A DNA stretch of 64,000 nucleotides, taken from assembly GCA_905221615.1 (NCBI GenBank), contig CAJNDT010000308.1:183220-247219 (forward strand), read 5' to 3'. Each line of letters starts with the position of its first letter. The stretch's first letter is position 1. Shown here in pieces: positions 1-64,000 of the stretch. The stretch comes from Symbiodinium sp. CCMP2592 (lineage: Eukaryota; Sar; Dinophyceae; Suessiales; Symbiodiniaceae). The position numbers and the translations under genes are program-made. Under the pieces are notes generated by a model, which worked only from the letters and a program-made list of their open reading frames with translations, ran no database searches and was not told the DNA's origin.

Positions 1-667
1 ACCGGTCCCACCACGTTCCCCCGTAGTAGGAGTAGTCGTTGTAGCCATACGACCACGACCATGAGGCCCTCTGGCCTTGCCAATCCTGCCAGGAATCTCT
101 GGAGCTGGCATCATCCGTCGTCGCCTCCGCAGGGTCACCATCTCCCTGCGATTCCTGCTCATCATTGGTGCTGTCCACACTGCTCCGGCGACTGTAATAC
201 CAGCCTCTGGTCTCCTGGTTGCCGCTTACCTTGGTGGCGCCTGCCTTCTTCTTCTGGCTCGCCACCACACGCTGAAGAGCTTGTTCGGCTCGGAGATATG
301 CCTCGGCTTTCCGAGTGATGTACTCGTTCATCGACTCCTGAGCTTTGCGACGGCAATGCTTGAAGTATCTCGACAAATGCTCTGTCATCTCGGGAATTTG
401 GGGCTTCCCCAGACATTGTCGCAGAAAATCAAGAAGTACCCGCACTCCGTCATAATTGGAAACCCACGTAGGGCTTCTCCCCGACACCATCCGTTTCGCC
501 GCCCCACTCAGCTCAGATATCAGTCGGGGACCGCACAGGGCCCTCTTATGCATCTCCGTTCCAGCTTCATATAAGTAGCAAGCTTCTTCATACGCAGTAA
601 ACGTGTTGGCACTGCCATCCCACTTGGGCACACCCTCTTTGGTGCGTTCCACTTCACTAGCAGCCAT
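1..667 (-). CDS. Gag-like protein of a copia-type retroelement, 5' part, runs off the window
   Basis: An uninterrupted minus-strand frame runs from an ATG at 667 to base 1 (about 222 codons) and continues beyond the left edge. The N-terminal part reads as a dinoflagellate copia-type Gag: a VPKWDG start motif, an alpha-helical region with Trp, Tyr and Leu at regular spacing, and a run of charged helices (residues about 20-150). After that come an acidic/Ser-rich linker and a Trp/Tyr/Gly-rich stretch (SWSWSYGYNDYSYYGG). No zinc knuckle is seen in the visible part. A tRNA primer-like site lies about 90 bases upstream of the ATG on the same strand, as expected for the start of an LTR element. It resembles the Gag of the central element in layout but not closely in sequence, so it belongs to another family. 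Family assignment is by pattern; the open frame is certain. Confidence 0.75.
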   Translation of the reverse strand, partial: MAASEVERTKEGVPKWDGSANTFTAYEEACYLYEAGTEMHKRALCGPRLISELSGAAKRMVSGRSPTWVSNYDGVRVLLDFLRQCLGKPQIPEMTEHLSRYFKHCRRKAQESMNEYITRKAEAYLRAEQALQRVVASQKKKAGATKVSGNQETRGWYYSRRSSVDSTNDEQESQGDGDPAEATTDDASSRDSWQDWQGQRASWSWSYGYNDYSYYGGTWWDR

Positions 668-754
668 GCTCTTTGTCTCTCCGACGGCAAAAGCAGTCGG
701 AGCCTTCTTCACAAACGGTCCCTGAATCTCCCAAGCAAGCCCCGTCCTCAAACA

Positions 755-770
755 GGGCTCCGCGCTACCA
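755..770 (-). other. Primer binding site of the left retroelement
   Basis: On the minus strand this reads TGGTAGCGCGGAGCCC. It starts with TGG, as required to pair with a tRNA 3' CCA, and closely matches the primer site of the central element (TGGTAGCGGAGCCC). It lies directly after a CA dinucleotide that would end the 5' LTR (minus-strand bases at 772-771). The match suggests the same primer, probably initiator Met-tRNA. Confidence 0.55.
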
Positions 771-940
771 TGAAAGTCGCTAGACTGCTCAAGCGGATCG
801 TCACTGCAGCAAGGCGAGGGTTCGAGCTAAGCGGGCAGGGCTAAGCACTGCAACGGCTCTACTGTTTTCGCCTCGAGCTGAACATACTGCAAAGTCCACT
901 CCTTCAGAGTGTGATGAATGCATGCCAAGTGATAGCACTT
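771..940 (-). other. Presumed 5' LTR (part) of the left retroelement
   Basis: The stretch upstream of the primer site on the minus strand should be the 5' LTR. Its inner end would be the CA at 772-771. The outer TG end cannot be placed because only one LTR is in the window and a TIR element (941-1025) follows. Confidence 0.3.
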
Positions 941-1025
941 GCAAGGAATATACCTTGAATTGCAAGGGGATTCATACTATGATTTAAGCTATATTCCTTA
1001 ATTAAGGGGTATTGGGCTCTCTGGG
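941..1025. repeat. TIR element family F, copy 1 (left end eroded)
   Basis: It contains AAGGAATATACCTTGAATT at the left and TTAATTAAGGGGTATTGGG at the right, with GATTTAAGCTATATTCC in the middle. The same layout recurs at 12349-12458 (intact) and 31361-31460. Confidence 0.7.
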
Positions 1026-1030
1026 AAAGG

Positions 1031-1077
1031 AAAACCCTAAACCCCAAACCCTAAACCCCAAACCCTAAACCCCAAAA
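1031..1077. repeat. Telomere-like tract (CCCTAAA type)
   Basis: Alternating AAACCCTAAACCCC units, the complement of TTTAGGG, the Arabidopsis-type telomere repeat also used by dinoflagellates. Confidence 0.8.
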
Positions 1078-1160
1078 GGACACCCTTTTGCGGGGGGCGA
1101 GCCTCGACCTGCTGGGCCGACTATGCGAGCTGGCGAACGTCCGAAGCTCGTGGTTTCTAA

Positions 1161-1277
1161 TACAGTAAACCCCATAAAGTTGGAAACCGGATTAAGGCCA
1201 AATAGTGCTGGGATTCCCTCTACAGTACTCTTAAGGATTGAGGCTATGGGGTTTCCAACTTTTTGGCTTCCACTTTA
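1161..1277. repeat. TIR element family A, copy 1
   Basis: The left end TACAGTAAACCCCATAAAGT and right end ATGGGGTTTCCAACTTTTTG with TTCCACTTTA form imperfect inverted repeats. The interior CTCTTAAGGATTGAGGCTAT is shared with the copy at 31740-31855. Confidence 0.75.
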
Positions 1278-3318
1278 ACCCTAGGTACATTCCTTTCTGA
1301 AGCGGTTTTGGAGCCGCCGGGAAGGGTTCTAATAAGTTTGCCTGAGGGTTTTGGGGTTCTAGGCTTTGGGGTTTAGGATTTTGGGAATTAGCGCTTGATG
1401 GTTTTGGGGAACGGCTTTCAGGGTTTGTTGTTTGAATTTCGGCTTTGAAGCCCAAACAAACACTGTATGAATTGGTCGCTGTTGCCTTCACCCGCTCGGT
1501 GTGAGATTACACAGGCTGTCCAAAAACGTTACCTGTTCGGGTGCTTGGTTTTGGGTCAGGGCGCTGTATGGGGCTCGTTCGTGTGAGGGCCACCGGGTGC
1601 GTTTGGAGCTTTCCGGAGTGACTTGTGGACAGCCTTTCAATTCCTTTGAAGAAGGGTTTCTAAATATACAGAGAGCAATAAGAGCAGTAGGGGTGTATGC
1701 CCAGGATTAGTAGCAAGATACAATAACTGTGGTAAACGGGAAACTGCAAACTAGCAGCTTGAAATGCAAATGTCGCATGCTGGTAGTGTTTGCAAAGTCA
1801 CAGCCTAGAGATGTTAAGCATACGAACATCATGCAATGATGTTTTGAGCATCACAGTACGGAAAGAACATGGACATCCGATCGTCCGAACGATGACTGGT
1901 AGGTGATGGTAGCTGTGGGCAGCAGCAGCAGCAGCTCAGTGTGACGTAGTGGGTTTGAACATTGTAGCCATGCAAGACACCCAGGTTGCACACAAGTCAT
2001 GTCGTTCTGAAGAAGATCACCCACACTGTGTACTGCCACTGTCTCTTCATTGCATTCCTGAGTATCCATGTTGCACAGCAGTCACGCCGTTCACGTACAT
2101 CATGCACACAAAATCCGCAGCATACCTCCCACGGTTGTTGTCAAGATGATTCTCAGTTCTGTTGCGAGCACTCTTGCTGTTTGTGTCCTCATGCTGATAT
2201 GATGCTGAGGCTGTTGCCTATGAAAGCAAAGTGGAAGGCGAAGACTACTCTCTGCAAGGCGCCGGGGACGCTTTTTCGCCAGCGCATTTCCTTTCAGCGT
2301 CCTGCTCGGTCAGGCTTGATGGACGAGGATGCAGCGAACAAGGCCGCGCAACAACTGTTCCGGCGAGCCGTCGGTGCTTGAGTCGGCAAGTCTTGCACTC
2401 TATCCGCTGCGAGACGCCCCATGATGTGGATGCTGCGCGGCGGGCTTACTCCTGTGGGGTTGAAGTCCAGGGGCTGCAATGCTGGGATCGCTACCACTTG
2501 CTTAACAGTCGACAGCACAGCACTGTCTTCGTTGCAGAACCAGCGCACCGGCATGCTCGCTAACACTGTAACCTTTTACTCGTCTGCGCATCAACACCAC
2601 CTTTGCAGTCATTATCAAGCACAGCGATGTTAACAGCATCCTGACCAGCACCGTCTTCATCATCAGCAGCATCATCATCTGGTACCAGTCACCATCACAA
2701 TCATCATCTGCATCATCAACAACGTCATCGCCATCGTCGTCATCATTATTGTCTTCCCCTTTTGCAGATATCATCCGCGCTTCCGTCCCGAGACAAGCCT
2801 TTCACTGGCTCAGGTTCTTCGAGAGCTTGCAGATTATGGTTCTGCAATGCACTATTCGCTTGGAGGACTTCTTCCGTCCCGGGGACCTCTGTAGCAGGTG
2901 CTCTTAGGCAGTCCGAAAAGTAGTGTAGAACCACCTTTCGATATGCCCGTGGACGAGCATGCCCTGTTCTAACATCTTCGGCACCACAAAGGCATCTGCT
3001 CAGCAATTGGGCTCGTCTTACGCTTGTCATATCGAGGGTGTACTAAGTCATTGCAGGCATGGAGTCTGCACTAGTGCCGGGCGATTTTCACGAGCCAGGA
3101 TAGCCACAGCGCAGTCTCAGCGGCAGCCTCCCGCTGCCTGCGCCACATCACAGGCAAGTCCTCCCAGCCGCACCAGGTCAAGTGATAAACGCTGGGAGCT
3201 TCATTGCATTTGTTTCTGTGCGATGGGCAAACACCAGTTGACCACTGGCATGCCACATGTTCATTCTGGGACTAGACTTCCTGTGTCCTTCCGCTTCATG
3301 TCACTCCGGGCAGATAAT
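1278..3318. other. Intergenic, no gene recognised
   Basis: A G/T-rich degenerate telomere-like stretch lies at about 1300-1450. A degenerate CAT/ATC triplet tract lies at about 2653-2754. Only short frames with low-complexity or Arg/Ser-rich translations occur, and none looks like a protein. Confidence 0.5.
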
Positions 3319-3424
3319 ATGGGCGCCTTAGTAATTAGAATCGGGTGTTGGGGCCCATACTGAGCTTATAAGAAGGAACCCCCAAAATAGTATTGGTAAG
3401 TATTGTTTAAAGCCCCCCTAGATT
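3319..3424. repeat. TIR element family E, copy 1
   Basis: It has the GCCTTAGTAATTAGAAT end, internal GGAACCCCCAAAATAGTA and the eroded opposite end AAAGCCCCCCTAGATT. The family consensus is an inverted pair around TAGGGGCCTTAATAACTACC. Confidence 0.65.
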
Positions 3425-3457
3425 CTAGTACCGCTATAGATCCCTTGTAGCAACCCT

Positions 3458-3786
3458 TATATGTGCCAGCATCCGCGCACCCCCCCCCCCCTCCCCCCCC
3501 CATGGTAATCCCCCTCCCCCCCCCTGTGGTTCCTGTGGTTCCCCCCCCCCCTGTGGTTCCTCTTGGTTTTCCCCCTCCCTTTTGTGGTTCTTCTGGTTCC
3601 TGTCTCCCCCCTCCCCCCCTGTGGTTCCTGTGGTTCCTCCGCGTGGTTGCTGCTGCTTTGTTGTTGCTGCTGTTCTTCTTCTTGTTCTTGTTCTTGTTCT
3701 TGTTGTGTGGTCGCCCGGGTCGGGGGGGGGGGGGGATACCATTGGGGGGGGGGGGGGGTCGAGAACGCGGAGCGCGGGCACATATA
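3458..3786. mobile_element. Fold-back element 1 with C/G-run inverted ends
   Basis: The left end TATATGTGCC (3458-3467) is matched exactly, inverted, by GGCACATATA (3777-3786). Inside each end come a CCGCG core, a run of about 12-14 C (or G) and an ATGG/CCAT motif: C runs and CCATGGTA on the left, TACCATT and G runs on the right. The interior is C/T-rich on the left and TTCTTG-rich on the right. The same architecture recurs at 10263-10809. No protein is encoded; the Pro-, Cys- and Leu-rich frames are by-products of the composition. Confidence 0.6.
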
Positions 3787-3935
3787 GACCCCTTTTTACA
3801 GGAACCCTTGTTTTACATAGGTCCTTTTTTTGTTGCATTGTCCTGTGCTGCGAGGCACGAATGTCCTTGGAGGAGTCGGCATGTCGCTCGGCCCTGAGAA
3901 CCCGCTGCGCTGCATGAGGCTGACGTCGCAATGAA

Positions 3936-4045
3936 ATATGCGTGGTTGTGAAGATTATGGTCCCTTTTTGGGTCCCTAATTATAGTACGGCACCTAATAT
4001 ATAGGGTACCCAACAAGGGACCACAATTTCGACAACCACCCATAT
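3936..4045. repeat. TIR element family C, copy 1
   Basis: ATATGCGTGGTTGTGAAGAT at the left pairs inverted with TTTCGACAACCACCCATAT at the right. GGTCCCTTTTTGGGTCCC and GGGTACCCAACAAGGGACC lie inside. Other copies are at 6211-6306, 50513-50635 and 53398-53508. Confidence 0.85.
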
Positions 4046-4166
4046 AGTAGAAGCCAGAAAGTTGGAACATCATTATCCTCATGCCCTCAAAGTGCAGTAT
4101 ATGAAATCCCGGGACTAATCGTCCTAAATCCATGTTCCAACTTTCTGGGCTTCACTTTATACTGTA
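4046..4166. repeat. TIR element family B, copy 1
   Basis: AGAAGCCAGAAAGTTGGAAC pairs inverted with GTTCCAACTTTCTGGGCTTC. It abuts the family C copy directly. The second copy is at 31553-31664. Confidence 0.8.
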
Positions 4167-4231
4167 TCTGTAGGCTTCCTTTAAAGGGTTTATCAGGATT
4201 GCTATAAGGGATCTATAATGGTACTGCATAA

Positions 4232-4330
4232 TGTAGGGACCTTAATAACTACCTATTCTATTTTGGGTGTTCCTTATTTTCAGTCTTAAGTTTTGTATAA
4301 TATGGGCCCAAAAATTAGGCCCCTACATTA
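4232..4330. repeat. TIR element family E, copy 2
   Basis: TAGGGACCTTAATAACTACC at the left and AAAAATTAGGCCCCTACATT at the right, with ATTTTGGGTGTTCCTTA inside. Confidence 0.75.
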
Positions 4331-4822
4331 GGTAGAGTGCATTCGCATAGATGGGAAGTCCGATTTAAACCCTTAATCAAACCCTTATCCCTCGAGAGTG
4401 CTTGCCGGCGAAACGTGCCCGGGCTTCTGTTTTGGAATCCCAATTATGCACAGGCCTCCGCAGCCACAAACATCTCCGGATCCGTTTGGCAGAATTTTTG
4501 GCATGACTCTTGCATGTTTGCCAGTTGTTTTCAAGAGGAGAATATGGTTGGCGAATCTGCCCGATGTGATCTTTCACATCTCTGCAGATAAGAAAGCTCT
4601 TGGCACCGAAATAGCAACTCGAATGGCAATGTCTGCAGGAGTCAGTATTCATTGGGTAGATTACAAGTGATGCTGGTAATGTCGATGACAGTACTATTAT
4701 TGCCCAAACACGACCACCACCAATCATCATCATACTAGCATGAGCAAAAACCAGACCTTCTCATACCTTGCAACCTCCTCGCGAAACCCACTGTTTTAAT
4801 GCCACACATACGTATTTGCATG

Positions 4823-4897
4823 CATACATACATACATACATACATACATACGTCCGAACATGATGTATATATACACATATATATATATATATATACA
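4823..4897. repeat. Microsatellite (CATA)n then (TA)n
   Basis: Tandem CATA units are followed by ACATATATA units. Confidence 0.9.
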
Positions 4898-5810
4898 TAC
4901 ACGCTGGTACGTGTGTATAGACGTGGATAACACAGCAGAAAACTCCAGATCGGTTTGCGCATTATGTATAGACAGCCCTCGCCGGGTTTTCAAGGCTCTC
5001 TTCCCGGAGCTCCCTCGCCGAGCAGGCCAGACAAAGAGACCTGCAGTTGATCTGATTACGGCTGAGGGTTTTGGATTTAAGATTAAGAGTTTAGGGTTTA
5101 AGATTTTGGGTTCAGGGCTTCGGGTTTAGGCTTTAGGGTTTAGGGTGTAGGATTTCGGGTGGGGCGTTTCGGGCTGTAGAGCTTAGGTATTAGGGGATGA
5201 TCAACCTGGTGGTGTTTTCCGCTGTGATCATGAGGGATTACTCTTCTACGTACTACGCTTGTTATTTCCCCGCTGGCAACACTACTATTACATACTATTC
5301 ATCATTCGAGTATGTTTGTAATCAACTTAAATGTTCATTCTACTACATGTAACTAGTAGTGTTATTACTTTACCTGAACCACCTTTTTGCTAGTCGTATT
5401 GTGGCGGTGGCATCATGACGGATGGCAGTGTGATTAGTACTGCTGGTGGCTTGTATTTCAATTCTCCGCGTTCCTATAACTATTGCTTCCGGGTCTCCAG
5501 GCGTGCAAGGCACGTACCAGGGTCTATCTCTAGGAGCGTCCTGAAGAAGTCTCGCTCTGAACCGACTGGATAAGGGTCCTTGTAAGCAGTGCCCCTGCAA
5601 TCCCGGATTTCAGATTCCCTGCAAGGCATGGGAATTGCTGCAGCGGCGTGAACAGGCGGGGACAGATCGGATCGACAATGTCTAGAATCCTAACTACATT
5701 TACCAGTGTGAGGCTCAGATGGACTTCGAGCAATTCATCTTCCCATTCGCGGCCGGGACCTTGGCAAAGGCTCTCGAAAATGATTGAGTCTGAAATGTTG
5801 AGTTTACTCT

Positions 5811-5825
5811 CTGTGTGTGTGTGTG

Positions 5826-5863
<38 letters not shown>

Positions 5864-5972
5864 TGTATATGCATATATATATATATATATATGCATATAT
5901 ATATATATATATGTATGTAGACATGTATGTGTGTATATATATAATATATATATATATATATATGGATATGGG
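5811..5972. repeat. Compound microsatellite (GT)n/(AT)n
   Basis: TGTGTG passes into long ATATAT blocks separated by GCATAT and GTATGTAG. Confidence 0.95.
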
Positions 5973-6210
5973 CCGCAGCGGCTGGACCAGCCATCACGGC
6001 TGTGGCCGGATATAGCTGTGCATGATGGTTGCAGCTGCTGAGGTGCCTAAATCCCCGGCCCGAAAGCAGCCCTTGTAAGCAAACCCGAAGCCCAAATAAA
6101 ATGACAAGACCTGGCCCGTGGCGACCGATGTTTCACTGCTGTGTGCGTGTTGGCGTACTAGGATCGCTCGTGGTGATGCGAAGCCATGCGCGATGCATCC
6201 CAAAAGACAC

Positions 6211-6306
6211 ATGGGTGGTTGTCAATATTGGGGGTCCCTTTTGAGGTCATTATTATAATACGGCGCCTGTTATTAAAGGGACCCTAATTTTGACAACCAC
6301 CCACAT
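6211..6306. repeat. TIR element family C, copy 2
   Basis: ATGGGTGGTTGTCAATATTG at the left pairs with ATTTTGACAACCACCCACAT at the right, with ATAATACGGCGCCT in the middle. Confidence 0.85.
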
Positions 6307-7098
6307 GGATCGCAGCAGCCGTCCGAATGACCTGTTTGTCGTCGGACGTGTCTCTGTGCAGTCTCCAAGGGCCTCCACCCAAATCCAAGCATCCCAGCCC
6401 ATATTCCGTCGGATGCTGAGGCCTTGATTCATGTGCCCGAGCAGACAGCGCCTTGGCCCAGTAGTAATCGGGCTTTCGGTGTTGCTTCCCCCGTTGGAGC
6501 TGAGACACCGCGCAGTGCATGGATTTGGTGTCTTCGTGCTTCCGGAGCAAGCCTTCCGAGGTTTGTGGCAGTTATTCAATAACCATGGCCTCGGCATGAG
6601 CCGAAAAACACTCAAGAGCTAAATCCTAAAACAGCCCAAAACCCTAAACCCCAAACTCGCATCCTTAGCAGCCCGTATGGGCACCCCTGGAAGAAAACCC
6701 CTCAAAGGAATCCCACAAACGGCTTTCAACGACCTCAACTTTCCCTCGAATCCGTCGCTTCAAGAATGCGTAGACTGGGAGCTCTATAAAGTAAACATCC
6801 TACTAGCACAATTACCAGGGTTCCGGGCTCAGGGTTTATAGTGGGTTCAGGGTGAAGGGTTTATAGTAGGATTTGGGATTTTTGTCGGGCTCCGAGTTTT
6901 TAGGCTTCCAACTGAGGTTTAGGGTTTGAGGGAGTATAGTCGATTCCTACACGACATGAGGAGCCTAAGGACTCAGAGGATTCAGTGAGTAGGTCTTGAA
7001 GTGTCGTACGGCGATAAGCAGGATACCCCAAAGTAGGGCAACGACTCGGAAATGACCCTCACTAGCTCGGTCCTTTGCTCCCTCCGACCCACTCAAAG

Positions 7099-7212
7099 TT
7101 CCTCAGGGTTTATGTCGCCTAAACCCTAAACCCCCTAAACCTATAAGCCTTGAACCCCCTAAATCCTAAAAACCTAAACCCTTAAACCCCTAAACCCTAA
7201 AGCCCTAAACCC
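7099..7212. repeat. Interstitial CCCTAAA-type tract
   Basis: Degenerate CCTAAACC units, including CTAAACCCTAAACCCCCT. Confidence 0.8.
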
Positions 7213-7314
7213 GAAACCCTAGTGGAAAGGAGCCCTAGTTGAAGAGGAGCTGCTGGTGAAGCGCCTGCAGCTTTGCCGGCGGTATCTGGCCTTGTCGCCC
7301 CAGGCCGTTGGGAC

Positions 7315-7412
7315 GGTTAGGGGTTTAGGGTTTAGGGTTTAGGCTGTTGGGTTTAGGGTTTTGGGTTTAGGGTTTAGGGTTTAGGGCTTGGGGTTTAGGG
7401 TTTAGGGTTTTC
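7315..7412. repeat. Interstitial TTTAGGG-type tract
   Basis: About ten GGTTTAGGG units with a few variants. It faces the opposite way to the tract at 7099-7212, making a head-to-head arrangement about 100 bp apart. Confidence 0.85.
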
Positions 7413-7557
7413 GGGGCTTCTTCTCGATTTTGGGGTGTTGGGCTACTAGGCAGTAGAAGGTTTTGGGTTCGGAGTGTGGCATTTTGGAACTGCAGGTTTG
7501 GGGTGCCAGGGGCTTTGGGATTTCAGCCGGAGAGCTAGACAGAGCCTCTTTGAAGAC

Positions 7558-7667
7558 TATAGGGGCCTAAATAACTACCTGTACTATTTTCGGGGGCTCC
7601 TTATTGTATTTATAGCATCGCCAAAACCCCATTCTAATCATTAACCCCCCTATATTAGTCGCAAGGA
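7558..7667. repeat. TIR element family E, copy 3
   Basis: TATAGGGGCCTAAATAACTA at the left and ATTAACCCCCCTATATTA at the right, with ACTATTTTCGGGGGCTCC inside. Confidence 0.8.
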
Positions 7668-8293
7668 CGATTAAAGATTCATGCTGTGGGGCGTTCAGGA
7701 GTGTACGAAGCCTTCACGTCGAGTCCTCCAAACTCTCTTAAGACTCTTGCGCTAAACACTGGTACCTGGACATGCGCGGATGTCTACGGCTGTATGCTCG
7801 CCTTATGCAAGCGCATGGTCAGGGAATAAAATAGAAGTTTAGATTGGATCTGTCACTGTCAGGGCTTTGCAGCGCCCGGTGCGCCACCGAGGTCCACGCG
7901 AGGGCTTTGGGGATGTTCCTTCTAGTTTCACACATGAAAGCATCATGTAGATGTACAATGAATATGTAGACATATGATGCAAGATAAGTGAACTACAAAG
8001 CACCTGAATTGAGTATGACTGTTACCGAGATATACTGTAAGGGACTTAGCATACTGCTGTAGGCACGCCTTGGGGTTGCCCTCGGTCAACCAACGCCTGG
8101 TCTCCAGGTACTTGCAAGTTGCCCGGCTGAAGGATGTTCACATTGCTCCGATGTCAAATTTTGCTTAGGTTTCCATCGCGGTAGTTCCTAAGCCCTCAAA
8201 CCCTAAACCCTATAGGCCCTACGCCCCAAGCCCCGAACCCGAAAACCTAAGCCCACAAACCCTGAACCCCAGGCCCAAGCCCTAAACCCTGCT
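7668..8293. other. Intergenic, nothing recognised
   Basis: Only scattered CCCTAAA-like motifs at about 8190-8290. Confidence 0.5.
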
Positions 8294-8403
8294 TGGAGGA
8301 TCATGGGACTTAGTAAGTAAGGTTATAAGTACCTCAATTGGGCTTATAAGTAGTTATAAGTATGGTTACCCTAATTATAACCCTGGTTACTAAGTCCCAT
8401 GAG
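8294..8403. repeat. TIR element family H, copy 1
   Basis: TGGAGGATCATGGGACTTAG pairs inverted with TTACTAAGTCCCATGA. The interior repeats TTATAAGTA. Confidence 0.75.
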
Positions 8404-8577
8404 CCTTTAACTACACCCAGATTCCTCAGAGGACCGCTGCGGGCTTCACCGCTGCGGCTCTCCTTCGGCGCCTGCCCAAAGAGAGCTCCAGGCAGGGCCT
8501 GGGTAGAGTTTAGGGTTTGGGGTTTAGGGTTTAGGGTTTGCCTGTCTGAGTTTAGGGTTTAGGGGTTTAGGCTACCA

Positions 8578-8674
8578 AATGGGAGTTTCCGAAAATTAGG
8601 GGTACCCTATTCTAGGGTCCTTATAATAAGGATCCTAGAATTCAGGGTGCTATATTAGGGTCACCTATTTATAG
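8578..8674. repeat. TIR element family D, copy 1 (right end eroded)
   Basis: It starts GGGAGTTTCCGAAAATTAGG and contains GGGTCCTTATAATAAGGATC, the family palindrome. The intact copy is at 56594-56704. Confidence 0.75.
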
Positions 8675-8701
8675 GGCTCCATGATAGGGGGCCTTCTCCT
8701 G

Positions 8702-8809
8702 TAATATAGGGGCCTTATTATAATTACCTATGCTATTTTGGGTTCCTGGTGATAATTATAGTGTAATCGGCCCCAAAATGCTATTCTAATTCCTAAGGCC
8801 GCTAGATTA
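8702..8809. repeat. TIR element family E, copy 4
   Basis: ATATAGGGGCCTTATTATAA at the left and ATTCCTAAGGCCGCTAGATT at the right. It sits just after the family D copy. Confidence 0.75.
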
Positions 8810-9588
8810 CGGCGTTTAAGAATTACCAGTACGAAGTTCTGTAAGGACTCAACAAGGTTCCATCAGGTTTTGGTAGGGTTCCTAAAGATTCAAGAGGCTT
8901 TTTGCTTTGGAGCTTGCTGTCTGAACAATCCGTTAGGGTTTTTCAAACGCGTGTTGCAAGGGTTCACTAAGGTGCTTAGGTTTTATAAAGGATTTCTTCA
9001 TGGATCAGAAAGAACTAGACACGAGTACTACTACAAGGCTTTGTAGCGCTAAGGCTCAACTGAGGCACTAATAACTTGAAACCTTGTACTACTTGTACAT
9101 CCTAGAGTCCTAGAAATGTACATCCCGTGTCTTGACTGATGAAGCCCTAACGAAGCCCCAATACCCCAGTCCTGATATTCCGGATATTGAACAAGGATGC
9201 AAAAACCAGAAGAGGGGTAAAACTCTGGCAGCGAAATGCTAAACAGAAAGTTGAAAGTTGAAGAGATGGAGCTTCATGTCCAAGCCGCCGGGGTGCTTCA
9301 AGCCTCCCTCAATTTAGCCCTCAATCCTTTAGCACGGCTCTCCCGCGAAGCCCTAGCACCCTTATATAACTCGAAACATCATTCAACCCCGATACAAACT
9401 ATACACTATACTATGACAGCATGTCCACCTTAACAGCAACAGCAAGAAAGAAAAACGAAAAAGGCCTTCGCACCTGGTGGCAGACCTCTGCAGTGACCTC
9501 CTGGAGAGATTGCTTGCTGTTTGGGGGGGTGAGGGGGTGGTTTAGTGTTTAGGGTTTGGGGGGGTTGAAAGTTGAAAGGTCGCTTCCT

Positions 9589-9662
9589 TGGAGGATCACG
9601 GGACTTAGTAATTAACTATACTTCTACTCAGTACTTATTACCTTACACCGGGACTTAGTAAC
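9589..9662. repeat. TIR element family H, copy 2
   Basis: TTGGAGGATCACGGGACTTA start. A second GGGACTTAGTAAC lies at the end in direct rather than inverted orientation, so this copy is rearranged. Confidence 0.55.
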
Positions 9663-9663
9663 T

Positions 9664-9752
9664 ACCTGGACCCCAAAAGTATCTAGAATAATAGTCCTTT
9701 ATGTGGTGGGACATTGTTTTACTTACATTTGCGGGTTTAGGTTGGGTTAGAA
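9664..9752 (+). repeat. Dispersed repeat R, copy 1
   Basis: ACCTGGACCCCAAAAGTAT, an AGAATAATAG block and GCGGGTTTAGGTTGG recur in the same order at 30200-30288 with scattered differences. Confidence 0.7.
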
Positions 9753-10140
9753 TTAAGGTAACTATACGCGCAGCCTTACTTCCTAAAGCCCGAGATCCTC
9801 AAAGGTCTTCATTTAAGGGTCCTGCAAGACCTACTTTCGGGGCATCTATTAGGGTTATAAGTAGGGTGTCTTTAAGGGTGCTGCAAGGCCACTATTCGGG
9901 TTGCTATTTCTGTCAGGGGGCATATATGGTTCTAGTTTAGGCCAGGGGGTTTGGGATGCCTGGTTTGACATGGGGGTTCAGGATTCCAGGATTCATTTTT
10001 GGGGCTTCATGGATTGAGAGTTGGGGGCTTTCAAGCTCCGGGTTTGGGATGTATAGGGGGTTTGGCCTTAAATAAGGGCTTAGGCCTTATATGAGAGCTT
10101 TGGGTTTATGTTAGGGTTTAGGGCTTATATCAGGGCTTAC

Positions 10141-10202
10141 ATAGGGCCTATCTCTATCTCTCTCTCTCTCTCTCTTTTTCTCTCTCTCTCTCTCTCTCTT
10201 TT

Positions 10203-10262
<60 letters not shown>
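10141..10262. repeat. Microsatellite (CT)n with TTTTT interruptions
   Basis: Nearly pure CT dinucleotides for about 110 bases. Frames through it give Ser/Leu or Arg/Glu repeats and are not genes. Confidence 0.95.
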
Positions 10263-10271
<9 letters not shown>

Positions 10272-10795
10272 GGTCAGGCGTCTGGCGTTCCCAGCCCCCC
10301 CCCCCCCCCCAATGGTATGGTCTGACAGGGGTGGGGGGCGGGGGGGGGCCTGGCGTGTGCGGAAAGGGGTTGGGGGCCGTTGGAGCTGCCACTGGATGGT
10401 GGGGTGGTGCTGGCTGCCAGGGCTCACGCGCAAGCCCTTCGCAAGCAAGCCGTAAACCCTATGAGGCAGCGCGTGCCCCTGTTTTGAGCAACCTTAACTT
10501 GTACTTAAAACGCTACACCCAACCCTAACCCCACCTAACTGCAGGCTCTAAGCCTAAAGCAGAAAATACACCGCAAATCCTCCCTAAGCCCTTGTCGACT
10601 CGAAGCCTTATACCTTGTAGCCGTAAACCCAAAACTCAAAAGCTTAAGCTAAACCCTAAACCCCAAAACCCCACAACCACCCCAGAGGGGGAAGAGGAAC
10701 CCCACACCCCACACCACAGGGGAGGGGGGGGCCCCACCCTATATCCGGACCATTGACCTTTGGGGGGGGAGGGGGGGGGGCTGCGGAGCGCGTGA

Positions 10796-10809
<14 letters not shown>
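10263..10809. mobile_element. Fold-back element 2 with C/G-run inverted ends
   Basis: The left end TATATATATGGTCA is followed by GGCG, a CCAG and a run of about 16 C, then AATGGTATGG. The right end is the inverse: GACCATTGACC, G runs, CTGCGGAGCGCG, then TGACCATATATATA, with the outer 14 bases matching exactly. The same order of parts is seen in element 1 (3458-3786). Both sides merge into microsatellites, (CT)n on the left and (TA)n on the right, which suggests TA-rich targets. The interior (about 10350-10690) has no recognisable coding. Confidence 0.6.

Positions 10810-10836
<27 letters not shown>
10796..10836. repeat. Microsatellite (TA)n
   Basis: About 20 TA units at the right end of fold-back element 2. 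Confidence 0.95.
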
Positions 10837-10839
<3 letters not shown>

Positions 10840-12348
10840 GCCATTGGGGCTGAAGGTATCGGATTTGCTTCAGAACCGTCAGGGCACTATTGACAAGCGG
10901 TAGCAGAAGCAGCATGACGGAAGAACAAACCCGACCAAGTGAACCGTCGCAAATTACGGGCTCTATGACTCTGTCCGGGTTCTATACGGGTGGGCTCTAT
11001 GCCAGATCCATAAGGGTTCTCAAGGGGCAGTCTCTGCAACTTTTCGAGTTGGCCGGGGCAGCCTCATGGATGGGATGAGAGTTTCCCCAGCTGCTAGCTG
11101 ATCCCAAGCCTCTCAGAGACAGCCTTGAAAGCTCAAGATGCCCCAGAGACCTGACCTCCGAAGTCTACGTAGCACCGGGATCCGAAGACTCTGCAGCCCT
11201 CTCTCCCCAAGATCTGTGAAGGACCGTTGAAGTCCTGTGGAGAAACTTAGCCTAGGGGTACAAGTCCCGGAACATTCGACGCTACCCCACTGCTTGAGAA
11301 CGCCGGTGCCAGGAGCTCTTGAACATGGAGGCCAGGTGTGCTGGAAGTATCCTGAACTGAAATCGGAATCGGAACACATCAGTAACTAAAGCAGCTGGGG
11401 ACAGCAAATTCCCAAGCAGGCAGGTGTTATTATCGGTGAATAGTGTGGCCATCTCTCGCATAGCAGTCGCTACAGATTACAGCTGCGAGTCGTGCCTTGC
11501 ATTCATTCAGATTGTTAACCTGCAACGGATTAGCTTATTGCGTGTGCGCAGCGTTCATACGGTAGTGTACTGGTGCCCATGCGCCATCTTCCTGTGTGCA
11601 CAGACATGTTAACCCGCATCTTGTCGGCGACCCTTGCAGGACGCAGAGGTCAGAACGCAAGTGGCTCGAATCTTTGGCCTGTTGGACTTCTCGCTGCTCG
11701 GTTGGACTCGGTTGCTTTTTGAGTGAACTTCCTCTTGAAGCAAGCCAGCACCGTCTGAGCGGTCACTAGAAGCCATCTTCAAGCAGAGATGCAGTCACCC
11801 CATGTCAGTGAACCTGTGGCTGGAGTATCCGTATGGTTCTGGAGGAGCATCGCGAATACTTCAAAACTCCTAGGGACCCTCGACAGTTCAGAAGAAGCAC
11901 CGCCAGAATCCACGACCTACCGAGGTAGACTCATGACCCCGCCAAGACTTTCGACACAGGATCTCGCTCCTCAAACGCAGGGGGCCAAAGCTGCAAACAT
12001 GCCGGGTTGTCCTCCTGAGGTTGCAGGTTGTTTGAGCCCTTAGCTTATCTTAACCCTAATCCTGATCGTGCCGTTGCACTTTACTCTTTTCCTTCTGCAT
12101 CATTTTCCCTTCCTTTACCCTGAACAACCTGTGCATTGTTTTTCGCGGGGTCCCAGATGAAGATCTCGATGGGTCTAGCAAAACATTAGGTCGGATTTGT
12201 CGCCCACTACCTAGGCCGCAAGCAGCAGAAGCGGTGTGCAACGGGCCATGGTTGCTGGACCATTCCATCTTGACGATGAGATTCCCGCCTGAGCCTGGCA
12301 GTCGCTGGAACATCCGTCCCGTTGACGGGACTCTGGCCAAGAACCAGG
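10837..12348. other. Intergenic, no gene recognised
   Basis: Composition is gene-like and less repetitive, but no frame longer than about 95 codons has a protein-like translation. Diverged exons cannot be ruled out. Confidence 0.4.
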
Positions 12349-12458
12349 CCCAGAGAGCCCAATACCCCTTAATTAAGGAATATGGCTTAAATTATAAGGG
12401 GGTTCATATTATGATTTAAGCCATATTCCTTAATTAAGGGGTATTGGGCTCTCTGGGG
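12349..12458. repeat. TIR element family F, copy 2 (intact)
   Basis: AGAGAGCCCAATACCCCTTA pairs inverted with TAAGGGGTATTGGGCTCTCT. A nested AATTAAGGAATATGGCTTAA and its inverse lie inside. The arms make a near-perfect hairpin. Confidence 0.9.
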
Positions 12459-13447
12459 GGGGTAAACCCCGTGCCAGCCCGGACATGGAGACTGAGGAGA
12501 CCGTGGAGCAACCGGGCTGCGAGATGTCGCAGGTTGTTGCCGTCTCTTTGCTCCACGAAGTAGTCCTCGCGTTTGCTCCTGGATGCCTGCTTTTCTGCAG
12601 GACCTGCAGGACAGGTGACATGGCAAATGCCGAGGAGGTCCTGCACATGAATACTTGACTCCTGCTAGTCCACCTGCGGCGGATGTGCGCGGTGGGAGGC
12701 GAGAGGGTTTGGAAGCTGTTTGGAGGTTGCTCCACTTGAGACTGTTGAAGTGGAGTCCTGCAATTAATGCAAATTTTCCAATACTTGCGCCAAGACCGAC
12801 GACCAGAAAAAGCTGGGCAAGCTTCCACAAATGACTCTGTGATGTCCTGTAGCTGAGCTGTGCCAGCTATGCACTGGCTATCACTGCATCTTCGAAGGTC
12901 AGCTGCCATCGTTCGTCACCGCAGCAGGACATTTTCTAGCGAAGGAGTGCAAACAAGCAATACAAGATTCGAACCAGCCGCGCAAAACAAATGTAGACGC
13001 AGCTGGACATGCAGCAGACTCCACAGAACACCAGAACTGCGTAGCCCTGCAGTCCATTCAGCAGGCCTGTTTGCTGTCGTGTCCAGGAGGCTTAGCGGCC
13101 GCTTCAGCGGTTAGCCTCTGCCAAAGGTCACCATCATTCAAAGTAGCCCCGGTCTGCAGGCACAGCCATGCGAGCCTCCAAATTTGCCGCATCACCTTTG
13201 GCCTTCGAGGACGACCCGGAGGACTCCATGTCATGGGCGGAGGATTCACTATTGTGCAAGAGAAGGAGAGTTAGTACCTGTGTCTTTGTGTCTGCATATA
13301 ATCATGTAGGTATGCATAAACCTTTCAGTTCTTTGTGTTGCATGTGTCGGCCATACATACATGCATGCGTGCATGTATACATGTCTTGCAGGCATACATG
13401 CATACATATGTATACATAGACAAATGGATAGACAAATACATTATATT

Positions 13448-13486
<39 letters not shown>

Positions 13487-13602
13487 TTACATATGTATAC
13501 ATACATACACCAAGGTGGTTGTGTAGACTGGGGAAACTGAAATGTAATTTCCGGGTTTGCGTTTCTGGGCCTGGTTTTGGGGTGGTGATTGTTCGGAGCT
13601 GA
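12459..13602. other. Intergenic, no gene recognised
   Basis: Mixed composition, with a CATA/TA microsatellite at about 13350-13510. Frames at 12430-12909 overlap each other in several frames and have no protein character. Confidence 0.45.
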
Positions 13603-13685
13603 GATGGGAGTTTCCGAAAATTAGGGCTACCTGATTTTAGGATCCTACTATTATGGGTACTACATTAGGGTCCCCTATTGAGATT
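13603..13685. repeat. TIR element family D, copy 2 (right end lost)
   Basis: GGGAGTTTCCGAAAATTAGG start, internal AGGATCCTACTATTATGG and ACATTAGGGTCCCCTATT. Confidence 0.75.
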
Positions 13686-13953
13686 TCTTGCGCAGGCGGA
13701 AGCGGTCACTTGGCCGCACCCAGAAGCCTACGCCCTAAGACTGGCACCATCCGACCGAATCAAGTATACCTCTTGTATTGTATCATTTCAAGTGACGTCA
13801 CAGTCTATACCACACTAGATCATAATTTTAACGCTACGCCGCCCGCCTCGGCTGTGTAGCGGCAGGGCGAGGGGGCAGTCGATGTTTTTTTATGCTAGGG
13901 CGGCCTGTCAAACCCCAACCTTTACACGGTTGTTGATACGAAGTGCGAGGAGA

Positions 13954-13993
13954 ACGGGTAGGGGAGGGGGGGGAGGGGGGGGAGGGGGGGGGG
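13954..13993. repeat. Poly-G tract, left half of the retrotransposon target
   Basis: G runs with single A interruptions. The last five bases, GGGGG, are the left target-site duplication. The tract continues at 29862 after the element. Confidence 0.85.
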
Positions 13994-14241
13994 TGATTCC
14001 GTAAACCTCTAAAGGGGTAGCTCTAACAGGTACCTACAGCAATGGCTGCATGCTCATACATATACATTCCGCTGCCCATTGGCTCACAGTGGTTTTACCA
14101 TATTGAGACAAGACAAGCTCTCCTTGCGTAGCAAGACAAAACAACTACTGTCCGTGTGCAGGGCGCTGCCCTTTGATCCTTAGGGAATAAACTGGTCATA
14201 CACCTCCTAACAAGGAGCATTTCCTTGTGGGTGTATCGGCA
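13994..14241 (+). repeat. 5' LTR
   Basis: 248 bp, TG...CA, identical to the 3' LTR. It should hold the promoter and the RNA start. A palindromic pair CAAGGAGCATTTCCTTG lies near its end (about 14210-14227). No clear TATA box could be assigned. Confidence 0.95.
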
Positions 14242-14249
14242 CAGTTTTC

Positions 14250-14263
14250 TGGTAGCGGAGCCC
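14250..14263 (+). other. Primer binding site
   Basis: TGGTAGCGGAGCCC, eight bases after the LTR. It would pair with a tRNA ending GGGCTCCGCTACCA. The core resembles the initiator Met-tRNA acceptor used by many copia elements (TGGTA-C-GAGC pattern). Confidence 0.7.
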
Positions 14264-14345
14264 GGAAAGGGCCGCCCGCCTCCTAAAGTCCGCTACAGCG
14301 GTCGGCCTCGCCGAACGCTTAACCAAGCGGATAAGAGGCAGCACA

Positions 14346-16946
14346 ATGTCGAGCTCGCATAGCGAAGCCGACGGCAGTTCCCAATCCTCCGGGGGATATG
14401 AGAACGAAGAGACCTCCCAAGGTCCAGCCACTTATGTCGCACAGTCATATGCAACATCTGACCGCATGCTTGCATCATTAGGCATAACGCCCAAGATCGC
14501 GCCTGCCTATGATGGCACCACCTCGTGGTTTGAGTATGAACAGTTGATTGACGACTGGTGCGACATAACAACGCTGGATGACACCAAAAGAGGTCCGTCT
14601 CTCAAGACGAGGCTCTCCGGATTGGCCGCAGTACAAAAGGAATCACTGAACCGAGAAAGGCTTGCAGCCCCAGATGGAGTAGATTACTTCAAGAAGAAGA
14701 TGCGTCCATTTTTCGTGAAAGGAGAACAGTACGTTTTCCTGTGGCGTTTCCTCGGCCTATTCAAGGCATGGAAGGGCAACCAAGACTTTGTGACTTGGAT
14801 TGCCAAGTTTGAGATCGTGCTACAGCGCGTGAAAAACTCATGGATGGATCTCTTACCAGAGATAGCTCTGGAGGATGCCCATCCAGATTTCATGCAAGCT
14901 GTGCAGGCAGATCAAACCTTCTTGCGCCTACAGGATGCAACCGAGAGAGACACATACGCCGCACGTTTCTTCGAAACATGGAACAAGGAACGCCTTGATA
15001 ATCATCGAAGAGCGTTTCCTCTAAATGATAATCTCCTAGCTCTCCTCTTCCTAGTGCAGTCCGACCTAAATGAGATGCAACGTGAGAGGTTGGTAACAGC
15101 ATTGACCAACCAAGGTCACCGAATTGAGACCTACACGTACCCTGTGGTACGGCAGACCATGTTCGATCAGTTCTCAACGACCAGAACTGGTCTGCAGGAT
15201 CCCAACATTCGGCACTCTTCTCACAAGAAGGACCGCCATGGAAGGAGAGACCAACGCCGCAAACGCGGAGGTCGAAACTTCCTCATCCTCGATCAGGGTG
15301 AATACGATGGAGTCGATGGATTCTGGCTCCAAGACGAAGACACCCTTGAGGAAGGCTTTCTTGCCGCCGAGGATGAAGAAGCTGTCTTCTGGACAGTTGA
15401 TGACCATGAGGCCTTCGTTGCAAGGAGATTCAAAAAGGGAAGAAGACCAAGAATGCGTCCCGGATCACCGGGAAGAGCAAAGGGTGGCAAGCGAAAAGGA
15501 CGTGGCCGTTTTAGGTCATACCGCGGAAAAGGGAGAGCCAACCAGGCAGAACATGATCCAACTGATTCCAGCTATTTCGGTAAAGGTAAAGGAAAGGAAA
15601 AAGGAAAAGGTGGAAAAGGCAAAGGAAAAGGAAAGGACAAAGGAGATAAAGGAAGCTCCTTCAAGGGTACAAAGGCAAAAGGCAAAGGTAAGGATACAGC
15701 TAAGTCTGCCTCCTTACAAGGAGACCAAACTGGATCTCCACAGGCCTATGAAAGTTCCACCGCACCGAGCTGGGATTCATGGTATGAGGACAGTTATTAT
15801 ACTGACTCCAGTTGGAATTATGCCGCTTATGACGATCAAACGTCTTATACATACTATGCATCACAAGCCTCACGAAGAAAGACACGGAGAAAGAAGAGAA
15901 GAAATCAAGCAGGATCATCAGGTAGAGGCACAGATCCGAGCGCGCACCAAGAACCCGTGTACAACTCATCAGTGAGTTACGTGCCCCAGGTCTTTGAACC
16001 ATCCGAGGGGCAAGGTGTTGAAACTGCAACAGCGGTGTTTCCGTTGCAGCACACCGTCCTATCTGCTCTCACAGAGCGGATCAATCTTGATAAGAGCCCT
16101 ACCTTTGTCATACTTGACTCAGGTTGTACTAGGGCTATGGGTTCCCGCTATGCGGTGAATAGGCTTATCAAGGCCGTGAAGCAACGTGCCCCAGGCATGA
16201 TTGATTTCACTTTCTCACCTTCGAACACGAAGTTCTCTTTCGCAGATAGTGAAACAGCTCTTATCAAGGAGCGTGTAACTCTATGGTTCAACACAACTCC
16301 AAGAAGAGATACAACCATAGAAGTTCTGGATCAGGGGAGAGTTCCCATTTTGTTCTCCATCGAACAGATGAGGAATCTAAGAATGACCCTCGAGTGTAGT
16401 CCCACAGCTGACCTAGCAACGTGTGAAGCTTTCGGTTTGTATAAAACCCCTCTTCCGATTAGTACCAATAACCATTTGGTATTGGACCTTCTAGGCTTCA
16501 CTTCCACCAGGAAGTATCTCCCTAAATCAGGTACGTCGTTCAGTGCGACAGAGACTGCTCTAGGAGCTAGGAAGCCAAAGGAAGAAGGAAGATCTTATAC
16601 TAGGATCCCGGAAGGTCGCTGTCCAGCCTGCGCAGGACAGAAAAGGGCTCATACGTACCTCAAGGGTTGCGACAAGGCACCTGAGGGAGCAGCTGATCCA
16701 CCACCGAAGGGCATTCAGGTAAGAAGAAGCCTCTTCCATCTGATCCGGCAGAATCATCTGCCAAGAAACCCGATCCACCAGAACTATCTGGTGATGCTCC
16801 TGAGCCTTCCGAACCGCCGGAACCATCATCAGGCTCTAGAGACAAACCGGCAGAATCATCTGCACCGCACGAACCTCCAGAAGAAGAAAGACTTGAGGTT
16901 CCACCTGCGAAGACAAAGACTCCAAAGGGTCTTAAAAACCTTCTGA
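14346..16946 (+). CDS. gag: Gag-protease polyprotein of the giant copia element
   Basis: The ATG at 14346 is the first in frame after the leader. Residues about 60-270 form a helical Gag-like region with Trp-rich motifs. Residues about 295-320 and 370-430 are strongly basic, followed by a Gly/Lys repeat (KGKGKEKGKGGKGKGKGK) in place of a CCHC zinc knuckle, which may serve nucleic-acid binding. The retropepsin motif is clear: FVILDSGCT with the catalytic Asp at residue 591. A Cys motif (RCPACAGQKRAHTYLKGC) follows near residue 760. From about 16700 the codon sense moves to the next frame (16697-17359): the last 75 or so residues of this frame are His/Arg/Asn-rich nonsense, while the other frame is Pro/Glu/Ser-rich and leads into the integrase zinc domain. 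A -1 shift, an intron (CAG|GTAAGA at 16716) or a mutation could explain it. Confidence 0.9.
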   Translation: MSSSHSEADGSSQSSGGYENEETSQGPATYVAQSYATSDRMLASLGITPKIAPAYDGTTSWFEYEQLIDDWCDITTLDDTKRGPSLKTRLSGLAAVQKESLNRERLAAPDGVDYFKKKMRPFFVKGEQYVFLWRFLGLFKAWKGNQDFVTWIAKFEIVLQRVKNSWMDLLPEIALEDAHPDFMQAVQADQTFLRLQDATERDTYAARFFETWNKERLDNHRRAFPLNDNLLALLFLVQSDLNEMQRERLVTALTNQGHRIETYTYPVVRQTMFDQFSTTRTGLQDPNIRHSSHKKDRHGRRDQRRKRGGRNFLILDQGEYDGVDGFWLQDEDTLEEGFLAAEDEEAVFWTVDDHEAFVARRFKKGRRPRMRPGSPGRAKGGKRKGRGRFRSYRGKGRANQAEHDPTDSSYFGKGKGKEKGKGGKGKGKGKDKGDKGSSFKGTKAKGKGKDTAKSASLQGDQTGSPQAYESSTAPSWDSWYEDSYYTDSSWNYAAYDDQTSYTYYASQASRRKTRRKKRRNQAGSSGRGTDPSAHQEPVYNSSVSYVPQVFEPSEGQGVETATAVFPLQHTVLSALTERINLDKSPTFVILDSGCTRAMGSRYAVNRLIKAVKQRAPGMIDFTFSPSNTKFSFADSETALIKERVTLWFNTTPRRDTTIEVLDQGRVPILFSIEQMRNLRMTLECSPTADLATCEAFGLYKTPLPISTNNHLVLDLLGFTSTRKYLPKSGTSFSATETALGARKPKEEGRSYTRIPEGRCPACAGQKRAHTYLKGCDKAPEGAADPPPKGIQVRRSLFHLIRQNHLPRNPIHQNYLVMLLSLPNRRNHHQALETNRQNHLHRTNLQKKKDLRFHLRRQRLQRVLKTF

Positions 16947-17359
16947 AGAAAACCCGCAAATATGCGGTCAAACCTCCTGTTGAAGAGAAGTCTACAGTCC
17001 CAGGAGCTGATGACGGGACGGAGGTAAGACCACTTGAGTCAAGAGAATACCCGGCTCCTGGTACAGACTCACCTACAGGTGAAGAGACTGTCGCAGAACC
17101 ATCGCCATCTCTTCCCATTGCTCTTCGCAGGATTCATGAGAAGCTTAAGGACCCTGTAGAACTCTATAAGCTTCACCTTAAGCACCGTCATATGAGTACG
17201 GATCAGTTCAAGCGACGCACGAAAGCCTTACAGATCCCAAAGGAGATATATCAGCTATATGACCAACTGGTCAAAAAGTGTTCAGCCTGTCAGGAAAACG
17301 TGAGAGCTCCTTCAGAGAGATCAGATCACGGTGAGCTTCCAATTCGGCGAGTCGCTTAA
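16697..17359 (+). pseudogene. Link between protease and integrase in a shifted frame, with the pre-integrase zinc motif
   Basis: This frame is open from 16697 to a TAA at 17357-17359. It first encodes a Pro/Glu/Ser-rich linker, then a typical GAG-pre-integrase HHCC unit: HLKHRH, about 30 residues, then CSAC (roughly 17170-17290). It ends with a short SDHGELPIRR stretch whose Asp is the only candidate for the first integrase catalytic Asp. The segment normally found between the zinc unit and that Asp looks shortened. The pol frame opens at 17335, so the two overlap by 25 bases, again with a -1 relation. No classic slippery heptamer was identified in either overlap. I therefore call this a broken or frameshifted part of the polyprotein rather than a gene of its own. 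Confidence 0.65.
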
Positions 17360-20300
17360 TATTTCTTATTCTCTATGACGGAGCAACAAACCTGTTGACT
17401 TCCGAAGTAGTCCAGGATAAAGAAGAGCATACTACAATGTCGATTATGAATGACTACTTTGAGAAATTTCAGATCAACCCAAAGGTTGTAGTTGGAGATC
17501 AAGCATTCATGACTCCAAAAATGGAGGCTTATTACAATCGGCAGAATATCAAGCCTGTAGCAACAGGACCTGGAACACCATGGCCCAACAGGGCCGAAGC
17601 TGCTGTAAGATTGCTGAAGCATCAGATTAAGATCATACTTCAGATCCTGAAGGATGGTGACCCGCAGTATAACGGAATCACCATGAAGTATGGCAACCTC
17701 GTTCGACAAGCATGTTTGGCAAGAAACTCTTCGATTACCTACGGAGGAGTTACTCCTTTAGAAATGGCCTTTGGTAGGCGTCCTCGAGATGTTATAACAC
17801 CAGAGAACGCTGATCCCAATCAGTTGACAGGTAATCCAACTGATACGGAAGTCACTGCGAGAGCCATTAAGGAGCTTGCCAACAGGGCTTACCAAGAGGC
17901 ACGCCAATCTGATGATCTGCGCAGAGATCTTGCGGCCAGACTGTCAATGACCGAAGGACCTTTCTCTTTGGGAGATAAGGTTTTCTACTGGTCAGAGGAT
18001 AAGTCTAAGATTGGATCAACTGGGTCCAAACATGGATCTTGGCTAAAAGGAAAGGTGATCTCCGAACTCGGAGGATCCATGGTAGGTGTGGATCTTGGAA
18101 CACGCATCGTCCGCGTTAATATCTCAAAACTGAGGAAAAATTATGACATAACATCTGATGTGGAGATTCCTCTCGCGCCTGATGAGGAAACTCTAACGTC
18201 AGAAGGTTCTGACCACGCAAGTTGCATGGTCACCTTTGATGCTTCCCTGCAGTCGACAGACCTAACGGTTCCGCATCAAGAGTGTCACTGGCAGGTCACC
18301 AGCACTGGGAAGATTGACTTCCTAGAACTCTACGGTGGATCTCCCCGTATGAGTCACAAGGCTGCCCTGTCAGGTCTGCGAGTAGGTCAGCCAGTCGACT
18401 TGCGTAGTGGTCTAGATCTTGAGCAACCGCAAGGTCGCTCCAATCTTCTTAGGATCATCAAGGAACAAGAACCTACTATTATTGTTATGTCACCCGATCA
18501 CTCTCAGTGGTCTAGCTGGTACTCACAGTGGAAGAAAGGCTCTGCCAAGAGACTTTCTGTTTTAAAATTCTGTGAATCGGTCGCAGACCACCAAATGAAG
18601 CTCGGACGTTACTTTGTTCTTGAGAACCCATACTACAGCAGGCTCTGGTCTTCACCAGAAGCAAAACGCCTGTTTTCCAACCGCAAGATCAGCTATGAGG
18701 TCTGTAACCTACAAGCCTATGGCATGAAAGATCCAAAAGGATACTATGAATCGAAATCCTCGATTTTCATGCACAACCTGCCACCGCAGGTTCTAACTCC
18801 TCTCCAGAGGCATTCTGCCAAAACGAAATCTCCAACATCTCCACCAGGAGACGAAAAGGGTATTCAAGGCTACGGTCTTAAAACGAAACTCGCACAAGTG
18901 TATCCTTATGAATTCTGTGAGACCTTTGCCTCGTGTTTGGCAAGATTCCTGAAGAGAGATGCATATGCATCTCATCTTTCTTTAGTCACAGACATGCTAG
19001 AATACTCTGGAGATGAATGCCTCCAGGGACTTTCGGAACTTCTTGACCAAGAGTATTCACTTTTGACAGCAAATCCTCTCAAGGATTCCAAACTCCTGCA
19101 AGATCCGAAAATCAGATCACTTGTTGCTAGAGTAAATTCCTTATCGAGTAAAACTGAATTACCATTGCATCATTCCAAACCATCACCGTCCCTTGATGCC
19201 TTGGTGTCAGACATTACTCGCCTTAGATCAAGACTCTTACCAGGGTCTGGTTTCGAACAGTGTACTCTATACAGAGGTACATTTGGAACAGTCAAAGCAC
19301 TCACCAGTGTAACTGATGGCGTTCTTGTCTTCTGGAACAAGAAGAAGCCCAATTCGACTATGACGTGTTGCTTGCCGCACCAGGTTTCCTGGAATAAAGT
19401 ACACCCATCAACCTTCTCGGGGGTGCTCTTCCAGATGACAGGCGGCAAGACTTCACCGTCCGTGCGAACACCGCCGGATGTTATCATGTCGGACGAAGAG
19501 GTTTCGCCGTCAGACCCGTCAGAACCCATGAGCACTAATCGCTCACGGATCACATCTGACGATGTCTCTATGCCGGAACCAGATCAGCCGATGCCTCCCG
19601 GCACGCCGCCGTCGCGTCCTCCTCCTCCCATACCTCCACCGCGACTACCGGCCGTTTCCTCCGATGAGCCCGTGGCTCCTGCTCGGGCTAAGCCTCGCGT
19701 GCATCCGCCTCCTCGCGTTCCGTCTCCTCGGCGTCTGGGGGGTGATGTGTCGCCAAGGTCTTCATCGGAAAGGAAAGTTTCGCCGCACAAACAGAAATCA
19801 CCTTCACAGGTGCCGACACCAAAACCTAAACCGAAGGCACATCCACAGGGACCCATTCTTCCGTTACAACAAGATGAAGAAGATTCTGAAGAAGAACTGG
19901 TCCCGGACGACCCCGGACAACCGTCCGCTCCTCCTCACACCTCTGGTTCACCAGAACCGGAGAGCGATGCCGAGTCAGAAGACACAAGGTATTACTCTGA
20001 TGAGGAAGGTGACCTGGTCGTAGATGAGAAGGACTGGATCCTTCTCACAGAAGAACAGAAACTGTGCAGTAACACAGGTTCTTTCTCCATGCCTCGGTAC
20101 ATGCATGGCGGACCCGTAGACATCAGAGAGGTAACATCAAGAGTGAGGTCAGACCGAACACGGTATAAACCCACCAAAAGGTTCCGATCTGACATCCGTG
20201 AAGAGTATGATCTTCTCACGGAAGAGGACAGGGCCTTATCTCTAAGTTCCCCCAGGAACTCAGCAAATTTGACCCAGAAGGCACAACGGAAGGAGGCAAC

Positions 20301-22179
20301 CGCCAAGGAAAAGCGTGAGATGAAGAAACAGTTTGATGAAGCGAAAGCAGCAGAATATCAGAGCTGGCTAGACAATGATGTCTTTGAGCTCGTCGATACA
20401 CGGAAACTCGGAAACATCCGAAATTATGTCACTGGTCGATGGGTCCTGACTCTAAAAAGAGATAAGGACGGAAACTTCCTTAAGTGCAAGGCCCGATGGG
20501 TCCTAAGAGGTTTCCAGGATCGACAAAAGGACATACAGCAAACTGATAGTCCTGCTGCGAGTCGCCCAGGTTTCCGCTTGGCGATTCAACTAGCAGCTAA
20601 CAAGCTGTGGAGACTGACACACATCGACCTAAAGACTGCTTTTCTGCAGGGTGAAGCCTATGATGAGTCGAGAGACATAATCTGTCAGATTCCTCCTGAA
20701 GCAGGTTATCCTCCCTACATTGCAGCGAGGATGAAGAAACCCGCTTATGGACTTAACGATGCACCTCGAAGATGGTGGAACATCGTTGATAAGGCACTCC
20801 TGTCTTACGGCCTGGTGCCAACCCGTGCGGATCGCTGTACATATGTTCTGTATGGTAAGAAGTCTGCAACAGCAGATGCTGAGCTCAAGAAGTCTCAGCC
20901 AAAGACCATGGAATCAGCGATTGACTATCTCCTAGATCCCATAGCAGGCAACAATGCCAAGGGTAGACAGGTACATGGAGTAGTCTGTTTACATGTAGAT
21001 GACCTGTGCATGGCCGGTGATGACACCTTTCGTAAGGCCGTGATTGAATCGATCAAAAAGGAGTTTGCAGTCGGTTCTGAAGACACGAACGATATTATGT
21101 TTGTAGGACAGAGATTAGTCTGGAAGGATGCTACAGCATCAGTGCCAGCACATATCTCAGTAAATCAGAACCTAGCTGTTGAAGCTCTAGAGGAAATTGT
21201 TTTTGATAAGAAGCTCAACAATGAGCAACAATGCACACCACAGCAGCACACTGCTTACAGAAGTGTTTTAGGACAGATCAACTGGCTACAAAGCCGGACT
21301 CAAGCTCACATCTGTTATCGCTTCAGTCGGTGTGCGAGTAAGGCTGCCAAGCCTACTATCGGTGATATTCGAGAATTGAACAAGCTTGTTAGGATTTTGA
21401 AGTCTACTGAAGTAGAACTGCGTTTTTGGCCGCTGAAAGGAAATCTCAGAATCCTCGGTTACCCTGATGCTTCCTACAGGAACAATGATGACAAATCATC
21501 TCAGAGAGCACATGTTATTTTCCTTGCTGAAGATCGAAATCCAAAGCTAAAGGGAATGAAACAATCAGCAGCAGCTGCTTCTTCCAAGAAGAACGATTTC
21601 TCTGAATCCTCTATTAAGGAAACATCCTCGAGAGGTAGCCTGGTGGATTATGAGTCTCACAAGATTACGACAACCACAATGTCCACAACAGTGGCAGAGC
21701 TTAACGCACTGATGCGTTGCTTTGGTACTTGCCTGTTCCTCAAGGGACTTTGGGCAGATCTCTCATCAGAGACCGTACCCATACATATCAGAACAGATGC
21801 GAACAATCTTGTGACAACAGCAGGCACGACACACCTTCCAGAGCAGAAGGAAACTCACCACCTCATTCAGATGCTTCGTAAGGAATCCAACTCTGGATCT
21901 TTAGATGACCTAGCTCATGTAAGCTCGAAGTACTGCCTAGCTGATGCATTAACAAAGCACTCGGCGCAACCTGATGAGCTTATCAAGGCTCTGGAAACAG
22001 GGAATTTACCAGAAACAGACATTCATCCACCCTTCCGTGAACTTCTTCAACATAAAGCTTTCACTGTTCGGTGGATCATAGACAATCTCAAGAATGCCGC
22101 CACAGCGGTAGCCTTCCTTGGAATTGATATCTCAACAGAGATTTACCGATTATTTTACTGCCAAGGAATATGGTGGTAG
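17335..22179 (+). CDS. pol: Pol: integrase, methyltransferase-like domain, reverse transcriptase, RNase H
   Basis: The frame is open from 17335 and has no good own start, so it must be reached from gag. Integrase core: YDGATNLLTS, then VVVGDQAF (Asp codon 17497) and NRAEAAVRLLK (Glu codon 17596), giving the second and third members of the D,D-E triad. A chromo-like C-terminal part with KGKVI...GSMVGVDLG follows near 18040-18110. At about 18310-18660 is a Rossmann-type methyltransferase-like domain (IDFLELYGGSPR, IVMSPDHSQW, YFVLENPYY). A Pro/Ser/acidic linker spans about 19440-20300. RT of the RVT_2 type follows: TGRWVLTLK, HIDLKTAFLQG and the catalytic box HVDDL (about 20992) instead of the usual YVDD. 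RNase H has all four acidic positions: GYPDASY, AELNAL, RTDANNL and LADALTK (21465-21960). RT and RNase H appear intact. Confidence 0.93.
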   Translation, partial: ASNSASRLIFLILYDGATNLLTSEVVQDKEEHTTMSIMNDYFEKFQINPKVVVGDQAFMTPKMEAYYNRQNIKPVATGPGTPWPNRAEAAVRLLKHQIKIILQILKDGDPQYNGITMKYGNLVRQACLARNSSITYGGVTPLEMAFGRRPRDVITPENADPNQLTGNPTDTEVTARAIKELANRAYQEARQSDDLRRDLAARLSMTEGPFSLGDKVFYWSEDKSKIGSTGSKHGSWLKGKVISELGGSMVGVDLGTRIVRVNISKLRKNYDITSDVEIPLAPDEETLTSEGSDHASCMVTFDASLQSTDLTVPHQECHWQVTSTGKIDFLELYGGSPRMSHKAALSGLRVGQPVDLRSGLDLEQPQGRSNLLRIIKEQEPTIIVMSPDHSQWSSWYSQWKKGSAKRLSVLKFCESVADHQMKLGRYFVLENPYYSRLWSSPEAKRLFSNRKISYEVCNLQAYGMKDPKGYYESKSSIFMHNLPPQVLTPLQRHSAKTKSPTSPPGDEKGIQGYGLKTKLAQVYPYEFCETFASCLARFLKRDAYASHLSLVTDMLEYSGDECLQGLSELLDQEYSLLTANPLKDSKLLQDPKIRSLVARVNSLSSKTELPLHHSKPSPSLDALVSDITRLRSRLLPGSGFEQCTLYRGTFGTVKALTSVTDGVLVFWNKKKPNSTMTCCLPHQVSWNKVHPSTFSGVLFQMTGGKTSPSVRTPPDVIMSDEEVSPSDPSEPMSTNRSRITSDDVSMPEPDQPMPPGTPPSRPPPPIPPPRLPAVSSDEPVAPARAKPRVHPPPRVPSPRRLGGDVSPRSSSERKVSPHKQKSPSQVPTPKPKPKAHPQGPILPLQQDEEDSEEELVPDDPGQPSAPPHTSGSPEPESDAESEDTRYYSDEEGDLVVDEKDWILLTEEQKLCSNTGSFSMPRYMHGGPVDIREVTSRVRSDRTRYKPTKRFRSDIREEYDLLTEEDRALSLSSPRNSANLTQKAQRKEATAKEKREMKKQFDEAKAAEYQSWLDNDVFELVDTRKLGNIRNYVTGRWVLTLKRDKDGNFLKCKARWVLRGFQDRQKDIQQTDSPAASRPGFRLAIQLAANKLWRLTHIDLKTAFLQGEAYDESRDIICQIPPEAGYPPYIAARMKKPAYGLNDAPRRWWNIVDKALLSYGLVPTRADRCTYVLYGKKSATADAELKKSQPKTMESAIDYLLDPIAGNNAKGRQVHGVVCLHVDDLCMAGDDTFRKAVIESIKKEFAVGSEDTNDIMFVGQRLVWKDATASVPAHISVNQNLAVEALEEIVFDKKLNNEQQCTPQQHTAYRSVLGQINWLQSRTQAHICYRFSRCASKAAKPTIGDIRELNKLVRILKSTEVELRFWPLKGNLRILGYPDASYRNNDDKSSQRAHVIFLAEDRNPKLKGMKQSAAAASSKKNDFSESSIKETSSRGSLVDYESHKITTTTMSTTVAELNALMRCFGTCLFLKGLWADLSSETVPIHIRTDANNLVTTAGTTHLPEQKETHHLIQMLRKESNSGSLDDLAHVSSKYCLADALTKHSAQPDELIKALETGNLPETDIHPPFRELLQHKAFTVRWIIDNLKNAATAVAFLGIDISTEIYRLFYCQGIWW
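18310..18660 (+). other. C5-methyltransferase-like domain inside Pol
   Basis: Three spaced motifs match the order in cytosine-5 methyltransferases: motif I-like FLELYGGSPR with a following GL-hydrophobic strand and an acidic VDL; motif IV-like IVMSPDHSQWSSW, where PC would be expected; and motif VI-like YFVLENPYY (ENV in the enzymes). The loss of the motif IV Cys argues against methyltransferase activity. The target-recognition and motif VIII-X parts were not identified. The fold assignment is inference from motifs. Confidence 0.5.
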
Positions 22180-22230
22180 TCTCGTTTGCTGGTAGCACAA
22201 CCATGTGCTGGATTTTCTATTTAGACTGTT

Positions 22231-22257
22231 TTCCGTCTAAAAGAAAATTTGTGTCTG
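22231..22257 (+). promoter_or_regulatory. Internal copy of the polypurine-tract region
   Basis: AAAAGAAAATTTGTGTCTG at 22239-22257 matches AAAAGAAAATTAGTGTCTG at 29593-29611 in 18 of 19 positions, and both are preceded by TTCCG. The internal copy lies 52 bases after the pol stop codon and before the first accessory frame. It could be a central polypurine tract or a signal for making a separate RNA. Confidence 0.5.
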
Positions 22258-22284
22258 CGAGCTGCGTTTTCATTAAGATCGGAC

Positions 22285-25200
22285 ATGTTCATGAGAATTA
22301 TATGTATCATCCGCAGCCGCTTTCAGCCTCGAGCCTTACAGCAATCAGCCTTTCGGGCTAAACAAGCTTTCCTGATCCTGTTTGGTCATTGTGCCGTAAT
22401 GAGCACACGATCAAACTTCCGTAGCCGTGATGGACACGCCCTACCCAGGGCAGTGCAGGCGTACCATGAGCGACATCCACACATGGATAGCTCGTACCCC
22501 GAGTCTCGTCGGGAAGCATCACGTCGAAACACCGAACAAGGTGGACACCGAATTCACAAACGTGAGAAAAATCATGAGCCTCAATTCATCATCATGAATC
22601 ACCAACAGGTGTTCAATCCGCATCCAAGAGATCTTGCTCAATTGATCTCACAATATGGCCATGCGAGTAGAGCAAGGCTCACTCTAAACTCCATACATGG
22701 AGTCAGGCTCTATGAAGGAGTCCTTCAAGGACCATGGGACAACAGTCCCCTTGTATACTGGGATAACAATGTCGGTAATCACGCTCGTGATCCACACCAG
22801 TTCTGTACGATGCTTGCACAACGCCTTCAGACAGGCCTCCCACTGGAGGTAGAACAATGTGTGAGCCTTGATGGATCCGGAGAATATGACTATTCCTCCT
22901 CAGTGCCAAAACTGGCAGATGTAACAGGTCTCTCACCAGAGATGTGCTTCCACATTCTTTCCAAGACCAACAGAGTCGGAAGGTGGTTGGCACACTCAAC
23001 AAGACACCTTCAGAACCAGCGCACAGATCTCTTTGCTGGCCAACACAATTATCTTCTGGACATGTTCAAGTTGGCCGATGCAGAGCTCGCACAGTATACA
23101 CCACAAGAGATCGCGCTTGGTGTCCTCCTCAACACTAAGTCTAGGTTTGTGGTCACCATGGTTTATAACAAAGATGGCAAGGCCGAAACCACAGATGCCG
23201 CCGTTAACAGCCCACCGGATGCAAATGTGTTGACCATGAGCAAGATTTTCCTTTCGTCAGTGGGAGGACACGGTTCACGACGAACTCTACCAAGAGCTGA
23301 AGAACCAGATCCTGAAGAAGAGAGACCAAGGTCACACATGACCATCTCAGACTTCATGGCAACGGGGAGCAATCCTGTGCAGTCCCATGCACAGCGTCTC
23401 TCCACTAACGCGCCAAGGCCCGTCGGCATGGAGGATTTTGTTCGACAGAACAACCCTTGTTACATCATGCATGCCACGGACCTACAAGCACTATCCTCAA
23501 TCCTGAGGCACGGTCTGGTACCATCAAACCTCCTAGCGCAGGTGGTCACAGCACCAGATTTCCAAGCGCTTGTGAATGAAAACAGTCGTTCCAACAGGGA
23601 CACTGTTCAGTTCTCGACGCTAAACCTGGCGAATCCTAATCCGACCATGTTGCGTGCCAACAAGGCACTGCTTCTGGTCTTCGATGCAAATAACGTAGTA
23701 AACGAAGTCACAAACCTGTGGCAGTCGCAAGTAGGGATGTTTGCTACACCAGATGTAGTGCATGCCCGTACTCTTAGCGCCGTATTCGCACCCTCCGAAA
23801 CACTCTGGTTATCATCGCAATACGATGAGCTCAAGAGCATCGGACCATGGTGGGCAGACCATTGCTCCGAACAGATGCCGTCAGCGACTTACGAGTCGAA
23901 GAAATGGTGCGCAAATTACGGCCGAGAAATCGAATCGGCACTTCGAAAAGTGGCAAGGCGAAATCTGCCACCAGAGCCTCCCAAGGCTAGATCTTCTCAC
24001 AAGAAGTCTTTTTCTCTGCCACAGACAGAGGCTGACACAGCTCCAAACCTGGAGCAAACCGCTTCTGCAGGTGAGGTACCTCCGAAAACGGAGACTACTG
24101 CAAAGGAGATCCATCCGAGATCCAAGCTCGCCCGGCAGGCCGAGGCTGACAAGGATCCGGACAGTCTTATGGGACAGCTCTGGAACTCCGACGGCACCAG
24201 AAGCGCCACCGAAGTTCTTAAGATAACGACAGGTCACAAACCTCCAGAACCTGTTCAGGATACTTCCGCCAACGTAGTTCCTCCCAAGGAAGAATCTTCT
24301 GGAACAGAGACGGAACCTGAGGAACCGGATCCTAACCAGGATCGTGACGAAGAATCAGACGATGAATCGGCATCAAGTGAAAAGAGCTCAAAATCTTCGT
24401 CATCCTCAGAACTCCGAGTTGATGTTAATCCGTCTCACAAGACGAACTCTGCACCTGCAGCGTCGGAGGAAAAGAAAGAATCTCCCACGGAAGAGATCAC
24501 AGAGAAACTTAAGGAGGTCAAACTTGACCAACCAAAGCCTGAAGCAGAATATGTTCAGAGTTCAGACGAAGAGCCACAGAAACCAAAATCTCCTAAAAAG
24601 GAGAAGGAGAAATTCCTAGTTCTCTTCGATCCTGAAACAGAAAGTTATTATCGAGTCAACAGAAGCAAGCTCAACCTCGAATACGAGGAACCTGCTGATG
24701 AGGAAGATCTCGTAAGAGAACATGAGCGCATCAGCGCTCGACTTCGAGAAAATCGCAAGCACCGAATCTCGAAGTCATCGTCTAACCCGGCTATGCAACA
24801 GGAAATGAAAGAGAGAATCTGGGTTAGTCGATGGAATCGAAAAATCCGAAGTCCACTCATGATCAAGGATTCTGAGGCTCCTGACGAAGAGGAGTGGGAC
24901 AGACCCAGAGATCCGGCATCTTCCTCCTCTGAACCTCCTACCAAGGAGAGATTTGTAGGAGTACGCAGGACAGCCATGAGTCTTAACCAAAGGATACGGC
25001 TGATGACACGACCAGATAATCCTCTCTGCGATCTTTGCAATCAGCCTACAGGCTATTTTTGCTATTCCTGTGGTACGATTGTATGTGCAGACTGTCGACT
25101 TACCCCACAGGGTAAACAACAGATGTGCGAGTGCGTCTTGCCAATCGATTGCCTCGAGACCTCTAAAGTGTCAGCAGGAATGACATCAGAAGAGCGTCAG

Positions 25201-25293
25201 TTTTTATACGAGGCCATCCTCACACCTGAGGACGTAGATTTGGCAGTCCAGAAAATCAACATGTACTGTGACCACGCAAGGAATTGTTCATGA
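22285..25293 (+). CDS. Accessory ORF3: KptA/ART-like segment and C-terminal zinc finger
   Basis: The frame has no stop for 1,000 codons. ATG codons at 22285 and 22399 are possible starts; the second begins the more typical hydrophilic protein. A helical N-terminal half (to about 23300) is unrecognised. At about 23458-23790 the sequence reads CYIMHATDLQALSSILRHGL, then a KALLLVFDAN strand and GMFATPDVVHA. This order (H-x-T/S, a helix ending in HGL, a hydrophobic VFD strand, then F-x-T-P) is the pattern of the C-terminal lobe of RNA 2'-phosphotransferase/ADP-ribosyltransferase folds. A long acidic Ser/Glu/Lys-rich region follows. Near the end (25026-25130) are C-x2-C, C-x2-C, C-x2-C and C-x-C motifs (CDLCNQPTGYFCYSCG), a cross-brace-type zinc site. 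The stop TGA overlaps the next ATG. Enzyme activity is not shown. Confidence 0.85.
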   Translation: MFMRIICIIRSRFQPRALQQSAFRAKQAFLILFGHCAVMSTRSNFRSRDGHALPRAVQAYHERHPHMDSSYPESRREASRRNTEQGGHRIHKREKNHEPQFIIMNHQQVFNPHPRDLAQLISQYGHASRARLTLNSIHGVRLYEGVLQGPWDNSPLVYWDNNVGNHARDPHQFCTMLAQRLQTGLPLEVEQCVSLDGSGEYDYSSSVPKLADVTGLSPEMCFHILSKTNRVGRWLAHSTRHLQNQRTDLFAGQHNYLLDMFKLADAELAQYTPQEIALGVLLNTKSRFVVTMVYNKDGKAETTDAAVNSPPDANVLTMSKIFLSSVGGHGSRRTLPRAEEPDPEEERPRSHMTISDFMATGSNPVQSHAQRLSTNAPRPVGMEDFVRQNNPCYIMHATDLQALSSILRHGLVPSNLLAQVVTAPDFQALVNENSRSNRDTVQFSTLNLANPNPTMLRANKALLLVFDANNVVNEVTNLWQSQVGMFATPDVVHARTLSAVFAPSETLWLSSQYDELKSIGPWWADHCSEQMPSATYESKKWCANYGREIESALRKVARRNLPPEPPKARSSHKKSFSLPQTEADTAPNLEQTASAGEVPPKTETTAKEIHPRSKLARQAEADKDPDSLMGQLWNSDGTRSATEVLKITTGHKPPEPVQDTSANVVPPKEESSGTETEPEEPDPNQDRDEESDDESASSEKSSKSSSSSELRVDVNPSHKTNSAPAASEEKKESPTEEITEKLKEVKLDQPKPEAEYVQSSDEEPQKPKSPKKEKEKFLVLFDPETESYYRVNRSKLNLEYEEPADEEDLVREHERISARLRENRKHRISKSSSNPAMQQEMKERIWVSRWNRKIRSPLMIKDSEAPDEEEWDRPRDPASSSSEPPTKERFVGVRRTAMSLNQRIRLMTRPDNPLCDLCNQPTGYFCYSCGTIVCADCRLTPQGKQQMCECVLPIDCLETSKVSAGMTSEERQFLYEAILTPEDVDLAVQKINMYCDHARNCS

Positions 25294-25592
25294 GAGACCA
25301 TCCAGGCGTTGATCCGTGTAGCTTTGATGATATTAGGAATAATCCTCCTAATACTTACGCCAGCTCCACAGAGGCTCCAACCCTGGAGGAATACAAGAGC
25401 ATTAACAAGAGTCACATCAATATCAAGGACTCCAGAACAAGCCACCCGGCTTCTTTTCTCTCTCTTACTGGCTACGAAGACAAACTGGTGCTCGACGCAC
25501 ATTACGAGATAGTTCGTAATAGGATGGCCGGTGTTAACGAAAAGAGAGAACACATAGAGGGCTCAAACCCAGACAGCGTATCACTAAGCTAG
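25290..25592 (+). CDS. Accessory ORF4: small protein overlapping ORF3
   Basis: About 100 codons. The ATG at 25290 overlaps the ORF3 stop as ATGA, in the -1 frame. The protein is hydrophilic, with a CSFDDIRNNPPN start and LDAHYEIVRNRM near the end; I do not recognise it. It may be a separate protein made by reinitiation, or the C-terminal tail of ORF3 cut off by a one-base deletion, since the join could be read smoothly across the overlap. It ends at TAG 25590-25592, 20 bases before the next ATG. Confidence 0.6.
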   Translation: MRDHPGVDPCSFDDIRNNPPNTYASSTEAPTLEEYKSINKSHINIKDSRTSHPASFLSLTGYEDKLVLDAHYEIVRNRMAGVNEKREHIEGSNPDSVSLS

Positions 25593-25612
25593 TGGTATGC
25601 AACTGGGGAAAT

Positions 25613-27574
25613 ATGGATCGAGCGCCGGTGCCAGCAGGGAATCCCAAAAAGAAACTCAAACCTGAGAAGGGATTCGATTACCACCCTCTTATTGACATGT
25701 GCTTCAACAATTCAGCACATATTACCCTCGTACTCGAGGCAGGAGCACTTGCGTCAAAGTATTCGATCGCAACCATGCGAAAACATGAATACAGAGGGAT
25801 GCTAATTCATTCTCCTCCCAAGGAGCCCGAGGCACCCTCAATGTATATTGGAGTCAAGGGTGACCCAACAACAGACATCTCTCTCGTCCACCACTTTTAC
25901 CGTCACCGAACAATGAAGCCTAAGGCTGGTGGTCCCAAGAAGCGACTGTGGGCATGCCACGGTGCGGTATGCCGCCTCACCTTTGGGTACCACAGTACCA
26001 TCCCGGAGGCAAAAGAATGGGTCCACCCATATTCCGGCCAGAGGATGACGAGAGATGAGTTCATGAAGATTATCGGATATGACCCTCTCAAGGGTAAAAA
26101 TCCTGACAAGGATGGACCCACTGATGGCTCTTACCTCTCACCAGAGGCGTGTCTGACAATGTCGGACCTCGACCCTGCGCCGGTTCTCTGTGAATGGAAC
26201 GGCCATGTCGAGGGTGATGAGCCACCAGAGGAAGACTTTGAGTCATACGCAGAGATCTTCTCACAAGAAGCATCAAACGATCTTGACGAGATGTGGTGTA
26301 CAAAAGGGCCTTACAAGGTCATCACCATCGCGATCGTCCATTTCAACTCATACATGACTCATAAGGAAGAACAGAGGCGCGAACTGGTGAACGCGTTCCT
26401 CAACGAGGTTCTCCCTTTCAAACCGGATGTAATTGCGGGGGATCTCAATAATATTGCGTCGAGGCTCACCTTAAAAGGTGGAGACGTTCACCCGCGAAAC
26501 GGTTTGTTTTCTCTATACCTGGAGAAGAAACTTGCAGCATTCAACAGAATAGCAGGAAGGCACTCACAAGTGCGACACCTCTGCTTGAACAACTCTGACC
26601 AGCACAGACTGGCACGTGCAGATCGTCTACCGCCGGAACCGGCGAAGAAAGTTGCTGACCTTGACTGTATCAACAGTTATATCCTTGACTGGAGCAAAAC
26701 GCCGCACACGGCGTCACCTAGTCCAAGAGATGCTACACCTGCCGCCGAAAGAACATACTGGGAACGAATCTCAGATATGTGGCAGGACATGAACAAAAAC
26801 AGGGATATCGATATCCGTCTGTTTGTCTCAGTCAAGCAGTACTATTCAACTTTTTCTAACCTTGACCTATGGTTGAGTCCCTCTGACAAAGATTGGCACA
26901 GCCCTTTGGGCTTCACGATACAACCAATCCTTACAAAAGGGAAACACAACCGGTCAGATGCCCAGGTTCAGAAGATCGCTAACAAGCGACAGGCTTACAA
27001 GCAGCGTAATGCTGAATACTGGGATTACAAAGACTCATTTGTGTATTCATCCGGCAACAGCTGGTATGACAAACAGCAACCACAAGGTAGCTATCACAGA
27101 TATGGAAGATTCTGGGAAAGGCCACGGCCTGAACGTCCCAGCGAGCCTGAAGGCCCTCCTCCAAGAAGGAGCCAGGCATCATCGTCCTCTTCACAACAAG
27201 ATCTACCAAGATCAAGGTCCAGACCTCAAAGAACCAATATTGTTGACAAGCTCAACATGTCTTTAGAGGAACTGGACACACTTGAGGAACAACAAGAAGA
27301 AGAACACTCTCCAACAAAGAGTGACATCGAAGAACACGAAAGAGAAACATCAAACTTGATGTCTGCTCAGAGAGATGAAGAGGAACAAGAGGACGAATCC
27401 TCCAGCCGGAGGAGAAGAAGGAAGGCATCACGCCCACCGTCTGCTCCGAGCGGCAAGGCACTCAGAACAGCTGCCACAGCAGCGGGGTTGTCGGGCTGGT
27501 TCGGACACCGTAACCACGGTGGAGCGAACGCAGAGTCTATCAAGACTGATGAACCTTCACTTCCAACTCACTAA
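25613..27574 (+). CDS. Accessory ORF5: endonuclease/exonuclease/phosphatase-like protein
   Basis: ATG at 25613; about 653 codons. The N-terminal 300 residues show the landmarks of the EEP superfamily (AP endonuclease, DNase I and LINE endonuclease fold) in order: a NSAHITLVLEAG strand carrying a candidate metal-binding Glu, TIAIVHFNSYM, a helix, then PDVIAGDLNN with the D-x-N pair, and NNSDQHRLA about 60 residues later, close to the usual S-D-H motif but with an extra residue. Such a nuclease is normal in non-LTR elements, not in copia elements. The middle is unrecognised (Trp/Tyr-rich). The C-terminus is Ser/Arg-rich and acidic with RRRRRKASRP, possibly a nuclear-localising tail. The catalytic set is incomplete by eye, so activity is uncertain. 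Confidence 0.85.
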   Translation: MDRAPVPAGNPKKKLKPEKGFDYHPLIDMCFNNSAHITLVLEAGALASKYSIATMRKHEYRGMLIHSPPKEPEAPSMYIGVKGDPTTDISLVHHFYRHRTMKPKAGGPKKRLWACHGAVCRLTFGYHSTIPEAKEWVHPYSGQRMTRDEFMKIIGYDPLKGKNPDKDGPTDGSYLSPEACLTMSDLDPAPVLCEWNGHVEGDEPPEEDFESYAEIFSQEASNDLDEMWCTKGPYKVITIAIVHFNSYMTHKEEQRRELVNAFLNEVLPFKPDVIAGDLNNIASRLTLKGGDVHPRNGLFSLYLEKKLAAFNRIAGRHSQVRHLCLNNSDQHRLARADRLPPEPAKKVADLDCINSYILDWSKTPHTASPSPRDATPAAERTYWERISDMWQDMNKNRDIDIRLFVSVKQYYSTFSNLDLWLSPSDKDWHSPLGFTIQPILTKGKHNRSDAQVQKIANKRQAYKQRNAEYWDYKDSFVYSSGNSWYDKQQPQGSYHRYGRFWERPRPERPSEPEGPPPRRSQASSSSSQQDLPRSRSRPQRTNIVDKLNMSLEELDTLEEQQEEEHSPTKSDIEEHERETSNLMSAQRDEEEQEDESSSRRRRRKASRPPSAPSGKALRTAATAAGLSGWFGHRNHGGANAESIKTDEPSLPTH

Positions 27575-27630
27575 CCAGTGAGCAAGACTTCTCCGTCTTC
27601 AGCATCGCGTGGAATGTGTTTCTGCTGCTA

Positions 27631-29313
27631 ATGGGCCTACACTGGATGTGGAAGCAGTTCACCAGGGCTCCCATCAGATGTATGGACCGCCAACAATCAA
27701 ATGCAAAAGCAGCAGCGAAACGACCACCACCATTTCTCGAACCCGAGGATGAACCACAGACGCGTGAACCTTTAGGACCCAACAGGGTCAATTCTGGAGA
27801 AACAACGGATTTGCGACCTGTGTGGCACACTTCCCGAAGCGAAGTCTACCATCTTTCAGACAGCTGTTACCAGCTCAAGCAAGCAAAAGATGTTTCAAGG
27901 AAGGTGCTGTGTAAAACCTGCCTCCAGGCAGTACAAGTTGCGGAGATTCGCAGGAACGATCCTTTTCAAAGAGGTGATACACGACCACGTGGCACCGAAA
28001 GGGACATTGAACGGTTTCAGACCTATGACGATGCAAGTACTACTCCTCATATGAGGCAATTATTCAGTGATGCATTGCATTCACAAATGGCCGAAGAAGC
28101 CATGCAGATTACCTATACATCAATCCCGAAGGGATCCTTGGCAAGAGCCAGAGGTACATCTGCACTCGCAAGTGCCTCATCGTCGTCAGTGCCCAAGGCA
28201 ATGCCACCAGTGCCTAACAAGGCAAACATGTCACCTCCACCTAAGTCTCCTCCGCCAAAGGCGAAAGGAACAGTACCTTCAGATCCTCCGAGACCAAAAG
28301 GTCCTACCAGAAGAGGAGGTCAAAATCGGCGCATTCAACGAAAAGCAGCTAGAGAAGCCCATAACAGTGGACTCTGCAACCATGCAGACGCTGCACTTGG
28401 CGAAGCCAATCAAGGCCAGGCCATTAACACTATGTGCCGAAACATGGCAGTAAGACACGTCAGCTCTATCGATGCAACGGTAGAAGCAGCCGAGCAGTTT
28501 ACACAACGCGTGCAACAGCATGTAGAAACATATGATGAAGAGGAACCGTGGAGCACGGAGTTTCTACCAGTCGTGGAAGTCCTATTCAGGAACTTGAGCA
28601 GCGACGAAACAACTGTCATACATGACAATCATACGGCAACTATGCCTATTCAGAAATATCTCGACCTCCTCAGAATCGCACAATCATTGCGAAACTCTAT
28701 CCAGAGAGACAAGGAGGAAAGAAAGGATCATCTTGACACCATCCAAGATACTCTATCCAGAGTGGAAATCCTTCTAACAGCACTGAAGGACTCAAAAACA
28801 GTCTTCAATCAATTGGTCCATTCCTCACTAGAGATAGAGCGAAGACATAAAAACCTCAAAAATGTCCTTGAGACACTTTTTGACGACCAAAGCTCTGAGG
28901 AAGACCAGTCAGAATCTGACCATGAAGAAGTCCTAACTCCTTCTGCAGCACAGTACTGGAACAGCCTTCATGCCCACGCCTTATCTCCCTCAGGAGATGA
29001 AAGTGAAAGATCATGGGCGTCCTCAGACGGACAGCTTGAAAGAAGAAGGGCCGAACGGGCAAAGGCTAAGCAGCCACAACCGGCTAAAGCCGAGGCAACT
29101 CCAATCAGCTCACAAGCTGCACCAAAGGCCGAGCCAAAGGCGACTACATCCAACCATGGATATGAAACTGCAGACGCCGCCTTCACCAGGGCTGAGAACA
29201 GATTACTCGGAATCTTTTCAAGTTCCGAAGAAGATCACTCAGACCCGGATGAACCACATCCGAACGTCTATGCTCGAGCCTATGATCCAAACCTGGATCC
29301 GAATCTGAGATAA
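27631..29313 (+). CDS. Accessory ORF6: membrane segment, zinc site and coiled coil
   Basis: The frame is open from 27553 and overlaps the end of ORF5 in the -1 frame; the first ATG is at 27631. Just before and after that ATG the translation is hydrophobic (FSIAWNVFLLLMGLHWMW), so a membrane anchor would be complete only if translation starts upstream. At about 27817-27930 is VWHTSRSEVYHLSDSC, then LCKTC: the H-x4-C...C-x2-C pattern of a small zinc site common in nuclease and Ada-like proteins (YH-x-C-x3-L...PC-x2-C). Pro/Lys-rich and basic stretches follow (28150-28350). A long helical region with regular Leu/Ile spacing (about 28650-28880) is probably a coiled coil, followed by an acidic tail. 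Function unknown. Confidence 0.8.
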   Translation: MGLHWMWKQFTRAPIRCMDRQQSNAKAAAKRPPPFLEPEDEPQTREPLGPNRVNSGETTDLRPVWHTSRSEVYHLSDSCYQLKQAKDVSRKVLCKTCLQAVQVAEIRRNDPFQRGDTRPRGTERDIERFQTYDDASTTPHMRQLFSDALHSQMAEEAMQITYTSIPKGSLARARGTSALASASSSSVPKAMPPVPNKANMSPPPKSPPPKAKGTVPSDPPRPKGPTRRGGQNRRIQRKAAREAHNSGLCNHADAALGEANQGQAINTMCRNMAVRHVSSIDATVEAAEQFTQRVQQHVETYDEEEPWSTEFLPVVEVLFRNLSSDETTVIHDNHTATMPIQKYLDLLRIAQSLRNSIQRDKEERKDHLDTIQDTLSRVEILLTALKDSKTVFNQLVHSSLEIERRHKNLKNVLETLFDDQSSEEDQSESDHEEVLTPSAAQYWNSLHAHALSPSGDESERSWASSDGQLERRRAERAKAKQPQPAKAEATPISSQAAPKAEPKATTSNHGYETADAAFTRAENRLLGIFSSSEEDHSDPDEPHPNVYARAYDPNLDPNLR

Positions 29314-29592
29314 GAAAATTCTCAGAGTTTCACAACAGTGACTCACAAAGCTCTAACAAGAGCACAATGAAGGGCTGCATAATTCGGTAGAAGAACATTA
29401 CCAGACCTGATCTTGTACAGATGATCTCTCTGACCAACATGCATGAGTGTGTGCAAAAGGAGTGACCTCAACAGTGTACTTCAGTGCTATACCTAGCATA
29501 AACAATATGCTGTTTTTATCATGAGTCCAAACTCCGCAACTGTGACAGTGGGCATAATAGTATATGTGTGAATGTGCGGCCATGCTTCCGGT
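29314..29592. other. 3' untranslated part of the giant element
   Basis: No open frame of note between the ORF6 stop and the polypurine region. Confidence 0.7.
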
Positions 29593-29613
29593 AAAAGAAA
29601 ATTAGTGTCTGTT
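29593..29613 (+). promoter_or_regulatory. Polypurine tract before the 3' LTR
   Basis: AAAAGAAAA at 29593-29601, followed by TTAGTGTCTGTT and then the LTR. It is the likely plus-strand primer, although it lies 12 bases from the LTR rather than touching it. A near copy lies at 22239. Confidence 0.55.
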
Positions 29614-29861
29614 TGATTCCGTAAACCTCTAAAGGGGTAGCTCTAACAGGTACCTACAGCAATGGCTGCATGCTCATACATATACATTCCGCTGCCCATT
29701 GGCTCACAGTGGTTTTACCATATTGAGACAAGACAAGCTCTCCTTGCGTAGCAAGACAAAACAACTACTGTCCGTGTGCAGGGCGCTGCCCTTTGATCCT
29801 TAGGGAATAAACTGGTCATACACCTCCTAACAAGGAGCATTTCCTTGTGGGTGTATCGGCA
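29614..29861 (+). repeat. 3' LTR
   Basis: 248 bp, identical to the 5' LTR, TG...CA, followed by the GGGGG duplication at 29862-29866. Confidence 0.95.
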
Positions 29862-29942
29862 GGGGGAGGGCGGGGGGGAGGGGGGGGGGGGGGGGGCGGG
29901 GAGGGTGGAGGGGGGGGGGGGGGGGGGGGAGGCCTAGGAGGG
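29862..29942. repeat. Poly-G tract, right half of the target
   Basis: G runs with single A or C interruptions, a continuation of the tract at 13954. Confidence 0.9.
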
Positions 29943-30199
29943 GGGGAGGCCAAAGCAAATCAGGTAAAATGAGGGGCAAGGGCGTGGCAAACGAACGCAA
30001 AAAACGGGCGCCCAAACAGGGAGCGCCTGGGCCTGTGGCCTCGGCGGATATACTATACGAGTCGCGGCATCATTTGAGGATGTAGGTGAAGAGCTTGGGA
30101 AAAGGGCTTCCACCCTATATCCAGAGTTCGAACGCTCTGCCTGCGAACTCTGCAAACCTGATCGTCAGGCACGCGGTGCAACTGCCACGACCCTAGACC

Positions 30200-30288
30200 C
30201 TACCTGGACCCCAGAAGTATGTAGAAGAATAGCCCTTCGTGGGCACTGGGCCATTATGTTGCCTACGTTTGCGCGGTTAGGTTGGCCA
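30200..30288 (+). repeat. Dispersed repeat R, copy 2
   Basis: CTGGACCCCAGAAGTATGTA and GTTTGCGCGGTTAGGTTGG, collinear with 9664-9752. Confidence 0.7.
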
Positions 30289-30780
30289 AGTCTCTGCCTC
30301 TGGAGCAACAGGCGCGCTTGGAGAAGCTGCGCGAAGACGACCCAATTGCATGGCAGGAGCCAGTTCCCCCCTTGTGAGACACAGTAAGCCAGCTCTGCAA
30401 ACACCGGCTCCATTTGTGCTCTTCCACGAACCTTCAGCCTTCTGTTTCCTCCGCAGGACATGCACCATTGGCCTTGAAACATGAATCGTGTGCAGAGATT
30501 TTGCAAGTGCACCGAAGCGCACGCACCGGTGACCTCCCGAACAGCACTGGTCCGCGGAGGATGCAATCAACACTTCTCGAGCGTTGGTGGATGCCGTCAA
30601 GGACTGAAGTAAGTGGTGCGCAGCCCAAGAGTGCCTATTCGATGCCGCTACTCTGGCATCGTTTCGTCGTGAGAGTCACCTCAAGTTTTTTGTGAATGTG
30701 ACCAGCGTTTGGTCTGGTTGTGAACGAACAAAACTGGGCTTAGGCATAGAAGTTAAGAGAAGTGCTCTGCGAATGCGGCG

Positions 30781-31014
30781 ATGCAGGAAAACGACATCGA
30801 TGATCTTCGACGAGTCGTGGCCAACGCAGAGGACGGCGAGTTCATTCAGGCCCTGCCCGGTCAAAAAGGGGGCGGCAAGGAGTCGCGAATGCAAGGCCCC
30901 TATTCCGGACGCTGTCGGGCTTCGTTGATCTGGCCTGTGGAGGCCTTCATCCTACAAGCCTTCGTGTTGGCGCTGAAGGCGCGAATGAATCGTTTGGAGC
31001 GCTCGGAGGAATGA
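30781..31014 (+). CDS. Candidate small gene or last exon, unrecognised
   Basis: An ATG at 30781 opens 77 codons with a fairly protein-like start (MQENDIDDLRRVVANAEDGE) and a hydrophobic helix near the end. The frame is also open upstream of the ATG, so it may be an exon. No family recognised. Confidence 0.22.
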   Translation: MQENDIDDLRRVVANAEDGEFIQALPGQKGGGKESRMQGPYSGRCRASLIWPVEAFILQAFVLALKARMNRLERSEE

Positions 31015-31360
31015 TCTCAGCCGGATCGTCCTATGTGTATGGCAGTGTCAGCAAATGAGGGCATCGTTGATTCCAAGAGCCCCCATCCCTGAACCCAAGC
31101 ACCCTGACATCTTAAACACTCGGCCCCCCAGGCGAAGAAAGGCATTGCCAAGAAAGCCCGAAGCCCCTTTAGTGCCCGAAGCCTCTTTGCCGAGTCCTCG
31201 CTGCTGGAGATCACTCAACAGCATGGAGCTCAGGTCTAGGGTTCAGTTCTTACGTGAAAACTCCACAAGTAGGCAACATAATGGCCCGATGCCCAGAACA
31301 GGCTACTTTTCTACAAATCTTTGGGGTCCAGGTGTGGTTTAGATTTCGGTTCACCCAGAG

Positions 31361-31460
31361 ACTCCAAAACCCCTTAATTAAGAAATATACCTTAAATTAT
31401 AATAGGAGCCCTATTATGATTTAAGGTATATTCCTTGATTAAGGGGTTTTGGAGGCTCTG
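31361..31460. repeat. TIR element family F, copy 3
   Basis: AGAGACTCCAAAACCCCTTA pairs inverted with TTAAGGGGTTTTGGAGGCTC. The interior GATTTAAGGTATATTCCTTG is shared with the other two copies. Confidence 0.85.
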
Positions 31461-31552
31461 GGCAGGCTTTCGAGTCTTGGGCTTTCGGGGTTTACAGGCC
31501 CGCTGGACCGAAGCCAAGAGATCTGAAAGGTTTGCTCCTGGACATCATACCT

Positions 31553-31664
31553 TACAGTAGAAGCCGGAAAGTTGGAACATCATTATCCCCATGCCCTACA
31601 GGTAAAGTATAAGGGATCCTAGCACTAATCCTCCTAAATCCATGTTCCAACTTTCTGGCTACTA
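31553..31664. repeat. TIR element family B, copy 2
   Basis: CAGTAGAAGCCGGAAAGTTG pairs with TGTTCCAACTTTCTGGCTAC. Collinear with 4046-4166. Confidence 0.85.
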
Positions 31665-31739
31665 GAATGATTAGAATAGGGCTATAACTATAGTAAGGAA
31701 CCCCTAGAATAGTATAGGTAACTATTTAAGGCCCTATAT
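31665..31739. repeat. TIR element family E, copy 5 (truncated)
   Basis: GATTAGAATAGGGCTATAAC, GGAACCCCTAGAATAGTA and ATTTAAGGCCCTATATT. The left end has been lost to the adjacent family B copy. Confidence 0.65.
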
Positions 31740-31855
31740 TACTGTAGACCCCATAAGTTGAAAACCAGGTCAAGGCCAAACAGTGCTGGGTTTCACTGTA
31801 CATTACTCTTAAGGATTGAGGCTATGGGGTTTCCAACTTTTGGGCTTCTACTGTA
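31740..31855. repeat. TIR element family A, copy 2
   Basis: TACTGTAGACCCCATAAGTT pairs with ATGGGGTTTCCAACTTTTGG and CTTCTACTGTA. Directly follows the family E copy. Confidence 0.85.
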
Positions 31856-32109
31856 CACCCAACTCTAAAACCAAGACATGCCTGTAGATCCTTCTTGAAG
31901 GATGCAAAGCGTGGAAATGCTTCCCTAATCTATATGCCAGCTTGATCCGCGTTTCCAAGTCCAGTCATGCCCTTGATACCCTGAAGCCTGCAGCCATTGA
32001 ATCACACTTAAAGCAAGAACAGTCGCGGTTTGTACTGCGTGGCTCTACTTGGTGTGACTTATTACTTGCCCACAAGTCCCTATCATTATGTAGCAATGTA
32101 GCTCTAAGG

Positions 32110-32184
32110 ACTAACACCCTAAACCCTAAACCCTAAACCCAAAACCCAAAACCCCAAAACCCTAAAACCCGAAACCCTAAACCG
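32110..32184. repeat. Interstitial CCCTAAA tract
   Basis: Perfect CCCTAAA units drifting into CCCAAAA and CCCGAAA. Confidence 0.85.
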
Positions 32185-32660
32185 TTAACTTGTGAGATCC
32201 GAGCAAGGATGGTGGACTGGGGGGTGCCCCTCCATAGCCCGCAGCTCTCGCAGGCCTTTTCGGCCACGCAAAAAATAAGAAGGGGTATAGGAGTCTTATA
32301 GGAGGGTTAGGGTATGTAACAAGTTTCCAAATATGGATCCCATCAGTCAATTCGCAGCGGTTGTAGACACACTGGACATCTGGCCAGATTCCGGCACATT
32401 TGGCCTGTACGCGTGAGTATGCTTCTTCATGAAAAGATATGACCTTCATGAAAGGGGGCATTCCGCGAGGTTTACGATGGTGTCTTCGTGCGCCGTCGAG
32501 GAATGTAAATATCTTTCGTGTATAGTTGAAGTCCTTGTGGATCTCACGTGCAGCATCTCAGTGGCAGCATGAAAGGGGTGGTAACGACGATGCCGATCAG
32601 GACGACCAATGACGACGACGATGATGATGATGCCGATGACAGTGCTGACGACGTCGTCGT
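32185..32660. other. Intergenic, nothing recognised
   Basis: Mixed sequence ending in GAC/GAT triplets that lead into the long triplet tract. Confidence 0.5.
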
Positions 32661-32837
32661 CGTCGTAGTAGTAGTAGTAGCAGTAGTAGTAGTAGGAGTA
32701 ATAGTAGGAGGGGTGGTAGTAGTAGTAGTCGTCGTCGTCGTCGTAGTAGTGGTAGTAGTAGTAGCAGTAGTAGCAGTAGTAGCAGTAGCAGCAGTAGCAG
32801 CAGTAGCAGCAGTAGCAGCAGTAGTACAAGTACCGGT

Positions 32838-32898
<61 letters not shown>

Positions 32899-33011
32899 GT
32901 AGCAGTAGCAGTAGCAGTAGTAGTCGCAGTAGTGGTCGTACTAGTAGTAGCAGTAGTAGTAGTAGTAGTAGCAGTAGTATTAGCAGTAGTAGTAGTAGTA
33001 GTAGTAGTAGC

Positions 33012-33067
<56 letters not shown>

Positions 33068-33150
33068 TAATGGTAGTAGTAGTGGTAGTAGTAGCAGTAG
33101 TCGTAGTCGTAGTCGTAGTCGTCGTCGTGGTGGTCGTGGTGGTGGTGGTT

Positions 33151-33190
<40 letters not shown>

Positions 33191-33286
33191 GCGTGGTAGT
33201 AGTGGTAGTAGTAGTAGTAGTAGTAGAAGTAGGAGTAGGAGTAGGAGTAGGAGTAGGAGTAGGAGTAGGAGTAGGAGTAGGAGTAG

Positions 33287-33345
<59 letters not shown>

Positions 33346-33358
33346 CCAGTTCGTAGTA
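32661..33358. repeat. About 700-bp compound triplet tract (GTA/GCA/GTC types)
   Basis: Long (GTA)n arrays are interrupted by a pure (GCA)n block (32838-32893), GTC and GTG triplets and a hexamer block of AGGAGT units (33228-33290). Triplet phase is kept almost throughout, so all six frames stay open and translate as poly-Val, poly-Leu or poly-Tyr. These frames are not genes. Confidence 0.95.
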
Positions 33359-34065
33359 GTCGTAGTGGTGGTGGTAGCAGTAAAAACAGTAGCAGTAAAC
33401 AGCCCGGGTGGCGGCCATGATAGGAACATCAACGCTACTACTCATTGCAAAGTAGAGAACAGTGGCTAGTGCGATCAGCCATATCCCGTCAGCCCTGAGT
33501 TTACCCTAAGACTGCAGCACGAAGGCATTGCACCTGGTCTGCGAGCTGGTCAACCGGGAGAACTTCAGCAACTCCTGGCGCGTTGTGGTGCCCTTCCCCC
33601 TTCCATGACTTCATGTCACATCATTTTGTTGGAGGAGGGTTTCCTGAATGAAGACCCGGGAAGCCTGCATTTGTTCGTAGGTTTCTGACAGACACACGGA
33701 TTTTGCTGCCCCTCTGGTGCCTGCCGCCTCGATGCAGAAAGCCCTCACGGACGGCAACACGGAGGGGGGCTTGGACATCAACGCTCCACGGCAGTCTGAC
33801 GGGGTGCACCCAGCTTGGATTGCCTCGCCAGATTCACACAGAGATCGCAGGGTAAGTAACTTGCGTATACGCCTTTAGACACATGCAGATGTAAACTCGA
33901 AGCCCCGTGCAAAGGTTGGCTCTACATCCTGAAGCCCTAAACCCTAAGCCCTTGGCCAGTGGACACCTCTTTGCATCGCCTCTGCGGACGCGTGCCTGCC
34001 CATGGCCTTCAAGCTCCTCGAGCCGAACCCGCCTGTTGAATACACGGTTTAAGTTTAGGGTTTAG
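33359..34065. other. Intergenic with two possible exons
   Basis: A stretch at 33515-33605 reads ALHLVCELVNRENFSNSWRV after an ACTGCAG acceptor-like site. Another at about 33733-33850 is open and ends at a perfect donor CGCAGG|GTAAGT. Neither matches a family I know; short telomere-like tracts follow at about 33930 and 34050. Confidence 0.25.
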
Positions 34066-36667
34066 GGCCTTTAGGGTCTTAATAATAGTAGTAATAGTAA
34101 TAACAATAATAATAATAATAATTGGAATGGGGTTCCTGTAAAACTGTCCTGCAAGGATTTGGGGCTTAGGGCTGACGGGCTTGTTTCAGAATAAGAGTCG
34201 TGCGTTTCCGTTTAAGGGATACGGGATACTGTAAGGGTTTGGTATAGGGGCCTCAATAATTACAATAAGGCCAGTAAGGTTTAGCATAGCTACCTACTAC
34301 GACAATATTGCTAGTTATATCGGCATCAATGTAAGGTTTTGGAGTTGACGGCTTCAAGGTTCACGGTTCGGGTTGAGGGGTTGAGGAGTTCAGAGTTTAG
34401 TGCATGGCTTCCGTTTGTTTGAGATTCAGGGTTCACGGGTTTATGATTTCAGGTTTCAGGACACGCACTGCACTAAAACCCTACCAGACCTCAACATCGT
34501 TGAACTGTATACACCACGAAGCCTATTGCGTGAAGTGAGATGAGAACTTGCCAGTTCCTCGGCAGCATTGGGACTACGAAGGCTTTCCAGTCTTTCCCCA
34601 CGGAGTCAGGAACGAACTCTCGGTTTCCATATTTCAAAGCAAAACAAGAAATACATCGTCATAGCTCTACCGCAAAACTTCCTTGTCATGAGAAAATCAC
34701 AAGTCGCGGGAGGCCTTTTTGACCCTACATAACAAGGCTATAGTAGAATATGTCTCAGAACCCTGCGCTAACTATTAAGGCACCTATATATACTGTATCT
34801 ACACTAACCCTTCTGAACACCTTGGTATGGAACCCTTATCGTTCGGAGTTACCCATATAGTAGCCTGGTTATGCAGGCCCCTACATGCGCATGACAGGTT
34901 AAAGGCCGACCCGAATGTGATCACCAGGGCCAATGAGACCCCGCTGTGCGGAGCTGAGTTGATCAGGGTTCAGGGTTTGCGTTAGCTTCGGACTTAGGAA
35001 AGCTTTTTCTGGTGATGGGGAAGGGGGAGATGTCACCAGGGCCCTGGCAAAGCGAAGCCGCGACGACGACAGTGACGAGCAGAAGGAGGCATCGGAGTCT
35101 CTGGTTAAACCTGCTTAATATCTATTGTCAGTACAGGAATGATTATGAGTAGCAGTAGCAGTCGCAGTAGCAGTAGCAATAGTAGTACCAGTAAGTACTA
35201 GCAGTAGCAGTATAGCACTAGTAGAGGTAGAGGTAGCAGAGGTAGTCGAGGTACTAGTATTGGTATTAGTATATGATTTTGTTAGTGGTATTCGTACTAC
35301 GCACTATCATTGTCTTGGGTGCTGAGCGCAGCGAAGGCGCGTGGCATCATCTCCAACATGCTGCGATCATACGGCGGGCAGGCGGTGGTCCCATGATTCT
35401 GGGAAGATGCACCGATGTTTAGTTTGTTGCTACCGGAGATGTGCATAAGACTGCTGCCGGCAAGGACACCTGCAAAGACGCCTTGAGGATGTTGAGAAAG
35501 ACGAGCCAGCCTGCCGCATCCAAAGAGAGCCAGGCGCAGAGGGGCCACCAGAGTTGTTTGGGGCGAGAGCTTACTCGTATCGAGGATGCAGATCCGGAAG
35601 TAGGATATGGCCTGAGGCCAGCTTCAAGTCGCTTGTACATGTTGCGTGTTTTTGTGCCTGGCAGGCGCTAAAGGAGGAAGTAGTCACGGCCAGGGGCCTA
35701 CTGCCAGAGGTGTCCAAATCAATTCGCCCTTCACACTCTGTTCGTCTCTGCCCGCTAGGACCAGGAGTCATGTGCGCTTTCGTTAGGAACCGAATCCCCT
35801 GCCCTTGAGCGACCTGACAGAGACAGCAGTGACCTCACGAAGTTGAAGACGCATTCGTGCCAACACCACTTCAATCCGGCCCCAGGCTGAGTATGTGTGT
35901 CCTGCTTTGCTGAGTAGTTGAAAGAATCCCAGGTGCCTACCACCACCTCGACTTCGCAGCTCTGCTTTACTGAGCACATGGGGTTTCAGGGTCTGTCAAT
36001 AGCGAGGACTTGTAGCGATGTTCTCAAGCATAGGCCTCTTCGAGTTTGGGCTTCAGGGCTTAGGGTTTCGCGGCCACGTGGCCGTCGCCATGAAAAAGGC
36101 AAGCAAGCCTACATGCCACATGGTGGCAAGCCCACGAAGCCGACTTCCTTAGTCCTGGTAATAGGCATCTGACTATGTACGATGAACAGAATGGTCTCTT
36201 GTGTCTCGAAGTCCCGCATCAGTTTATTTTTGGTCGCCACCGAGAGATTGGATACGGCAACCCGTAAAGTCAGGTACGAGAATGACATAGGCAGCGCTAC
36301 TGAAACCCTGGCTTCCAACCTTGTGAGGCACACGAGATATCGAGGGTAAGGAGCTGTGAGGGAGCCATGATGGAAATCCTTGGAAGTGAAGACAGCCTAA
36401 AGAGCTGGACACTTCTGATGGCAGGTCTGCATTGGCACTCCAAGGGATGAAATGTTCAGAGGAAGTCAATACGGTGAATGTTAGGCCAAGGAAGAGTCGC
36501 TGGAGCTCGGCAACTTCAGCACAAGCCATGCATTGGATCTGTTAACCCCACAAGAGCAGGGAAGGACCACATGGTCAGTGTACTTTACACACACACATAC
36601 ATACATATAGTTATTTGCATATATATACAGTCATATATAGACGCTATACGATCTATGCGCACGCACG
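34066..36667. other. Intergenic, no gene recognised
   Basis: It holds an ATA/ATAGTA triplet patch at 34080-34120 and a decayed family E-like fragment at about 34740-34790 (CTAACTATTAAGGCACCTAT). Degenerate AGTAGC/GTAGAG triplets lie at 35146-35272. Frames at 35300-36530 overlap in several frames without protein character. Confidence 0.4.
35146..35272. repeat. Degenerate triplet tract (AGC/AGT)
   Basis: AGTAGCAGTAGCAGTCGCAG and related units, the same type as the long tract at 32661. Confidence 0.85.

Positions 36668-36720
<53 letters not shown>
36668..36720. repeat. Microsatellite (AC)n
   Basis: About 26 AC units. Confidence 0.97.
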
Positions 36721-36723
<3 letters not shown>

Positions 36724-36854
36724 AATGCACGCCGGACAAGTTTCACCAATGTGTGTAGAATTCAGAACCGGGCGTGTTGATTCGCGCATTTGGACAATGC
36801 CTGAAAACTGTGCTCGCAAGGCTCCTGAAGAGCTCATCCGCGGGTTTAAAGCTA

Positions 36855-37018
36855 ATGTAGCGGCCTTAGTAATTACTTATACTATTTTGGGAGTTCCTTA
36901 GTAAAAATATAATAGAATGGGCCTGAACAATTTGAATAGGGTTTGGGTTTGGGGGGTGTATTATACATAGTAAGGAACCCGAAACCCCTATTCTAGTTAT
37001 TAAGGCCCCTATATTGCA
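36855..37018. repeat. TIR element family E, copy 6, with G/T-rich insert
   Basis: GTAGCGGCCTTAGTAATTAC at the left and AGTTATTAAGGCCCCTATAT at the right. A TTTGGGTTTGGGGGG stretch splits the interior. Confidence 0.75.
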
Positions 37019-37540
37019 GATATCGCCCATTGGCTCTGCCACTTGTCCAAGCTACTGTGATTGACCCGGCACACACCTACACAGCATCCACTTCGGTCGT
37101 ACCTCTCGGAGCAACTTACAGCATTCAACTCCAGTTCAGCCAACTAGGCGCAGCTCTCAGCACAGACTTCAAGATCAACGGACACGATGTGCAGCCAGAC
37201 ATAGCTGAGCAAAGAAAGTGACATCAGCTCTCCGCCTGATATTTGCCTGCACTTCACCATGGCTGGCCAAGCCGACAAGAAGCAGGTGCTTCTGAGCGGT
37301 CGCACACACGAACATATGTTTCTGTAGGTACTCAGCAGTACCTAAAACGTAATAGTCATATAAACCCTAAACCCTAAAGTCATATACGCTTAAAAAAGGC
37401 ATATACGCAGATAGCCCAGTCGATACTTTTTTGGTATGCCCGTGATACAATGTACGGCCATGGCAGAATCCGGCCGACCAAACCAGTTTCTGTCAGGCCA
37501 AAAAGGCCGAGTCTTCCACTCAGCGGGAGCCCCAGATGTG
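37019..37540. other. Intergenic, one short open stretch
   Basis: The stretch 37030-37221 is open and reads rather protein-like (PLGATYSIQLQFSQLGAAL) but has no ATG and no recognisable family. CCCTAAA units lie at 37360-37378. Confidence 0.3.
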
Positions 37541-37684
37541 CTATAGGGGCCCTAAACCCTAAACCCAAAGCCCTAAACCCGAGACCCTACACCAATACCA
37601 TTTTGAGAGCTCCTTGTTATAATTTAAAATTTAAGTATAAGGGGCCCCAAAACCCTAACGTAATTATAAAGGCCCCTATATTAG
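37541..37684. repeat. TIR element family E, copy 7, with CCCTAAA insert
   Basis: The left end CTATAGGGGCC is followed at once by CCTAAACCCTAAACCC units, then the usual interior (ACCATTTTGAGAGCTCCTTG) and the right end TATAAAGGCCCCTATATTA. Confidence 0.7.
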
Positions 37685-38622
37685 GCACGATCTGACAGGA
37701 CGCCTTTTTTCAAGGTGCACTGTCACAAGTCTAGGGCAAGGTGCTTTTCTGAGCATCCGAAGTTGCCATGTCAGGTACTACCTGTATGCCATCATCGCAG
37801 TGAATGCGTTGTATTTTCTGGGCCGTGTGGTGATGTTCTGGTCTTCAATGGGCAAGTGGAATCTGCCTCTCGGCAAATTGGATAGGTATAGCACACTAGG
37901 AGCTAGCCAACGTAATCCACAACATTTCACAGAGCTGTTGCTGCAAGCGCCCGTACTTCGGCTCTACGAGTAGTGCTTGATACCTCTTGCATCACAAGAA
38001 GAGTTTCGAAACAAGTGGGGCGGCGGGCACTGACACTAGCATCTACAGAGGTTGAGATCAATCTCGAGCGCATGGCTTCTGAAGTGGTTTGCAACAGCGC
38101 AGTGTCCAGCAACGATGCGGGACAGTTTAGGACTTTCTCCGGCAAAAGTGTTTTGTTGTGGGACGTCGAGCTTTGGCTCTTCGTATGCCAAAGATCCACA
38201 CCCCCTGAACAACTTTATGGCTCAGCTTGTGTCTTGTCAACTTCTTGGTTCATACCACCCTCCATATAAAGCTGATGGACCCTAAACCGTAAACCCTAGT
38301 GTAAGCTTGTGTTGGACCTCTAGGCTCCAAGCCCACCCGGGCCCGGGAGCCGCCCCGAGCACTCGACCGCGTGCCCCTAGACACGGTGCTCCCAAGCCCT
38401 ATAGAACCCTAAAACTCCAAAGTCGAAACCCGAAAACCCTATGTAAATCCCAGAACCCTAAGCCCTAAACCCCATGTAAATCCTGGAAACCCCAAGCCCT
38501 AATCCTAAACCCTGCCATCTCAGGTGCGGCATGCTACTTTTCACTGGAGTGTCCTACTTCACGAGCGGGTACTCAGAAGTCGGGAGTGGGCAGTTTCCAG
38601 CGTTGAATTTTCTGGGCTTTTG
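37685..38622. other. Intergenic, no gene recognised
   Basis: Frames of 80-100 codons overlap at 37927-38285 on both strands without support. Degenerate CCCTAAA motifs lie at 38280-38520. Confidence 0.4.
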
Positions 38623-38718
38623 TTTAGGGTTTCAACTCTATAGCTGTTTAGGGTTTCAACTCTATAGCTGTTTAGGGTTTCAACTCTATAGCTGTTTAGT
38701 GTTTCAACTCTATAGCTG
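38623..38718. repeat. 24-bp minisatellite, four units, starting with TTTAGGG
   Basis: Each unit has TTTAGGG, then TTTCAACTCTATAGCTG. Units start at 38623, 38647, 38671 and 38695. Three are identical; the fourth has TTTAGTG. Confidence 0.95.
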
Positions 38719-38932
38719 ATCTATCTGTCTACCTGTCTATCTATCTCTCTACTTGCATCCATCCCTCTATCTCCCTCCCTTTCCCTCTCTCCCTCGCTCC
38801 GTCACTCCCTCTCTCTCTCTCTCTGTCTCTGTCTCTCGTTCTCCTTTTCTCTCTGTTTAGCTGCCTCCTGTCGCTTTCCCTCTCGTTTTTTCTCCATCTC
38901 TCCCTCCATCTCCCTCTTGCTTGCTCTTCTTT
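38719..38932. repeat. CT-rich degenerate microsatellite
   Basis: CTAT, CTCC, CTCT and CTGT units, ending in a splice acceptor-like TTCTTTTGCAG at about 38937. Confidence 0.85.
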
Positions 38933-40020
38933 TGCAGGTAAGCAGATGTGATATGTAAAGGATTCATGTCTACGGGTGCATGCATGCATGCCTGCATACA
39001 CACACACAGCCACACACACACACACATATTTCCATACATCACTTCGAATCCATATGCACATGCAGAATGTGCGAAGAGAAAGCCCTGAGCTATAGCGTTA
39101 CATGTATGTGGGTTGCTGAAGTAACAAGGTTCGGCGCCATCAAGAGCTCTCTGGAAATCGGAGCGAACTATGAGATGTACCTGGACTGATGCGGCATGTT
39201 TGCTCACGATCACCCCTAAACCATATCCCCTAAGCCTTCTTCATGGCGGAGACCTCAAGCCCTGTTTGGCAGAAGATCCTTTGTCCTTTCCGGCAGGACC
39301 TCTTCCTCGTCAACCTGGCAACACAAGCCCTGGTGTCTTGGAGAACTACAGCTTAGATTCCAAGATTGAGGGTGTGGGCGAGTTTGCAAGGGTTGGGCCG
39401 CAGATCACCAAAAAATGGGCTGGGAGGTAACCTTGAGCGACTACGGCTGGCTGCTGTATCTCGCAGTGGGGAACCCAGTGCCTGTTACCGCACGGTTGGA
39501 AATAGTAGGACTCTGCAATACCAACGAAAGAAACACTAGAGAAGCCTAGGACCTAAGAAACTACTGATACTGTATCATTCCTCAGGGTTTCTTCAGCGAT
39601 GATTCCTCACAGCAAACCGTATAGGAACCCTTAAATGCATGTGTGTGTATATATATATATATATGCACCGGTACCTACCTACCTACCTACCTATCTACGT
39701 ATGTATGTATGTTTGTTTGTATGTATGCTTGTATGTATGCAAAACATACATAACCTTTATAACATGTACCCCTTTGACGACAGGTTCCTGGCTATGCTGG
39801 CTGGAAGGTTGTGAAGCTTGTCATGGACTATGCTTGAGCCTCGGGCTGTCGACCGTGGGAGAACCGATATCCGGTGACTTCCCAATGCTCGAAGCCCCTA
39901 ACCCATGAATCCAAACCCCTAGACCTCAAACCCTGAACCCGGGCAGGTAGCTCTGACGGTCTGACGGGTGGATTCCTTGAGGATTTGCCCGCTCTTCTTT
40001 TTGAAGAAGGGGCCTCTTTC
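38933..40020. other. Intergenic with microsatellites, no gene recognised
   Basis: Short CA repeats lie at 38975-39030 and (TA)n, CTAC and GTAT repeats at 39642-39740. Confidence 0.5.
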
Positions 40021-40247
40021 AGTTAGAGTATACCTTGCCTATTTAGGCTAATAATGCCACCGCCAACCCATGATATGATCATTCCTGGAGTCCCCCCCAC
40101 ACTTCACCGATATATCACTACTACTTCCCCATTATCAACACACTAACCGTTACCCCATCTATTATCTCTAAGGTGGCATTATTAGCCTAAATAGGCAAGG
40201 GGTTCCTTGTAGAATTTGGTTCAGGGTTTGCAGTTGAGGGTTGTAAA
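40021..40247 (+). repeat. Repeat G, copy 1 (TIR element plus flank)
   Basis: An inner inverted pair CCTTGCCTATTTAGGCTAAT and ATTAGCCTAAATAGGCAAGG encloses ACCCATGATATGATCATTCC and a CCCC tract. Outer parts GTTAGAGTATA and GAATTTGGTTCAGGGTTT are also shared with the inverted copy at 46220-46459. Confidence 0.85.
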
Positions 40248-40931
40248 CCCTACGGTTCGACGGTATGACCCCGGGGTATTTCGGAGCTACCCCAAGGTAT
40301 TTCCCAGCTAGTCCGAGCTTCTACTGAATCAATCCTAAGCGGCACGAGTCCAACACACTCTAGCAAACTCGAGGACACACCCGAACGAACTTCAAGGACA
40401 CCCCGCGCCCACAAATCCGACCCAAGAAGCCAATCCTGAGGCAAGGAGCTAAGACCAAGAAGCCAAGATGCCAACCCCAATCCCAAGCCAAGAGCCAAGA
40501 AGCCAAGAAGCCAAGAAGCCAAGAAGCAAAGAAGCAAAGAAGCAAAGAAGCAAAGCAAGCCAAGAATCCCAAACAAAGAAGCCAACTACGGTGACCCAAG
40601 GCACCATCAAGTCCAAGCTACATCTATTCTAGCAAGTACGTGGTGAGCGTGTTGGCCCAACCCCTACCAGTACCCCAACTACAAATTCAGTGCCATGTTT
40701 TGAAAATCGCAAGGAACCTCTTGTAGCTGCCGAAATCAGGTTTGGGGTGTTTAGAATATAGGATCTTCAACATCCAGCACATGAACGTACCATGGCCGTG
40801 ATCTCGAGTCCTGTGGTATTCGCTTTTGTGTAGTTCAGCATGGCCACAGACAGGCCGACGATGTTGCCACAAAGCCCCTATGCTTCAACTCCCCAGTCGC
40901 ACCCACTTACTTTGGCCACTCGGGTGTCGCC
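40248..40931. other. Intergenic upstream of the 40932 gene
   Basis: It contains the 8-bp minisatellite at 40455-40572. The frames through it are Leu/Phe/Ala repeats from the minisatellite. Confidence 0.5.
40455..40572. repeat. 8-bp minisatellite (AAGAAGCC / AAGAAGCA)
   Basis: Tandem AAGAAGCC units pass into AAGAAGCA units. Confidence 0.9.
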
Positions 40932-41537
40932 ATGGCGTTAACCTTTGGGCAGCCAAGTGCTGGCACTGGTCAGCTAGCTTGGACACGTCCGTATGAGTCT
41001 GCCATGGAAGCATTTGCGAAGGCACAGTCACAGCTGGAAGCGCAACTTGCTAAGAAACCTCGAGATCCTGACGCCGTCAAATTTTTTGAAGGGAAGCTGG
41101 AAGATGCACGGAAGGACAAGGAGTTTGCGCAGACAATGCTTCAGCAATGCCAGGTTCTTTGCATGCCTAGTTTGTTAACCTTTTTTGGTGCTTCGGATTG
41201 TCCCTTTAGGCTCTTGGTGCAGCATCTTGCTTTGGAGCAAGTTGTCCTCAGTGCCCAGGCAGCACCTCGCTCCGAAGACATCCTGACCCAGATCGAGAAG
41301 TTGCTTGAAAAGAAGCTTGAGCACAGCAATGAGAAGCTTGAAATGAAGCTTGAGCACAGCAGTGAGAAGCTTGAAAAGAAGCTTGAGCCTCTCTGGGAAG
41401 CCATGTTCGTGCCCGTTGCCAAGAGTGTTCGCACAGTAGAGACTGACGTGGAAGTGCGTCAAGCCTGTGTTGAGCATCATGGCAAGGTGAAGGAATGTTT
41501 GATTCTCCGACATCTGCACGGGAAAAGTGCCAAGTAA
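40932..41537 (+). CDS. Unrecognised protein with 11-residue coiled-coil repeats
   Basis: ATG at 40932 in a good context (GCCATGG), 201 codons. Residues about 20-75 are an Ala/Lys/Glu helix. At residues about 118-155 an 11-residue unit, EKKLEHSNEKL, is repeated about three times, a strong amphipathic helix. Between them (about 41154-41222) the composition changes to Cys/Phe/Leu with a pyrimidine tract ending CCCTTTAG and then GGTGCAG. If the last is used, a 69-base intron starting after CAG (GTTCTT donor) could be removed in frame. The protein may therefore be 201 or about 178 residues. I do not know the family. Confidence 0.55.
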   Translation: MALTFGQPSAGTGQLAWTRPYESAMEAFAKAQSQLEAQLAKKPRDPDAVKFFEGKLEDARKDKEFAQTMLQQCQVLCMPSLLTFFGASDCPFRLLVQHLALEQVVLSAQAAPRSEDILTQIEKLLEKKLEHSNEKLEMKLEHSSEKLEKKLEPLWEAMFVPVAKSVRTVETDVEVRQACVEHHGKVKECLILRHLHGKSAK

Positions 41538-41600
41538 TGCAGTAAAAACATTTGCACGGCTCACATCTACAACAAGGACCACGATGCTCCTGCTCAGACC

Positions 41601-42104
41601 ATGGCGTTTGACGTCAACGACCCCAAGAACACGCTCCTGCTACTGCGGCACTACGAGCTAGAGTTTGACAGAGGACGTTTGATGCTCATGCCTGTCGAGG
41701 TGGGTCAGACTGCCAAAGTGCCATTGTCGTTGGTGCTTAAAGTATACATCCATGACGAGCTGAAGGCTGAGAATGTTTGGACCGTTAGCATAGCTGACCG
41801 AAACTACGTTTGGCACGAGGAAGTGCAAGTCCAGGGTCGAAAGGGCGGGTGGCGTTCACTGATTTTCAAAGACTTGCATCTTAAAACATACAATGCTGCG
41901 CCAGTCTACATGAGATCTCTGTTCCTGAAAGCTGTTGGTGCGCACAAGGCCCACCCACAGCACATGCCAAACCTACGGGAATCTCTACAGAATTTCCAAT
42001 CAAGATGTCTGACTTGGGGTCAGCAGTTCGGCAACCGTTGGTCTGAGCAGGATCGGCAGGTCGGTAGTGTCCCATATGAAAAGCTTTTTGATGAAGTGTC
42101 TTAG
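41601..42104 (+). CDS. Unrecognised protein of 167 residues
   Basis: ATG at 41601 in a good context (ACCATGG), ending at TAG 42102. It starts 63 bases after the previous stop in the same direction and in the same frame (both starts divide alike by three), so it could be a later exon or readthrough part of the same gene. The sequence alternates hydrophobic and charged residues in a beta-like pattern (LSLVLKVYIHDELK), with Trp at several positions. No family recognised and no signal or membrane segment. Confidence 0.5.
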   Translation: MAFDVNDPKNTLLLLRHYELEFDRGRLMLMPVEVGQTAKVPLSLVLKVYIHDELKAENVWTVSIADRNYVWHEEVQVQGRKGGWRSLIFKDLHLKTYNAAPVYMRSLFLKAVGAHKAHPQHMPNLRESLQNFQSRCLTWGQQFGNRWSEQDRQVGSVPYEKLFDEVS

Positions 42105-42699
42105 TGTGTCACCCGATACCGGTTGCAAGCGGCATGGCAGCATAGGGGCACATCGAGGTTGCGACAACAGGGAACCTTGATTGCTTCCTGGAGAATTTTA
42201 CCACAAGTGTGTTTTTGTTGCAGGTGCCCGTTCCAGAATCTGTCAAGCCCTAAGCTGAGGCGCAGCGCCACACATCCCGGTGCAAAAGCATCATGCGCTG
42301 ATGCAAACCTTGTGATGTAGTTGTTTCCTCTCCCGCCGTTGTTGTGACACATGTCATCATTGCTCACGTACATCACGTCAATGGTTACGCAGTCGTGGAA
42401 GAAGAAGCCCGGGTGCATTCAGAGAGCGTGAGCAAGCAGTGCAAAAAGTGCCGAAAAGGCTGCGCAGTGCTTCGAAGAAATCCTCAGGGTTTTGACTGCC
42501 TCTACCTCCCCCTCCCCGAGTGACCTCTTGACATGTGATGCTATGACCGTCGACCTCACCTACCACTACCAGCCTTTGGGTAGTACATGCTCCTCTTCTC
42601 GTTTTCGTGCATCGAATCTCTACACCCGTGAAACCCAATTAGAGCTAGTTTATGATTCTATAACCGCCTTGTGCTTCCCTCGATGCACCGCAACAAGTT
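42105..42699. other. Intergenic, nothing recognised
   Basis: Host-like composition up to about 42690, then a sudden turn to AT-rich sequence. Confidence 0.5.
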
Positions 42700-42787
42700 G
42701 GTAAAGTATGGCAAAAACTATGTAAACCACAAAACACAATTCAAATCACAATAGGGTTGACAAAAGAGGGGTAGCCAATTTTCGGGC

Positions 42788-43680
42788 TTAGGACGAGATA
42801 GAACTTTTTAACAACTCAAATCGCAAATATGCCCTATTGGTATCTTCAACGTAATAGTACTTTTGACCCAATTTTTCATCAATTCCTTCTATGGTATAAA
42901 CATTTTGTGACCAATTTGATACACGTTCTTTTTCGTTGGGTTTCCTCTTCCTGAATATCTTAACTTCATCACCAACACTTAACTCAGGATATACCCGATT
43001 TCGTTTAGCATTCATATTTAAGTGCAGTTTAACCTTTAATTCGTTACTCGGTTTTCTGGCATCCTTTGGGGTGAAGCCGGTCGCCGAATGCTTCATTTTA
43101 TTATTATACGTTAATAATATATCAAAAGTATAATCGGTCCATTGGATATTGTGTTTACCCTTTTCCTGATCCGCCTGAACACGCCGATATAATAAATCTT
43201 TGAACGTCCTAATAGCTCTTTCGCTAGATTTGGATGAGCCCTAGTCCTGTGATGTTCAATGTCTGTTCTTGTAAATACTTTTGTATTGCCTCCTTGTTCA
43301 TTGCTCCTTCGTCGTCTGTATATATTATTTTTGGTTTCTTTGCCATCTTGTTTAAGCGCTCAATCATCCCACTCGCTAAATCTTCTTCTTTCTTACCTTT
43401 AATAGCCACGACGTGCATGAATTTATCAAATATATCAATCATTAACATCCCTACTCTAAATTTCTGATCTTTCAAGTCATTAATCAAAAAAAGATCCATC
43501 TTTTTCTCATATGCTGAATGCGAGGCGACAAAGCTGTTTGAACCGACGGGCTTTCGCTTTTGAAAAACATTATTCCTAAAAACTCGTTAATATCAGACAT
43601 TGTGATGGTGTTGTCTTTCTCCCGCGCTTCTTCTAAAGTCCGGCTTTTTTAACCAAGCCCCGCGCGATCAAACTATACAT
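42788..43680 (-). pseudogene. Polinton/virophage-type integrase, frameshifted
   Basis: Read on the minus strand, the pieces come in the right order in different frames. About 43680-43570 gives a helical N-terminal part with DNTITMSDINEFLG. Then, ending at 43224, come GSNSFVASHSAYEKKMDLFL (the IDLF-type first catalytic Asp), MIDIFDKFMHVVAIKGKK and KIIYTDDEGA (second Asp). 43240-42788 gives SSERAIRTFKDLLYRR, with the Glu of the D,D-E triad, then ILLTYNN, a HSATGFTPKDA motif and a C-terminal SH3/chromo-like part (YPELSVGDEVKIFRKRK). At least two frame changes (about 43560 and 43225-43240) break it. The order and motifs are those of the rve integrases of Polintons and virophages rather than of copia elements. 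It is not the integrase of the central retrotransposon. Confidence 0.7.
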
Positions 43681-43754
43681 CATTAACAATTTTTTTGTTT
43701 CTCACTCATATAAAAAACAAAAGCAAATAATGGTTTAATAATTAAATTAAACCA

Positions 43755-44072
43755 TCATGCACCATCCATCGGCTTTATGATCTTGAACTTGCTCATATCA
43801 TATTTGGGTGTGCCACGCTTTGCTTTAAAAGGCCTTTTTGCATTCATTATTTCAGACAGCAATTCTTCTGTCAACTCATCGGGGTTCAAGTTGATACTGT
43901 TAGCTTCTTCATACTCCTTGATCTTTTTTCTCTGATTGTGTCGTAGTGCAGATTCTCGTTTCTTTTGTATATATTTTTCATCATTTCCGCGCTTGTTGTA
44001 ATACAATCTGCTGTATATGGCGAGTTGCTCTTTGATTTCATCCAATGTCATATCCTCGGGGTTTTTACTCAT
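43755..44072 (-). CDS. Small charged protein of the AT-rich island, unrecognised
   Basis: 105 codons with an ATG at 44072. Highly Lys/Glu/Asn-rich, helical in the first 70 residues (KEQLAIYSRLYYNKR), with a short basic Pro/Gly stretch near the end. It lies upstream of the broken integrase on the same strand, about 75 bases from its N-terminal piece. Composition matches the island. Function unknown. Confidence 0.5.
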   Translation of the reverse strand: MSKNPEDMTLDEIKEQLAIYSRLYYNKRGNDEKYIQKKRESALRHNQRKKIKEYEEANSINLNPDELTEELLSEIMNAKRPFKAKRGTPKYDMSKFKIIKPMDGA

Positions 44073-44206
44073 ATTATATTATACTATACTATATATAAAT
44101 TCTTATCTTTAGACATATTTCTATACATTAAAAACATTTAATATCCTAAAAGACATCTTTGGGAAATTACACTTAAAGATTTAATAATATATAGTTTAAT
44201 TATATT

Positions 44207-44985
44207 AGTATAAGTCCAAAGCCATTAAGCGTAATACGGAAGCACTACAAACATTTTATAACAACAGACGAAGCCGCACCGACCAAGACAACAGAACAAA
44301 AGTTCAAAATATAACTAACTTATATTCAGATCGTAAGATCGCCCAATTCACCACAGCAGACAATTTAATCAGGAAACTCACCACCGCAAAAACAGACAAA
44401 GAAAAAACTAAAGCGGAAAAAGACTACAACAAGATTTATGACAAACATAAGGATAAAGAACAACTAGGTCAGAGAATGGCACAAGCAAAAGAAGACAACA
44501 AACGAACGAGAAGAACCAATCCAACAAAACCACGAAAATATTCAATCAATGTTCATTTATACCAACTGAAGACAGAATCACACCAAGGATTATCAGTATC
44601 TTTCAGAGACAGCAGGGGTAGGGCATACGTTCCTATTTATATGCGTGATCTATCAGCCAATGTAGCCACAACACCGCGGGTTGAAAACCTAGCGGGGAGA
44701 CGAATATTTAGAGACGAGAAGCCCGACACAAAAACATTTCATAGGCTCAAGATGTTATTAATGACAGATGACAGTTTTAAAGCAGATGTCGGTTCTGCCG
44801 AAAGTTCCATTGCTTGTATTAAAGTTAATTACGCCGAAAGGGTAGATAATGCCGATGCTTTCAAGCCACAAGACGAAGAACTAACAAACACAGAGAATGT
44901 CAGTATGTATCACAGATATATTCAGACACCTTTAGATCCACAGTATGAGACCTTTAAGGAAGCCATTAAAATAGAACTACAGTAG
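44207..44985 (+). pseudogene. Truncated large protein of the AT-rich island
   Basis: The frame is open from 44207, just after a TAG, to a stop at 44983-44985, but the first ATG is only at 44476. The part before that ATG is clearly coding in style (KRNTEALQTFYNNRRSRTDQ, then a Lys-rich helix), so the true start is lost. After the basic linker comes a globular-looking part (INVHLYQLKTE, PIYMRDLSANVATTP, SMYHRYIQTPLDPQYETF). It ends abruptly after a helix, so the C-terminal part is probably missing too. It is likely the N-terminal portion of a large viral or transposon protein; the family is not recognised. Confidence 0.5.
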
Positions 44986-45375
44986 AACATTATGTTAAAC
45001 ACCCGATGAAAACGGCATATTTAAAACAAGCCCACAAGATAATGAAGGTGTTGATACAGCCACCACCGGGTGGGGATCGCGAAAGCCTAAGTGAGAAGAG
45101 AGATTAGAAAAAGTGGAGGAGGATGTTGAAAGGATAGACAAAGATGTAAATATTTTGATTATGGATTAAAAATCTCGTGTATATTGACAGGCCATCATGG
45201 CATAAAAGCCCCCAATCAAAACAGAAGAAGGCAGTGAGCCAATGCCCGCGTGTGCCTAGCAGGTTCTACAGGGTCAGAGGCAAATCATAAGAGTTTGGTA
45301 ATGACATTAATTCGTAAATAGTTTCGTTAAATCTTAAGGAACCAGTGCAAATTTTCATAAGTCGCATTATGAAAA

Positions 45376-45588
45376 GTGTATATAATAATAATAAAAGTAG
45401 ATAAGATATTAGTTGATTTTGAACCATATACTGAAACAAGTAATATTAATACTAGGAAGTGTTACCGTTGTAAGCAAGTCAAAGACATTGACTGTTTCAA
45501 GCGTTGCTATTGTGCCGGTAAGCATTCTTATTGTTATGTTAAATACATTGCGACTTGTTCGGAATGCTTGGATAAATCTGTCAAGTAA
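45376..45588 (+). pseudogene. Cys-rich zinc-ribbon-like fragment
   Basis: 70 codons starting at GTG with no ATG in the frame. KCYRCKQVKDIDCFKR and a later CSEC follow the C-x2-C...F...C-x2-C pattern of small zinc ribbons linked to HNH nucleases and viral proteins. Probably a fragment of a longer gene. Confidence 0.35.
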
Positions 45589-45667
45589 ACCGCGATGCAG
45601 TAAATCTTAAGAAAATAGTTTTTTGAGGAAAATGACTTAAAATAACAACTTATATATTACCGTAGTA

Positions 45668-46123
45668 ATGAGTGAGAGTGAATATGAAAGTGAGAGTGAC
45701 GATGAAACATATTTGTTTTATAATGAGATACATAAGTTCAATTACTTCCATAGATGTGATAAGTGTATCCCCGTTAAGAACATGCAGAAAACTTTACTAG
45801 GTAAATGCGATGTCTTAAATATTTGTAAAGATCAGATTGTAGACTACTATGCTTGTGACAAATGTTGTAAGTTAAGGAATTTGTTCGATGATTATATATT
45901 GCCCTTTACTAAGTTAAACAAATATCCAGACTATGATGAAGTTCATAAAAAGAAAATTTTTATAGCCAAAGAAGAGTATACACTTGAGATACATAGCGAA
46001 ATGAAAACAATGTATGAGAACCTAGATACATTTGACTTCTACAAATGGCATCAGGAGAAAAAGAAATATTTTAAAGATGTTATGTGGTTATTTTTGAAAT
46101 TATCACAGAGTATCTTTTTTTGA
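45668..46123 (+). CDS. Cys-rich acidic small protein of the AT-rich island
   Basis: ATG at 45668 and 151 codons. The first 13 residues are Ser/Glu/Asp. HRCDKCIPVKNM and YYACDKCCKL give two C-x2-C pairs, with single Cys between them, suggesting one zinc site. The rest is Lys/Tyr/Phe-rich and helical. The frame is intact and has the island's AT-rich codon use. The motif TAAATCTTAAG occurs upstream of both this frame (45602) and the previous one (45328). Family not recognised. Confidence 0.5.
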   Translation: MSESEYESESDDETYLFYNEIHKFNYFHRCDKCIPVKNMQKTLLGKCDVLNICKDQIVDYYACDKCCKLRNLFDDYILPFTKLNKYPDYDEVHKKKIFIAKEEYTLEIHSEMKTMYENLDTFDFYKWHQEKKKYFKDVMWLFLKLSQSIFF

Positions 46124-46219
46124 AATGATCGTTCAGAATTCTCAATAGATAGTCTCCTCAAAACGCATAGTTATAATGTAATTATAATACATAAGCAGTT
46201 ATATATTATAATTACTTTT

Positions 46220-46459
46220 TTTACAACCCTTAACCCTAAACCCTGAACCAAATTCTACAAGGAACCCTTCGCCTATTTTGAGTATTAATGCCACCTTAGA
46301 GATAGTAGATGGGGCAATGGTTATTCCTAGAATTGCATTGATAATGGGGTAGTAGTAGTAGTGATATAATGTGTGGAGTGCGGGGGGGACCCTAGGAATG
46401 ATCATCTAATGGGTTGGCGGTGGCATTATTAGCCTAAATAGGCAAGGTATACTCTAACT
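46220..46459 (-). repeat. Repeat G, copy 2 (inverted)
   Basis: Reverse complement of 40021-40247 along its whole length, including the outer TTAGAGTATACC and the TTGTAGAATTTGGTTCAGGG parts, with scattered differences and a TAG-triplet expansion in the middle. Confidence 0.85.
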
Positions 46460-47639
46460 CTTTCACCCTCCTCCAAGAAACTCCCATGCAGCGAGAGCGC
46501 GGGAAGGAAGGGAGGGAGCGGACGGTGCCCCGACGGCGAGTTTGCTGCCAAGGTCTTCACTCCCACTGATCAAGAGATGGCAGAGAACGACCCGGAGGCT
46601 AGTTCTGTTTACGCTCAAGATTTGGCAGTTCAGCATTGCCGTGTCTTGCCGCGCAGTACAAGAAGCGGATGGAGAAGAAGGAGAAGAAAGCGGAACGTCA
46701 AAAGTTCAAGGTGCACCACTGGGATTCTCTAGGTCCAGGATGACCCATGGCCGTCTTCAGATGTCATGAACGGACCAAGGTTGTCAAGCACTGATGCGCG
46801 GCCTGGCCCAAACGTTGGCTGCTGCAGCTCTTGACTGAAGCAAAGGTCGTCTTTCTTCATGGAAAAAGGCGGACTCCCAGATTAGATAGAAGCCACATCA
46901 TCAAGAGTTTCACCGGGACTTTATCTTGCAAGTTTGTGGGTTTTAGTATATAATAGTATATCATAGTATACCATAGTGATGTGTATATATATATATGTGG
47001 TTTGTGGTAGCCTCTGGCTCAAGAGGGCCTGTTGGGTCGTGAGACAAAAGCCGTTCATCGACCCGAAAGATCTCAGGCCACAGGCGTGTTGGGCTTTCGG
47101 GAAGCAATGGACGGGCCGGGCTTAAAGGTTTAGGTCTTAGGGTTTCCCTTGTAAGGGATCCTGTAAGCAACGGTTGAAATAAGGGATCTGTAGGGTTTAG
47201 GGTTTTTTGGTCTTAGGGTTCAGGGTTTCGGGTGGGTATGCTGCCTTGGCAAGAACAGCCATAGGGCGATCGAGGGCATCCGTATGCATCGCAAGGCTGC
47301 CATTACAATCCCTAAAACGCATGGAAGCGAAGATGCAAAGATCTCTTTGATGTTTCTTGCATCTCACACGGCGAAATCATAATGTTTGGCTTCGAAGTGT
47401 AGGGTGTCGGTCCGTTAAAGGCCAAGACCAGCACCCAAAACCAAATTCCCCGAGAGCGCCAGACTCCGAACTGTGAAAACCCAATGCCCTTCATGTAAAA
47501 AATTACGCAAAAGCCCTCAGGCGCCGAAGCTCGGGTTTAGGGCTTCGGGCTACTCCGCTCCAGGGCGCTGAGCTGCCTTTGAGCTTCGTCTTTGGGAGCC
47601 AAAAAGTGCGCCCGATGACGGGGGGTCTAGGCGTGTAAA
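46460..47639. other. Intergenic, no gene recognised
   Basis: Host-like composition returns. TTTAGGG-like motifs lie at 47125-47235. Confidence 0.5.
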
Positions 47640-47721
47640 ATATAGGGGCCTCAATCTATACTATTTTGGGGGGCCTTATTATAAGTATAGTATGATTGGC
47701 CCTAAAGCCCTATCCTAGATT
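47640..47721. repeat. TIR element family E, copy 8 (right end eroded)
   Basis: ATATAGGGGCCTCAATCTAT, ACTATTTTGGGGGGCCTTAT and a decayed right end. Confidence 0.65.
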
Positions 47722-48260
47722 AGTTGCTGCAACAGTTTGCGGTTTGGAGTGTAAGCTTGAGCTTTTGACGTTGTGGGCTTGAGTGTCGTCGGGTCCAGGG
47801 CTTTATGGAGCACCTGAGAGAAACTACACAGCAAACTGGTGCCCTGCGAAGGTACAATTCGATGAAGCTGCTATCCCTCATCATCTACAGGTGGCAGGAG
47901 GCCTCCCACCAAGCAAATCAAGGCAGAGAGAGAGCTACATGTCTGCGACTGCAGCATGCTTGCCCGCCCGCCCTACCCCCACTCCACAGGCCCCTCCATC
48001 TTCCTCGCACATTGCGATTGGCTGGGGAAGCTACAGCCCCTCAAAAGCCCTGTAACCCTCAAACCCAAGATCCAAAGGCCATGAACCCGAAAACCCATCC
48101 GCGGAGGACAACAGTCTTGAGCTGGTGACCTGCGAAGAACTGTCGTGGCCTCGTGCTCACGGATGACATATGGGGAAAGGTGGGCGGAAAGGAAGGCAGT
48201 CACACAGCGAGAGAGAGGGAGAGAGAGAGAGAGAGAGCCTGGTGTTTTTTCGATCATATA
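47722..48260. other. Intergenic with a GA microsatellite
   Basis: (GA)n at 48208-48238. No gene recognised. Confidence 0.5.
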
Positions 48261-48311
48261 CTTGGAGCAGGGTAACTAAACTCCACTTATGACTACCCAT
48301 GATCCTCCAAG
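48261..48311. repeat. TIR element family H, internally deleted copy
   Basis: CTTGGAG at the left and TGACTACCCATGATCCTCCA at the right. The right end matches the ends at 61742-61850 and 8294-8403. Confidence 0.5.
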
Positions 48312-48572
48312 TAGAGGAGAGAGCCGGAGAGAGCCATGCAGGGTTTCGCCCCTGGTTACCCGAGATGCTGAGGACCTCGTTCAGCTTTTTCCATCGAGGG
48401 CCTCTTCGTGAACACATCAAGTCGGGAGCCCGGCTCTTTTCGGTTTTGCTGGTGAGCTTCATGGGGCGGTGCGGTGCTGTAGCTTCGGAGGAAAGCGCAC
48501 TGCCGGCGAGTTTCAGCACCGTCGGTTGCAGGTTGACATGCAGAGACAAGTGGGACGTTGAAAAGATTTTCT

Positions 48573-48666
48573 CATATGAGGGCTGATCAAAATTATGGGC
48601 CAGTACAAGGAAAGCATTGTTAGACAGACCCAAAAGAGGCCCAGAATTTTGATCAATCCCCATATC
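48573..48666. repeat. TIR element related to family C
   Basis: ATATGAGGGCTGATCAAAAT pairs inverted with ATTTTGATCAATCCCCATAT, with TTATGGGCC and GGCCCAGA further in. The ATCAAAATTATGG core resembles GTCAAAATTATGG of family C. Confidence 0.75.
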
Positions 48667-49032
48667 ACCACCCTTGAAGACCGTGGAGCGAGAGTTTCGA
48701 AGCGCTGCATGAGCGAAGCCCGAGGTTTCATAGCCGCCTGATCGCCTCCCGCACGCCTCCAGGAGCTACGGGGTGAACAGTGAAGCCTGCAGTAGAGTCT
48801 GAGGATCCTAGGGCTCAAGGTGCGGAAATGTCAGGCAGAAAGTTGGCAATCTTGTGGCCTTTTGGTGAAGTTTGTCATACGTCGCATGTCTGCCAACCGG
48901 AGGACAGCGACAAAGCATTGACTTTGACCAGAACCTGGGCAAGTGCTACTCCTGGTCCCACCCAGAGGCCAGCAGACCTTTGTGGCACAGCTTGGAGCAG
49001 TTTCTCTCCCTGTCTCTCCTCACTCCCTCCCG

Positions 49033-49063
<31 letters not shown>

Positions 49064-50512
49064 TCTCTCTGTCTGTTTGTCTGCATGTCTCACTTATCCA
49101 ATGATCCCTTGTACGTAAGCATGTATACAACATACATGTGGACGGGAGTAGCTGTGCATTCATAAACGCAAAGTTGCTAATGTGATGTGTGAACAGGCCA
49201 ATGGTCCAACCCTGACGGCCACGGTGCTCGTAGACGGCTCCGAGCTCGTTTGCCACAAAGGGGTTCTGGGGTTTGAGGTCAGTAGGAGGGAAGCGACACT
49301 GATGCCTAAAGGCCTATATGTTGCCGAGATCTGCAGCCGGAACTCAATCGCGGTCCCATACGTCCCAGCACGTGGGTAGATGTGGGTAGCACACTCCGGC
49401 TTCGAGTGATTAGCCACTCAGGTGAGTATCCCATGCGGGTCGCCTTCGCACTTGCAGCCGAGGCATATTTGCATCAATGCCTCTTTGGTGGGATAAGCGC
49501 ATGTTCGAGAAATTATTGTTGTTATTTGGGTCATTACATCTACATATGACCAGACTACTTTCAGAATGCACACTAATATCGTAGTACGGACGGAGAGTAG
49601 CACGAAAGTAGACTGGAGGATGGGTAGGAGTCGGTTTATTGCCAGGCTCTGGCAGATCCGCCTCTGGTTCCAAGTTCGATGTCAGCTTGCAAATACCCAA
49701 ATAGGCAAGCACTGCCCTAGATCTTTATACCGAGTATTACCCGTACTCCCTCCTTAGTACTGGGCTGACAGTGGCAAGCCTGAGCAGCCGTGAAAAGTTT
49801 AGTGAATATTAAAATCATTCCTTCTGGCTACTTGTGACAACTATAGATTGTTATACCCCGGTACCCTGGTCCAATTATCAATGGCATCCTTTGGTGTATG
49901 GCCCAAACTGTTGAACTTGTCGAGGCTATCCGCATCCTCCGGGAGACAGTCCCGAAGGATACTGTGGAGGTGATCGTGGGTTCAGAGTTATAGATTTAGG
50001 ATTGTGCGTGCATGCCTCTGGCTTCTGTCGATGCCCCTCGTCTTACCGCATAAAGGTGGGATTGTGCAGGGCAAGCTGGTGCTTGTCAATGAAGCCTTCC
50101 CTGAAAGGAAAGGCTTCGTTCAAAGAGAGTACTCGTTTGTTGTATCAGCATATGTTGTCTTTACGCACATGTGCAAACTTTCTCCTGCAAGCTACCGCCT
50201 GAGATCTGCAAGGCGGCTAAAGCCGACATGGCCATCAACTCTCCTGAGATCCAGGCCTTGCATTGAATTTAAGGGTTAGGGTTTTAGGGTTTACTCCCTT
50301 GCTGTGTTTTTGCGGTTCTCCGTTTCATCGAAGCGTGCCCGTCGGTCTTGCCTTCAACATGGAGTTTGCCGGAGGCCCTTTTTGCGAAATTCCAAAACCC
50401 AGCGGAGGTCGGGACCTTAGCTGCGGTGTTAAGCAAGTGTTCCCTCAGAGCATGGGGGTCGGAACAACGGAATAACTAGTCGCAGCATCCCTACATTTCG
50501 TATGTAACCGTA
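48667..50512. other. Intergenic with one possible exon
   Basis: (CT)n at 49033-49070. A short stretch at about 49196-49278 lies between GTGTGAACAG|G and TTTGAG|GTCAGT and reads LTATVLVDGSELVCHKGVLG, a plausible exon of unknown family. Otherwise nothing was recognised. Confidence 0.3.
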
Positions 50513-50635
50513 TAATATCATATGGGTGGCTGTCAAACTTATGGTCCCTTTTTGGGCCCTTGTTATAATACGGCACCTATTATTTAGGGTACCCAAAAAG
50601 GGACCATAATTTTGACAACTACCCATATGATATTA
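50513..50635. repeat. TIR element family C, copy 3 (perfect outer arms)
   Basis: TAATATCATATGGGT at 50513 is matched exactly, inverted, by ACCCATATGATATTA ending at 50635. The next 40 bases of each arm also pair well. Confidence 0.9.
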
Positions 50636-51669
50636 CTGAGGCACCTCTTGCTGCTCGCCATGCTAGCGAGCCGAAACCGACAAGGCGTAAGCCCGAGGCG
50701 ACTCCGAAAACCGAACTGAAACCCCAAACCCTGTCAACCCTTGAAAAGCCTTTTAGCCGAAGCCCCCTGCAAGCATTACAAAGCCCTTGCAATACCCTGT
50801 AGAACCCTACAAAACCTTCTAGAGCACCAGAACATCTTGTTATAGAACCCTGAAGCTTTCTGGAGCTCCATAACATTTAGTCGAACCCTGTAAGGAAGCC
50901 AGCAAAGAAACGAACGCCCAGGCCGACAAGCTGACCAAGATCGAGAAGGACTTGGAGGAGGTCAGTTTAGGTTAGGGCTTAGGGTTTGCCTTCTTATGTG
51001 GAAGTTACGCCTTCTGCAAGGGGATTCTGGAAGGGACTGGGAGTTTACGGGTTAGCCTCTACACCCCCGAGCCTCGATACTATAAGGGTTCGATACTAGA
51101 GCAGTGGTTTCGGGTTTAGGGTTTTTTGATTTGGGGGTGCTTTGGTCCCGAGATTCAGAGTCCCTAGGTCCTAGAAGTGTTACAGACAGGGCACTACGAT
51201 GGCTCTTATCGCACCTTCAGCTTGCGGGGATGCTTTAGAAGTGGGGGTTCTACAGGTGTTTATAAGCGTTATTATCGGGCTACCCGGTAGGTGATAATAA
51301 GGGGGAAGTATATGCGGTATCCGTCTTTGTTTGTGGTATGCCCTTGGGTCCTGCCGTATGCTTTTTGTCGGACCAGGGATTCGAAGACTTGCAATCGCAA
51401 TGTGGAATCCTCGTAGCAGTAGCGGTGTGGAATGAAATCCTCGGGGTCAAAGTATAGTCATTAACCAGTGCAGCGAGCACGTTTCGGCGCATATGGACGT
51501 CGAATCATTAATTATTCTCACAGAACTCTCAAACCTGATCCCTGCATCGAATGCACGCTGTCACTACATGGGTGTGAATCTCAATCCTGAGCCCGGATAT
51601 TGTGTAGTGATGACGTCATGTGTTGCAAAATCGCTCACGTAAATTCTGATAGCGCGTACCCAGAGCTGC
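50636..51669. other. Intergenic upstream of the P450 gene
   Basis: Degenerate TTTAGGG motifs at 50960-51130. No promoter element or spliced-leader relic could be assigned before the P450 start. Confidence 0.45.
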
Positions 51670-53172
51670 ATGGATAAGACCTCGCCACTGCCGGTCGTCG
51701 CGCTCTGTGCCGGGGCATCTATTGGAATCTGGCTCTGGTGGCGAAAGCAAAAGTCTGCATCTTCCACAGACATCCCTGTGGCAGAGGGTGGCCTACCTTT
51801 GCTGGGCCATGCATTGCAGTACCAGGAGGATCCGACGGCCTGCATTCGGAGACAGGAGCAGCTCGTGGGAAAGATTTTCTCTTTGAACTTGGCCGGCCGT
51901 CGCATGGTTGTCATCGGATCCGACTCCGAAGCCATGAAGCAGGTGACGATGCAACCCCCTACGGTCCTCTCAGCGCAGAGAGCTGTTGCAGAGATTGGCT
52001 TCGAGTACCTTCTCGGTTCGACGAATGTCTACAAAGGGACCACTTTTCATAAACGGGTTCTGAAAGAGGAGATTGCACCCAAGGCCAAGCTGGAGGCAAT
52101 GCTGCCCACCCTCTTCCAAGCATTATCTGCTGGGCTGGATGAAGAGTCTCGCCTCATGAGAGGTATACCGGAATCTGTCCTGTCGCATTCCGACGTGCTT
52201 GTCTTGGTTCGCAGATGCATTCTACGTGCGTCTTTAGATGTGTTGATCTCCCCGGACCTCCTCCGAAGGGATCCTTCTCTCATGAGTGCGCTCATGAGCT
52301 TCCAAGATAGTGTGGAAGATGCCACGGCAAAGGCAGCCGTGCTTCCTCGCTTTCTCTCCCTTCCCCTCTGCTTGTGGCCCATGGCCCTCTCCAGGAAGCG
52401 CTTGGCCCGGCGCCTTCGGCGCTTAATGGAGGGCATCACGGAGGGCACGGAGAGAGGGCCTTGGCTTCGAGCCTTCCACTCCGAGCAGACCTCGCCCGAG
52501 GACGCCGCCGACTTTGTCATCGGTCTCGTTTTCGCAGCTCACAAAAACCCGGCCATTGGCGCTGCACAGTCGCTCTGTTTCCTTCGGTCTCTGGACGAGG
52601 CCACACAGATAACTGCTTTGGCAGAGGCTAGAAAGCTGGAAGCTGCCATGGCACCCGGCCGGGAGCCTTCGAACGCTGAGGAGCAGCTGCTTTCGGCAAC
52701 GACTCTCCGCAGGTGCGTGCTCGAAACCATGCGACTTACTGCGCACACCCTGGGTGCCCTGCGCTATGCCAGAGAATCCATAGAAATTCAGACGAAGTCT
52801 TCTCGCTTGACGATTCCTAAAGGAGCGACGATTGCTATTGCCCACAACTCCACTCACACTGATACATCTGTCTGGGGCGCAGACGCCTCCGAGTTTCGAC
52901 TGGAGAGGCCCGAGTGGGTGCGGAATGGAGACCTTGCATCTCCTGTAGACGCCTACAAGCTCACAACCTTCTCACAGGGTGTCCACAAGTGCCCTGGTGA
53001 GAAGTTCTCTTTAGCAGTCATGGAGATGATGCTCTGCATCTTGCTTGTCAGAGATAGCCAGCTTCCGCACGTACCAGACCTCTCTTTCGAGCGTGCTACC
53101 CTGGCCCAGCGCCAGGGTCGAGTGCCCGTCACGCTTCGCAACCCGCCTCTTAGCAAGGTGCAGACCAGATAA
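51670..53172 (+). CDS. Cytochrome P450, intronless
   Basis: A 500-codon frame from an ATG at 51670. Residues about 7-25 are a hydrophobic membrane anchor followed by basic residues (WWRKQK), then a Pro/Gly stretch (EGGLPLLGHALQY), as in microsomal P450s. The K-helix E-x-x-R is ETMR (about 52726-52737) and the heme-binding loop is FSQGVHKCPGEKF with the axial Cys (about 52970-53010). The I-helix region (VIGLVFAAHKNPAIGAAQ) lacks the usual acid-Thr pair and has Asn-Pro, as in the CYP7/CYP8/CYP51-like branch, where atypical chemistry (isomerase or sterol reactions) occurs. Length is normal for the family. It would be ER-bound and use NADPH-P450 reductase if a monooxygenase. The substrate cannot be read from sequence. 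The absence of introns fits an origin by reverse transcription of mRNA, common in dinoflagellates. Confidence 0.93.
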   Translation: MDKTSPLPVVALCAGASIGIWLWWRKQKSASSTDIPVAEGGLPLLGHALQYQEDPTACIRRQEQLVGKIFSLNLAGRRMVVIGSDSEAMKQVTMQPPTVLSAQRAVAEIGFEYLLGSTNVYKGTTFHKRVLKEEIAPKAKLEAMLPTLFQALSAGLDEESRLMRGIPESVLSHSDVLVLVRRCILRASLDVLISPDLLRRDPSLMSALMSFQDSVEDATAKAAVLPRFLSLPLCLWPMALSRKRLARRLRRLMEGITEGTERGPWLRAFHSEQTSPEDAADFVIGLVFAAHKNPAIGAAQSLCFLRSLDEATQITALAEARKLEAAMAPGREPSNAEEQLLSATTLRRCVLETMRLTAHTLGALRYARESIEIQTKSSRLTIPKGATIAIAHNSTHTDTSVWGADASEFRLERPEWVRNGDLASPVDAYKLTTFSQGVHKCPGEKFSLAVMEMMLCILLVRDSQLPHVPDLSFERATLAQRQGRVPVTLRNPPLSKVQTR

Positions 53173-53397
53173 TGAGTACGTAAGTACTTTAGCAGCACTT
53201 GACCCGCCGCAGATCGTTTCGAAAAACATGCCCTGCATTGTCCTAGTCGTTACCGAGTATTGTGTGGTGTTTTATCGGGTCTATCTTCAAGCAATATCAT
53301 GCACTCGTCATGTCCTTGCTGTCATCTTTCGCTGTTCCGCATCGTGCTTCGATATGTGCTGCTGCACTCAATGTATCCGCCGAGAGCACATGTCGTG

Positions 53398-53508
53398 CCA
53401 TGTGGGTAGCTGTCATAATTATGGTCCCTTTTTGGGTACCCTAAATATTAGGTGCCCTACTATGTGAAGGACCCAACAAGGGACCATAATTTCGACAACC
53501 ACTCATGT
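53398..53508. repeat. TIR element family C, copy 4
   Basis: CATGTGGGTAGCTGTCATAA pairs with TTTCGACAACCACTCATG. GGTCCCTTTTTGGGTACCC lies inside. It sits 226 bases after the P450 stop. Confidence 0.85.
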
Positions 53509-54408
53509 ACCCTCAGCCCAAGCTGCAGGTGAAAGGAGTTGTTATGCAATCGATGGACGACTTGCTCAAGCGCGGCTCTTTCCTCGGCAAGAACTCAACA
53601 CCGTGTCACGATGTACATACTTTGGTGAAAACAGATCAATGAATTCCAGCAGGGCTAAGAAGGCTAGGTTACATGTCGAACACTGCTACCAAAGAGGTGG
53701 GTGTCCTTACTCTTTGACAACCAAATCTTTGTCCACGTCGTTCCGGCGAAATTCGGAAGATGTCCGGATTCTTGTCCATCCCCTGAAGAGCGACCATCCG
53801 ACGGCTTAAGCCTGCAGCACTAAACATCCCTCTAGCCCTTCCACCTGTAAAGGAACACTGAAAAGGAATCCTCGAAGGAGCTGGTCTGGGCTAAGGCTAC
53901 ATCTAGGCAAGTTTCCTGCGAGGAAAGTAGGCGAAAGCCATTCCAAGGCGAGTCATTGGACCAGCTGATGCAGAAGAGCAAGGACCGGGAGAATGCTGCA
54001 CCTCTTCTGTTCAAAGATCCATGACTTCTCGAGGGCCGATTTGTAGCTGTGCTGAAGCACCAGGTCTTTTATTTGTTGGTTTGTCGAGGTTGAGGGTTTC
54101 GTGGCAGCGACACCCAAACCTGCTGCACGTGGCAGGACCTCTCCAGTACCTCGGTGCAGCGGCTCGACCGGCAAGAACGAATGACAAACCAGTTTCGGGA
54201 TGGCTTCAAGTTGAAGCGCATAGAGATCGAGGGCAGCTCTGGAGCTGGTTCAGAATGAGTCAGCCAAGGTTCTACCGCACCGCCAAGAAGAACAACCAGT
54301 GCTGCAAAATGTACTGATGGTGTGGGGGGGCCTTCCCGAATGGGTAGTGTGCGGCAAGCCTGTTTATCCCTAACATCCGCTGCGCCTGCAACCTGGCTCG
54401 ATGCGCAC

Positions 54409-54439
<31 letters not shown>

Positions 54440-54795
54440 CGTCGCTTGCTATCGCGCTCTCAATCCTGGCCTGCCAGGCCCACTGGCGCCTTCTACTTTG
54501 TCGGCCCTGGCCCAAGCATGCTACGAGCTTCTCGCCTTGCTGGCAGCCTGAACTGAAGGCCTCCTGATCTGAGAGAATCAGGAAGTGGCCCACGTCCGAC
54601 CATGCACAGCAGAGCGTCCATGACGAAGCTTGCTACAGAACGGGTAATGTCTGTATAAGTTGTGTGAAGACATAAGTTTGTAGATATGGCATGACACAGA
54701 CATACAGATACATGCATAAGTAGCTTCAGGCAAATGTGCAAGGATGCATGTACACCAACACATGTACGTCCTTGCATGTGTGTATATATGTGCAT

Positions 54796-54843
<48 letters not shown>

Positions 54844-55527
54844 TATATAACTACATACATATATATATATATATAATCATGTCAGACTACGGGAGTAAAG
54901 ACACACATCCATGGGACCAGCGGAGGGAGAGTGAGGTAGAGATGCTGAGATGCTGGCACCGCAAGCATCTGTACAGGATTGCATACGTGTGCCCTTTGGA
55001 GCATCCCTGAGCAGAAGAAGCGCTCGAGATCAAAACAAGGTTTAGGGTTTCGGGGGGGCCGATGCATGGCTGCAAGCAGAAGTTGAAGGGTTCCTTTTCT
55101 TTGACAGCTTTGTGCAGGAAAGCGTAACTCGTGAACGCAGAACTCCCACACCTTGTGGCCAATTCTCGAAGTTAAGCTGGGTAGACATGGAGAACATGCA
55201 GTGGTCACTTTGGAGCTGACATGTTGAATTGGCACAAGAACATACTTGGTAGGGCTAAGCCTCGGCCAAATGCGAAAAGGCTTCTTGCAGCATGCTTAGC
55301 TTGGACCCTGCATCGCAGAAGTAACTACCTTCTATAATACTAGGTATAATCTCGTCTACACTCTACCCTAAACCCTAAACCCTCCAGACTGCTGTGCATA
55401 ATAGAGCCCTTGTAGAAACCCGTACGTAAGAGTTCCCTGGGCCCCCGAACTTGAGCCATGCGGCGACGTGGCAGCGCGGCCTTGCTGCTCGTAGGCCAGC
55501 TTTCGGGACTGAGGTTACGGGCGCCTA
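53509..55527. other. Intergenic, no gene recognised
   Basis: (CT)n lies at 54408-54440 and the TA microsatellite is listed separately. Open stretches at 54021-54317 and around have conflicting frames. Confidence 0.4.
54797..54885. repeat. Microsatellite (TA)n with CATA
   Basis: TATATA blocks with short interruptions. Confidence 0.95.
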
Positions 55528-56593
55528 CTTGGAGGTTCATGGGTAGTTATGAACGGAGTAAAAAGTCCCCTAATACGGGTTATACCTATAGCTTGCTTAC
55601 CTAAGCCTTGAAACCTACTAAAGTTTAAGAAAGTTTAGGGCTTGTTGGGTTCATTTAGGGCTCAGGCTTTGGGGTTTGAGGCTGAGGCTGTATTGGTGCT
55701 TTAGTCTATCTGTCTGTGGGTGTGTGTTTTTGTGTGCACGTGCCGGAGGGGCAGGGGGAGCGGGGTAGCGGGCAGAGGAGGATTCTTAAAGCTAAGACGG
55801 GTTTCTTCTTTTATGCTTGGGAGGGCTTCTGGAGTAAGAACCCCATGTCTAGTTGAATCATGTTGGGCCCCTGCTTGCTGAATCCTCTGTATTATGTTCG
55901 GGCATGAACTCTGGGGCGCCCTGGGCGTTGACCATGCAAGCACCAGGTTTTGGATCACCGGTTTAGGGCTTGGCCTCTGACGGAGGCTTGCAGAGGCTTA
56001 TTGGGTTTAGGGTCTATAGACTTATAATAACTTATTATAGGCTTGAGACACTTGCTTCTCATGGGGTAGCGGCTGCTGCAAGCCCAAAACCCTGAAGCCG
56101 CAAAACCACTAGCTCTGATTCCCTGAGTCTCAGCCCGGGCTGAGATATACTATACGATACTTACTTTATACAACCGCTTTACAAAGAATCATATAGCCTA
56201 CTTTACTATACATGTACCGTACGTAACTCTACTAAACGATACTTTACTGTGAATACTGTGCTTAAATTTAGAGTGTCTTGTCCTTCCTGCTCTGCATTTC
56301 GGGCAGTCGGCCGGTACCGGCATGCAGCAGGCCCGATTTCGGGTGTACTTCACAGTGTCCTTCCCCATCCTATGTTCCAATACCTGATGCTATTCTATGC
56401 AATTCTGTACTGCTTTTTGCACCATCCAAAATTAAATGGGTCCTACATCATCATATACCACCCCGAAACTCTCCTCGAGTGCAGTGACTCTGAAGGTCTG
56501 GCAGTCTGGCTTGCATTCCACATCCCGGCCGACACCTGAGACGACCCGCTGGGTTGACTTATCCAGTCGGCTCCTTTTCAGTGCTGTGGGATC
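55528..56593. other. Intergenic; starts with one arm of a family H element
   Basis: TTGGAGGTTCATGGGTAGTT at 55530 matches the arm at 61743, but the opposite arm is not found. Degenerate TTTAGGG motifs occur at 55620-56030. No gene recognised. Confidence 0.4.
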
Positions 56594-56704
56594 CTTATGG
56601 GAGTTTCCGAAAATAGGGGGTACCATATTTTGGGGTCCTTATACTAAGGATCCTACTATTTAGGGTACCATATTAGGGTCCCCTATTTTCGGAAACTCCC
56701 TTAT
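56594..56704. repeat. TIR element family D, copy 3 (intact)
   Basis: TTATGGGAGTTTCCGAAAAT pairs inverted with ATTTTCGGAAACTCCCTTAT. The centre TCCTTATACTAAGGATCC is also palindromic. Confidence 0.9.
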
Positions 56705-57476
56705 AGAGTTCTGTAATGCTCCTTTGGGCTGCCAGTTTGATCTCATGTCGCATTGTGACGGGCTCAAGGCCATGAGAGTTTCAGAGGAATTACGGCATTC
56801 TGTCGAGATCCGAGAGTACGTTGACCTTTGCCCGGAGTCATGCCCCGGAATACTGTAACCTAGCATGGCAGATCACAATATCATAGAATGAAATCAAGCG
56901 TTTGTAACCTGATTACAGGAGCCACAGGTTCGCAGCTGCTCCTTATATCTGCAGAAACCCGTGCCCTCGCCTGGAGCTCCAGAACTCGAAGCTCTCGCAG
57001 ACTCGACCTTAGACTTGAGCAGAACCCTAAGTAACTAAACCCTTACCCGAAACTGCCTCCATGACTTCGTGGCAGAGGCTTGGGATTTCGGCGTGATCAG
57101 TGAAGCAGTCGCCTAAGCGCTTGCAGCTCTGCTCGTGAGATCGTGGAACGCGGGTTTTCTGGGTATGATTCGATGATGATGTCATGGTGGTGAGGCAGAG
57201 AATTGAAGGGTGCTGGTGGTAGGAATGACTGTCCAGCTGCCGGTGATGGTGGCGAGCATCAGCAGGAGAAGGACGAGGAGGAGGAGGAGGAATCGATGAC
57301 GATGCCTGATCCTGGATGTCAGAGAGTCGTTTCTTCTTGGCTAGGCCTTGGCACTCCTAGCCTCGTAGACTGTTCTGCTTCCGTGCTTCCTTGGTGCGCG
57401 TCCGAATGCCAGCTTCTGTTAGCCGTTTGCTTTCTCGGACCCCTAGAAGACCTGGGACGGGCCCACAAACGCGGCC
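56705..57476. other. Intergenic upstream of the RING gene
   Basis: Nothing recognised apart from a GAGGAG-rich patch at 57267-57290. Confidence 0.45.
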
Positions 57477-58307
57477 ATGGCCCTCATCTCCTACCAATAT
57501 GAGGAGACGGGGCCACCAACAGGTCAGCTTGATGGCATGTGGCTGAACGCAGATTGTCCTTGGGAAGTATACAGTGTCACAGGCCATCGAGTGAGACGGA
57601 CAAACTCTCACGGCACCCGGGAGTTTAGCATCCAGTGGGATCCATCGCGGAGCTCGTGGCAATGGGGAACGCATGGTCGGCTCAGCATGCAATGGCTTGG
57701 GGTGGACTCGATCGCATGGGTGCCAGATATGTGTGAGCATCAGAATGGTCGCGTGTGGAGATGGCGACGTGTGCAGCCCAGTCCTCCAGTCACAATGCAT
57801 CCACGCCGGAGCGACTCCCGAGCGGTGACGATGGCCCATCCTAGAGACGTCCATCGATCTCGGGAACAGCGGCGATCAAGTCGAAGCCGAAGCCAGGGCA
57901 GGCACTGGCACAGCCATGGCCACAGCCACAGCCGCTATAGCCGCAGTCGAAGGAACTTTTCGGATGGACAGCTACCATGTGGCTTGACGCACCGTGAGAT
58001 CTACAGCTTGCTCTCTCGTGAGATAACGCCCGAGGACTACGAGATGTTACTGCGCCTTGATGACTCCGTCCCCAAGGCAAAGCCTGCAACCGAAGAAGAA
58101 ACCAATGAATTTCTCAAAGTAGTCCCGGTGCACGAGGTTCTTGGTAAAGAATGTCCGATCTGTCTTGCCCCATTTAAAGAGGATGACAGTGTGGCAGCAG
58201 TGCCCTGTGTCTGTGCTCATACCTTTCACAGAGAATGTATTTCTACTTGGCTCTCCAATTACCGGAGAACCTGCCCACTGTGTTGCACGGAGCTCGAAAG
58301 AGCCTAA
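57477..58307 (+). CDS. RING-H2 zinc-finger protein, probable E3 ubiquitin ligase
   Basis: ATG at 57477 in a strong context (GGCCATGG), 276 codons. Residues about 15-100 form a beta-rich module with repeated Trp (GQLDGMWLNADCPWEVYSVT, later SWQWGTHGRLSMQW and GRVWRWRR); this looks like a repeat unit seen in dinoflagellate proteins, but I cannot name it. Residues about 120-160 are Arg/Ser/His-rich (HSHGHSHSRYSRSR). The C-terminal RING-H2 starts at Cys226: C-x2-C, then PC-x3-H-x2-H-x2-C and C-x2-C (ECPICL, HTFHREC, TCPLC), a complete set of eight zinc ligands. It would transfer ubiquitin from an E2 to substrates bound by the N-terminal module. No membrane segment and no introns were seen. Confidence 0.88.
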   Translation: MALISYQYEETGPPTGQLDGMWLNADCPWEVYSVTGHRVRRTNSHGTREFSIQWDPSRSSWQWGTHGRLSMQWLGVDSIAWVPDMCEHQNGRVWRWRRVQPSPPVTMHPRRSDSRAVTMAHPRDVHRSREQRRSSRSRSQGRHWHSHGHSHSRYSRSRRNFSDGQLPCGLTHREIYSLLSREITPEDYEMLLRLDDSVPKAKPATEEETNEFLKVVPVHEVLGKECPICLAPFKEDDSVAAVPCVCAHTFHRECISTWLSNYRRTCPLCCTELERA

Positions 58308-61300
58308 TCCACTTGTGCATAACCGTGTGGCACGATGCTGAGCACCTTTTTCTTCCGTCCACCCGGGGGCAAAAAAGAGTTATTTTTGGTAATTTGGCAC
58401 GGCTTGATTGACCCAAGCCTTACTTGCATCCTTCTGAAGGCTACGAGCGCAGCTGCCCAAAGGGAATGCTGGAGCTCATGGTAAAAAAACATATTCAGCC
58501 ATGCTGCTATCCGTTCCCTTTGCTGAGGCACAATCACTGTGCAAGCAGCTTGTTGCTTCATAGCAACATGTGTACATAATCTTTTACAGGATGCAACCAT
58601 GCATCTGGGCTGCTTGGCTGCCAACCCTCAGGCACATGCACGCGTGGAGAAGGTGCAAAAGCACCTTGCTTGCTTCGTCAGATCACACGCGAGCATGACG
58701 TGTCCAAGACGTAGTGCCCTGCGGATTGGGGAGCGCAAGCGTCGCAGCTGGAGGGGTTTGTTCGAGTAGAGTCGAGTAGGCTTTGGGGAGAAACTTGCAA
58801 GACAAATTTGTGGAGAGCAAGAGGAAAAGGAGCTGTTGCTTGCGTCGGTTTGTCTGCGTCGAACCCCAAAGAAGCTATCCAGACAGCATCGCACGAGCGC
58901 TGGGCAAGTACTGCAGCCGCTGTAGCCCGTCTGAGCTTTGTGAGGACCTCAAAGCGTGAAGCCTTTGTGCCAGTGCTGCGGGTCATGGCAATACCCTACG
59001 ATGCTAGAGCCTTTGCCCACGTCCGGCAAAGATCGTAAGGTGGCTCGAACCGAGCTTCGGACCTCCCGGTGCAGAGCTCTGGAGACAGTGGGCCGATAGT
59101 GCCACCGAATTTCTTTGCCATCGTTCTGAAATGCATAGTGAAGTTGTAGGCTCAGAGCCACTTCCCTGCGGACATGTTGCACCCTGTGACACGGAGTGTT
59201 CTGATCTATGTGACTCATTGAGGCGTGCCTTGCATTCTTCGCAATTTGAGGGTGTGCCACTCGGACATTGCGCTTGCTGCGGGCTCACTGGGGCCTAGCA
59301 TGTTGCGTGCTGCCGCTATGCAGGTGTTAGCTGGCATGATCGGTATGAGCGGTGGCAGGCAAGCGTTCTTAGTGTTGTCGCGTGGAGCTGGTGGCAAGTC
59401 CAGCTGCGGTAGCTGCACACAGCTGTCCCCATGCATTGTTATGTCAGTGATGCATGCAAGTTTCTAAATTCTGGGGCGATGCCATCGCCCAGTCGCACTC
59501 GCCTTTTCCTGGAGTGTATTTATGGTTGTCAGCAGGCGCACGTCGTGGAGCCAGACGAGGGGGCGGCTCAGCAGCACTAGAGTCACTGGAAAGGCTTCCT
59601 TAGGGTTTGGGGGTGTGGAACTTGCGGGTATGGAAAATGATGTCATGTCGACTGAGTGCTTCATAAGGCTTCAAACTCAGATACAAAGATTGAGGTGCCC
59701 TGAGGTAGGTAAATATGCAAGCACATGTATACGTACATGGCTACATACGTATGTTTGTACAATTATGTTTGCACATACACATATGTGTATATATATATAT
59801 ATATATATTTATGTAACATATGTGTGTGTAGCTAGATGGTAGTGTTCGTTAATGTATATTGATTATTGTCTATCTGGTTGCTTACTGGGACGTGTATATG
59901 TATATATATATATATATATACATACACACACATGCATATACATGTATTTCTGTAGATACATAGTTGTTTATACCTAGTTGTTTATACTTACTTGTTGATT
60001 TATTTTTAGGTACATATTATACGCGAACTAGGTGGGGCTGCTGACTTGCCCTCGAAGCGCCAAAGGCGAGTTTGAGCCTCGGCCTCTTTGCCTCTGAGCA
60101 GGATGCTGCAAAGGCGGGTAAGGGCTTAGGGTTTAGGTTAAGGGATAGGGGGTTTAGGGGTGTTTGGGGGTTGGTGGCTCAGGTTGTGACGCAACATAGG
60201 TTGGCGTTAATTACTCCTGAGCTTGTGGACTGGGCTTTGTTTCGCAGCTGAGCTTTGCAAGTCTGCCAGCGAACTTAAGTCTGTATTCCTGTGTGTGCCG
60301 CAGTCTGTGCCAGTGTGCACGACTCGTGTCGTCCGTCAGTTTACCGAAGCTCCCCAGACACTTCTCTACGTCTGGAAGGTGTGCCTGAGATGCCTGACAA
60401 CCGAAGTCCGAAACGAGGCCAACGCTTAAGCCTAAACTGTAAACGGTGAAGGGCGGTGGAAAAGGCAGGAAGGCGAGATGTGCAGTTATGCAACAAACTT
60501 GGCATTTAGCTATGGCATATCAACATGCCAGAAAACAACCTGGCAAAAGGTGCCAACAAAACGAACACAAAGAAATTAGGCGCAATGTATGTAATGCCAA
60601 TAAAGATCGAGTCCAAAGACACACACACACACACACACACGATGCAGTTTCCACATTCACCCAGGCAATACAAGGATCCATGCCATCCTATATCCGTTGT
60701 GGTTTCCTTGATTTTCGGTGTACATGCCGCCAACATTACCAATCGACTCATCGCATGCACCTGACCCCTTCATGGTAAGAAAGGAAGCGGCAATTAGAGA
60801 GCGAAGCAAGCGATGTGTGGGTGTCAACCGTTCGGGGCTTCCTACTGTTCCTTTTCACGGCTTAGGTCGGGTGGATGAAAACAGGATAGTACTTCCATAA
60901 ACGAAACATGGAGCACCTCTGCAAACCCTACATAACCCTGTAAGCGAACCCATATAGCAACCCAGCCTACATACATACATATCCCATATAATACAACCCC
61001 TAAGACAAGCCACATGGAAGACGAACACGCCATACACCGCACTTAACCCTAAACCGTAAACCCCAAACCCGACAACTCCTTGCAAGAGCCCGGGAACCCA
61101 GAGGCCTACGATTGCGGCTTGCTCGCCCTGAAGGCAGACGAGCATTGCGCTGCACCCTTTGAGGAAAACCGTGGCTGTCTTTTCTGGTGCAGGGCGTACC
61201 TAGAACCTAGGAAACTTACATTTTAGGGCAGGTTATTTGGGTCTCAGGTAGGAGTTACGGCTGGGGACCTAAACCTTGCACATCCTGAGCCAAAATCACG

Positions 61301-61492
61301 GAAACAGAAATTCCTAAACTCAGTTTGGGGTTTGGGAGACCAAAGCATCGAATGTAGTATCCACTCCAGGCAAGCGAGGCACCGGCGAACTATCCTGCCA
61401 AGAAGTACAAGCAGAGCGATATCGCTTGGGGCCTAGCGCCGCCCGAGACGTCCGAATGCTGAGGCCCATTTAAGTTTACGATTTATCTTCAG
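58308..61492. other. Intergenic with microsatellites; no gene firmly recognised
   Basis: TA/CATA microsatellites lie at 59726-59925, (AC)n at 60622-60642 and TTTAGGG-like motifs at 60120-60160 and 61040-61065. A short stretch at 61398-61455 (KKYKQSDIAWGLAPP) before a TTATCTTCAG acceptor could be an exon joined to the next feature. Confidence 0.4.
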
Positions 61493-61690
61493 GCTACTAC
61501 TCGGGCAATGTTCGAGAATGTTGACAGCTACTTGTTCGAATCTGGGCCCGCAACTCTTGGGGAGGTTGATAGCACCCTGGTGTTGAGGATCAAGTCGCCG
61601 ACGAGCTGGAGGACGTATGGTTTCCACGACAATCCGCGAGGCGAAGCCCTTCATGCTGAAACAGGAATCGTACACTTGCAGACCGCAAGC
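61493..61690 (+). CDS. Candidate exon, nitrobindin/THAP4-like beta-barrel
   Basis: It follows a good acceptor (ATTTATCTTCAG at 61481-61492) and is open in phase. The translation carries FENVDSYLFESGPATLGEVD, then WRTYGFHDNPRG and ALHAETGIVHLQ. The order of a strand with Gly-Pro, a T/S-rich strand and LHAETG followed by a hydrophobic strand is like the heme-binding FABP-like barrels of the nitrobindin/THAP4 family. The rest of the domain was not found nearby, so the exon limits (right end near GTTGCAGGAGT) are tentative. Confidence 0.3.
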
Positions 61691-61741
61691 CATATGCATG
61701 TTGCAGGAGTCTGAGTTTCAAGTGTCGCGGGCGATTTATTG

Positions 61742-61850
61742 CTTGGAGGTTCAGGGGTAGTGATATGTGGGGTGGAAAAAAAGTACGTATACTTATGGCC
61801 CATATTAGCGGACTTATAACGCTTCTTACAACTACCCATGAACCTTCAAG
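61742..61850. repeat. TIR element family H, variant with both arms
   Basis: CTTGGAGGTTCAGGGGTAGT pairs inverted with ACTACCCATGAACCTTCAAG. Confidence 0.8.
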
Positions 61851-61982
61851 CGGGGGCCATGACCAGGTTCATGGGAGTGTACCGAACTCTCACCAGCACG
61901 AAGTGGCGAGCCGAGCTTGAGGCACCCTGTGCCTGCTCTTGGCATTCTGCTCTTAAGCTCCTTCTGCTCTTCCAGTCCAGTC

Positions 61983-62082
61983 TGTAGGGGCCTTAATAGT
62001 TACCATACTACTATTATTGAGCTTCCGTATTATAACTATAGTATACTGGGTCCCAAAACCCTAGTATTAAGGCCCCTGTATT
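61983..62082. repeat. TIR element family E, copy 9
   Basis: TGTAGGGGCCTTAATAGTTA at the left pairs with TAGTATTAAGGCCCCTGTAT at the right. Confidence 0.85.
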
Positions 62083-62679
62083 AGTCTAGGACTCTGTTTC
62101 AGAGGACTCTATGTACAACAGTGGCGGCCCATTGTTAGTTCTGCCAGATTTACAACGTGAAGCAGTTCCTCGGCAGCTTCGATGACGAAGAGGAGGTTGG
62201 AGCGTGGATAGAGTTTAGGGTTGAGGGTCTGGAACGGGCACATGTCAGGCACTGTCAGAAAAACAAGCCCACAACTGGAATGCCAGCGAATGGCTTTCTG
62301 GGTCCGTAAGTTGGCATCAGTGTTCCTTAAGCTTAATAAATATCGCTTTTGAAGACTGTCCAGCCATACGAAAAACGCAAGATTGCTGAAGAAAAGAGCA
62401 ATGTCAGTATTCTCGTCACAGGCTGCTCGAGCAGTGGACGCTGCCATCCGCAGCACGGGTGCTGAGAAGGCGGCTTTTGAGTTGACGGTTTGAGAAAATA
62501 GGTCACCACCCTATTTGGTGGTCCTGCAATGAGGATCTTACCATTATGAAGGCTTTACATTTGGCTCCGCTTTTTGTTGAAACTGCCAGCTGATGGTTAG
62601 AAGCCCTATGAAAATCTTAAGGCCTGTAGATTAGTCTCGGAACTCTCGAGCTTCTGCAGCCCAGGCTCTGCAGCTTCGC
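62083..62679. other. Intergenic, possible decayed family D fragment
   Basis: ACCCTATTTGGTGGTCCTGC and GAGGATCTTACCATTATG at 62508-62550 resemble the interior of family D. No gene was seen. Confidence 0.35.
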
Positions 62680-63238
62680 ATGCTCAACTTCTGTACCGAC
62701 GCGGACTATTTCGAGGAGGATTCCTGGGAGGAGGACGTTCCGGACAGTTCAAAAGGGCATGAGGTGCAACAGAAAGCCCCGTCACCTACACCACGGTCCA
62801 CGAACCCACGATGCAATCCTGCAGGAAGCAGTGCCCAGAGGAGCGTCATCTCGCTTTATGGGCGGCGGCCCAAGATGCACGTTGTGCCAATGTCTTTGCG
62901 ACAGCTGCCAGTAGATGTGCAAATCCTCGAACCTCAGCACTTTCAGTCTATCGAAAGCTGCCAGTATCGAACCCGACCTGGTCGGACAGACCGGTTTGGG
63001 ACCGGCAGGCGTCACCTACCACCAGCCTAGCGGCCAATTCTTGGCCAGATTTGGTCGAAGGCCGGCTGGGGGGAGAAAGGCTCCGTGTGCGACAGCGACA
63101 ATAGCGCAGAAGAGCTGTGCGTCCACGTCAGCATAACCGTGCAGGCACCTCGGACTGTATGATGAGGAGGACGATGCTGCCCGCGCCTTCGACAAGGCAC
63201 ATCGCAGTTTTCCTCTGGGGTTTCGTTGTCGGAGTTGA
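62680..63238 (+). CDS. AP2-domain protein, intron-containing (partial model)
   Basis: Open from an ATG at 62680 with an acidic start (DYFEEDSWEEDVPDSSKG). At about 62986-63070 a second frame reads GPAGVTYHQPSGQFLARF, and at 63146-63205 the same frame reads HLGLYDEEDDAARAFDKAH, ending at TGA 63236. Together these are the two halves of an AP2 domain: a GV-x-Y/W strand, then a hydrophobic-x-A strand, then LG-x-Y-D-x-E-x-x-AARA-Y/F-D helix. An in-frame TAA at 63134 between them and a GTGCAG acceptor at 63143 point to an intron of about 70 bases. A further frame change near 62950 suggests another. AP2 proteins bind DNA in plants, apicomplexans and dinoflagellates. Exon borders are not settled. Confidence 0.45.
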
Positions 63239-64000
63239 AAGATGCGGGACAGTTTCCGAGCTCGCCCTGTCATGTTGAAGCCTTGAGAGGAGTTCACTTT
63301 GTTCAGTCGCGAGGTGCGAACTTCGCATCCCCGCTCTTGAATCAGACACCAACCCCCGGACGAAGGTTTCGACGTGTGGAGGATATTACAGCATGCACAT
63401 ATGCCACAGAGAAACAGAGAGGGATGGAGTCAGTTCCGGGCCGGCAGAGGGGCCTTTCAGGTGCCTGAGCGAGTCTACGGGTAAACAGGAGTGCCAGATG
63501 TAGTAGCTTACTAGTAGGCAAAACTTAAGCTATGCGGTAGTATATTATGCAGGTGGAGGTTGTTGTGCTCGGTGTCGGGCTATCGCCGCTGCGGGCCAGA
63601 GTTCGTCGCATGTATATTGGCAAAATGAATGACCTGTAGCCGCAAGACTCACCTGCTTCGGCTCTAGACTCCTCAGTTGCATCCCCCGGCCCACTCTCAG
63701 CAAAGATGGCTCATGACCCCAGGCATCCCACGAACGAGGAGGCCGGACGAACTTTCATCCCTCTACTATCGGCGCATGAGACAAAGACAACACAAATCTG
63801 CTACTGCCGGAGATCTTGCCACGGTTCATTCAGCACAAAGACTCTTGTAACAATCTCATATAGGGAAGAAGAAGGTGTACAAATATGTTGGAAGAAAGGA
63901 GGTATTATGTAGTGCTAATGTGAAGTTGAAGTATCAGAATGAATAGAAACTTATCATATCTAGCTTATAACTAATTGAGAGATTTCATATGGATCTCGTA
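63239..64000. other. Intergenic, nothing recognised
   Basis: Only short frames without protein character up to the window end. Confidence 0.5.

Follow-up and report, generated by a model that had tools for sequence, protein, structure and literature searches.

Elements of the Pseudoviridae, or Ty1/Copia retrotransposons, are described by the ICTV as 4 kb to >9 kb long with one to three ORFs (PMC8515867). The element described here is located in a 64,000-nucleotide stretch of Symbiodinium sp. CCMP2592 DNA (contig CAJNDT010000308.1, positions 183,220 to 247,219), the whole of which was analysed and is hereafter called the window. It has in common with the Pseudoviridae the LTRs, the protease–integrase–reverse transcriptase–RNase H order and a reverse transcriptase of the RVT_2 type. 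The differences are its length of 15,868 bp, which is past the usual 4 kb to >9 kb although not barred by that wording (PMC8515867), and a putative accessory polyprotein some 2,280 codons long.

Sense coding between pol and the 3′ LTR is likewise found in Sireviruses and plant LTR elements with additional ORFs (PMC7264820, in part). As to the env-bearing, Sirevirus-like Copia elements of the same source (PMC7264820, in part), the element has one hydrophobic segment in the last of its three long accessory frames (ORF3, ORF4 and ORF5), none of which has an Env match in Pfam. It also differs from Sireviruses and plant LTR elements by its dinoflagellate relatives and by a much longer accessory protein. 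Ogre is a Gypsy element, and neither it nor Cyclops, Burro and the foamy-like fish endogenous retroviruses belong to Copia, unlike the element described here. They likewise exceed 10 kb, with the fish retroviruses reaching up to 17 kb, and contain extra ORFs or domains (PMC6431247, in part); the word "Copia" is absent from the main text of this review of giant transposons.

Retrotransposons with methyltransferase or methyltransferase-like domains, which the element resembles in this respect, include SymbioLINE-Dnmt, SymbioDIRS-Dnmt3 and KnitGypsy-Dnmt3, two of the three being from Symbiodinium (PMC5890265, in part). These are LINE, DIRS and Gypsy elements, respectively, whereas the domain considered here is located in a Copia Pol, and Symbiodinium Copia elements were reported by De Mendoza et al. 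in 2018 to be without any DNMT domain (PMC5890265, in part). Heat-activated Copia elements of S. microadriaticum were described by Chen et al. in 2018, as cited in PMC11453091 (in part), so the giant Copia family may already be partly described there. Among the papers listed in a search of mainly open-access literature, none describes a comparable giant Copia element by title or abstract opening.

Boundaries and gag-pol backbone

The LTRs of the element start with TG and end with CA and enclose an interior of 15,372 bp, about 95% of which is covered by the assigned coding spans, with plus-strand frames throughout (Table 1). The sequence-only reading had described a 15.9-kb Copia-type element of unusual size with identical 248-bp LTRs and extra frames on one strand, and all of this agrees with our results, the LTR borders being exactly those in Table 1, the strand being plus throughout and the Copia assignment following from the RVT_2 match and from the integrase lying ahead of the reverse transcriptase.

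Table 1 Features of the element and their positions in the window
Feature	Position	Strand	Remarks
5′ LTR	13994..14241	+	248 nt; TGATTCC...ATCGGCA
Candidate primer binding site	14250..14263	+	TGGTAGCGGAGCCC; 8 nt inside 5′ LTR
Gag-like region	14346..15980	+	ATG at 14346 is the first in frame; basic stretch rich in Gly and Lys; no match in Pfam
Protease region	15981..16706	+	ILDSG at 16110; 78% identity to P0012 residues 1-232
Integrase N-terminal region	16844..17344	+	HLKHRHM...CSACQ, in a shifted frame; without 15 P0012 residues near the end
Integrase core and next part	17350..18312	+	VVVGDQ at 17485, PWPNRAEAAVR at 17578
DNA-methyltransferase-like domain (putative)	18313..19014	+	FLELYGG, ENP; motif-IV-like position SPDHSQW, without cysteine
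Reverse transcriptase	20374..20853	+	PF07727 RVT_2, E=3.5e-17
RNase H motifs	21457..21813	+	YPDASY, TVAELNAL, IRTDANNLV; read by eye
Accessory part 1 (ORF3)	22483..25284	+	Aligned to P0011 from 22531 on (942 columns, 50% identity)
Tpt1/KptA-like stretch in ORF3	23416..23742	+	PF01885 E=0.11, weak, under cut-off
Zinc-finger-like Cys-rich stretch in ORF3	25015..25098	+	PF00643 B-box, 23.6 bits vs cut-off 24.1
Linker, third frame	25278..25586	+	61% identity to P0011 residues 913-1015
Accessory part 2 (ORF4)	25559..27565	+	61-66% identity to P0007, P0008 and P0011 in the aligned parts
Accessory part 3 (ORF5)	27568..29313	+	Relatives match the first quarter alone, to 28029
3′ LTR	29614..29861	+	248 nt; same sequence as 5′ LTR

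With no differences over 248 bp, the divergence between the LTRs is at most 1.2% (95% upper bound), and the insertion is considered recent because the pair lacks any difference. The GGGGG found on each flank would suit the 5-bp target-site duplication characteristic of Ty1/Copia elements, but both flanks are G-rich, which makes it unprovable. The candidate primer binding site presumably resembles initiator tRNA-Met; the 64-kb window contains no tRNA genes to compare with it. The sequence AAAAGAAAA, checked as a polypurine tract, ends 12 nt short of the 3′ LTR and does not abut it.

The stop-to-stop frames on the plus strand of the interior are 896, 220, 1,614, 1,022, 678 and 586 aa long, while in 100 mononucleotide shuffles of the element the longest frame reached at most 250 aa (mean 164), which places all the frames except the 220-aa one far beyond chance. 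Beyond the element itself, tblastn with 16 proteins and blastn with the LTR and the element detected neither a second copy nor further fragments of it or of its LTR in the 64-kb window. Three pattern scans for DNA relatives in viral contigs matched 1, 82 and 31 stretches, and a scan of genome contigs, a set possibly lacking records near the Symbiodinium source genome, matched 116; none of the matches was confirmed.

RVT_2 is the sole significant Pfam match in gag-pol, with the protease, the integrase core and RNase H recognised by motif; the integrase motifs at 17485-17610 are upstream of the reverse transcriptase, which is the Copia order. The best relative, P0012 (an ENA record of 2,071 aa), shows 89% identity over 1,612 residues and carries protease through RNase H in a single protein. 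The pol stop codon is at 22177-22179.

Several other features were found in the window. A repeat of about 110 nt is present in three related copies (943-1037, 12348-12469 and 31354-31474), two of which are near-perfect hairpins with arms 98% and 92% complementary, flank the element and are perhaps foldback- or MITE-like. A 92-nt repeat starting with ATGGGAGTTTCCGAAAAT has three dispersed copies at 8579-8670, 13604-13695 and 56597-56688, and a repeat array at 32578-33505 has spacings in multiples of 3, with several frames open on both strands. Plus-strand frames outside the element include a single 509-aa open frame at 51643-53172 matching cytochrome P450 (PF00067, E=9e-20), a 286-aa frame at 57447-58307 with a RING finger at its end (PF13639, E=1.6e-10), and a 188-aa frame at 41538-42104 that weakly matches HNH endonuclease (PF13391, 19.5 bits vs 21) and adjoins a 250-aa frame at 40785-41537.

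The insert between integrase and reverse transcriptase

An insert of about 235 residues sits between integrase and reverse transcriptase, and six members were compared, namely the window copy and P0012-P0016, of which P0016 is incomplete. Four PHROG families match the insert at E<=1, three of them DNA methyltransferases and one without function: phrog_2882 (DNA methyltransferase) matches all six members with a best E of 0.01, and phrog_757 (DNA methyltransferase) matches four with a best E of 2.6e-6. The relatives reach E values of 2.6e-6 and 5.3e-5 against methyltransferase families, while the window copy itself matches them weakly (E 0.081 and 0.093). When the profile of the insert was scored against dcm and six phage methyltransferases, the result of 24.8 was not equalled by any of 100 column shuffles, although the top shuffle came close at 24.5.

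The classic motif IV of cytosine methyltransferases is PC. At the corresponding stretch, the window copy and P0012 have SPDHSQW, with no catalytic cysteine; in the other four of the six members, which are more distant relatives, the aligned position is occupied by cysteine, within PxC or VEC rather than PC. The insert appears to resemble a methyltransferase, a very divergent one for which C5-cytosine specificity is not implied, and its divergence and the missing motif-IV cysteine in the window copy and P0012 set it apart from the DNMT-bearing retrotransposons.

That the insert does not derive from a methyltransferase at all is rather unlikely in our judgment, given that three of the four PHROG families are DNA methyltransferases and that no shuffle attained the cytosine-methyltransferase score. 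An origin other than from a methyltransferase would nevertheless agree with the weak PHROG matches of the window copy, with the absence of Pfam hits at E<=1 in all six members, with the lack of a credible PDB match (the insert alone matched no PDB sequence), and with the control in which the score of the same profile against exonuclease III was equalled by 2 of 100 shuffles, which weakens the methyltransferase profile test. One PDB match to the insert profile (E=0.96) was judged to be due to chance. Since Pfam finds no DNMT in any of the six members, a Pfam-based search would miss the methyltransferase-like domain suggested here.

The accessory region downstream of RNase H

About 7 kb of same-strand coding lies beyond RNase H, consisting of three long frames, 22225-25293 (ORF3), 25538-27574 (ORF4) and 27553-29313 (ORF5), and a short linker frame. 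The candidate ATGs of ORF3 are at 22285, 22399 and 22483, the start of P0011 being near the third. The search with ORF3, in which the best 7,999 candidates were scored, gave one related protein, P0011, and the search with ORF4 gave four, P0007-P0010, with 62-73% identity; P0008 and P0010 are named as Symbiodinium microadriaticum and P0009 as Symbiodinium sp. KB8. The relatives of the accessory region show 50-73% identity and the same order of parts.

P0011 (1,477 aa) contains ORF3, the linker and ORF4 in one protein, with 66% identity in the ORF4 part, and in P0007 ORF4 runs on into the start of ORF5. No single relative spans ORF3 to ORF5, as the match to P0011 fades near the end of the ORF4 part and that to P0007 soon after the start of ORF5; past 28029, no relative of ORF5 was found. 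P0008 contains pieces of reverse transcriptase, ORF3, ORF4 and ORF5 in this order (35-88% identical to the window), and in P0010 pieces of gag, pol, ORF3 and ORF4 come after those of the linker, ORF4 and ORF5 (39-88%), as if the gene model crossed two neighbouring copies. The continuity of frames in these relatives is that of protein records, which by their nature contain no stops and whose gene models may skip stops or segments through splicing; P0008, P0009 and P0010 look like spliced gene models. Because P0011 and P0007 join the parts into single proteins, the separate frames of the window would be parts of one protein, and ORF3-5 are best read as a single accessory polyprotein, some 2,280 codons long, which is broken in the window copy. 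The sequence-only reading had counted four extra frames, large and intact; the extra coding is indeed present, but as three long frames and a linker which, judging by the relatives, would form one long polyprotein and which are frame-broken here. No element without the extra frames was met among the protein matches, which, as records without genomic context, would not reveal one.

As P0008 and P0010 hold pieces of pol and ORF3-5 in order, the accessory region appears to belong to the element, its association with pol predating the insertion in the window. For this reason, and since the codon usage of ORF3-5 is similar to that of pol, it seems improbable that an ordinary Copia element took up a gene of the host, or some other mobile element, between its LTRs in a single event, even though the extra region is without Gag-Pol domains in Pfam and ORF capture downstream of pol is known among LTR elements (PMC6431247, in part). 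The correlations of codon usage with pol are 0.69 for ORF3, 0.60 for ORF4 and 0.59 for ORF5 in frame, compared to 0.13-0.47 off frame.

When selection-free mutation of the window frames was simulated down to the observed amino-acid identity in 200 runs each, ORF3 acquired 23.4 stops on average, with at least 11 in 200/200 runs, and ORF4 acquired 9.2 with a minimum of 2, while P0011 has none in either part, being a protein record and open by construction. Because the neutral simulation yields stops that are absent from P0011, the comparison argues for past selection on the accessory frames in the source lineage. Selection on the extra proteins in the source element had been proposed from the sequence alone and gains support from this simulation and from the conservation in other proteins of the group.

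Neither Pfam nor NCBIfam gives ORF3-5 a match past its curated cut-offs, and no PHROG match falls under E=0.1; the best sub-cut-off matches are B-box (6e-5), ANCHR-like B-box (0.011), Med9 in ORF5 (0.017) and KptA (0.11). ORF4 contains, as read by eye, VVCNWGN (25592), LVLEA (25727), VHFNS (26336), GDLNN (26438) and DWHSPL (26891), an order which we liken to that of endonuclease/exonuclease/phosphatase (EEP) enzymes. By motif alone ORF4 resembles these enzymes; it has no EEP match in Pfam at E up to 1 and none among PDB sequences, and the score of its profile against six exonuclease III proteins was equalled by 2 of 100 column shuffles. ORF5 includes a hydrophobic segment at 27589-27645 (Kyte-Doolittle 1.56 over 19 residues) and a Cys/His cluster at 27823-27921. 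The AlphaFold models of ORF3 and ORF4, with mean pLDDT of 30.6 and 32.5, are unusable. With low confidence, the accessory polyprotein might serve replication or host interaction, with ORF4 holding an EEP-like nuclease module and ORF5 a module with hydrophobic and Cys/His parts. The KptA (RNA 2′-phosphotransferase) assignment in ORF3 was rejected as unproven, with 12.9 bits vs 26 and no match listed for the homologue P0011.

Integrity of the window copy and the proposed source element

Compared to its relatives, the window copy has five frame changes and lacks 15 integrase residues. Two of the changes are in gag-pol relative to P0012, one around 16.7-16.8 kb and one close to 17.35 kb, with the 15-residue gap between them in integrase, and the other three are in the accessory region; all five have the same sense, with frames 3-2-1 and then 1-3-2-1. 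Gag-pol, like the accessory region, is thus not intact, and the window copy is probably not autonomous and needs helpers, unless the sequence is wrong.

The latter case, that of a copy intact in the genome whose five changes stem from errors of sequencing or assembly, has a considerable chance, somewhat short of even. Changes of one sense are expected from single-base losses in long reads, and identical LTRs leave little time for decay; on the other hand, the shared sense of all five is weak evidence, with p ~0.06 by coin toss, and the 15-residue gap in integrase is not a single-base error. Programmed ribosomal frameshifts are very improbable as the cause: some of the changes are close to module borders, but two of them enclose one short linker, and P0011 and P0007 are continuous over the ORF3-4 and ORF4-5 borders, as is P0012 over both breaks in pol, though splicing is possible in these records.

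We give a probability of roughly 0.7 to the reading that the locus holds a recently inserted member of a giant Ty1/Copia lineage from dinoflagellates related to Symbiodinium, and that its source element codes for two very long polyproteins. The first, of about 2,610 codons when counted on the window, would consist of Gag, protease, integrase, the methyltransferase-like domain, reverse transcriptase and RNase H, and the second, of about 2,280 codons, of ORF3, the linker, ORF4 and ORF5. From what is known of the family, transcription would run from LTR to LTR, a tRNA would prime reverse transcription inside a Gag particle, and the integrase would carry out integration. With the pol stop codon ahead of it, the accessory polyprotein would need a translation start of its own; the most plausible carrier is a message that is spliced, or trans-spliced to a spliced leader. 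In a search for a spliced-leader relic with the dinoflagellate spliced-leader sequence, the 15- and 12-base pieces had no match in the window and the 8-base piece had seven, none within the element. More tentatively, and with somewhat less than even odds, the lineage may have captured a DNA-methyltransferase domain in Pol, now non-catalytic and perhaps DNA-binding in this branch, and have evolved a selectively maintained second giant polyprotein with a nuclease-like module, which would amount to virus-like complexity.

If real, a methyltransferase-like domain in the Pol of a dinoflagellate Copia element would qualify the earlier report that Copia elements of Symbiodinium have no DNMT (PMC5890265, in part). 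A Copia element with almost half of its coding accessory, common to Symbiodinium relatives, would show that Copia can outgrow its usual size, and it would provide a system for asking what the accessory proteins of retroelements do.
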